From: Pseudomonadota bacterium | GTDB taxonomy: Bacteria; Pseudomonadota; Gammaproteobacteria; Burkholderiales; Gallionellaceae | NCBI GenBank assembly: GCA_026399735.1 | Contig: JAPLQK010000117.1 | Location: forward strand, 1-34,120 | DNA: 34,120 nt | Reading direction: 5' to 3' | Shown here: positions 1 through 34,120 of the stretch, piece by piece | How positions within the stretch are numbered: the first letter of the stretch is position 1 | Layout: every line of letters begins with the position of its first letter | Notes under the pieces: model-generated | What the model saw: only the letters and a program-made list of their open reading frames with translations | What the model was told of the DNA's origin: nothing | The model's database searches: none | Made by a program: the position numbers and the translations under genes

Positions 1-114
1 GGTGTGGTGGAAGTGGAGTTTTCCGATCTGAACGGCAATCCTTATGCCATGTGTGCAATACCGGAAAGTAGCCTGATGATACTGCATCACGTTCCGGATG
101 CCATTGCAGCCTGA
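1..114 (+). CDS. 3' end of a DUF4926-like small protein (partial)
   Basis: The reading frame is open from the window edge to a TGA at 112-114, giving 37 residues. It begins GVVEVEFSDLNGNPYAM and ends LHHVPDAIAA. The pattern VVEVEF..NG..YAM..IP...LM.LH resembles the C-terminal half of DUF4926 proteins, small single-domain proteins of unknown function often found in accessory gene pairs. The start and upstream half lie outside the window. The family call rests on recognition of a short segment only; function unknown. Confidence 0.55.
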   Translation, partial: GVVEVEFSDLNGNPYAMCAIPESSLMILHHVPDAIAA

Positions 115-195
115 TTCACTTTCGGGAAGCGGCAGTCTGTACTGAATTTGGCAAATCAAAAAGACTCCAAATTTACATACGACTCCTGGCACGAC

Positions 196-1506
196 CTACA
201 GCGGCAAAATCAATCTCGCTACCAACCCGCCGCCGGCACGTTCGTCCAACTGGAACTCACCGTGATGCAAACGGGCGGCACGTTCGACGATCGCCAGCCC
301 CAGACCCGACCCGGTCACATCGCTGCGCGCCGCATCCAGACGGACGAACGGTCGCTTGACAGCTTCACGTCGCGCCTCGGGAATGCCGATACCTCTGTCC
401 ATCACTGTCAGCACGATCTTGTCAGCCACGCTGCACAATTGCACGGCAATTTCGCCGCCGCCGTATTTGATGGCGTTATCCAGCAGATTAGCCAGCACAC
501 GCCTGAGCAACAAGGGGCGAACGGCCAACGCCGGCACGGGTTCTAATTCCAGATTGATGGATTTGGCCGCTGTAGCAAAACGCTGCGCCACTTCCCTGAC
601 CAGCGCCGGTACGTCAGTCGATACAACCGCTTCACTTTCATCGAGGCGCGCGTAATCGAGAAATTGCCGGATCACCGCATCCATCTGCTCCACATCGGCC
701 GTCAAGCCCTCTCGCAGGCCTTCGTCATTGCTCATTTCGGCGGCCAGCCGCACCCGTGCCAGCGGGGTGCGCAAATCGTGTGAAATACCCGCCAGCACCA
801 GTGCGCGCTCACGCTCATTCGCTGCCAGGTCGGCGGACATCTGGTTAAAGGCGGCGGATACCGCAATCACTTCCTGCGCCCCCTGTTCCGGAAGCTGCGC
901 GGGTGTCTCGCCCTGCCCCAACGATTTTGCCGCCAGCGCCAGCCGCTTCAAAGGGTGCGCCACCTGACGCGCAATGAAGTATGCGCCCAGCAAGGCCAGC
1001 AGCAACACGACACCGCTCCATGTCAGCAACACTTCCGACACCGGGTGTTCGAGGCGCTCGCGCGGCAGCGCCACCCAAAATTCTTCATGCCCGATATAGA
1101 AGCTCACCCACAAGGCTTCAATCCCGTTGCGCTCGCCGGCAAAACGAGTCTCGTCGCCCAGTTTACGGCGCACCTGATCGACCATCATGCGCAATTGCGG
1201 CGGCTGATCCGGCAACGGCTCAAGTATGTCGCCGATTTCTGCAATATGCACACGCAGGCCTTCTGCATCGGCCAGTTCTGCCAACAGTGCACCGCGCCAT
1301 TCAGGCGCTGCGGACATCACGGCGGCACGCGTGAGATTGACCACCGACACCACCAGTTGCGCCATCTGCCTGGCATGCGGTTCCTGTTCGGCATGACGAA
1401 AAATAGCGACCGATGCGGCCAGCGACGCCACAATCAACACGACGATCAGCCAAAAGGCGCGCGCCAGCAGCGATGCCGGTATCAGGTTTTTGATCAGACT
1501 TTTCAC
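196..1506 (-). CDS. envZ: EnvZ-like sensor histidine kinase
   Basis: Inner-membrane sensor kinase of 436 residues that should autophosphorylate on His and pass the phosphate to the regulator encoded just upstream. It has TM1 at about residues 16-36, a periplasmic domain of about 120 residues, TM2 at about 158-178, then a HAMP linker. The H-box GISHDLRTPL has its His near residue 243, and the N-box LLDNAIKYGG and G-boxes DRGIGIP and GSGLGLAI are intact. The H-box and surrounding region closely resemble EnvZ. The GTG start at 1506 overlaps the regulator stop by four bases (GTGA, 1503-1506), implying translational coupling; a longer upstream start would run deep into the regulator. The signal sensed cannot be read from sequence, so the name means family and not proven osmosensing. 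Confidence 0.87.
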   Translation of the reverse strand: MKSLIKNLIPASLLARAFWLIVVLIVASLAASVAIFRHAEQEPHARQMAQLVVSVVNLTRAAVMSAAPEWRGALLAELADAEGLRVHIAEIGDILEPLPDQPPQLRMMVDQVRRKLGDETRFAGERNGIEALWVSFYIGHEEFWVALPRERLEHPVSEVLLTWSGVVLLLALLGAYFIARQVAHPLKRLALAAKSLGQGETPAQLPEQGAQEVIAVSAAFNQMSADLAANERERALVLAGISHDLRTPLARVRLAAEMSNDEGLREGLTADVEQMDAVIRQFLDYARLDESEAVVSTDVPALVREVAQRFATAAKSINLELEPVPALAVRPLLLRRVLANLLDNAIKYGGGEIAVQLCSVADKIVLTVMDRGIGIPEARREAVKRPFVRLDAARSDVTGSGLGLAIVERAARLHHGEFQLDERAGGGLVARLILPL

Positions 1507-2222
1507 GGCTTCGTGCCGTCCGGCACAAACACGTAACCGTGCCCCCATACCGTCTGGATGAAACGAGGACGGGCCGGATCAGCTTCGATCAGTTTGCGCA
1601 GGCGCGAGACTTGCACGTCGATCGCCCGGTCAAAGGGATCATGATCCCGACCACGCGCCAGCTCCGTCAGCTTGTCGCGCGACAAGGGGATGCGCTGATG
1701 CGTCACCAGTACTTTGAGCAACGCGAATTCACCTGTGGTCAATGCGATCGACACCCCTGCGCGGCTCAATGCACGAGTAGCCAGATTCAATTCGAAATCA
1801 CTGAAGCTGACCGTTTTTTCGCTGCCTTCGGGCGCGCCGATGGCCTGCATCCCCTTGCGACGCAACACCGCCTGAATCCGTGCGACCAGCTCGCGCGGAT
1901 TAAACGGCTTGGGCAGATAATCGTCCGCACCCATTTCCAGCCCGATAATGCGGTCGATCTCGTCGCCACGCGCGGTCAGCAGGATGACCGGCACATTCTC
2001 GCCTGCCGCGCGCAGACGGCGCAATATCGCCAGTCCGTCTTCATCCGGCAGCATCAGATCCAGTACCAGCAAATGGTAGCGGCCCAGCAACAGCGCCTTG
2101 TCCAGCGCGCTGCCATCGCCGACGGCCTTGACGCTGAAGCCCTGTTCGCCCAGATAACGCAGCAGCAATTCGCGCAATCGCGCGTCGTCGTCTATGATCA
2201 GAATGCGTTGTGTATTAGTCAT
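1503..2222 (-). CDS. ompR: OmpR-like response regulator
   Basis: DNA-binding response regulator of 239 residues, the same length as E. coli OmpR. The receiver domain has acidic pair D11/D12, phospho-acceptor D55 in LLVLDLMLPD, and the conserved Lys in the LPKPF loop. The C-terminal half is a winged-helix Trans_reg_C domain ending in the typical WGHGYVF segment. The start at 2222 (MTNTQRIL) was chosen over an upstream in-frame start because it aligns with OmpR and keeps family length. It is the first gene of the regulator-kinase pair. The 228-bp intergenic region upstream is shared with a divergent secreted repeat protein and contains a candidate OmpR-type site. Confidence 0.9.
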   Translation of the reverse strand: MTNTQRILIIDDDARLRELLLRYLGEQGFSVKAVGDGSALDKALLLGRYHLLVLDLMLPDEDGLAILRRLRAAGENVPVILLTARGDEIDRIIGLEMGADDYLPKPFNPRELVARIQAVLRRKGMQAIGAPEGSEKTVSFSDFELNLATRALSRAGVSIALTTGEFALLKVLVTHQRIPLSRDKLTELARGRDHDPFDRAIDVQVSRLRKLIEADPARPRFIQTVWGHGYVFVPDGTKP

Positions 2223-2341
2223 GGCGGCATGATACAGAGTGGAGGATTCATGCCGCAAGACCGCAAGGGTCTTCCCCATGAAATATAGGCGCACTTTGTG
2301 CTTTTATTTCATGTGAAGGGTGAAAGGTTAAGGCACTGATT

Positions 2342-2357
2342 GAAACAAATTGTTACA
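2342..2357 (+). promoter_or_regulatory. candidate OmpR-type tandem half-sites
   Basis: GAAACA (2342-2347) and GTTACA (2352-2357) form two GnnACA elements exactly 10 bp apart, the spacing expected for tandem OmpR-family half-sites on one face of the helix. They lie in the divergent region between the regulator start (2222) and the secreted repeat protein start (2451). Autoregulation and control of the repeat protein are inference; no binding data. Confidence 0.35.
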
Positions 2358-2379
2358 AAATCGGCGCCGACGAAAACAC

Positions 2380-2385
2380 TATACT
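2380..2385 (+). promoter_or_regulatory. candidate -10 element for the repeat protein gene
   Basis: TATACT is one mismatch from the sigma-70 -10 consensus. No good -35 hexamer sits 16-18 bp upstream, which would suit an activator-dependent promoter using the GnnACA pair just upstream. It leaves a leader of about 60 nt to the ATG at 2451. Confidence 0.35.
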
Positions 2386-2450
2386 TACAATTAACGCTTA
2401 TGATGCCTCCGTCACGGCAACAAGTTTGATCAATCATCGGGATCTCAATC

Positions 2451-3011
2451 ATGAAAACACTTATCAAGACTCTCATCACCGCCGGCATTTTTGCCTCATT
2501 CAGCATCAGCGCAGCGGATCTCTCGCCGGCACCCGGCATTCAGGAACACATGGAGCGCATGAAGTCCATGACGCCTGAGGAGCGCGCGAAAGAGCGTGAA
2601 ACGATGCACAGGGAAATGGAAAAATTAACACCTGCGCAACGCACCGAAAAACGCCGTGAAATTCGTGAGTATATGGAGAAGATGACGCCAGACGAGCGCG
2701 CCAAACAACATGATGAAATGCACCGCGAGTGGGACAGTATGACCCCGGAACAGCGTGCCGAGAAACGTTCAAAAATACGCGAACATTGGGAGAAGATGAC
2801 GCCGGAAGAACGCACTGCACAGCGCAGTGAAATGCGCGAACACTACGAGAAACTGCCGCCGGAAGAACGCGCTGCACAGCGCCGTGAAATGCGCGAACGC
2901 TTCGAGAAAATGTCGCCGGAAGAACGCAAACAGTTCAGAAAAGACATGCGGGGAAACATGCCGCCCGGTATGCCGCCGGCAGAACGTTCTGAAAAAACGC
3001 CCGCTAAATAG
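2451..3011 (+). CDS. secreted LTxxQ-like tandem-repeat protein
   Basis: Exported protein of 186 residues. A signal peptide (MKTLIKTLITAGIFASFSIS, cleavage near residue 21-22) is followed by seven back-to-back 19-residue repeats (residues 40-172). Each begins (M/L)(T/S/P)P(E/D/A)(E/Q)R and continues with charged helical residues such as EMREHYEK. The opening motif resembles the LTxxQ motif of the periplasmic Spy/CpxP family, which normally has two copies; DUF3106-type proteins are another possible relation. The body is very rich in Glu, Arg, Lys and Met and should be helical, ending in a PPGMPPAE tail. It lies divergent from the EnvZ/OmpR-like pair, so an envelope-stress or metal/proton-buffering role under that pair is plausible but unproven. 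It is followed by a short hairpin and a convergent gene. Confidence 0.8.
   Translation: MKTLIKTLITAGIFASFSISAADLSPAPGIQEHMERMKSMTPEERAKERETMHREMEKLTPAQRTEKRREIREYMEKMTPDERAKQHDEMHREWDSMTPEQRAEKRSKIREHWEKMTPEERTAQRSEMREHYEKLPPEERAAQRREMRERFEKMSPEERKQFRKDMRGNMPPGMPPAERSEKTPAK
2568..2966 (+). repeat. seven tandem 57-bp coding repeats
   Basis: Seven in-frame 57-bp units encode the 19-residue helical repeats of the secreted protein. The period is exact with no indels. The units diverge in sequence, so this is an old expansion maintained at protein level; units 4 to 6 are the most alike. Confidence 0.85.
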
Positions 3012-3020
3012 TCATCTCAA

Positions 3021-3040
3021 CCCTGCCCGCCGGGCAGGTT
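3021..3040. terminator. hairpin between convergent genes
   Basis: CCTGCCCG (3022-3029) and CGGGCAGG (3031-3038) form a GC-rich inverted repeat in the 31-bp gap between two convergent genes. There is no good T-tract on either side, so termination efficiency is uncertain. Confidence 0.4.
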
Positions 3041-3042
3041 AG

Positions 3043-3225
3043 CTATTTCTTTGCCTCTTCGCCCGGCTGTGATTCGCTGCCTTGCCGCCATTTCGCGTAG
3101 CATTCCAGCCCGCAAAAATGTGCAACATAATCAACAGCCTCCGGGGTTGTCGCTTCGGACACAGGCACCTCTTTGAGACAAATATCGCATGATACCAATT
3201 CAATTTCAGGCAATTGCTTATCCAT
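3043..3225 (-). CDS. DUF3330 family protein
   Basis: Small 60-residue protein. The core ELVSCDICLKEVPVSEA followed by DYVAHFCGLECYAKW matches my memory of DUF3330 proteins, known from mercury-resistance transposons and accessory regions. Three or four Cys (CDIC and FCGLEC) suggest a small zinc-ribbon-like metal site. The start at 3225 (MDKQLPEI) was chosen because a GAGGAG ribosome site lies just upstream; a longer in-frame start at 3270 would run into the 60-bp repeat. Biochemical function unknown. It sits alone, immediately downstream of one copy of the 60-bp direct repeat. Confidence 0.75.
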   Translation of the reverse strand: MDKQLPEIELVSCDICLKEVPVSEATTPEAVDYVAHFCGLECYAKWRQGSESQPGEEAKK

Positions 3226-3244
3226 GATCTGACTCCTCGTTGAT

Positions 3245-3304
3245 TTAAGCCCACCGATTGACACCGGCACAGCTTATCGGGGAATCATGGACTGCGCAAG
3301 CAAC
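3245..3304. repeat. 60-bp direct repeat, copy 1
   Basis: This segment recurs at 3868-3927 with 58 of 60 bases identical (mismatches at 3251/3874 and 3264/3887). It lies 20 bp upstream of the DUF3330 start on the minus strand. It contains a short inverted repeat (CCGAT...ATCGG). It could be a duplicated promoter/leader or the footprint of a cassette insertion. Confidence 0.9.
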
Positions 3305-3332
3305 GGCCTTGATTGTCCACATTTTCGGTTCG

Positions 3333-3581
3333 TCAGGCGGCCTGAGCTTCGCCAACTAATTGCCATTGCGCCTCAATGGTGTCCGCCGACAAATCAGCAC
3401 CACAATCCCATTCGACGAAGTAACCGCCATTGACGACTTTGATAAACTCGCGGTGATCTTTGAGCGCCTCAAATGCCTCATATTCGAGATAGGGGCTGAC
3501 ATCAAATCTGCCAACACGTCCGTCATCAGCAATAATGAACAATAGCCAGTTCGACTGCGGTTGAACATCTGCGATTCTCAT
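3333..3581 (-). CDS. DUF2442 family protein
   Basis: Small 82-residue protein. The layout (a strand-rich N-terminus, DDGRVGRFDVSPYLEY, F..LKD...F, YFVEWDCGADLSADTI) fits DUF2442, small proteins very often encoded next to DUF4160 genes, as here. The ATG at 3581 overlaps the stop of the DUF4160 gene by four bases (ATGA), so translation is probably coupled. The pair has been suggested to be toxin-antitoxin-like in some settings, but nothing here shows toxicity and I do not assert it. Confidence 0.8.
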   Translation of the reverse strand: MRIADVQPQSNWLLFIIADDGRVGRFDVSPYLEYEAFEALKDHREFIKVVNGGYFVEWDCGADLSADTIEAQWQLVGEAQAA

Positions 3582-3851
3582 TGATCTAGTCCTTTGATTG
3601 GAAATGGTTTTTTACCATTCACGGCCAGATTCCAGTCCGCCTGCAAATCTTCCTGATGAATCTCGATCCAGGCGACGACCAGTTTGTGCTTGTTTGGAGG
3701 CAGTTCACCTGCCAGAAGCGCTCCGTCCAGAATTGAATATACGGCGACTTTTCCTTGATAATCCGCATGGATATGCGGCACATTATGCTGCAGAATATCG
3801 CGAAAAAAACATCCGGACGAGAATCCCGTAAAACATGGAAATGGTTGGCAT
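3578..3851 (-). pseudogene. DUF4160 family gene with apparent frameshift at a T7 run
   Basis: From ATG 3851 the frame reads MPTISMFYGILVRMFF, the canonical DUF4160 N-terminus, with a GAGGTG ribosome site at proper distance. It then hits a stop within ten codons. The rest of the family (RDILQHNVPHIHADYQG ... VVAWIEIHQEDL ... KPFPIKGLDQ) is in another frame, joined if one T is removed from a run of seven T (A7 on the plus strand, 3803-3809). That second frame is also open upstream (ATG 3856, 92 codons) but with an N-terminus unlike the family and the ribosome site abutting its ATG. Options are a real frameshift, polymerase or ribosome slippage restoring the product, or a homopolymer sequencing error. 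It is coupled to the downstream DUF2442 gene. Confidence 0.7.
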
Positions 3852-3867
3852 GGCATCACCTCAAGGA

Positions 3868-3927
3868 TTAAGCGCACCGATTGACATCGGCACAGCTTAT
3901 CGGGGAATCATGGACTGCGCAAGCAAC
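3868..3927. repeat. 60-bp direct repeat, copy 2
   Basis: Second copy of the repeat at 3245-3304, offset 623 bp, same orientation. It lies 17 bp upstream of the DUF4160 start and ends 3 bp before the rimO stop codon (3930-3932). The two copies bracket the DUF2442-DUF4160 pair. Confidence 0.9.
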
Positions 3928-3929
3928 TG

Positions 3930-5246
3930 TTAAACCAGTTCACCCCACAGATCGTGCGTGTCGGAATCGGTGATCACCACGTCGACCTTGTCGCCGACCT
4001 TCAGATGCTGACCGTCAACGATATACACCTGACCGTCGATTTCCGGGGCATCGGCGAAACTGCGGGCAATTGCACCCTCCTCGTCCACTTCGTCCACCAG
4101 CACGGTCAGTTTCTTACCGATTTTGAGCTTAAGTTTTTCTTCGCTGATTTCTTCCTGCAACCACATCAGGCGGGCCAGTCGCTCCTGCTGAACCTCGGGC
4201 GGCACATGATCGGGCAAGTCGTTGGCTAATGCACCTTCTATCGGCGAATAAGCAAATGCGCCGACGCGATCCAGTTGAGCTTCTTCAATAAAATCAAGCA
4301 GTTCCTCGAATTCTTCTTCGGTCTCGCCGGGGAAGCCGACGATAAACGTGCTGCGCAGCACCAGTTCCGGGCAAATCTCGCGCCATTTTTTGATGCGCGC
4401 CAGCACCCCGTCGCTATTTCCCGGACGTTTCATCAGTTTCAAGATGCGCTGATTGGCATGCTGAAACGGTATATCCAGATAGGGCAATATTTTTCCCTGC
4501 GCCATCAGCGGAATCACTTCGTCCACATGCGGATAGGGATAGACGTAATGCAGCCGCACCCACACGCCCAGCGTTCCCAGCGCCTCGGCCAGTTCGGTCA
4601 TACGCGTCCTCAGTGGTCTGCCGCCCCAGAAGCCGGTGCGATATTTCACGTCCACGCCATAGGCGCTGGTGTCCTGAGAAATCACCAGCAATTCCTTCAC
4701 ACCCGCGTTGGCCAGATTCTGCGCTTCCTGCATCACATCGCCGACAGGGCGGCTGACCAGATCACCCCTGAGGCTTGGGATAATGCAGAAGGTGCAGCGA
4801 TGGTTGCAGCCTTCGGAAATTTTCAGGTAAGCGTAATGTTTCGGCGTCAGACGGATGCCTTGCGCAGGCACTAAATCCATATACGGATCGTGGGGTTTTG
4901 GCAGATGCTGATGCACCGCCTCCATCACTTCGTCGGTCGCGTGCGGGCCGGTCACGGCGAGCACCTTCGGGTGCGCCTGTTTGACCACATCGCCCTTCGC
5001 GCCCAGACAACCGGTGACGATCACTTTGCCGTTCTCCGCCAGCGCCTCGCCGATCGCATCCAGCGACTCTTCCACCGCACTGTCGATGAAACCGCAGGTA
5101 TTCACCACCACCAGGTCGGCATCCTTGTAGGTATCGGAAATCAGATAACCTTCGGCGCGCAGGCGGGTCAGGATGTGTTCGGAGTCCACCGTCGCCTTGG
5201 GACAACCGAGCGAGACGAAACCGACTTTGGGAATTGGATTGTTCAT
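3930..5246 (-). CDS. rimO: ribosomal protein S12 (Asp89) methylthiotransferase RimO
   Basis: Radical-SAM enzyme of 438 residues that methylthiolates an aspartate of ribosomal protein S12 in the cytoplasm. The N-terminal UPF0004 domain carries the auxiliary-cluster cysteines C15, C51 and C80. The radical-SAM motif is CNHRCTFC (C147, C151, C154), and a TRAM domain follows at the C-terminus (about 375-438). The opening [17 protein letters not shown] is typical of RimO and not of MiaB. Full family length. A ZIP transporter gene ends 15 bp upstream on the same strand, so both may share a transcript. Its 3' end abuts the 60-bp repeat. Confidence 0.95.
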
Positions 5247-5261
5247 TTTAAACTTTCAGGT

Positions 5262-6041
5262 TCAGGCGCCAACTGCCAGGTTGACCAAAAATATTGAGGA
5301 CACGCCTGCCACGATCAGCAAGACTTGTTCCAGTGTATCGCGCAAGCGGGTGCGTTGATGTAAACCGGGGATCAGGTCAGCCACCGCGATATAGATCATA
5401 CTTGCAGCAGCCAGCCCCAGCAGGGTCGGCACGACACCCTGCATGGATTGAAGTGCAAAATACGCCAGTACGCCACCTGCCAGCGTCGCCAGACTGGCCA
5501 GCATATTGAGCATCAGCGCTTGCGCACGGCTGTAGCCTGTGTGCAGCAGGATCATGAAGTCCCCTACCTCCTGAGGAATTTCGTGCGCGGTGATCGCCAG
5601 TGCGGTGACGACGCCCAGATGCACATCGGTCAGGAAGGCAGCCGCGATGATCACGCCATCGACAAAATTATGGAAACCGCCACCAACTACCAGCATCAGG
5701 CCGGTGCGTCGGTGCACTTGCGGCACATCATGCGGTTCATGCACTTCGCAATGATCGTGGTGGCAGTGCCGCCACAGCAGCAATTTTTCCAGCGTAAAAA
5801 ACAGCAGGATGCCTGCCAATATCGTGCCGCTGAGCGCCGCACCGCTGGTGGTGAGTTTGATCGCTTCGGGCAGAATATCGAGGAACACTGCGCCCAGCAG
5901 CGCGCCGATCGCATAGCTGACCAGCGCATTTACCCAGTGCGCACGGGCGTTCAGCGCAAATAATGCGGCGCAAAACACACTCAACGTACCGCCCAGCAGA
6001 CTGGAAGCGACAATCCACAGCAAAACGGTCATGGGACTCAT
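5262..6041 (-). CDS. ZIP family divalent metal transporter
   Basis: Inner-membrane metal uptake protein of 259 residues with about eight hydrophobic segments. The ZIP signature is clear: HNFVDGVIIAAAF in one helix and HEIPQEVGDF in the next, supplying the metal-binding His, Asn, Asp and Glu. A His-rich cytoplasmic loop (HCHHDHCEVHEPH, about residues 92-104) separates the third and fourth helices as in many ZIP proteins. Likely substrates are Zn, Fe or Mn; sequence does not decide. It lies directly upstream of rimO. ATG 6041 was chosen; ATG 6032 (MTVLLW) is an alternative. Confidence 0.9.
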   Translation of the reverse strand: MSPMTVLLWIVASSLLGGTLSVFCAALFALNARAHWVNALVSYAIGALLGAVFLDILPEAIKLTTSGAALSGTILAGILLFFTLEKLLLWRHCHHDHCEVHEPHDVPQVHRRTGLMLVVGGGFHNFVDGVIIAAAFLTDVHLGVVTALAITAHEIPQEVGDFMILLHTGYSRAQALMLNMLASLATLAGGVLAYFALQSMQGVVPTLLGLAAASMIYIAVADLIPGLHQRTRLRDTLEQVLLIVAGVSSIFLVNLAVGA

Positions 6042-6077
6042 TCAAAAATATAAGGTCGCGGATTATAACGGATTCAC

Positions 6078-6785
6078 TTAAAAGCGAACGCCTATTGAGG
6101 TGCGAAGCATATTGTCAGTTGAAAAATTGACCTTGGGATCATAGGCTGCGCTGATAAAAAATTTTGGCCAGTCATATGCTACCGACAGACCCCATTTATG
6201 AATCAGTGCGTCATTCACCAGACCGGTTTTGTAAAGCAGATCCAGCGTGATACGATCCCCGTTGTCCAATGGCATGCGATAGTAAGCGTGAATATGGCGC
6301 TGATCGGGATTAAGGCGATTATCCCGAACCTGTTGCAGGTAAAACACCTCGCCACTGGCAGCGCGTTTACCGAATGACGCCGTCCAGGAATCGTTCGGGT
6401 CGAAATTCAGATTTGAATAGGGACGAAGATTGGTTCGCCCGAGTCCCGCCCCGACAAACCAGCTCTCACCTGTTTCGGCCTGGACGCTCAAGGAGGAAAA
6501 ACCCATAGATGCCGCCTGAAGCGACGGTGATACGCGTACTTTCGCCAGTTCGAAAGTGTGATCCCAGCCGCCGCGCAATTGCGCCTCGGCACGCTGTGCC
6601 GATTCGTAATAACCAACCCAAAGATTTCCCGCGTCAGAGCTGTTACGCAAATTGATGTCGTTGCTCCCGACGCCCCCGGAATAGACATAGCGACCCATCG
6701 TCAGTTTATAACTCGGCTCAGCAGATTCGAGCGCAAAGCTGATTGAGGGCGCCAGCAAAAACGCTAACATAGCGATGCGTACCAT
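6078..6785 (-). CDS. outer-membrane beta-barrel protein, unknown function
   Basis: Exported protein of 235 residues with a signal peptide (MVRIAMLAFLLAPSISFA, cleavage after SFA). It has alternating amphipathic strands rich in Tyr, Trp, Gly and Ser and a terminal Phe (SIGVRF), the usual signal for BAM-assisted barrel insertion. Segments such as WDHTFELAKVRVSPSLQA and SWTASFGKRA look like strand-turn-strand hairpins, with a weak overall feel of YaiO-type barrels. AAGGGA precedes the ATG. It stands as a single gene, 36 bp downstream of the ZIP gene start and divergent from yceH. I do not recognise a specific family. Confidence 0.7.
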   Translation of the reverse strand: MVRIAMLAFLLAPSISFALESAEPSYKLTMGRYVYSGGVGSNDINLRNSSDAGNLWVGYYESAQRAEAQLRGGWDHTFELAKVRVSPSLQAASMGFSSLSVQAETGESWFVGAGLGRTNLRPYSNLNFDPNDSWTASFGKRAASGEVFYLQQVRDNRLNPDQRHIHAYYRMPLDNGDRITLDLLYKTGLVNDALIHKWGLSVAYDWPKFFISAAYDPKVNFSTDNMLRTSIGVRF

Positions 6786-6941
6786 GATAAATATCCCTTA
6801 GTTATCCGTTGCAGGCCAAAGAGGATACCTCAATTTGGCAATCGAGCTGAATACAACAGAAATTTTGATTTGCCCGGTGTGCGCCCTGCATCCCGTTCCG
6901 CGTGATAGCATTTAAGCTTCCTGTTTTTACCCGGACAAATC

Positions 6942-7583
6942 ATGACAATGCTGCCGATTTTCTCGCCCCTCGAAGCCCGCGTATTGGCGGTACTGATCGA
7001 AAAAGAAAAAACTGTACCGGATACTTACCCGCTGTCGGTTAACACACTCACCCTGGGCTGCAACCAGAAAACCGCGCGCGATCCGGTGATGTCTGCCACC
7101 GAAACAGAGGTCTTGCTGGCGATAGACAAGCTTAAAGAGTATTCGCTGATCATCGAATCCAGCGGCGGGCGCGTAATGCGTTATGCCCACAATGCACGCC
7201 GGGGGTTCAGGCTGCCCGAACAGTCGGTCGCACTGCTGGCAGTACTGATGCTGCGCGGCCCGCAGACGGCAGGAGAGTTGCGCACCAATTGCGACCGTTT
7301 GCACCCGTTTGGCGATATCTCTGCGGTGGAAGCCTTTCTGGCAGAACTCAGTGAGGCCCCAACCCCCTGGGTCATCAAATTACCCAAACTGCCCGGTTCA
7401 CGCGAACACCGCTGGGCACACCTGTTGTGCGGCGCGGTGGATGCGGAAGTATTCAACACCCCGGCCACTCATCGCAAATTTGACGAAATAGCCGAACTGC
7501 AGGCCGATGTGCAGCGGCTCAATGAGGAGGTGGCAACGCTGCGCGCCATGATGGAGAAAATTCAACAAGAACTGGGAATATGA
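6942..7583 (+). CDS. yceH: YceH family (DUF480) protein
   Basis: Cytoplasmic protein of 213 residues. FSPLEARVLAVLIEKEKTVPDTYPLS followed by NTLTLGCNQKTARDPVM, and later LRGPQTAGELR, are the recognisable DUF480 signatures of two winged-helix units. The C-terminus (about 175-213) is a coiled coil with heptad-like ELQADVQRLNEEVATLR. YceH has no firmly assigned biochemical function; its fold suggests nucleic-acid binding. Single gene with divergent neighbours. ATG 6948 is an alternative start two codons in. Confidence 0.88.
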   Translation: MTMLPIFSPLEARVLAVLIEKEKTVPDTYPLSVNTLTLGCNQKTARDPVMSATETEVLLAIDKLKEYSLIIESSGGRVMRYAHNARRGFRLPEQSVALLAVLMLRGPQTAGELRTNCDRLHPFGDISAVEAFLAELSEAPTPWVIKLPKLPGSREHRWAHLLCGAVDAEVFNTPATHRKFDEIAELQADVQRLNEEVATLRAMMEKIQQELGI

Positions 7584-7658
7584 AAGACAGGATTCAGGGC
7601 TAATGAGATAATTTTATTTAAAATCAATAAGTTACATTTAATCCACCTCGACGGACAA

Positions 7659-9050
7659 CTACGACTGTTCTTCCTCAAGTCGCTTATGGTAGCGGCCGGC
7701 CAGAATACCGAGCGCAATCCAGCCCAGCATGACCAAAACCAGCAACAAAGAAAGCCATCGCACCGCATCTCCTGAAAAACCCAGGCTGACAAAGTAAACC
7801 AGCAGTACGGCAGCACCCTTGCCCAGACGCAACCAGAAAATATCGATGAATGCCTTGGCCTCGTATTTTTCCTGGCGCGAAATGGGCACATACAGCAATT
7901 CCTTGGCGGTCTGCTGTATGGAATAGGCAAATCCGTAATCAAAGGTATTCAGCAGGCTGCCGAACATCAGAATCGGGAAGATTAAATAACCCAGCGAACC
8001 TAACAATACCGATACCGGCAAAACACAAAGCGCAACCGCAATCCCCCAGCGCCTGATTACCCAACTCGTCAGAAAAACCTGAACCAGCAGCGCAACAAAA
8101 TTCGAAAATGCATACACCGATGCGAAATAGGTCTTGTAATTTTCAGGTGCAACCGAGTGCAGCACGCTGGACGTGAACTGGTAATCAAGCACAATCGAGG
8201 TGATCTCGTAAAACATCACGATGCCGGCCAGCCAGCGCAGATAGGGCGAACGCATCGTCAGACGCATCCCTTCCATCGCATGAGCCGCCATCCCGCCTTC
8301 GGGCAACGGCGTGTCGGAGGTGCAATGGAAGTCCAGCACCGGCCTGCGTTCGATAATGTGCGCGGCGAGATGTTCGATCAGCACAATCCCGATTACCAGC
8401 GCCAAAGACAACAGTACTGAATAGGACGGATCGGCCAATGAAGATTGATGAGCGATCACGGAACTGCCAAAAAACCCGCCCAGCACACCGCCGGTACCGA
8501 TCAGACCATAGGTCAACTTGGAAGTTTTCGAATCGAAGCTGTCGTTCAAAAAAGAGAAGAACATCAACAACATGCTGGTGACAAATAAATCGCCGAACAA
8601 ATAAAACGCCCACACAGACAGCGCGCTGCTGACGTTGAGGAGAAAATAGAACAGCGCAAGACAAACGACAAAGAATGATGCCACCAGCAGCGTGTAATGC
8701 TCGCGCTTATATCGTCTGGACAACAAGGTATAGGCGATCATCGCAAAAAATGCGACGACAATATTCAGTTCCTTGGCCAGCAACTCGACTTGCGCCGCAT
8801 CAATGGCCTGCCCCAGAAAATTCAACGCATGCAGCTTGTAGTAGCCGACAAACAGCGCCTTTTTCAGCGGCTTGAGTATCCAGTAGGTGGTGACGATCAG
8901 AAAAAAACTGGCGAACATGTACAACGAGAACAGCCGGTCGCGTGGCGATATCAGGAAAATCTGTTTTACAAAACCGGCACCCAGAATCAGGCCGAGAATG
9001 TACTTCCATTCCCAGGCCCAACTGACAAATTTTACGAAAAAGTAATCCAT
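7659..9050 (-). CDS. Npt-type nucleotide/ATP:ADP antiporter family membrane protein
   Basis: Polytopic inner-membrane protein of 463 residues with about 11-12 hydrophobic segments. The pattern WILKPLKKALFVGYYK in an early helix and the late segment TAKELLYVPISRQEKYEAKAFID are hallmarks of the ATP/ADP translocase (Npt, TlcA) family of the MFS clan. Best known from plastids and intracellular bacteria, such proteins also occur in free-living proteobacteria where the substrate is unclear. ATG 9050 was chosen because AAGGTG lies 6-7 bases upstream; the GTG at 9059 overlaps that site. Convergent with yceH and 21 bp downstream of pgeF. Confidence 0.82.
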   Translation of the reverse strand: MDYFFVKFVSWAWEWKYILGLILGAGFVKQIFLISPRDRLFSLYMFASFFLIVTTYWILKPLKKALFVGYYKLHALNFLGQAIDAAQVELLAKELNIVVAFFAMIAYTLLSRRYKREHYTLLVASFFVVCLALFYFLLNVSSALSVWAFYLFGDLFVTSMLLMFFSFLNDSFDSKTSKLTYGLIGTGGVLGGFFGSSVIAHQSSLADPSYSVLLSLALVIGIVLIEHLAAHIIERRPVLDFHCTSDTPLPEGGMAAHAMEGMRLTMRSPYLRWLAGIVMFYEITSIVLDYQFTSSVLHSVAPENYKTYFASVYAFSNFVALLVQVFLTSWVIRRWGIAVALCVLPVSVLLGSLGYLIFPILMFGSLLNTFDYGFAYSIQQTAKELLYVPISRQEKYEAKAFIDIFWLRLGKGAAVLLVYFVSLGFSGDAVRWLSLLLVLVMLGWIALGILAGRYHKRLEEEQS

Positions 9051-9071
9051 AGCCGGCACCTTATCAACAAC

Positions 9072-9857
9072 TTACCGCGCACAAACATCAGCTGATTTTT
9101 CCAGCCAGATGAATGTGCCCTGCCGTCCGGTCACGCCGTCGCGGCGATAGGAAAAAAACTGCCCCGGCTCGCTGTAGGTGCAGCGATCACCGCCGTAAAC
9201 TTCAGCAACGCCGATGGCGTTCAGTCGCTGCCTGGCCAGGGCGTAAATATCCGCCATATATTTTCTACCCCCACCCCCGCCCTCCCCCTTGCAGGGGGAG
9301 GGAAGAAAGGCGGATGCGGCTTGCGGATCGGCTTCCACAAAAACCGCGCGCACCTCATCGCCCACTTCAAATGCCTGCCGGCTGATCGCAGGACCTAACC
9401 ACGCCATCAGATTCTGCGGGGGAACACCCATCGCATTGACGGTGGCTTCGATCACGCCTGCCGCCAAACCGCGCCAACCGGCATGCGCCGCGCCCACCAC
9501 GCTGCCCTGTTTGTCGCACAACAGCACCGGCAGGCAATCCGCAGTCATCACCACGCACACCGAACCTGAGCGACGTGCGATACATGCATCAGCCTGAGGA
9601 ATGCAACTCGCGCGATCCGCATCCGCCACCGCAATACCGTGCACCTGTTCCAGCCATACCGGCTCTGAGGGCAAAATCATGTTGAGCAGCATCCGGTTGC
9701 GCGCCACCGTGACGGGCGCATCGCCGACATGATCGCCGAGATTAAGGCTGGCATAAGGCGCGGCACTCACGCCGCCCAGCCGGGTGGTCTGCATCGCTCT
9801 GACGGATGCCGGCGCAGGCCAGTCAGGCACTGAATAATCAGTCGGACTCAGGTTCAT
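9072..9857 (-). CDS. pgeF: PgeF/YfiH family purine nucleoside phosphorylase-like (laccase domain) protein
   Basis: Protein of 261 residues of the YfiH/LACC1 family. Members were first called multicopper polyphenol oxidases, then shown to act on purine nucleosides and, in E. coli, to edit peptidoglycan precursors. Seen motifs are TTRLGGVS, LEQVHG, VVMTADCLPVLL (metal Cys) and AAHAGWRGL (metal His), plus LGPAI and YGGDRCTYSE. ATG 9857 (MNLSPTDYSV) was chosen; it overlaps the rluD 3' end by 20 bp, as in the conserved rluD-pgeF operon. The stretch from 9262 to about 9309, encoding PSPCKGEGGGGGRK, is an in-frame repeat insertion and appears foreign to the family. Confidence 0.9.
   Translation of the reverse strand: MNLSPTDYSVPDWPAPASVRAMQTTRLGGVSAAPYASLNLGDHVGDAPVTVARNRMLLNMILPSEPVWLEQVHGIAVADADRASCIPQADACIARRSGSVCVVMTADCLPVLLCDKQGSVVGAAHAGWRGLAAGVIEATVNAMGVPPQNLMAWLGPAISRQAFEVGDEVRAVFVEADPQAASAFLPSPCKGEGGGGGRKYMADIYALARQRLNAIGVAEVYGGDRCTYSEPGQFFSYRRDGVTGRQGTFIWLEKSADVCAR
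9280..9302. repeat. palindromic small repeat inside pgeF
   Basis: CCCTCCCCC (9280-9288) and GGGGGAGGG (9294-9302) are perfect 9-bp arms around a 5-nt loop, next to a C-rich flank (9265-9279). This GC-skewed element resembles short dispersed repeats that in many proteobacteria decode to SPxxGEG-like peptides. It lies in frame in pgeF. Confidence 0.8.
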
Positions 9858-10833
9858 CCAGTGCGACTCTGATTTGCTTGAGCAATTGCTGCATATCCTC
9901 CGGCAGCGGCACATGCCACTCCATCATTTCGCCTGTTACCGGATGTTCAAGCGCCAGACGCGTCGCATGCAACGCCTGACGCGGAAATCTGGTCAACACA
10001 TCGCGCAGCTGCAACACGCATTTTTGCGGGCCCTTCAGATAAACGCTGTCGCCGACTAAAGGATGCTTAAGCCAGGTCATGTGCACACGGATCTGATGGG
10101 TACGCCCGGTTTCCAGCGTGCAACGCAGCAGCGTACAACTGGGAAATGCCCTTTCAACCTTGTAATGCGTCACCGCGTCCTTGCCGGTATCTGTCACCGC
10201 CATTTTGACGCGATTCGAAGGATGTCGGCCTATCGGCTGATCTACATAGCCGCCATGCTGCAATTCGCCATGTACCAGCGCCAGATATTCGCGCTTCACA
10301 CTGCGCTCCTGCAACTGACGCACCAGATTAGTTTGTGAAATCAAGGTCTTGGCAACCACCAGCAAACCGCTGGTATCTTTATCGAGACGGTGCACGATGC
10401 CGGCGCGCGGCACGAGTTCCAGTTGCGGCGCGTGATGCAAGAGCGCATTCAACAGCGTGCCCTGCCAGTTACCGCTGCCCGGGTGCACCACGAGACCGAC
10501 CGGTTTGTTGATCACCAGCAGGTCATCGTCTTCATAAACGATGTCGAGCGGAATATCTTCGGCCAGATAGGGTTGTTCGGATTGCTGCACTTGCGGCAAC
10601 ACTTCCAGCTTTTCGCCCCCCCAAACCTTTTGCTTGGAGATAGCCGGTTTGCCGTCCAGCAAAACCTGACTCAAGGTCACCCACTCTTGCAGACGGCTGC
10701 GCGAGTACTCAGGCAACAATTTGGCAAGCGCCTGATCAAGACGGAGACCGACACAGTCGGCAGGAACGACAAAATGGATTACATCGTCGGCGGGTGCGTT
10801 ATAATTGCGCAAATATTTTTCGGATTCAGTCAT
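9838..10833 (-). CDS. rluD: 23S rRNA pseudouridine(1911/1915/1917) synthase RluD
   Basis: Cytoplasmic pseudouridine synthase of 331 residues from ATG 10833. An N-terminal S4 domain (GLRLDQALAKLLPEYSRSRL) is followed by the RluA-type catalytic domain with HRLDKDTSGLLVVAKT, whose Asp is catalytic, and ETGRTHQIRVHM. It isomerises uridines of 23S helix 69. Start MTESEKYLRNY was chosen; no strong ribosome site precedes it, and longer in-frame starts would run antisense through the bamD signal peptide. It forms an operon with pgeF (20-bp overlap). Its ATG overlaps the divergent bamD ATG by two bases. The rluD/bamD/pgeF neighbourhood matches E. coli. Confidence 0.93.
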   Translation of the reverse strand: MTESEKYLRNYNAPADDVIHFVVPADCVGLRLDQALAKLLPEYSRSRLQEWVTLSQVLLDGKPAISKQKVWGGEKLEVLPQVQQSEQPYLAEDIPLDIVYEDDDLLVINKPVGLVVHPGSGNWQGTLLNALLHHAPQLELVPRAGIVHRLDKDTSGLLVVAKTLISQTNLVRQLQERSVKREYLALVHGELQHGGYVDQPIGRHPSNRVKMAVTDTGKDAVTHYKVERAFPSCTLLRCTLETGRTHQIRVHMTWLKHPLVGDSVYLKGPQKCVLQLRDVLTRFPRQALHATRLALEHPVTGEMMEWHVPLPEDMQQLLKQIRVALDEPESD

Positions 10834-11641
10834 GCGCCATATTCTAGCCGTATTTTTGTTGCTTACGTTAGCTGCTTGCAGCATGTTCACACCTCTGCCG
10901 ACCGGGGACGCCTCCGACATATCGAAGAATCTGTCTGCAGAAGAGCTTTATCACCAGGCTAAAACGGAACTTGACAGCGGCAGTTACGCGACGGCAATCA
11001 AGTTGTATGAAACGTTGCAATCGCGCTACCCCTATGGAAAATATGCGCAGCAATCCATGCTGGAAATGGCTTACGCTTACTACCGTCAGGCCGAACCCGA
11101 TCCGGCGATTTCCACAGCGGATCGCTTCATCAAACAGTTTCCGAACAATACGCATGTCGACTATGCCTACTACGTCAAAGGTCTGGCGACGTTCAACGGC
11201 GAAATCAGCGTACTGAGCTCCATTTCCGCACAGGATCCGTCCGAGCGCGACCCGCAAGCCGCACAGGATTCGTTCAACGCATTCAAGGAACTGGTCACCC
11301 GCTTCCCGGACAGCAAGTACGCCCCGGATTCCAGACTGCGCATGCAATATCTGTCCAACACACTGGCTAAACACGAACTGCATGTTGCCAGCTACTACCT
11401 GCGCCGTGGCGCTTATATCGCTGCCACTAACCGGGCGCAGGGCATACTCAAGACTTATCCGAACAGCCCGTCATCGCGCGAAGCATTGCAAATCATGGTG
11501 GACGCCTATGACGCGATGGGTTTAACCGAGCTACGCGATGGCGCCAAACGGGTACTGGCTGCGAACGGAGGGATGACACCTCAGGAGGCTGCGCTGATCA
11601 ACGGAAAAGCCAATAAAGCATGGTGGCAATTCTGGAAATGA
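10832..11641 (+). CDS. bamD: outer-membrane assembly lipoprotein BamD
   Basis: Essential lipoprotein of the BAM complex that inserts barrel proteins in the outer membrane; 269 residues. The signal peptide MRHILAVFLLLTLAAC carries lipobox LAAC (Cys16). TPR-like helices follow, with AEELYHQAKTELDSGSY, RYPYGKYAQQS and the conserved AYAYYRQAEPDPAI, then the YYVKGLATFN and AYIAATNRAQGILKTYP segments. ATG 10832 gives the proper lipoprotein signal; the TTG at 10805 does not. The stop overlaps the next gene by four bases (ATGA 11638-11641). Confidence 0.94.
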   Translation: MRHILAVFLLLTLAACSMFTPLPTGDASDISKNLSAEELYHQAKTELDSGSYATAIKLYETLQSRYPYGKYAQQSMLEMAYAYYRQAEPDPAISTADRFIKQFPNNTHVDYAYYVKGLATFNGEISVLSSISAQDPSERDPQAAQDSFNAFKELVTRFPDSKYAPDSRLRMQYLSNTLAKHELHVASYYLRRGAYIAATNRAQGILKTYPNSPSSREALQIMVDAYDAMGLTELRDGAKRVLAANGGMTPQEAALINGKANKAWWQFWK

Positions 11642-12183
11642 AATACTGTTCATCCTGTGGTGGCGCCGTAGAACTGCGCGTGCCTGTTGATGATAACCGT
11701 CCGCGACATATCTGCAGCAAATGCGGCATCATTCATTACCAGAATCCCAGGATGGTGATCGGCTCAATCCCCGTATGGGAAGATAAAGTATTGCTGTGTC
11801 GCCGCGCCATCGAACCGCGTTACGGCCTGTGGACGTTACCCGGCGGATTCATGGAAAACGGCGAGAGTACCGGGGACGCTGCAATACGTGAAACGCTGGA
11901 AGAAGCCTGTGCACGCATCGAAATCGTCGACTTGTATTCGATGTACAGCCTGCCTTACATCGACCAGGTTCACATGCTGTTCAGAGCGCGCCTGCTTGAT
12001 CTGGATTTCGGCCCCGGACAGGAAAGCCTGGAAGTCAGACTGTTCAGCGAGGCCGAAATACCCTGGAATGAACTGGCCTTCCGCCCGGTACGCTACAGTC
12101 TGGAACATTACTTTGCCGAGCGCAATAACGGCACATTCAGTTTACACATAGGCGAACTGAGGACGGTCACCCGCACCATTTAG
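11638..12183 (+). CDS. Nudix hydrolase with N-terminal zinc ribbon
   Basis: Cytoplasmic hydrolase of 181 residues. Zinc-ribbon cysteines appear as CSSCGG (residues 4-7) and CSKCG. The Nudix box reads GGFMENGESTGDAAIRETLEEACAR, matching GX5EX7REUXEEXGU except that the final Gly is Cys; the metal-binding REXXEE core is intact. Zinc-ribbon Nudix enzymes include NADH pyrophosphatase-like and ADP-ribose or FAD-cleaving types; the substrate here is not decidable. ATG 11638 (MKYCSSCGG) overlaps the bamD stop; ATG 11620 is possible but less typical. Confidence 0.88.
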   Translation: MKYCSSCGGAVELRVPVDDNRPRHICSKCGIIHYQNPRMVIGSIPVWEDKVLLCRRAIEPRYGLWTLPGGFMENGESTGDAAIRETLEEACARIEIVDLYSMYSLPYIDQVHMLFRARLLDLDFGPGQESLEVRLFSEAEIPWNELAFRPVRYSLEHYFAERNNGTFSLHIGELRTVTRTI

Positions 12184-12255
12184 TACGCTTATCGAAACAG
12201 TTGCCAGCTCACTGAAACACGCGCATTTTTTAACGCATACGCACCGAGAGATGAA

Positions 12256-12993
12256 ATGAAATTCACACGCACCTTTATCGCACTTGCCGCTGTCATCCTG
12301 ACGGGTTGCGCCACGCCCCCGAAAAACGCGTCCGATCCGCTCGAGCCATTCAACCGTGGCGTATATACGTTCAATGACACGCTGGACAAGGCTGTCGTCA
12401 AACCGGTCGCGCAAGGCTATAACAAAGTCATGCCGGATACCGGCAAGAGCATGGTGATCAATTTCTTCTCGAATCTGGATGATGTGGTCGTCACCGCGAA
12501 CGACTTGCTGCAATTCAAATTTATCCAGGCCTTATCGGACGGCATGCGCGTACTGGTCAATTCCACCGTCGGCGTAGCAGGGCTGGTCGATGTGGCCTCG
12601 ATGAATCTGGAAAAGCACAACGAGGACTTCGGCCAGACGCTGGGCTACTGGGGCATCAAGAGCGGCCCCTACCTGGTCGTGCCCGTTTTGGGACCAAGCA
12701 CGTTTCGCGACAGCATCGGCGACATTGGCGACAGTCAGTTCAGCATGATTTCAAAAATAAAAAAAGTGCGCACCCGCAACCAGATGTACCTGACCAAGGG
12801 GATCAAACGCCGCGCACAATTGCTCGACAATGAAAACCTGCTGGATGGCGCCGTCATAGATCGCTATGCCTTCATACGCGACGCCTACTTGCAACGGCGT
12901 GAAAGCCTGGTCTACGACGGCAACCCGCCGCAGGATACCTCGGAAGATGACGTAAATACAGAAAATTCACCGACACCCGCACCAATGCCGTAA
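12256..12993 (+). CDS. mlaA: MlaA (VacJ) outer-membrane phospholipid-removal lipoprotein
   Basis: Lipoprotein of 245 residues that extracts mislocalised phospholipids from the outer leaflet of the outer membrane and hands them to the Mla pathway. Signal MKFTRTFIALAAVILTGCA has lipobox LTGC (Cys18). VacJ signatures are seen: DPLEPFNRGVYTFND, FFSNLDDV, EDFGQTLGYWG and GPYLVVPVLGPSTFRD. The C-terminus ends in a low-complexity Pro/Thr tail. GAGAG lies upstream of the ATG. It is physically apart from the Mla-type transporter at 24.3-27.7 kb and is followed by a strong terminator. Confidence 0.93.
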   Translation: MKFTRTFIALAAVILTGCATPPKNASDPLEPFNRGVYTFNDTLDKAVVKPVAQGYNKVMPDTGKSMVINFFSNLDDVVVTANDLLQFKFIQALSDGMRVLVNSTVGVAGLVDVASMNLEKHNEDFGQTLGYWGIKSGPYLVVPVLGPSTFRDSIGDIGDSQFSMISKIKKVRTRNQMYLTKGIKRRAQLLDNENLLDGAVIDRYAFIRDAYLQRRESLVYDGNPPQDTSEDDVNTENSPTPAPMP

Positions 12994-13010
12994 ATGAATG
13001 AATTATCTGA

Positions 13011-13038
13011 AAAGGCCAGGATACTTCCTGGCCTTTTT
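13011..13038 (+). terminator. rho-independent terminator after mlaA
   Basis: AAAGGCCAGG (13011-13020) pairs with CCTGGCCTTT (13027-13036) around a 6-nt loop, followed by further T. The stem core is the same as that of the terminator at 24160-24185 that ends the polysaccharide locus. Confidence 0.9.
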
Positions 13039-13267
13039 GCTGCCCGCCGCCTTTGCAGGCGCACCATGATGACGGCATTTACAAACCAGCAGAATATTGC
13101 ACAAATATTACGAAGATCGTTGATAACTAAAAAAAGTTCCGTAAAAACAGAAAAAAATTAATTTATTAGGTAGAATACGGAAAATATATGTAAGTTTGGT
13201 GTAAACATCCGCAGATAACAGGATGAAAAACCATACATACCAGGAAATACAGTGCCCAGGAGGGGTG
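13039..13267 (+). promoter_or_regulatory. AT-rich leader/promoter region of the polysaccharide locus
   Basis: This gap of 229 bp holds no gene. Its middle (about 13085-13195) is strikingly A/T-rich compared with neighbours and must contain the promoter of the six-gene locus. Candidates include TTGATA (13120-13125) and TAGAAT (13171-13176), but none form a properly spaced -35/-10 pair. AGGAGG at 13258-13263 is the ribosome site of the first gene. No riboswitch was recognised. Confidence 0.45.
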
Positions 13268-15334
13268 ATGAAGAAATCTGCAATTTGCGCGCTGCTCGCG
13301 TGTATCGTGTCATGTCTGTCCATAACATTAGCGGAGGCACGCGCCACCCCGACCGCCGCCGTCGATCCCGCAAAAACAGCCGGCGAATCTGACAAAATCA
13401 AAGTTCATGCAGAACCGCTGATGGATGTCGGCGCCCTGAAAAAACTGGGCGCAGGACTTCCGGACATCGCAGTGACTTCTCTGTATGAAATGGGGTTTAT
13501 TCAGGGCAATGTCTTTGAAGGTGCGAGTTCCGAACACGAATTTACCGTATTCTTCCCGCTCCCTGTGGATTCGCTTGCCGGATCCGGGGTCATCAAACTG
13601 CGCTATAAAACGTCGGCTTTGACCGGCGCGGTACCGAACCTGCGTATCGATGTGAACGACCATACCGCCTACAGTACGCCGCTGGCCCTTGAACCGACCT
13701 TAAGCGGACTGGACATCCCGATCAGCGCCGATGATCTCAAGATCGGCCACCTCAAGCTGACCATCAAGGCATCCATCATGCCGACCGACTCGCGCTGCTT
13801 CGATGAGCGTATTTTTGCACTGCACTACATCCAGATCCTGCCTGAAACTCGTGTCGAACTGTCAGGGCTGTCAAACAAGGTTGAATCGTTGCGCGGCGTG
13901 TGGAGTGTGTTGCCGAAAAACGTAACCATGTCCATCCCGAAAAAACTGACGCCGGAAGTCATGAAAGTGATTCTGCAGGCCGCAACCCATATACGCGTCT
14001 CAGGCAAAACGGTAGGGTTTGTGCAACTACCGGAGGTGGGCAATATCGTCGTCGCTGAACGCGCTGAACTGGCCCAATGGCTGACAAGTATTCCGGGCGT
14101 ACCGGCCGGCGATTTCAAGGCTGACAGCAACATCTCCGTGATTCACCGCGATGTAAAAGGATTGTCCAACATTATCGCACTGACCGAGGCCGCATCCGAA
14201 CGGGATATGCAGTTGCTGTCGCGCGACTGGCGCAAGGTGACACTGGAGGGAGAATATCTCGATCAGACGCCGTCTTCAGTAGACAAGCGCACTACACGCA
14301 CTTTTACGCTGAGCGAAATGGGACTGAACGATGAGCCGCGCACCATTACGCGTACAGTAGACTGGAAGTTTTTCGCAGGTCTCCCGCAAGTGCCCGGCGA
14401 TATGCGCATAAAATCAATCCACGTCAACGTGGTGGCACCGCCTTCCAAGGACAGAATGAACGAACGCCTGCTGCTGTTCGTTTACGTAAACAACATCCTT
14501 CAGGAAGTGCAACCCGTCGAGAATACCGGCAAGACGCAGTCCTTCACATTCAATATCGCCAACTACAGCCAGTGGGTTGGACGTAACTACGTCAAAATCA
14601 TGGCACAGCGTTTTGCGCCACGCGATTGCCAGAACAGCCTGTCTTCCTACCAGATGCAGATCACGCGCGACAGCACCATTGAATTTGAGCATTTTGACAC
14701 CAATCCACGCATCTTCAATGATCTGCACCCCTATTTTTCGAACGGGTTTGATTTGTATGTGGAACCGGAATACTTTGCTCCTGAGCATCTGGTCCTGCTG
14801 ACCACCGTATTAAGCGATCAGAAATATGATCTGGCCAATATGAATGTTATCAATCTGGGCGAAAAGGCCACCTTCAAACCCGTGCGCCCGTTCATGATTT
14901 ATGGCCGTCCGATGTTTGCGCTGGATGACATGACGGTACGCTTCGACCACGGCTCTGTCGAAGTTCAGACAGATGACAAACGGGTATTGCTGGCGGTTAA
15001 AAATCTTCCCGGCATCTCTATCGCGCAGGTTGTGAAGCACAACGGCATGGGCGGCTTGTGGCTCGCGCCTTCGCAGGATCACGCAAAATCCGAAATCAAG
15101 GAATACTTCCTGGAGCAGGGCGACACCTCGTTTGCCGACGAATCGGGTGAAGTACTGAACATGAAAACGCGCCAGATGAATCGCGCCAAGATCGAGTATC
15201 CCGAGTTTCTGGATTTCTTCAGCAAGCTCGGACGCTACCGTTTCTGGATCGTCGCGCTGGGATGGGCAGCGCTGGGCCTGGTGCTGGTGATGATCTATCG
15301 CCGCATTCTGCACAATCAAAAAAAGACAAAGTGA
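13268..15334 (+). CDS. BcsB-like periplasmic polysaccharide synthase subunit
   Basis: Protein of 688 residues. A signal peptide (MKKSAICALLACIVSCLSIT, cleavage near LAEARA) precedes a large periplasmic region. It contains repeated beta-sandwich-like segments and CFDERIF near residue 177, comparable to the conserved CFDE region of cellulose synthase subunit BcsB. A single C-terminal TM helix (about 657-679) is followed by basic residues, again as in BcsB, where that helix packs on the synthase. In cellulose synthesis BcsB guides the emerging glucan through the periplasm. ATG 13268 has AGGAGG at 4-5 bases; ATG 13223 lacks a site. The GT2 synthase begins 6 bp downstream. The polymer need not be cellulose. 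Confidence 0.82.
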   Translation: MKKSAICALLACIVSCLSITLAEARATPTAAVDPAKTAGESDKIKVHAEPLMDVGALKKLGAGLPDIAVTSLYEMGFIQGNVFEGASSEHEFTVFFPLPVDSLAGSGVIKLRYKTSALTGAVPNLRIDVNDHTAYSTPLALEPTLSGLDIPISADDLKIGHLKLTIKASIMPTDSRCFDERIFALHYIQILPETRVELSGLSNKVESLRGVWSVLPKNVTMSIPKKLTPEVMKVILQAATHIRVSGKTVGFVQLPEVGNIVVAERAELAQWLTSIPGVPAGDFKADSNISVIHRDVKGLSNIIALTEAASERDMQLLSRDWRKVTLEGEYLDQTPSSVDKRTTRTFTLSEMGLNDEPRTITRTVDWKFFAGLPQVPGDMRIKSIHVNVVAPPSKDRMNERLLLFVYVNNILQEVQPVENTGKTQSFTFNIANYSQWVGRNYVKIMAQRFAPRDCQNSLSSYQMQITRDSTIEFEHFDTNPRIFNDLHPYFSNGFDLYVEPEYFAPEHLVLLTTVLSDQKYDLANMNVINLGEKATFKPVRPFMIYGRPMFALDDMTVRFDHGSVEVQTDDKRVLLAVKNLPGISIAQVVKHNGMGGLWLAPSQDHAKSEIKEYFLEQGDTSFADESGEVLNMKTRQMNRAKIEYPEFLDFFSKLGRYRFWIVALGWAALGLVLVMIYRRILHNQKKTK

Positions 15335-15340
15335 GTTCTG

Positions 15341-17224
15341 ATGCTTTATAACAGCAAAAAGAAACTAAGGCTCGGCGAAATCCTGATCAAGAACGGGCTG
15401 ATCAGCCCCGTTCAACTGGAAGAGGCGCTTGTTATCCAGAAGGACTGGGGATCGAGACTGGGCGATGTGATCATGGCCCGTGGTTGGGTGACATCCAAAA
15501 AGTTTTACCATACGCTGGCAGAACACTTCGATATGCCCTTTGTAGATTTTTACAAGGAGCCCGCCGAGCCAACGTTGCTTAAATCTGCATTGTACGGCCA
15601 ATACCTGGAACATCTGGTCGTACCCTACAAGCACCACGAAGGACGACTGATGGTGGCGATTGCGGACATCGGCGACGCATCCATGCAGTTCGCGGAAAAT
15701 GAGTTTGGCCGTGACGTGGATTACGTCATGACCAGCAAATTCGACATCATCTGGCATCTTCAGGCCTGCGGTAAAGAGTTCTTCAACCATACTGCCGTTC
15801 ATGCGCTCAGCTTCGCACGGCCGAAACAGTCCGCGAAACAGGTTTTTACCGTACAACAACTGATTCAGATCGGCCTGATACTGTCTGCGATGTTTGGCAT
15901 TTTCGTTTATTGGCCGACGGCAAGTCTGATTGCGCTGAATATATTTGCGGGTCTGTTCTTTCTCATCAATTACTTTTTCAAGGCCACGCTGGCCTGGGTG
16001 GGCAGCCACAGAAAAGTCGACATGCGCATTACCGACAGGATGCTGGCAAACCTTGACGATGCCTCGCTCCCTCTGTACACGGTGCTGGTGCCGATGTACA
16101 AGGAGGCCAAGACGCTGCCGATTATCGCCGCCTCATTGCGCAAACTGGATTACCCTAAATCCAAACTGGACGTTAAACTGGTTCTGGAAGAGGACGATCA
16201 GGAAACCATTCAGGCTGCAAAAGATCTGGGGCTTGAGTCGTTCTTTGAAATCATTCGCGTACCGCACTCCCTGCCCAAGACCAAGCCCAAGGCCTGCAAT
16301 TACGCCCTCAATTTTGCACGCGGCAAATTTCTGACCATTTACGATGCAGAAGACAAACCCGAACCGCAACAACTCAAGAAGGCGCTGATCACCTTTGCCC
16401 AGTCTGCGGAAGACGTTATCTGCGTTCAGGCGCGTCTGAACTACTTCAATTCCACTGAAAACTGGATGACGCGCATGTTCACGCTGGAGTATTCGATCTG
16501 GTTCGATTATTTCCTGCCAGGGCTGGATATATTGCGCATCCCCATCCCGCTGGGCGGCACTTCGAATCACTTCAAAATGGATAAGTTGCGCGAGATCGGG
16601 CTGTGGGATCCCTACAATGTCACCGAGGATGCGGATCTGGGCATGCGCATCACCCAGCTCGGCTATCGGGTGGGCGTGGTCAATTCGACCACTTATGAGG
16701 AAGCCACCGGCGCACTGGGCAACTGGATCCGTCAGCGTTCGCGCTGGGTAAAGGGTTACATGCAGACCTATTTGGTTTACATGCGTCATCCCATCGATAC
16801 CTACCGGACGCTGGGGCACGCCGGATTCTGGGGTTTCCAGATGTTTGTCGGCGGCACCATCATGACCACCCTGTTGCTGCCCTTCATGTATGGCATGTAT
16901 TTCTTCTGGCTGATCACGCAGACCATGGCGCTGGACTCGTATTTTCCGCCCATCGTTCTATACATGAGCCTGTTTAACTTGTTGATGGGTAACGGATTTT
17001 TCATTTACGTGTACATGCTGGGCGCCTTCAAACGGCACAACTACACGCTGATCCCGTATGCACTCACTGCGCCGTTCTACTGGATGCTGCTGTCTCTGGC
17101 GGGCTACAAGGCGCTGTGGCAACTGGTTTTCAATCCTTTTTACTGGGAAAAGACCACGCATGGCCTGACCCATTTTGTCCACGAAGAACTGGATTTGCCC
17201 GAAAATCAAAATGCAAAAACGTAA
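15341..17224 (+). CDS. membrane GT2 polysaccharide synthase with N-terminal MshEN (c-di-GMP-binding type) domain
   Basis: Inner-membrane glycosyltransferase of 627 residues. The first about 150 residues are a T2SSE_N/MshEN domain: motif one RLGEILIKNGLISPVQLEEA (10-29, with L30 and Q33) and motif two RLGDVIMARGWVT (39-51), the paired pattern that binds c-di-GMP in MshE. Two TM helices follow (about 174-222). The GT2 domain has DAED (335-338), TED (428-430) and QRSRW (465-469), the D,D,D,QxxRW set of processive beta-glycosyltransferases, and GGTSNHF near the acceptor site. Three or more TM helices lie at 496-596. There is no PilZ domain. The domain pairing recalls E. coli NfrB, in which MshEN is C-terminal. 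Sugar specificity unknown. Its 3' end overlaps the next gene by 14 bp. Confidence 0.88.
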   Translation: MLYNSKKKLRLGEILIKNGLISPVQLEEALVIQKDWGSRLGDVIMARGWVTSKKFYHTLAEHFDMPFVDFYKEPAEPTLLKSALYGQYLEHLVVPYKHHEGRLMVAIADIGDASMQFAENEFGRDVDYVMTSKFDIIWHLQACGKEFFNHTAVHALSFARPKQSAKQVFTVQQLIQIGLILSAMFGIFVYWPTASLIALNIFAGLFFLINYFFKATLAWVGSHRKVDMRITDRMLANLDDASLPLYTVLVPMYKEAKTLPIIAASLRKLDYPKSKLDVKLVLEEDDQETIQAAKDLGLESFFEIIRVPHSLPKTKPKACNYALNFARGKFLTIYDAEDKPEPQQLKKALITFAQSAEDVICVQARLNYFNSTENWMTRMFTLEYSIWFDYFLPGLDILRIPIPLGGTSNHFKMDKLREIGLWDPYNVTEDADLGMRITQLGYRVGVVNSTTYEEATGALGNWIRQRSRWVKGYMQTYLVYMRHPIDTYRTLGHAGFWGFQMFVGGTIMTTLLLPFMYGMYFFWLITQTMALDSYFPPIVLYMSLFNLLMGNGFFIYVYMLGAFKRHNYTLIPYALTAPFYWMLLSLAGYKALWQLVFNPFYWEKTTHGLTHFVHEELDLPENQNAKT

Positions 17225-18713
17225 ATCACATCGTGTTTTAGAATTTTTTATCCTGGCGACGGCGTTATTTTCCGTCCTGATGGTCTGGCTGTTGAGCCAC
17301 GACTATCACAGCGAATATTCGCTGCGCGTATGGGCCAAGATTCTCGCCTTCGGCGGCAATGACTTCCGTCTGGAAGACTCCGGCATCCTGTTTCCCTATG
17401 TACCGTTCTATCTGTTCTGGGGCGTAACCAAATTCCCCGGTTTACACACGGAATATGTCTCCTACCTGCTCTCGATACTGGCGGCAGCAGGCGTCTTTGC
17501 GCACTGGAACACCTTTCTGGTCAAAAAAGGTTACCGCCTCAAGGAACGGCTGTTACTTGCGACACTGGTCATCAGTCACCCCTTCGCGCTGTGGGGCATA
17601 ACCAGCGGTCTCAACAATGCGCTGACCTTCGCCGTCTTCTATATGTTCTGCTTTGGCGTCGTGCGCCTGGTACTGCTGCGCGATTTACACTCCATCCTGT
17701 TTCTGACGGCTTCGCTGGCCGCTTTCTTTCTGACCGACGACCGCTCGATGTATCTGGCCATCGTGATGTTCCCGTTCATTCCGCTGATCGCGCCTGACCG
17801 CATGCTCAAGGAATCGCTGTCCAGCGTTTACGTGATCCTGCTGACGCCATTCGCGTTTGCCTTCATGTCGTGGATGTATCTTAACTGGATGTTCCACAAC
17901 GACCCGTTCATGTTCATGCACGCGCCCGAAGCCATGTATAACGGCGTCTGGCAGAACTCAGACCAGTATTCCTGGCTGAATCAATGGGGGGGCGACTGGA
18001 TTGCCTCGATCGGCTATTCATTCTGGCTGTCACTGCTGGCTACCCCGGCAACAATCTGGATGATCTGGCGCAACCGCATGCATGAACGCGTGCTGCACAC
18101 CGCACCAAAACTGTTTCTGATGCCGGCTTTTGCCGCAGCAATCGGCACGGTCGGTTTCGCGTTATTTCATGCGGTAGACGTGTTATTCATGCAGATGGCC
18201 GTATTCATGACCGCATTGCTGCTGCTCCCGAGACTGCGCGGCAATTCGATGAAAACCCTGCTGGGACTGCTGCTGCTGGGCAATTTTGGGGGCTGGTGGA
18301 TCATGCACACCAGCGATGCTCCGCAACTGAACAAATGGAAAGCGGCCATTTTGCATTCCGTGCCGGATTCAACGTCAGATGTGCAGTTAGCCAAATTTCT
18401 GAATGAACAACATTACAGCACCCTGATCGACGAGCGCGCCGGTTACCGCGTGATTGCAGCCAAGGGCAATGTGACCAATCTGGTGCTGCCGTTCAGAGTT
18501 GAAGTCAAGCTGGTGGACAAATATTTCCTTAAAACCGTTGATCAGTTAGCCATACTCAACCCCAATCATCGCCTGAGCGTGGTAGATGCGATCGGCAAAA
18601 AATACGAGGGCATTTACTGGGGAGGATGGGAAGGATTCCATCTGGTGTACGACGATCAGCAATGGCGTATCTATCGCCGCAACGACATCGAGTCGCTTGC
18701 GGCCAAAAAATAA
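17211..18713 (+). CDS. polytopic membrane protein, possible GT-C-type glycosyltransferase
   Basis: Protein of 500 residues with about ten hydrophobic segments in the first 380 residues, then a soluble C-terminal domain of about 120 residues that should be periplasmic. The first external loop (EYSLRVWAKI ... FRLEDSGILFPYVPFYLFW) contains acidic residues followed by a YxPFYxFW helix start, reminiscent of GT-C (PMT/ArnT-like) lipid-linked sugar transferases. I see no decisive family motif. ATG 17211 (MQKRKSH) overlaps the synthase stop by 14 bp, indicating coupling. By context it could decorate or process the polymer, or feed a lipid-linked substituent. Function unassigned. Confidence 0.7.
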   Translation: MQKRKSHRVLEFFILATALFSVLMVWLLSHDYHSEYSLRVWAKILAFGGNDFRLEDSGILFPYVPFYLFWGVTKFPGLHTEYVSYLLSILAAAGVFAHWNTFLVKKGYRLKERLLLATLVISHPFALWGITSGLNNALTFAVFYMFCFGVVRLVLLRDLHSILFLTASLAAFFLTDDRSMYLAIVMFPFIPLIAPDRMLKESLSSVYVILLTPFAFAFMSWMYLNWMFHNDPFMFMHAPEAMYNGVWQNSDQYSWLNQWGGDWIASIGYSFWLSLLATPATIWMIWRNRMHERVLHTAPKLFLMPAFAAAIGTVGFALFHAVDVLFMQMAVFMTALLLLPRLRGNSMKTLLGLLLLGNFGGWWIMHTSDAPQLNKWKAAILHSVPDSTSDVQLAKFLNEQHYSTLIDERAGYRVIAAKGNVTNLVLPFRVEVKLVDKYFLKTVDQLAILNPNHRLSVVDAIGKKYEGIYWGGWEGFHLVYDDQQWRIYRRNDIESLAAKK

Positions 18714-18725
18714 AGGATTGCCGTT

Positions 18726-19694
18726 TTGATATTTCGTGCGGCCCTGTTGTTGGTCTTGATGCTGATCTCAGGTTGCGTCCAGATGCAGATAAAAGGCGTT
18801 AATTTACTGCAAAGCCACAATGTCGCACTGGATGATCTGAAAAACGTGGGAAACATGCAGCACCTGAAGGAATTAGGCGCAAATACCGTTGCTTTTGTGC
18901 CCTTCATCAGACAAACCGCAAGTTGCGAAATGACGCTCGATGAGCACTATTCGATCACGCGTCTGCACCGTGCAATCGATTATGCGCATCAGGCAGGACT
19001 GCACGTCGTGCTGAAACCGCAAATTCTGATACAGGGCAGTTGGGCAGGAGATATCGATCAGGCCAGCGAACAGGGATGGTCATGCTGGTTTTCCGCCTAC
19101 ACCGGGCAGATGCTCGAACTGGCGAAACTGGCCGGGGACAGCCAGACCGAAATGCTGGTGATCGGTACTGAGCTGCACAAAACGGAGAACCGCCCTGAGT
19201 GGCGCGCCCTGGCAGATGCCGTTCATCGCATCTACCACGGCCAGTTGAGTTACGTTGCACACGATATTGGGGATCTTGCGAGTTTTTCCGCATTGGATAA
19301 GCTCGACAGCGTGGCGGTTACCTATTATCCGAGGCTGGAGCAGGGCGACATGCGAAAACAAATGAAGCAACTGGCCGGGCAAGTCAGAATGGAAGCCGCA
19401 AAACTGAAAAAACCGTTCTGGATCGCCGAAATCGGGATTACTTCACGCGCTGGAGCGCTGGAAAATCCGTGGTTGTGGCCGGATCAATTCGAAAAAAATG
19501 CACTGACCGATCCTGCACTGCAGGCTCAGGTACTGGACGGATGGCTGGCGGAACTGGCGGGCGACTGGCATAAGGGAATATTGATCTGGAACTGGTATAG
19601 CGATGCAAATGCCGGGGGCATGACAGACCTGGATTTTACAATACAGAATAAACCGGCAACTGAGGCAGTTTCAAGTCATTGGAAACAGCACTAG
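18726..19694 (+). CDS. GH113-like glycoside hydrolase lipoprotein
   Basis: Lipoprotein of 322 residues. The signal ends in lipobox LISGC (Cys17). The rest resembles a TIM-barrel hydrolase of the GH113/glycoside-hydrolase-like type: a KGVNLL start, then repeated strand-helix units, with candidate acid/base E149 in VIGTELHKTE and candidate nucleophile E235 in WIAEIGITS, followed by ILIWNWYSD. Known GH113 enzymes are beta-mannanases. In polysaccharide loci such enzymes trim or release polymer, as BcsZ does for cellulose. The start is TTG 18726, supported by AAAGGA eight bases upstream; the next ATG would remove most of the signal peptide. It lies 12 bp after the previous gene. Confidence 0.78.
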   Translation: MIFRAALLLVLMLISGCVQMQIKGVNLLQSHNVALDDLKNVGNMQHLKELGANTVAFVPFIRQTASCEMTLDEHYSITRLHRAIDYAHQAGLHVVLKPQILIQGSWAGDIDQASEQGWSCWFSAYTGQMLELAKLAGDSQTEMLVIGTELHKTENRPEWRALADAVHRIYHGQLSYVAHDIGDLASFSALDKLDSVAVTYYPRLEQGDMRKQMKQLAGQVRMEAAKLKKPFWIAEIGITSRAGALENPWLWPDQFEKNALTDPALQAQVLDGWLAELAGDWHKGILIWNWYSDANAGGMTDLDFTIQNKPATEAVSSHWKQH

Positions 19695-19747
19695 GATTCG
19701 GGCAATGATACAACAAACGAAAAAAGAGTTAACTTGCGAGGATGGTT

Positions 19748-20605
19748 ATGAAAATCAATAAAAAGTTTCTGGCAATCATGGTGCTGGCCGCATTGCCGCT
19801 TGCATCCAGCCAGGCAGGCTGGATGCAAAGTGAAGGCGATATTGCCATATCTTCAGGCATCGGATTCAAGGACAACGGGAATTTCTTTGACCGTCAGGGA
19901 AGCTCCATGCGCAATACCTGCGGCAGCGGCATAAACATCCCTTTGTATGCAGAGTACGGTGCTTCCTACTACAACACCGTCTATGCCTCAACCTCACTTG
20001 ACAGTTTCAATTGCGGCAATGTCAAACAGCAGGGTATTAACGACATTGAAACCGGTATCCGGGGCCGCATGGGTTACTTCATCGACCATAACTGGGAAGT
20101 CGCCGCCATTTTTCCTCAGCACTTAACGGTAACCGGGGCTGCCGCGATACCGAAACAGTTCGGACTCAAAGCGGGCATCCATTCCAGCACGCGTCTGGAT
20201 CCCTATGAAAGCTTTCTGACTGAACAGGAAATCGCAAAAAACTCCTTTGCCTACGGTGCAGGCGTCAAATACTGGATAGGCGATGTTCCCGGTGAACTCT
20301 GGGGTTATATGAGTTACGGTCACACTTTGAAAAATGCAGACTGGTCCAAGGAACTGGGTGGCTGGTCCTTCACCGCCCGACTGGACGCAAGAAACTCACT
20401 CGGAAAGACACGCACCGTGACACCGGGAAACGCACTGGTGGACATTCATGACAATTACAGCTTGCTCACCGGTCAAATCGGCGTCAATCGCAGTCTGAGC
20501 ATTACCGAATCCATGAACATTTTCCTTGAACAGGGGCTGTGGGGACGGAATACGAGTTATGTTACCGGTGCTTTTGTCACCTATTCCAAAGTTTGGCGTA
20601 ATTAA
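19748..20605 (+). CDS. outer-membrane beta-barrel protein of the polysaccharide locus
   Basis: Exported protein of 285 residues. A signal peptide (MKINKKFLAIMVLAALPLAS, cleavage after SSQA) is followed by alternating strands rich in Gly, Tyr, Trp and Asn, and the protein ends FVTYSKVWRN. Strand hairpins such as NIPLYAEYGASYYNTVYAST, DIETGIRGRMGYFID and ELWGYMSYGHTL support a barrel of perhaps 12-14 strands. No named family recognised. ATG 19748 is preceded by GAGG; the ATG at 19742 overlaps that site. Its position between hydrolase and kinase genes suggests an export pore or outer-membrane anchor for the polymer, which is inference. Confidence 0.75.
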   Translation: MKINKKFLAIMVLAALPLASSQAGWMQSEGDIAISSGIGFKDNGNFFDRQGSSMRNTCGSGINIPLYAEYGASYYNTVYASTSLDSFNCGNVKQQGINDIETGIRGRMGYFIDHNWEVAAIFPQHLTVTGAAAIPKQFGLKAGIHSSTRLDPYESFLTEQEIAKNSFAYGAGVKYWIGDVPGELWGYMSYGHTLKNADWSKELGGWSFTARLDARNSLGKTRTVTPGNALVDIHDNYSLLTGQIGVNRSLSITESMNIFLEQGLWGRNTSYVTGAFVTYSKVWRN

Positions 20606-20618
20606 TAGCGGTGCTGCC

Positions 20619-23600
20619 ATGAATACAAATATATATAAATTATTGGGAATTGCCTTACTGACGTTGTCAGCTGGTGTATTGGCCGTAGACGAAACAAACG
20701 ATGTCGCGACTCCTGCCAATGATCAAACCCTGCAGGGCACAAGTAATTCCGGTCAGACAGCTGCAGAGATGCAGAAAGAAGCTGAGGAGCGAGCGCAAGC
20801 GGACATCCGCGTTGCCAAGCTCAAGGCTGCAATGGAAGCCAAGGCTGAAGCTGCCCGTCTGAAGACGGAACAAAAAGCAAAAGCAACTACCGAAGCGCAA
20901 GAGAAAAAAGCGGCATTAGCCAAAGCCAAGCAGCAAGCAGCGGATGCCAAAGCCGCCCGTCTCAAGGCCGACAGTGAAACCAAAGCCGAAGCCGACGCAA
21001 AAGCGGCTGACGAAGCACAGGCACGGGAAGCGGCTGATGCTCCTGCCAGACAGGCAGCTGCCGAAGAAACGGCGCGTCAGACCGCAGAAGCCAAAGCGGC
21101 TGAAGAAGCACGCGCTCAAGCGCTGGCCGATGCAAAAGTCGCCAAATTGAAAGCACAACAAGAAGCAAAAGCCGAAGCGGCACGTGTTAAGACAGAGCAG
21201 AAGGCAAAAGCCGCTGCCGATGCACAGGCTAAAAAGGAAGCACTGACAGCAGCCAAGAAACAGGCGGCTGAAGAAAAGGCGGCCAAACTCAAAACTGAAC
21301 AGGATGCCAAAGCGGAAACTGAACGTGCAAAGGCGGCGCAGGATGCCAAGATTGCAGCCGAAGAAAACGCACACAGGGAAGCCGCTGCACAGGCAGAAGC
21401 CGCTCGCCTGAAAGCGGAAGATGAAGCGCTGTCCCCGATGCGTGAAAAGGCCGCCAAATTTGCAAGCTGGAAAGAGATAGAAAATCATCTGCAAGCCAAC
21501 GGCGTCCATCTGGTGATGAACCCGAAAGATGCGGAACATCTGTTCCATAAGGATCCGACAGACAAATCCAGCTTCCCTGTGAAATTTGTCGATGGTGACA
21601 TCACGTTGAATGGTCGTGTTACTGTCAAGGGCAGTTTCACTCGCAATTTCCTGAAGAAGTCATTGATCGTCAAATTCGACAATGGCGCGACCTGGCACGG
21701 CCAGGACAGGATTTCGCTGGATGCAATGGCAACCGATGTCACAGAAGCGCATCAATGGCTGGCGCATGATCTGATGGCTCGCATGAAAATGGCGGCACCG
21801 GAAATGCTGTTCACCAATCTGGATATCAACGACAAACGCATCGGCCGTTACCTGATGGTGGAATGGATCAAACCTTCCATGTTTGAACGCTTCGGCTTGG
21901 GTGCTGACGGCGAGTTGTATAACCCTGAAGACACCTATTTCTGCGGGAATTTTCAGCCCGAAGATATGAAACGACTGGAAAAATGCTTTTCCCGTCTGGA
22001 TGGCGGACATGATTTCAGCCGCCTGAAAAAGTTGGCGCAGGAACTGGACGCCATCCCGGTAGAGAAGTTTGACGACTATCTGAACAAAAACTTCGATAGC
22101 GACTCTGTCATCAACTGGCTGGTCATCAACACGCTGACCGGAAGTGAAGACACCTATAACAAAAACTACTTCCTGTACTACAGCAATCTGACCCAAAAGT
22201 GGACGCTCGTGCCCTGGGACTATGACATGGCCTTTGGTCGTGTCGCTGATCTCGGCGTTGCATACCCGCGAACGATCTTCAACACCGGCTTCCAGTATCT
22301 GCATTCACCTGAATCGGGTGCTCCCAGCCCGTTGAAGGAAAAAACGCTGAAGAATGCGGTTTTGTACAAACGCTATCTGGCAAAAGTAAATGACCTGTTT
22401 GCGGACGTACCGCTGCAGGCAGATTCCTATAAAGGCTGGTACAACCCGAAAAACTTCAGCCGGATGATCGAACAAAAACGTGCTGAAACGCATGCCAGCA
22501 TTGTCACCGAAATGTATCCAAATCCTGACAAATCCGACTTCAACTACATGTACGATGGATTGCGTTTCTTTAACGAATGGCGCTATCAGTACCTGAACAA
22601 ACTGATGCTGGTGCCTTCCGTATGGAATACGCCAATCTGGTTGCCCTATAAATCATTTGATCCGCTCCAGCCGCTTGAAGCTGATTTCTATGCGAAACGT
22701 CATCGCGAACCAATGACCCTCGTGACGTCCCGTGACGTCAAGGAAACCGGCAAGCGTATCTTCTTCGTGGATCCTATGCTGGGCATACCTCTGCTTGCAA
22801 TGGACACGGTCAGCATCTCAAAACCCAGCCACTTTGATGTTCAGGTCTCATTCCAGCAAGACCCCGTCGCGCTGCCAGAGGGGATCAATGCAGAGGAGTG
22901 CCTGGAACATACATGGCATATCAGCAACCGCACACCGGACAGCGAAGTTAAAGCCAACCTTGAGATTGAATATATCAACGAAGGCTCGACTCGCCACGAA
23001 CTCGGCGACAAGATCAAGAGTGAACTCGGCCTGACAATCTGGTCCAATTTCGACGGCAAATGGTTGCCGCTGGATTCACAAATCAACCCCCGTTCCAACA
23101 GCTTTATCGTAAATAATATCGTGCTGGATACGGGCAGCTATACTTTGGTAGCCTGTGTTGATCGCGAAAAAGAAGCCATTGCGATAGCAAACAAAAATCG
23201 TGGTGCAAAAACGGGCAAGACATCTGGCCAGCAGACACGGATTGACAAACAGCTCAAAGCACAGTCAACCGAGTCGGAGCCAGCAGCAACGGCTGAACCA
23301 GCCGCTGCCGTTATTGCTCCTCCACCAGTCAAAACACCTGACACCAAAACCGCTGACGAAGCACCTGCACAAACCGATGCCAAAGTCGCAAAACTGCAAG
23401 CGGCCAGAGAAGCCAAAGCTGAAGCCGCCCGCCTGAAGGCAGAACAAAAAGCCAAGGCTGCAGCAGCTGCTCAGGAAAAGAAGGCCGCTGCTGCAAAAGC
23501 GAAGCAGGAAGCAGCGGATGCCAAAGCGGCTCAACTCAAGGCCGACAGTGAAGCAAAAGCTGAAGCCGAGCGCGTAAAAGCAGAAGCTGACGCGAAAGCG

Positions 23601-24131
23601 GCTGCCGAAGCACAGGCCAGGGAAGCGGCGGATACCTCTGCGAAACAAGCCGCCGCTGATGTTGCAGCCCGTCAGGCAGCAGACGCCAAAGCGGCTGACG
23701 AAACACGCGCACAAGCCGAAGCCGATGCCAAAGTCGCCAAACTGCAAGCAGCCAGAGAAGCCAAAGCTGAAGCCGCCCGCCTGAAGGCAGAACAAAAGGC
23801 CAAGGCTGCAGCGGCAACTCAGGAGAAAAAGGCCGCTGCTGCAAAAGCGAAGCAGGATGCAGCGGATGCCAAAGCGGCTCAGTTCAAGGCCGACAGTGAA
23901 GCCAAAGCCGACGCCGAGCGCGTAAAAGCCGAAGCCGACGCGAAAGCGGCTGCCGAAGCACCTGCTGCTGAAGCAACGGTTGCATCACCGGTCAATCAGC
24001 CTGATGCAGAAGCGGCAGCCCGCGCAGCAGCCGACGCCCGCGTTGCCAAACTCAAGGCGCGCATGAAAGCCAGTGATGCCAAGCTCAAAGCAGAACGAGA
24101 TGCAAAATCACCAGGTGCACCGGCACAGTAA
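20619..24131 (+). CDS. secreted CotH-kinase domain protein with flanking TolA-like coiled coils
   Basis: Protein of 1170 residues. Signal peptide MNTNIYKLLGIALLTLSAGV (cleavage near residue 22); Ala/Lys/Glu/Gln-rich coiled coil (about 48-280); CotH-type kinase domain (about 285-650); an all-beta segment (about 700-860); then a second Ala/Lys/Glu coiled coil (about 900-1167). Kinase signs are VKGSFTRNFLKKSL (ATP-side Lys near 346-347), D511 in GSEDTYNKN, and LVPWDYDMAFG with D534/D536. CotH phosphorylates coat proteins in Bacillus; CotH-like proteins of Gram-negatives are poorly understood. The coils resemble TolA domain II and could span the periplasm. ATG 20619 was chosen for its signal peptide. 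It lies 13 bp after the barrel gene and is last before the terminator. Confidence 0.85.
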   Translation: MNTNIYKLLGIALLTLSAGVLAVDETNDVATPANDQTLQGTSNSGQTAAEMQKEAEERAQADIRVAKLKAAMEAKAEAARLKTEQKAKATTEAQEKKAALAKAKQQAADAKAARLKADSETKAEADAKAADEAQAREAADAPARQAAAEETARQTAEAKAAEEARAQALADAKVAKLKAQQEAKAEAARVKTEQKAKAAADAQAKKEALTAAKKQAAEEKAAKLKTEQDAKAETERAKAAQDAKIAAEENAHREAAAQAEAARLKAEDEALSPMREKAAKFASWKEIENHLQANGVHLVMNPKDAEHLFHKDPTDKSSFPVKFVDGDITLNGRVTVKGSFTRNFLKKSLIVKFDNGATWHGQDRISLDAMATDVTEAHQWLAHDLMARMKMAAPEMLFTNLDINDKRIGRYLMVEWIKPSMFERFGLGADGELYNPEDTYFCGNFQPEDMKRLEKCFSRLDGGHDFSRLKKLAQELDAIPVEKFDDYLNKNFDSDSVINWLVINTLTGSEDTYNKNYFLYYSNLTQKWTLVPWDYDMAFGRVADLGVAYPRTIFNTGFQYLHSPESGAPSPLKEKTLKNAVLYKRYLAKVNDLFADVPLQADSYKGWYNPKNFSRMIEQKRAETHASIVTEMYPNPDKSDFNYMYDGLRFFNEWRYQYLNKLMLVPSVWNTPIWLPYKSFDPLQPLEADFYAKRHREPMTLVTSRDVKETGKRIFFVDPMLGIPLLAMDTVSISKPSHFDVQVSFQQDPVALPEGINAEECLEHTWHISNRTPDSEVKANLEIEYINEGSTRHELGDKIKSELGLTIWSNFDGKWLPLDSQINPRSNSFIVNNIVLDTGSYTLVACVDREKEAIAIANKNRGAKTGKTSGQQTRIDKQLKAQSTESEPAATAEPAAAVIAPPPVKTPDTKTADEAPAQTDAKVAKLQAAREAKAEAARLKAEQKAKAAAAAQEKKAAAAKAKQEAADAKAAQLKADSEAKAEAERVKAEADAKAAAEAQAREAADTSAKQAAADVAARQAADAKAADETRAQAEADAKVAKLQAAREAKAEAARLKAEQKAKAAAATQEKKAAAAKAKQDAADAKAAQFKADSEAKADAERVKAEADAKAAAEAPAAEATVASPVNQPDAEAAARAAADARVAKLKARMKASDAKLKAERDAKSPGAPAQ
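23376..23613 (+). repeat. 238-bp coding direct repeat, copy 1
   Basis: Nearly identical to 23724-23961, in the same frame, offset 348 bp (116 codons). It encodes the C-terminal Ala/Lys/Glu coil of the CotH-domain protein. Related, more diverged units occur near 20800-21020 and 21126-21350. Confidence 0.85.
23724..23961 (+). repeat. 238-bp coding direct repeat, copy 2
   Basis: Second copy of the 238-bp unit, differing mostly at synonymous or Ala/Thr/Asp positions. No indel separates it from copy 1, consistent with a fairly recent 348-bp tandem duplication in frame. Confidence 0.85.
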
Positions 24132-24159
24132 GGCGACATAACCCGCTAACCGCTACAAT

Positions 24160-24185
24160 AAGGCCAGGTAAACCCTGGCCTTTTT
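24160..24185 (+). terminator. rho-independent terminator ending the polysaccharide locus
   Basis: AAGGCCAGG (24160-24168) pairs with CCTGGCCTT (24174-24182) around a 5-nt loop and runs into a T5 tract. It lies 29 bp after the CotH-domain gene. Its stem matches that of the terminator at 13011-13038. Confidence 0.9.
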
Positions 24186-24302
24186 AATTGGCGTATGAAT
24201 CATTTGATATCTCGGTAAATTGCGCAGATAATTTCAACAGCTTCTTCGCAATATCTTTAAATCTGTCGAACAACCTTAATTCCACTACAAATCTGTCCAC
24301 TG

Positions 24303-25439
24303 ATGGAACGCGCTGCACAAACAGATGAAAATACCGCCGGACTGTTCATTGCGACAGATGGACAAACCGTGCGTTGTACCGGCGCCTGGATCGTGCAGAA
24401 AATCGCCCGGCTCGAACAACAAATAAATGATGCCGTATGGCCAGACGCGAATGCGCTTGAGTTTAACTGTTCAGAGCTTATCGCCTTGGACACTGCGGGC
24501 GCCTGGTTACTGCACCGCACTGCCGGCAAACTGGAACAATTCGGGCATCCGGTGACCATCACCGGTTTACGGCCGGAATTTGAAGCCCTGCTGCAACTGA
24601 TTATTTCCTGCAAGATTGCACCTGAAACAACCCTGCCTGCCCGGCCGGATTTATTGGCCCGCATCGGGCAGTCTGCCTGGCACACACTCTCAAGCATGAC
24701 CGACATGCTCGCCTTTATTGGCGAAACCGCGATCATCCTGCTGCACTCCACAACTCAGCCTCATCGCATCCGCTGGCGCCCGATACTGCACAATCTCCAG
24801 TCCGCCGGGTTTGAAGCGTTGCCGATTGTCGGTCTGCTGTCCTTCCTGATGGGGCTGGTGATCGCCTATCAGGGCGCTGATCAGTTGCAGCGCTTCGGCG
24901 CCAATATATTCATTGCCGACATGGTGGGACTATCCATGCTGCGCGAGTTATCCCCGCTGCTGACCGCCATTATCGTCGCAGGTCGATCCGGCTCCGCCTA
25001 TGCCGCACAGATCGGCACCATGAAAGTCACCGAAGAAATTGACGCGCTGCGAACCATCGGTATCTCACCTGCGGAATTGCTGGTATTACCAAAACTGATT
25101 GCACTGGTGATCGCGCTGCCGCTGCTGACGGTTTATGCCGATATGGCCGGACTGGCGGGCGGCATGATCATGGCGCGCTCCAAACTGGACGTCAGTTTCG
25201 ATATTTTCATCAACCGGCTCGGCGATGCGATCCAGCTATCCTCTTATCTGACCGGCGTCGCCAAGGCGCCGGTGTTTGCCGCCATCATCGCACTGGTCGG
25301 CTGCTATCAGGGATTTCAGGTGACAGGCAGCGCCGACAGCGTCGGACGTCAAACAACGTTAAGCGTGGTTCAGGCTATTTTCCTGGTCATTCTGGCCGAT
25401 GCACTGTTTTCCATCGTATTCAACTGGCTGAAAATATGA
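24303..25439 (+). CDS. STAS-MlaE fusion permease of a Mce/Mla-type lipid ABC transporter
   Basis: Protein of 378 residues. The first about 105 residues form a STAS-like domain (FNCSELIALDTAGAWLLHR), equivalent to the separate MlaB subunit of E. coli. The remainder is an MlaE permease with about five or six TM helices and the conserved FLMGLVIAYQGADQL, LRELSPLLTAIIVAGRSGSA and GTMKVTEEIDALRTIG segments. It moves lipid between the periplasmic MCE ring and the inner membrane. Its stop overlaps the ATPase start by four bases (ATGA 25436-25439). With the ATPase, MCE protein and auxiliary lipoprotein it forms one operon. Confidence 0.92.
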   Translation: MERAAQTDENTAGLFIATDGQTVRCTGAWIVQKIARLEQQINDAVWPDANALEFNCSELIALDTAGAWLLHRTAGKLEQFGHPVTITGLRPEFEALLQLIISCKIAPETTLPARPDLLARIGQSAWHTLSSMTDMLAFIGETAIILLHSTTQPHRIRWRPILHNLQSAGFEALPIVGLLSFLMGLVIAYQGADQLQRFGANIFIADMVGLSMLRELSPLLTAIIVAGRSGSAYAAQIGTMKVTEEIDALRTIGISPAELLVLPKLIALVIALPLLTVYADMAGLAGGMIMARSKLDVSFDIFINRLGDAIQLSSYLTGVAKAPVFAAIIALVGCYQGFQVTGSADSVGRQTTLSVVQAIFLVILADALFSIVFNWLKI

Positions 25440-26215
25440 ATACAGCACCGGTCATAGACGTCCGCAATTTGCACACCCGCTTCGGCAACAACGTGGTGCA
25501 TGACAACATCAGTCTTTCAGTACAGCCCGGTGAGATTTTCGCATTAGTGGGCGGCAGCGGATGCGGGAAATCCACACTGCTGCGCACCATCTTACTGCTG
25601 CAACAACCGGTATCGGGTTCCATCCGCGTATTCGGACAGGAAGTGCTCGGCATGAGTGACGAACAAGCATTGCCGCTGCGGCGCCGCTTTGGCGTCATGT
25701 TCGAACGTGGCGCGCTGTTCAGCGCACTGACAGTCGCCGAGAATGTCGGCATGGTACTCAGGGAACACACACAACTGGATGCAACGCTAATCGACGAAGT
25801 TGCCCGGCTGAAAATTGCACTCACCGGCCTGCCGGCAGATTCAGGCGGTAAATATCCCAGCGAATTGAGCGGCGGCATGCGTAAACGAGCGGCGCTGGCA
25901 CGCGCCATCGCGCTCGATCCGGAACTGCTTTTTCTCGATGAACCCACTGCCGGACTCGACCCGCTGAGTGCAGCCGGCATCGACGATTTGGTGAAGCGCT
26001 TGCGCGATGCGCTGGGATTGACCATCATGCTGGTCACGCATGACCTTGATTTGCTGTGGCGTGTAGCGGACCGGGTCGCGGTACTGGGTGAGGGACATAT
26101 TTTGGGGGTCGGCACCATGACAGAGCTGTCGAAAATGGAACATCCGATTATCAGGGAATATTTTTACGGGCCGCGCGGGCGGGCCGCGAGTGAACAGGCA
26201 TGGAAGAGAAAGTAA
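25436..26215 (+). CDS. MlaF-like ABC transporter ATPase
   Basis: Cytoplasmic ATPase of 259 residues powering the adjacent permease. Walker A GGSGCGKST (39-47), signature LSGGMRKRAALARA, Walker B LLFLDEPTAGLDP and the switch His in MLVTHD are all present. The GGMRKR form of the signature is typical of MlaF-type ATPases. The start overlaps the permease stop; the 3' end overlaps the MCE gene start by 16 bp. Confidence 0.93.
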   Translation: MNTAPVIDVRNLHTRFGNNVVHDNISLSVQPGEIFALVGGSGCGKSTLLRTILLLQQPVSGSIRVFGQEVLGMSDEQALPLRRRFGVMFERGALFSALTVAENVGMVLREHTQLDATLIDEVARLKIALTGLPADSGGKYPSELSGGMRKRAALARAIALDPELLFLDEPTAGLDPLSAAGIDDLVKRLRDALGLTIMLVTHDLDLLWRVADRVAVLGEGHILGVGTMTELSKMEHPIIREYFYGPRGRAASEQAWKRK

Positions 26216-27114
26216 ATTACACCGTCGTCGGCATCTTCGTCCTGCTGCTCGCCACGGCACTGATCGGTGGTGTGTTGTGGCTTGGCAGCGGAAAATCCTA
26301 TCGCACCGTTTACGACACCTACCAGACCTACATGAATGAGTCGGTATCCGGTCTGAATCTCAATGCGCCCGTTCGCTACCGTGGCGTTGAAGTCGGGCGC
26401 GTACAAAAAATCACCTTAGCCCCCGGCAATGTCGAACAGGTGCAATTGACGCTGGGAATTGAACATGGCACGCCCGTCAAAGTGGATACGGTGGCGCTGC
26501 TCCAGACGCACGGTTTGACCGGCCTCACCTTTGTCGAACTGACCGGCGGCAGCCGCGATGCGCCCGCGCTACAAAAGCTGTCTGGCGCAGCGTTTCCTGT
26601 GATTAAAACCGGACCATCGCTGATGACCCGTCTCGACACATCGCTCACGTCACTGCTCGCCAATCTCAATCGCACCAGCGAAAATTTTAACGCCTTGCTC
26701 GATGAAGATAACCGCCTTGCCATCAAACATAGTCTGGCGGACATTGCGCTGCTGTCACACACGCTGGCTGCACGTCAATCCGCCATCGATTCCGGTCTTT
26801 CCAACGCGGCGCGCACCATGAAAAATACCGCACGTCTGAGCGGTGAACTGCCGCAACTGGCAGCGCGCATACAACACAGCACGGAAGCCTTTGACCGCAT
26901 GGCAAACGAGCTTGGCCGTGCAGGTGAGAGCACCAAAGCGACGATGGACAGCACCCGGCAATTTACCAGCGAGACGCTGCCTGAAATACAGCAACTGGTA
27001 CTGGAGTTGCGCGATTTGAGCGCCTCCTTGCGGCGCATCAGCGGCGAACTGGAACAAAACCCGAGCATGCTGCTGTACGGCAAACCCGCCGCAAAACGCG
27101 GCCCCGGAGAATAG
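26200..27114 (+). CDS. MlaD/MCE-domain substrate-binding protein
   Basis: Protein of 304 residues with a single N-terminal TM helix (VVGIFVLLLATALIGGVLWL, about 9-28). One MCE domain (about 35-120) follows, with SVSGLNLNAPVRYRGVEVGR, then a long helical extension (about 140-290). E. coli MlaD is about 183 residues, so the extension is substantial and may form a longer channel, as in other Mce proteins. It anchors a lipid-carrying ring to the inner membrane. Translational overlap with the ATPase gene. Confidence 0.9.
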   Translation: MEEKVNYTVVGIFVLLLATALIGGVLWLGSGKSYRTVYDTYQTYMNESVSGLNLNAPVRYRGVEVGRVQKITLAPGNVEQVQLTLGIEHGTPVKVDTVALLQTHGLTGLTFVELTGGSRDAPALQKLSGAAFPVIKTGPSLMTRLDTSLTSLLANLNRTSENFNALLDEDNRLAIKHSLADIALLSHTLAARQSAIDSGLSNAARTMKNTARLSGELPQLAARIQHSTEAFDRMANELGRAGESTKATMDSTRQFTSETLPEIQQLVLELRDLSASLRRISGELEQNPSMLLYGKPAAKRGPGE

Positions 27115-27140
27115 CATTATTAATCAATATATTACATAAA

Positions 27141-27734
27141 ATGAACTACTGGATAACACTCATATTCGCCGCACTGCTCTGTGGCTGCACTGCCTTGCAG
27201 GCGCCAGAAATGCAGGACACCCACCTTTATCTGCTCGATGCAAAACCTGCCATCGCCCATGCGAAATCCTCTCAGGTGCTGGCCGTCAGCATGCCTGTTG
27301 CACGGGCAGGTTTTGATACGCCTCAAATGGCTTTTCAGCGACTGCCGCTCGAACTGGAATATTTTGCGACCCATCGCTGGGCAGACACCCCGGCCCGGAT
27401 GCTCAAACCCCTGCTGGTTCAGGCACTTGAACCCGAGTTCAAAGCCGTCGTTCAGGCACCGGGCAGCGCCGATCTCAGACTGGATACCGAACTCATCCGG
27501 CTGCAACAAAATTTCACCACAAACCCGAGCCGGATACAGCTGACGCTGCGTGCGCAATTGACAGAGATAAAAGGGAATCGGGTTATCGCCGTGAAGCTGT
27601 TCGATGAATCTGAAAATGCACTGAACGAGGATGCCTATGGCGGGGTTATCGCTGCGAACCTTGCGTTACAACGAATTTTGACGCAGATATCCGAATTCTG
27701 CCTTAACGCATCCGCCGGCACCGGTGTAAGATAA
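27141..27734 (+). CDS. ABC-type transport auxiliary lipoprotein (PqiC-like)
   Basis: Lipoprotein of 197 residues; the signal MNYWITLIFAALLCGCTA carries lipobox LCGC (Cys16). The mature part has HLYLLDA, VLAVSMPVARAGFDTPQMAF and EYFATHRWADTPARML, matching the auxiliary lipoproteins (DUF330/PqiC family) often encoded after MCE-domain genes. It probably links the inner-membrane MCE complex to the outer membrane. It follows the MCE gene by 26 bp and lies in the same operon. Confidence 0.85.
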   Translation: MNYWITLIFAALLCGCTALQAPEMQDTHLYLLDAKPAIAHAKSSQVLAVSMPVARAGFDTPQMAFQRLPLELEYFATHRWADTPARMLKPLLVQALEPEFKAVVQAPGSADLRLDTELIRLQQNFTTNPSRIQLTLRAQLTEIKGNRVIAVKLFDESENALNEDAYGGVIAANLALQRILTQISEFCLNASAGTGVR

Positions 27735-27786
27735 CGTCGGTTGGTTTCGTTGACTTGTTAACCCTATCATCAGGAGGATCCGCATC

Positions 27787-28446
27787 ATGCAAGACGATAC
27801 ATTCGAAGCAGATGTCCGCCACGCCGTCGAGCAAGGCCACGATGTGCAGGAAATGGTGCGGCAACTTACCTTACGCAAGATCAGTTCGCGCTCGCTGGAC
27901 ATCGAGTCCTTGCGGCAAATCGCCGCCAGTGTGCTGCGCGGCGCCCGGGCAGCCGTCAAAAGGGAGCTAAATCTGTCTGCAGCACAGACCGAGACTGCGC
28001 GCGCACAGCTCAAACAGGCCGTTACCGGTCTGGATGTTGCGCTTGCACAGTTTTCCGGCGTCACCAGGCTGGCGATCGAGGAAGCGACGAGCCGTGCGCA
28101 GCAATTCTCAGGCGAGGATCTCGCACGTGCGCGCACCGATCTGGAAAGCCTGGAAGCGATGTTTCTGGAAACGCTGCAAACTTCTGCCTCAAGTGCACGC
28201 GATGCGGCGGGGGAAATATTGCACAGTCTCGCCGATCATAGCCGCACCCATGGCACCCATATCGGTGCACAGATCAAGGAATCGCTTGCCGTCATCACAC
28301 ACCAGTTAGCTTCGGCGGGGCGCGCTCAGGCGGTGGCAGGACTGCATCTGGCACAAGCCACGACCGACCTGATGCGCCAGATCGCAGCCGGCGTGCTCAC
28401 CGGGGTTGCCGACCACGTCCAACCTGATCGATCAAAGGAAGACTGA
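27787..28446 (+). CDS. DUF6781-like helical protein
   Basis: Cytoplasmic, almost entirely helical protein of 219 residues, rich in Ala, Gln and Glu with no signal peptide or TM segment. The start MQDDTFEADVRHAVEQGHDV and amphipathic repeats resemble DUF6781 proteins; this assignment is from memory and moderate. A strong AGGAGGA ribosome site lies upstream. The stop shares one base with the ATG of the ABC1-kinase gene (TGATG at 28444-28448), so the two are likely translated together and may function together. Function unknown. Confidence 0.7.
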   Translation: MQDDTFEADVRHAVEQGHDVQEMVRQLTLRKISSRSLDIESLRQIAASVLRGARAAVKRELNLSAAQTETARAQLKQAVTGLDVALAQFSGVTRLAIEEATSRAQQFSGEDLARARTDLESLEAMFLETLQTSASSARDAAGEILHSLADHSRTHGTHIGAQIKESLAVITHQLASAGRAQAVAGLHLAQATTDLMRQIAAGVLTGVADHVQPDRSKED

Positions 28447-30164
28447 TGCTGTTGCAGGCACTGGTGGCGGTGCGGGACTTATCGCGCTTGCACGACATTG
28501 CCGTCATCCTGATACGCTATGGATTCGGCGATATCGTCGAACGCATGGGACTGACCCATGCGCTTGAACGTGCAGGACAGGTATTGCACCATAACAATGC
28601 GACACAGTACGCACACCTGCCCGCCCACACCCGTGTACGCCGGGCGCTGGAGGAGATGGGGCCGACTTTCGTCAAGCTGGGACAAGTACTTGCCACCCGC
28701 GTGGATTTGTTCGAACCCGAATGGATCACCGAATTCGGCAAACTCCAGGACAACGCCCCACCGGTTCCCTATGCAGTCATCCGTCAACAACTATTTGAAG
28801 ATTTGGGCGCCCCCCCCGAGGAACTGTTTGCGTCGTTCGATCCTGCTCCAATGGCAGCCGCCTCCATCGCGCAAGTTTACCGCGCCCGTTTGGAGGATGG
28901 CAGCGAGATCGTGGTCAAGGTGCGCCGCCCGGGTATCCGTCCTGTCATCGAAGCCGACCTGCGCTGGCTGATGCGTCTGGCAGAGCTGGCCGAAGGTGAA
29001 AGTCCCGAACTGCGCAGCTTCCGCCCCCGGGAAGTTGTACGTCAGTTTGCGCTGTCGCTGCGGCGGGAACTCGACTTTGCCGTGGAATGCCGCAATGCCG
29101 AGCACGTCGCGCATAATTTTTCCGGATATTCCGAACTGCCCGACGTAAAACCTGAATCGCCCATCATCGTGATACCGCGCGTCTACTGGCAGTGGACCGG
29201 CGAGAGGGTGTGCGTGCAGGAATATATCGAGGGTATACCCGGTCGCCGGCTGCAGGCCGTTGATGAGGCCGGCCTTGATCGCAAAATGCTCGCGCGGCGC
29301 GGCGCACACGCGGTACTGAAAATGATCGTCGAGGACGGATTCTTCCACGCAGATCCCCACCCCGGCAACGTGTTCTATCTGCCCGGCAACCGCATCGCCT
29401 TCATCGACTTCGGCATGGTGGGACGTTTGACCGAAGAGCGGCGCGAGCAATTGATCCGGCTGTTACTGGGACTGGTTCAGCACGAACCCCGGCGCGTTCT
29501 TGATGTATTGCTGGACTGGACCGGAAACAGCGTGCAGGATGAGACCGGGCTGACGCTGGAAATTGAAACTTTTCTTGACCAATACCACGGCGTGCCGTTG
29601 AAACAACTCAGGTTAGGCGCAATGCTCTCCGATCTGGTGTCCATCCTCAGGCATCACCAGCTGATGCTGCCCTCCGATATGGCGCTGCTGGTCAAGGCTT
29701 TTATTTCACTGGAAGGGATGGGCCGCGAACTCGACCCGGATTTTGACATCGCCTCTGAGGCCATGCCGATGCTGGAGCACTCGCTGCGCGAACGTTATAC
29801 ACCGGCATCGCTGATCAAACGCGGCGGGCGCGCAGTCGTTGAGGCGCTGACGCTCATCGCAGGCCTGCCCCATGACGTCTCACGCCTGCTGCGCGCCGCC
29901 CGTCGCGGCCGCCTGGAAATCCATATCGACATCGCGCACTTGAAACATGTCGGCAACCAGCTCGACGGTGCAGCCAACCGGCTGGCGGTCGGCATTGTCG
30001 TCGCAGCCCTGATCGTCGGCTCTTCCATCGTCATGACCGTATCCGGCGGCCCCAGACTGTTCGGCCTGCCATTTTTCGGCCTGACAGGACTTATCTGCTC
30101 GGCGATCGGCGGACTGTGGCTGCTGCTGTCTATCTGGAAGAGCAACCGCGCCGACCGGGAGTAA
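28446..30164 (+). CDS. UbiB/ABC1 (AarF) family atypical kinase
   Basis: Membrane-associated atypical kinase/ATPase of 572 residues. Family marks seen are FVKLGQ (the KxGQ motif, near residue 75), the Ala-rich loop AAASIAQV replacing a P-loop, VKVRRPGI (VAVK-like Lys), the ExD element in RELDFAVE, FFHADPHPGNV (catalytic loop) and FIDFGMVG (DFG). Two hydrophobic helices end the protein (LAVGIVVAALIVGSSIVMTV and a second). UbiB supports ubiquinone synthesis, while other ABC1 kinases have lipid-related roles. Location right after a lipid ABC operon, and not in a ubi cluster, makes the exact role open. Confidence 0.9.
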   Translation: MLLQALVAVRDLSRLHDIAVILIRYGFGDIVERMGLTHALERAGQVLHHNNATQYAHLPAHTRVRRALEEMGPTFVKLGQVLATRVDLFEPEWITEFGKLQDNAPPVPYAVIRQQLFEDLGAPPEELFASFDPAPMAAASIAQVYRARLEDGSEIVVKVRRPGIRPVIEADLRWLMRLAELAEGESPELRSFRPREVVRQFALSLRRELDFAVECRNAEHVAHNFSGYSELPDVKPESPIIVIPRVYWQWTGERVCVQEYIEGIPGRRLQAVDEAGLDRKMLARRGAHAVLKMIVEDGFFHADPHPGNVFYLPGNRIAFIDFGMVGRLTEERREQLIRLLLGLVQHEPRRVLDVLLDWTGNSVQDETGLTLEIETFLDQYHGVPLKQLRLGAMLSDLVSILRHHQLMLPSDMALLVKAFISLEGMGRELDPDFDIASEAMPMLEHSLRERYTPASLIKRGGRAVVEALTLIAGLPHDVSRLLRAARRGRLEIHIDIAHLKHVGNQLDGAANRLAVGIVVAALIVGSSIVMTVSGGPRLFGLPFFGLTGLICSAIGGLWLLLSIWKSNRADRE

Positions 30165-30259
30165 ACCTCCTTGAAACCTCACACGGAGAATGCGCTCATA
30201 AAAATCCAATAAAATCTAATAAAATCATATAGTTATATAGATTAATTCAGATTTTTAAC
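30165..30259. other. AT-rich spacer
   Basis: The space between the ABC1-kinase stop and the htpX remnant is AT-rich with repeats of AATAAAATC (near 30206-30228). No gene or clear terminator hairpin is seen. Confidence 0.5.
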
Positions 30260-30412
30260 TTAAGATACCAGCGCCGCGATCATCTTTTCACGACCGGCCA
30301 GCGACGCGCCGCTCTGATCCGGCATCCGATCCACGCCCAACAGACGCAAGGTAATGTTGATCGCAAACACGACCGCCAGATTGATCAGAATAAACAGGAA
30401 AATTCGCTTCAT
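30260..30412 (-). pseudogene. htpX: htpX remnant (internally deleted)
   Basis: A 50-codon frame. Residues 1-29 (MKRIFLFILINLAVVFAINI then TLRLLGVDR) match the N-terminal membrane segment of protease HtpX. Residues about 35-48 (GASLAGREKMIAAL) match a segment from after the HtpX active site, normally some 190 residues further on. The HEXXH zinc motif and the middle of the protein are missing, and a stop follows at once. I read this as a gene reduced by internal deletion plus 3' loss. It might still be translated (GGGGC precedes the ATG) as a one-TM peptide, but it cannot be a protease. Confidence 0.68.
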
Positions 30413-30536
30413 GATGCGCCCCATAATGGAAATTGACACCTGGCGAAACAAATGGGGACCCCGCCCGCGCTTTTTCAAACAGCAACTGCATATGCCCGGC
30501 TTGACAACAACCCAAGCTGCCAACTAAGCTCTCACC

Positions 30537-31853
30537 ATGTTCCCACTTACCAACCAGGTTCTGCATAAAACCGTGAATAATCCGGTCACAGACTTGCACG
30601 ACCGCAGCAGTTGTTTTACCAGGCTTGCCCGGTTAGCATCTCAGGCCACCCCTGAACGACCGCCCGCAATTATCTGGATTTCGCTCGATCGCATCAAACA
30701 GATCAACGAATCCTTCGGGCATCAGGGCGGCGATGTGTTTATCGCTCAAATTACCCGTCGCCTGCTGTGCAAGACGGGAACAGAGGCCCTGTGGTGCAGG
30801 ATGGCAGGTGACGAATTTGTTTGCCTCGTCCCTGCCGTCGATTCCGTTCAGACTCAACACCTCGCCTCCTCCCTGCTGAACGAGATTCAAATCCCGCTGC
30901 CTTTAAACAATTTGTTGCTTCACCCGTCGGCCAGCCTGGGTTTTGCAATTCTCGGGGCGGATGAAACGCCTTCTGACTGCCTTGAACGGGCTGATCGTGC
31001 CATGAACACAGCCAAACGCGCCGGTGGCGGACGCGTAGTGGCAGCGGATCCCGAATCCATACCCGGACGAATGGGCATCTGTCTGCCCCGCCATGAACTT
31101 GAAATCGAGAACAAACTGCACTCAGCAATCGATCAAAGTGGTTTGAGCTTACATTACCAGCCCATCGTCGATACCGATGGTCAGATTGTGTCCGTCGAGG
31201 CGCTGATGCGCTGCACAAGCCACAAGCTGTCTCCGGGCGAATTCATACCGATTGCCGAAAAAACGGGTTTGATTACTCGCCTGGGCGAATGGAGTTTGCT
31301 CGAAGGCGCCAGATTTGCACAGCGACTGGTCATGGCGGGACACCGCACACCGGTGGCCATCAACGTTTCCCGCGCACAGTTCGCCTTGCCGCATTTTCCG
31401 CAATCCCTTCATGCCGCCCTGCTGTGCGCCAACGTAAACCCCGGACTGATTGAACTGGAACTCACCGAATCGCTGTTCATGGATAATTCCAGCGTGGTTC
31501 AGTCGAATCTGCGTGCCGCTCTGGATTCCGGCGTCAAGATCGCCATCGACGATTTCGGTACAGGTTTTTCCTGCCTGGCCACGCTCAAAGACATCACCGC
31601 CACCAAACTCAAGATTGACCGGGCTTTTGTCATCGCACTGCCGCACGACCACCGCGCATTTTCGGTAGTCAGGGCGATCGCGCAACTCGGCGTTGATTTA
31701 GGCATGCTGGTTGTCGCCGAAGGCGTTGAAAGTCACGAGCAACTCGATTCATTGCGCGAGGCGGGTGTTCACGCCATCCAGGGCTACATTCACGCGCGGC
31801 CCATGCCTGAAAACATATTGCTGGAATGGCTGCAAAACAGGAAAACAACATGA
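30537..31853 (+). CDS. GGDEF-EAL protein (c-di-GMP turnover)
   Basis: Cytoplasmic protein of 438 residues with no TM and no recognisable N-terminal sensor. The GGDEF domain (about 40-165) has AGDEF at the signature site and no visible RxxD inhibitory site. The EAL domain (about 185-430) keeps all expected catalytic residues: VEALMR, NVS, ELTES, IDDFGTG, KIDR, AEGVE and QGYIHARP. It is therefore predicted to degrade c-di-GMP, with the GGDEF half possibly still active or GTP-sensing. Its stop overlaps the HDOD gene start (ATGA 31850-31853). It may influence the MshEN-containing synthase in this window; that link is inference. Confidence 0.9.
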   Translation: MFPLTNQVLHKTVNNPVTDLHDRSSCFTRLARLASQATPERPPAIIWISLDRIKQINESFGHQGGDVFIAQITRRLLCKTGTEALWCRMAGDEFVCLVPAVDSVQTQHLASSLLNEIQIPLPLNNLLLHPSASLGFAILGADETPSDCLERADRAMNTAKRAGGGRVVAADPESIPGRMGICLPRHELEIENKLHSAIDQSGLSLHYQPIVDTDGQIVSVEALMRCTSHKLSPGEFIPIAEKTGLITRLGEWSLLEGARFAQRLVMAGHRTPVAINVSRAQFALPHFPQSLHAALLCANVNPGLIELELTESLFMDNSSVVQSNLRAALDSGVKIAIDDFGTGFSCLATLKDITATKLKIDRAFVIALPHDHRAFSVVRAIAQLGVDLGMLVVAEGVESHEQLDSLREAGVHAIQGYIHARPMPENILLEWLQNRKTT

Positions 31854-32713
31854 CTGATGCCCATACTGCGGTCGAAGCACAATTGGAAAGATCGTTACGG
31901 GAAATCGGCATCCCTCCCCGGCCCGTCATTCTCGACCGCATCAGGGCAGAAATGCAGAAAGATGAACCCGACTTCAACCATCTGACGCGAATAATCGCAG
32001 CCGATGTGGCCTTATCTGCCAGCCTGATCAACATCACCAATTCACCCTTCTTCGGATTTCGCGGTCGCGTCAATTCGCCAAGAGAGGCACTGATGATGCT
32101 GGGTCTTAATGTCGCAGGCAAGGCGATCGCAGGCATTGTCATGCGTCAGGCTTTCCCGAAATCGCCACACCTTGAACGTTTCTGGGATGCCTCGGCCCGC
32201 ATTGCACGACTGTCAGGCTGGCTTGCACAACAGCTGACAAAAAACTCACTGCGCGCGGATGACGCCTATACTTTCGGACTTTTCCGTGATTGCGGGATAC
32301 CCATTCTGCTGACTCACAACCCCGGCTATTTGGATATCTTAAACCGTGCCAATCATGAGACCAGCCGCAGCTTCACCGAAGTGGAGGACAGCGCCCTGCC
32401 TACCAATCATGCCATCATAGGCAGCATGCTCGCGCAGAGCTGGTGGCTGGCCGATGAAACCTGCACATCCATCCGCAACCACCACGGTGTCGCACTGCTT
32501 CACACACCTACCATTCCCCCCTCGCTGAACAGCCGCTACATGATTGCGGTCGCGCAACTGGCCGAACATCTGCTGCAACAGCACTCAGGGCTCAGCTTTA
32601 CACAGGAATGGGTCAAGCTCGGGCCTGCCTGCCTGCAACTGCTGAATCTTTGCGAAGAGGATATCAAAGTACTGCTTGATGAAACCATCCCCGTCATTGA
32701 CGCTGAAGACTAA
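31850..32713 (+). CDS. HDOD domain protein
   Basis: Cytoplasmic protein of 287 residues. The HDOD core is seen in LTRIIAADVALSASLINITN, the helix with REALMMLGLNVAGK, and the later AYTFGLFRDCGIPIL segment where HD-type enzymes would have metal ligands; the HD pair itself is not evident (FRDCG in place of LHDIG), as usual for HDOD. These proteins often act in signalling with c-di-GMP proteins. ATG 31850 was chosen because AGGA sits seven bases upstream and it overlaps the previous stop; ATG 31826 is an alternative. Confidence 0.88.
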   Translation: MTDAHTAVEAQLERSLREIGIPPRPVILDRIRAEMQKDEPDFNHLTRIIAADVALSASLINITNSPFFGFRGRVNSPREALMMLGLNVAGKAIAGIVMRQAFPKSPHLERFWDASARIARLSGWLAQQLTKNSLRADDAYTFGLFRDCGIPILLTHNPGYLDILNRANHETSRSFTEVEDSALPTNHAIIGSMLAQSWWLADETCTSIRNHHGVALLHTPTIPPSLNSRYMIAVAQLAEHLLQQHSGLSFTQEWVKLGPACLQLLNLCEEDIKVLLDETIPVIDAED

Positions 32714-32720
32714 AAACCTG

Positions 32721-32957
32721 TCACAGACCAGACTGAGTCCGCTGCAAATACAAAGCTTCCAGTTTGGCGCGTGCCCACGGTGTTTTTCGCAGGAATTTCA
32801 GGCTGGATTTAATACTGGGTTCGAATGTAAAGCAGCGCACCGGCACAGCCTGGGCCATAGCTTCCCAGCCCATGCGCTCGGACAGCTGAGTGACGATGGC
32901 CTCTAAGGTAATGCCTTCAAGCGCAGGCCTGCCTGCCGGTTTTTTAATCGTATCCAT
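32721..32957 (-). CDS. VF530 family (DUF2132) protein
   Basis: Small protein of 78 residues. GITLEAIVTQLSERMGWEAM and RCFTFEPSIKSSLKFLRKTP followed by WARAKLEALYL match the VF530/DUF2132 family, a small helical fold proposed to bind DNA. Full family length. Convergent with the HDOD gene (7-bp gap) and divergent from the pseudouridine-synthase-like gene. Function unknown. Confidence 0.87.
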   Translation of the reverse strand: MDTIKKPAGRPALEGITLEAIVTQLSERMGWEAMAQAVPVRCFTFEPSIKSSLKFLRKTPWARAKLEALYLQRTQSGL

Positions 32958-33028
32958 GCCGATATTTTACATGGAAAGCCCTCCCTGAACGTTTACAATG
33001 CATCCCTTATGTTATCGATATACTTTTC

Positions 33029-33733
33029 ATGACCGATCCCGTCCGCCTGGCAAAACGCCTCGTCGAATTAACTTCCTGCTCTCGCCGCGAGGCCGAACTT
33101 TATATCGCCGGCGGCTGGGTCATGGTCGATGGCCTGATCGTGGAAGAACCTCAGTTCATGGTATCCGGACAAATAGTCGAACTCCACCCGGACGCCAATC
33201 TCATTCCGGTTGAACCGGCGACCCTGCTTTTTCATCAGCCGCCCGACAACGACATGAAGATCGATGCCATTTGCGCCGGCACACGTTCAGCCGACGACCG
33301 TTCAGGAATCCAGCTTCTCAAACAGCATTTTTTCCGGCTGACGCCCTGCACGCCCCTGGAACGCAATGCCAGCGGCCTGTTGGTATTCACCCAGGATTTC
33401 CGGGTCTCGCGCAAACTGCTCGACGATGCCGCTACCATCGAACAGGAATACATCGTTGAAGTTGCGGGTGAACTGCCCCCCGATGGCCTCAGCCTGCTTA
33501 ACCACGGCCTTAAATTCAATGGCAAGCCGCTGCCGCCGGCCAAGGTCAGTTGGCAGAACGAAACCCGTCTGCGCTTCGCCCTCAAGGGCGTGATACCCGG
33601 ACAGATTGCGCATATGTGCCAAAAGGTCGGACTGGAAGTGCTTGCGATGAAACGCATCCGTATCGGGCGCGTTGCCATGTCCAAATTACCGGCAGGGCAA
33701 TGGCGCTACCTGATGCAACACGAACGTTTTTGA
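33029..33733 (+). CDS. RsuA/RluF-like pseudouridine synthase family protein with altered catalytic site
   Basis: Protein of 234 residues. An N-terminal S4 RNA-binding domain (RLAKRLVELTSCSRREAELY ... GGWVMVDG, about 5-52) is followed by an RsuA/RluF-type fold with GLKFNGKPLPPAKV, GQIAHMCQKVGLEVLAMKRI and RIGRVAM. Where family members have GRLDxxTSGLL with catalytic Asp, this protein reads TPLERNASGLLVF, so Glu111 replaces the Asp and the preceding Arg is Pro. It may be a divergent active subfamily or an RNA-binding protein that lost catalysis. Single gene followed by a palindromic terminator-like sequence. Confidence 0.83.
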   Translation: MTDPVRLAKRLVELTSCSRREAELYIAGGWVMVDGLIVEEPQFMVSGQIVELHPDANLIPVEPATLLFHQPPDNDMKIDAICAGTRSADDRSGIQLLKQHFFRLTPCTPLERNASGLLVFTQDFRVSRKLLDDAATIEQEYIVEVAGELPPDGLSLLNHGLKFNGKPLPPAKVSWQNETRLRFALKGVIPGQIAHMCQKVGLEVLAMKRIRIGRVAMSKLPAGQWRYLMQHERF

Positions 33734-33777
33734 ATCAGATCTGGGCCAGCCAGAAAAATCTGAAGTAGCTTTATCTG

Positions 33778-33831
33778 AGGAAAATAAGATAGGCCGAAAT
33801 GCATATGCATTTCGGCCTATCTTATTTTCCT
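33778..33831. terminator. perfect 54-bp palindrome, probable bidirectional terminator
   Basis: Bases 33778-33804 are the exact reverse complement of 33805-33831 (27-bp arms, no loop, centre GCATATGC). The GC-rich part GATAGGCCG/CGGCCTATC is flanked by AAAATAA on one side and TTATTTT on the other, so transcripts in either direction would end in a hairpin plus U-rich tail. It lies 44 bp after the pseudouridine-synthase-like gene and just before the IS end. Confidence 0.8.
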
Positions 33832-33840
33832 ATACGGAGT

Positions 33841-34120
33841 CACTAGTGTCCGGTTAATTAGCGACACGAAACGCTGCAAGCCACGGCTGACGCGCGATTG
33901 CGAGCAATAAAGAGTGGTGTCGATTTGAATTTCGACCGCCGATTCGGGCAAACTTCCGGGATTTCCCCCGGAGGATGCCATGAACGCTGGCAAGACGCTT
34001 TTCGCCCAAATAATGGACTTCCTGCCGTGGACAACCTTCACCCGATATGTCGAGCGGTATGGCGGCGACCGTGGCGTTCGCTCCATGACTTGTGCCGAGC
34101 AGTATCGCATCATGGCTTTT
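33841..34120 (+). mobile_element. left end of an IS4-type insertion sequence (partial)
   Basis: A sequence starting near CACTAGTGTCCGGTTAATTA (33841-33860) precedes the transposase gene at the distance expected for an IS left end. The AGTGTCCGG start resembles terminal repeats of IS4-type elements with DUF4372 transposases, from memory. The right end and target duplication are beyond the window, so the exact boundary is uncertain by several bases. About 120 bp (33860-33979) between terminus and gene holds no other feature. Confidence 0.65.
33980..34120 (+). CDS. IS4 family transposase, N-terminal part (DUF4372)
   Basis: The frame from ATG 33980 is open to the window end (47 residues). It begins MNAGKTLFAQIMDFLPWTTF and continues RYVERYGGDRGVRSMTCAEQ. 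The pattern FAQIMDFLPW..F...V.RY.GD...R...C..Q is the DUF4372 N-terminal domain of IS4-family transposases. GGAGGA lies just upstream. The catalytic DDE domain is outside the window. Confidence 0.88.
   Translation, partial: MNAGKTLFAQIMDFLPWTTFTRYVERYGGDRGVRSMTCAEQYRIMAF

Follow-up and report, generated by a model that had tools for sequence, protein, structure and literature searches.

A probable six-gene exopolysaccharide unit of the sfz/xag type with a predicted secreted CotH-family kinase in a Gallionella-group genome

The window (the whole 34,120-nucleotide stretch analysed) carries a unit of six genes that matches, gene for gene and in the same order, sfz1–sfz6, a cluster that was put forward in 2021 for the twisted stalks of Zetaproteobacteria (PMC8250860). 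What is new is that sfz5 and sfz6 are present in the betaproteobacterial branch, where the accessible text of that report has both of them absent. Published screens of the window's family counted four genes, as far as their accessible parts go, and among the matches listed sfz5 and sfz6 are named in print in PMC8250860 only. The best explanation, which we consider probable, is that the six genes form a synthase-dependent, c-di-GMP-gated fibre-exopolysaccharide machine of the sfz/xag type. The likeliest product is the organic fibre of an iron stalk, for which the chances are about even; otherwise it would be another attachment fibre. Which genes underlie iron stalks has long been asked (PMC8250860), and among the matches listed for stalk sugars and lectins no title was evidently on stalk composition. 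Statements drawn from PMC8250860, PMC4643136, PMC3609779, PMC8669469, PMC7112168 and PMC12345266 refer to the accessible parts of those reports.

Layout and borders of the unit

ORF calls confirm six co-directional genes at 13268–24131, and the gaps between them given by an earlier sequence-only reading (+6, −14, +12, +53 and +13 bp) were reproduced from the ORF coordinates. The bounding terminators of that reading are present as intrinsic hairpins on both sides. The features are as follows.

12256–12993, + strand: mlaA, upstream flank (MlaA, E 1e-75)
13012–13040, + strand: intrinsic terminator, upstream border, 3' of mlaA; plain in the sequence and found by hairpin pattern
13268–15334, + strand: gene 1 (sfz1-like), inner ATG, longest ORF opens at 13223; BcsB-family periplasmic protein with a C-terminal membrane anchor
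15341–17224, + strand: gene 2 (sfz2/xagB-like); MshEN plus family-2 glycosyltransferase synthase
15368–15526, + strand: c-di-GMP-type double motif of gene 2, 53 residues (residues 10–62)
17211–18713, + strand: gene 3 (sfz3/xagC-like), longest ORF from 17175; membrane protein of predicted GT-C fold with a small C-terminal soluble part
18726–19694, + strand: gene 4 (sfz4/xagD-like), TTG start; GH113-family, presumed lipoprotein
19748–20605, + strand: gene 5 (sfz5/xagA-like), longest ORF from 19742; predicted 12-strand outer-membrane barrel
20619–24131, + strand: gene 6 (sfz6-like), longest ORF from 20526; secreted CotH-family kinase (predicted)
24160–24190, + strand: intrinsic terminator, downstream border, 3' of gene 6; hairpin and T run at 24160–24182, listed by the terminator scan
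24303–25439, + strand: STAS-MlaE gene, downstream flank (MlaE, E 1.2e-77)

The unit has mlaA on one side and mlaE on the other; in 7 of the 14 cluster-free relatives checked, these two genes are direct neighbours. Both border terminators (at 13012 and 24160) have identical 9-base arms, and a search with their hairpin pattern found it at these two places only in the 2.38 Mb assembly. The terminator scan did not list the hairpin at 13012–13035, plain as it is in the sequence, and the promoter scan showed no promoter for the six-gene unit. Over the whole scan, terminator-like sites (20 versus 16.7, sd 4.6, in shuffles) and promoter-like sites (7 versus 9.9, sd 3.3) were near the shuffle level, so the scan adds nothing beyond the two border hairpins.

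BcsB-like protein and synthase

No Pfam or NCBIfam profile matches gene 1 directly, while 26 of the 30 proteins in its alignment do match BcsB (PF03170; best E 3.9e-22). BcsB was also the sole target matched by a profile search of the Protein Data Bank, at an E-value of 0.39–0.46, which is not significant.

Gene 2 contains a family-2 glycosyltransferase domain (PF13641, E 3.3e-18) with the synthase motifs DAED at residue 335, TED at 428 and QRSRW at 465, and an MshEN domain (PF05157, E 8.2e-07). Residues 10–62 match the c-di-GMP motif model NF053729 (E 7.9e-17, 60.8 bits with a cut-off of 38). The MshEN c-di-GMP receptor is made up of two 24-residue motifs with a 5-residue spacer between them (PMC5013675). 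Motif I and the spacer of gene 2 fit this consensus; motif II has four departures (Met at consensus position 7, Trp at 11, Phe at 17 and His at 24), and the motif I Arg is found in only 2 of the 13 rows of the synthase alignment, four of which begin later. The departures and the rare Arg count against the machine proposed above. The N-terminus of gene 2 is probably a c-di-GMP-type MshEN domain and is predicted to bind c-di-GMP. It is not a secretion ATPase; a Pfam scan with E-values up to 1 found no PilZ, SH3 or secretion-ATPase domain in genes 2 or 6.

GT-C protein, GH113 lipoprotein and barrel

Fold modelling indicates that gene 3 is a GT-C transmembrane protein. No acid is strongly kept in its first outer loop, whose best columns carry one in 26, 25 and 25 of the 45 rows; this is another point against the proposed machine. 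A pattern match of gene 3 in a viral collection was rejected as no relative, and sequence searches of the Protein Data Bank were uninformative for genes 3 and 5. Gene 4 matches the GH113 profile (E 2.3e-37) and, in the Protein Data Bank search, the endo-mannanase 7dv7 (E 3.9e-20). Its Glu149 and Glu235, which we take to be the GH113 catalytic pair, are kept in all 59 rows, which count a few genomes twice, and a lipobox assigned by eye makes it presumably a lipoprotein. The model of gene 5 is a 12-strand barrel related to XagA. The barrel resembles the amyloid exporter FapF; this likeness is not read as the function of gene 5 because many 12-strand channels match.

CotH-type kinase

The sole domain found in gene 6 by the Pfam scan is CotH (profile E 4.5e-40), and the protein matches the CotH crystal structure with an E-value of 3.7e-35. 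Asp511 and Asp534, which are 23 residues apart and invariant in 14 of 14 rows, would by inference correspond to the catalytic pair D228/D251 (PMC7821199), and kinase activity is predicted. Gene 6 has arms rich in Lys, Ala and Glu, and contains a 348-bp tandem repeat at 23374–24038. The domain assignments made from the sequence alone are supported.

Relation to known systems

The sfz1–sfz6 clusters of Zetaproteobacteria contain the same six families in the same order and on the same strand as the window unit. The reading as an unknown gene set is not supported and was dropped after PMC8250860, where the set is already published as a candidate. The match to proposed stalk clusters suspected in the same reading is real, both for sfz/sfb (PMC8250860) and for bcsB-xagBCD (PMC4643136). 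Its proviso that the locus might prove an already characterised pathway holds by half: a candidate cluster is published and mutants with a biofilm effect are described for the related xag operon (PMC3609779), but the accessible text describes no genetic test of sfz.

Genes 1–4 of the window align to both Mariprofundus PV-1 and Ferriphaselus R-1 with shared order and strand. Gene 2 is 55% identical to its PV-1 counterpart, whereas the other window proteins reach only 25–35%, which also speaks against the proposed machine. Gene 5 matches PV-1 Sfz5 weakly as a single sequence (E 1.4e-4) and much more strongly by family profile; gene 6 matches PV-1 Sfz6 with an E-value of 1.7e-77 and a core identity of 32.5%. 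The zetaproteobacterial Sfz6 subtype is described as carrying an SH3 domain at the N-terminus and as being 50% or more identical (PMC8250860), and gene 6 was not filed in it because of this core identity and because the Pfam scan found no SH3 domain. Zetaproteobacterial sfz has two MshEN copies, gene 2 has one, and the mla genes that flank the window unit are replaced by different genes around the sfz clusters. In Ferriphaselus, sfb1–4 (bcsB-xagBCD) has the order of window genes 1–4 (PMC4643136, PMC8250860), but genes 5 and 6 lie outside this cluster, elsewhere in the genome. Sfb2 is said to lack the TED motif (PMC8250860) that gene 2 carries.

The xagABCD biofilm operon of Xanthomonas (PMC3609779) shares with the window the barrel, the MshEN-GT2 synthase, the XagC/GT-C-type gene and the GH113 gene. 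The barrel gene is first in xagABCD and fifth in the window, so the window unit is xag-related and not a xag operon; a BcsB-like gene is present in 1 of 13 Xanthomonas xag loci and CotH in none of the 13. The biofilm of a Xanthomonas rpfG mutant is raised, and this rise is gone once XagA or XagB is mutated as well; single xag mutants in the wild-type background are unchanged in biofilm (PMC3609779), the latter again a point against the proposed machine. In E. coli, the synthase NfrB is activated through its MshEN domain (PMC8669469). NfrB–NfrA is like the window in pairing an MshEN-controlled GT2 synthase with an outer-membrane partner, but its MshEN domain is C-terminal instead of N-terminal, the partner NfrA is a TPR barrel where the window has a small one, and the accessible text describes no GH113, GT-C or CotH genes (PMC8669469). 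Streptococcal pel operons likewise have a secreted CotH-type gene in a synthase-dependent polysaccharide locus, although the polymer system and accessory genes differ; a mutant of one such gene, SIR_1594, shows altered Pel and reduced aggregation (PMC7112168, PMC12345266).

Distribution and descent

All six genes occur in 13 of 80 named loci, Mariprofundus PV-1 included, with identical order and strand in 13 of 13, and their co-occurrence exceeds chance. The co-occurrence check proposed with the sequence-only reading thus came out in its favour: Zetaproteobacteria have the six families together, and so does the family to which the window belongs. The six genes are also found in gammaproteobacterial assemblies without known stalks, one of them labelled Piscirickettsiaceae, and five of the six in a Thiobacillus assembly; this spread counts against the fibre-machine explanation. 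In a draw of 150 genomes of the family, the full-length synthase, the CotH kinase and the barrel occur in the same 7 genomes, three of which belong to the Ferriphaselus group. The barrel alone is found in one further genome (G513), and no synthase-free genome of the draw has a full-length CotH. Among 369 genomes of the class, synthase and full-length CotH occur in the same 7. The sfz5- and sfz6-type genes lie inside the operon in the window's Gallionella-group genome and form an unlinked pair in three Ferriphaselus-group genomes, R-1 among them.

The AU test (p 0.10) did not reject placing the seven Gallionellaceae synthases in a single clade; the tree had 43 of 93 rows, thinned by hand to remove duplicates, Xanthomonas, Alphaproteobacteria and two odd Acidobacteriota rows. 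The CotH tree (25 of 26 rows after removal of four duplicate loci; L060 fell out) places the window operon and Ferriphaselus in different supported groups. Since one synthase clade was not rejected, separate origins of the two operons are not claimed, the CotH tree notwithstanding. A Ferriphaselus cyc2-like query had no match in the window's genome, which shows little for an 82% complete assembly of an uncultured organism searched with no control; iron oxidation by the host, presumed to be a freshwater iron bacterium, is predicted at most, and this too counts against the proposed machine.

Proposed machine and alternatives

The proposed machine builds on the observed gene order, domains, folds, motifs and co-occurrence. 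At the inner membrane, gene 2 would polymerise a sugar nucleotide and push the chain out, responding to c-di-GMP through its N-terminal MshEN domain. The BcsB-like gene 1 would receive the chain in the periplasm, gene 3 may transfer lipid-carried sugars to the chain or to the anchor of the chain, and the GH113-type lipoprotein would trim the polymer. Gene 5 would serve as the outer-membrane pore, and the secreted kinase may phosphorylate a component of the extracellular fibre. We infer every catalytic step, the order of the steps, the polymer and the stalk.

A credible though lesser possibility is that the product is a polysaccharide for biofilms or attachment in general, like that of xag in Xanthomonas, with no special part in stalks; the link to stalk-formers would then come from shared ancestry or from transfer of the genes between iron bacteria. 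Relatives of the xag type are indeed widespread (beside the synthase, the GT-C gene is found in 76 and the barrel in 63 of the 80 named loci, Alpha- and Gammaproteobacteria included), xagA and xagB act in biofilm (PMC3609779), and some genomes with a six-gene set are not known for stalks. The CotH-bearing form, however, is narrower (15 of 80 loci), and within the family the synthase (7/150, three in the Ferriphaselus group) tracks genera with known stalk-formers. Moreover, sfz1–6 is found in stalk-forming isolates of Zetaproteobacteria and not in amorphous-oxide ones, dread-formers having distant homologues (PMC8250860).

It is improbable that genes 5 and 6 are a separate, self-working module of outer-membrane channel and kinase, merely parked by the synthase operon. 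Their existence as an unlinked two-gene unit in the Ferriphaselus group and the lone barrel of G513 would fit such a module, but both genes accompany the synthase in 7 of 7 synthase genomes of the family draw, full-length CotH never occurs there without it, and in Xanthomonas an XagA-type barrel adjoins the synthase at each of the 13 loci. A variant cellulose synthase operon, already disfavoured, is very unlikely: gene 1 is in the BcsB family and gene 2 matches cellulose synthase models weakly (E 2.5e-14; 52 bits versus a cut-off of 699), but gene 2 has no PilZ domain in the Pfam scan, unlike BcsA, GH113 replaces the cellulase, an extra GT-C protein is present, and one Ferriphaselus-group genome carries a bcsA(PilZ)–bcsB–GH8 set in addition to the sfz/xag-type one.

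Returning to the fibre machine, the occurrence of barrel and kinase in the same 7 of 150 genomes suggests that both may belong to its core. As fossils, stalks are taken to be signs of iron-oxidising life. If barrel and kinase are core, stalk potential should be sought by six genes, linked or not, and the kinase would be a specific candidate, open to test, for fibre making or mineralisation. As for the gammaproteobacterial six-gene carriers, either the cluster does not mark stalks or such fibres are built by further bacteria.

Fam20C, a distant kinase relative of CotH, is held to phosphorylate bone and tooth proteins, ordering mineral. By analogy, the CotH kinase could be the mineral-guiding part, phosphorylating the extruded fibre or a protein on it, with the phosphates seeding or ordering iron oxyhydroxide, a doubtful proposal in our view. 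If true, a c-di-GMP-gated polymer together with an extracellular kinase would be one principle for making an iron-mineral fibre. It would also account for CotH being tied to two fibre systems in Ferriphaselus, where it co-occurs with the stalk set and adjoins a cellulose set: in two Ferriphaselus-group genomes, a second CotH kinase adjoins the cellulose-synthase genes.

Operon structure and borders

The interest of this locus lies not in a new gene set but in a correction: a lineage said to be without two of the operon genes has both. Of further interest are the association of the kinase with two Ferriphaselus fibre operons and improved readings of genes 2, 3 and 5. The six genes (13268–24131) make up a genuine operon, of a known type that had already been proposed. 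The six ORFs were confirmed as co-directional, with gaps of +6, -14, +12, +53 and +13 bases, and the bounding terminators proposed from the sequence-only reading were recovered as a hairpin with a T run at the mlaA end and again 3' of gene 6. That reading had also taken the gene set to be unknown, which was not borne out, the six-gene cluster having already been proposed in print (sfz). Relevant features of the window are:

7659–9059, minus strand: TLC-type ATP/ADP transporter (PF03219, E = 6.8e-20), ~4 kb upstream of the operon
13012–13040: hairpin and T run at the end of mlaA, read from the sequence and absent from the automatic scan's list
24160–24182: terminator hairpin 3' of gene 6, from the automatic scan
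30537–31853: GGDEF-EAL protein, ~6 kb downstream of the operon
31826–32713: HDOD protein, ~6 kb downstream of the operon

The 9-base arms of the two hairpins are identical, and a pattern search of the whole assembly (2.38 Mb in 117 contigs, about 82% complete) finds the exact pattern at these two sites only. A scan of the window revealed no convincing promoter, promoter-like sites being rarer than in shuffles. The GGDEF-EAL/HDOD pair is a possible local source or sink of c-di-GMP. An ATP-ADP antiporter adjoins sfz in Zetaproteobacteria (PMC8250860, excerpt).

Occurrence in named genomes

Named genomes were scanned with the synthase alignment, and the best 80 of at least 532 confirmed loci were analysed, a gene being counted as present at E < 1e-10; contig ends make the counts lower bounds. 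Among these best 80, the GT-C gene is found in at least 76 loci, the barrel in at least 63, the BcsB-like gene in at least 59, the GH113 gene in at least 46 and CotH in at least 15. The expected co-occurrence of the six families elsewhere was upheld by at least 13 complete loci of the 80, with identical order and strand in 13/13. These include Mariprofundus ferrooxydans PV-1, M. micogutta, M. erugo, four other Mariprofundaceae-type loci, and gammaproteobacterial assemblies, one labelled Piscirickettsiaceae, as well as one labelled Nitrosomonadales. A Thiobacillus assembly carries five of the six genes, GH113 not being found in the stretch examined. In PV-1, a second BcsB-like ORF lies directly upstream of sfz1 (L063:5545-7344, E = 4e-83).

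The biofilm operon xagABCD of Xanthomonas has barrel, synthase, XagC and GH113 genes in 13/13 loci but, unlike the window, CotH in none and a BcsB-like gene in one. Five Xanthomonas loci (L068, L072, L073, L074, L081) show weak synthase and BcsB-like profile matches at ~16.6–21.8 kb, a few kb past the xag genes; these are perhaps bcsA and bcsB.

Counterparts of sfz5 and sfz6 in Betaproteobacteria

According to the excerpted text of PMC8250860, homologues of sfz5 and sfz6 are absent from Betaproteobacteria and their role is hence more ambiguous. However, genes 5 and 6 lie within the operon in the window and in three relatives of its genus (G408, G416, G482), and in all three genomes of the Ferriphaselus group they form a pair away from it, flanked in G381 by a pseudouridine-synthase gene on one side and Era/RecO-type genes on the other. 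PV-1 queries against one of the three, Ferriphaselus sp. R-1, gave 37% identity over 565 columns for CotH (E = 2e-110) and 28% over 158 for the barrel (E = 1e-9), the E-values being scaled to a 3-Mb set. In excerpts of other papers, a four-gene sfz/sfb set is counted in 12 of the 103 genomes of Gallionellaceae (PMC10734462), and sfz1-4 are applied to Gallionella (PMC12607638). Neither sfz5 nor sfz6 was reported from Betaproteobacteria in the literature that we searched; papers beyond it may contain such a report.

In a sample of 150 Gallionellaceae genomes, the synthase, CotH and barrel counts were taken as one draw because their lists name the same genomes. A full-length synthase occurs in seven: the window's genome with G408, G416 and G482 of its genus, presumably the 'Gallionella group', and G381, G389 and G397 of another. 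Some synthase match is present in 123/150, those beyond the seven matching one domain only. Full-length CotH occurs in the identical seven, with a partial, weak match in G386, and the barrel in the same seven plus G513. The G513 barrel (L154:9353-10255, minus strand), from the window's genus, stands without a full-length synthase or CotH. Since the seven carriers represent about three lineages, they are not seven independent events. In a class-wide draw of 369 genomes, the synthase (E < 1e-100) and full-length CotH occur in an identical seven; in nine further genomes, the hits are all partial and to other CotH proteins.

Genomic position and origin

In the window, the six genes sit between mlaA and mlaE with a similar hairpin on either side. 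In the mlaE regions of 14 cluster-free genomes of the window's genus, mlaE directly follows mlaA in seven, with 211–852 bases between aligned ends and, in three of these, a perfect 9-bp hairpin in between; in the other seven, mlaA was not found near mlaE in the stretch examined. The G416 operon occupies the same place with similar hairpins at either end (by eye), and an extra 869-residue ORF, hybrid sensor kinase-like by eye, lies between mlaA and gene 1 (L039:2434-5043, minus strand). It looks as if a whole transcription unit was inserted between mlaA and mlaE, or lost in relatives.

Synthase phylogeny joins the trio that includes the window to Thiobacillus (81/85); a second group (95/95) unites Ferriphaselus, G408 and a Desulfobulbaceae assembly. 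A single clade of all seven family synthases is not rejected (p = 0.10). In the CotH tree, the trio shares one group with Thiobacillus and Piscirickettsiaceae (100/99), and Ferriphaselus and G408 make up another (100/99). Transfer, by whichever path, is likely.

Gene 1 and gene 2 proteins

A Pfam search of the gene 1 protein itself gave no match; its description as BcsB-like is supported through the family alignment, in which 26 of 30 members match this cellulose-synthase subunit (best E = 3.9e-22). Domain matches and motifs (DAED, TED, QRSRW) likewise sustain gene 2 as a family-2 synthase with an N-terminal MshEN domain. The c-di-GMP motif of MshEN spans 24 residues (PMC5013675, excerpt). Motif I of gene 2 agrees with it and the spacer has five residues, but motif II deviates at four consensus positions (Met7, Trp11, Phe17, His24), and the motif I Arg is kept in 2/13 rows of the synthase alignment, four of which start downstream of it; c-di-GMP binding is therefore graded as likely. 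The N-terminal part was taken as EpsE-like, perhaps for translocation, in PMC8250860 (excerpt), whose authors themselves doubted this. A domain search found no ATPase domain in gene 2, and MshEN fits better. Among nine synthase N-termini inspected, four have a tandem MshEN pair (three Mariprofundaceae and G408; L044, L058, L063, L071), while those of the window and Ferriphaselus have a single copy.

Proposed mechanism

The anatomy of the operon suggests a mechanism in which c-di-GMP binding to MshEN would activate gene 2, a switch modelled on E. coli NfrB (PMC8669469, excerpt). The polymer chain would travel via gene 1 through the periplasm, be decorated by gene 3 and trimmed by gene 4, and exit via gene 5; gene 6, once exported, would phosphorylate a fibre component. 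Operon hydrolases of such systems usually cleave their own operon's polymer, so the GH113 assignment of gene 4 hints at a mannose-containing chain. A phosphomannose isomerase adjoins sfz in Zetaproteobacteria (PMC8250860, excerpt).

The nearest experiments come from two other systems. Deleting xagA or xagB in a Xanthomonas rpfG mutant abolishes the raised biofilm of that strain, though wild-type biofilm is not removed (PMC3609779, excerpt), and a streptococcal CotH gene next to pel influences Pel level and aggregation (PMC12345266, excerpt). CotH has a distant relative in Fam20C (PMC7821199, excerpt), a kinase that acts on biomineralisation proteins (PMC3416761, excerpt); by analogy, the operon's kinase might guide iron mineral by phosphorylating the fibre, a reading we consider improbable.

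A second CotH beside cellulose genes

Two of the three Ferriphaselus-group genomes (G381, G389) encode a second, longer CotH:

L152:8135-18633 and L153:3-10570: stretches with the second CotH (~1,497 residues, TPR and CotH) and, directly adjoining it, bcsA, bcsB and a GH8 gene

In G381 it comes after a PilZ-bearing bcsA, bcsB and the GH8 gene (Pfam); G389 has the same order by profile hits only. By content, this bcs set is the one tied to 'dreads' in PMC4643136 (excerpt), in whose text the word CotH is absent. Just upstream of the R-1 sfb genes lies a Cyc2-like ORF (L042:4458-5822) with CxxCH near its N-terminus (by eye); neighbouring locus tags in the same excerpt (PMC4643136) suggest a Cyc2-like gene there.
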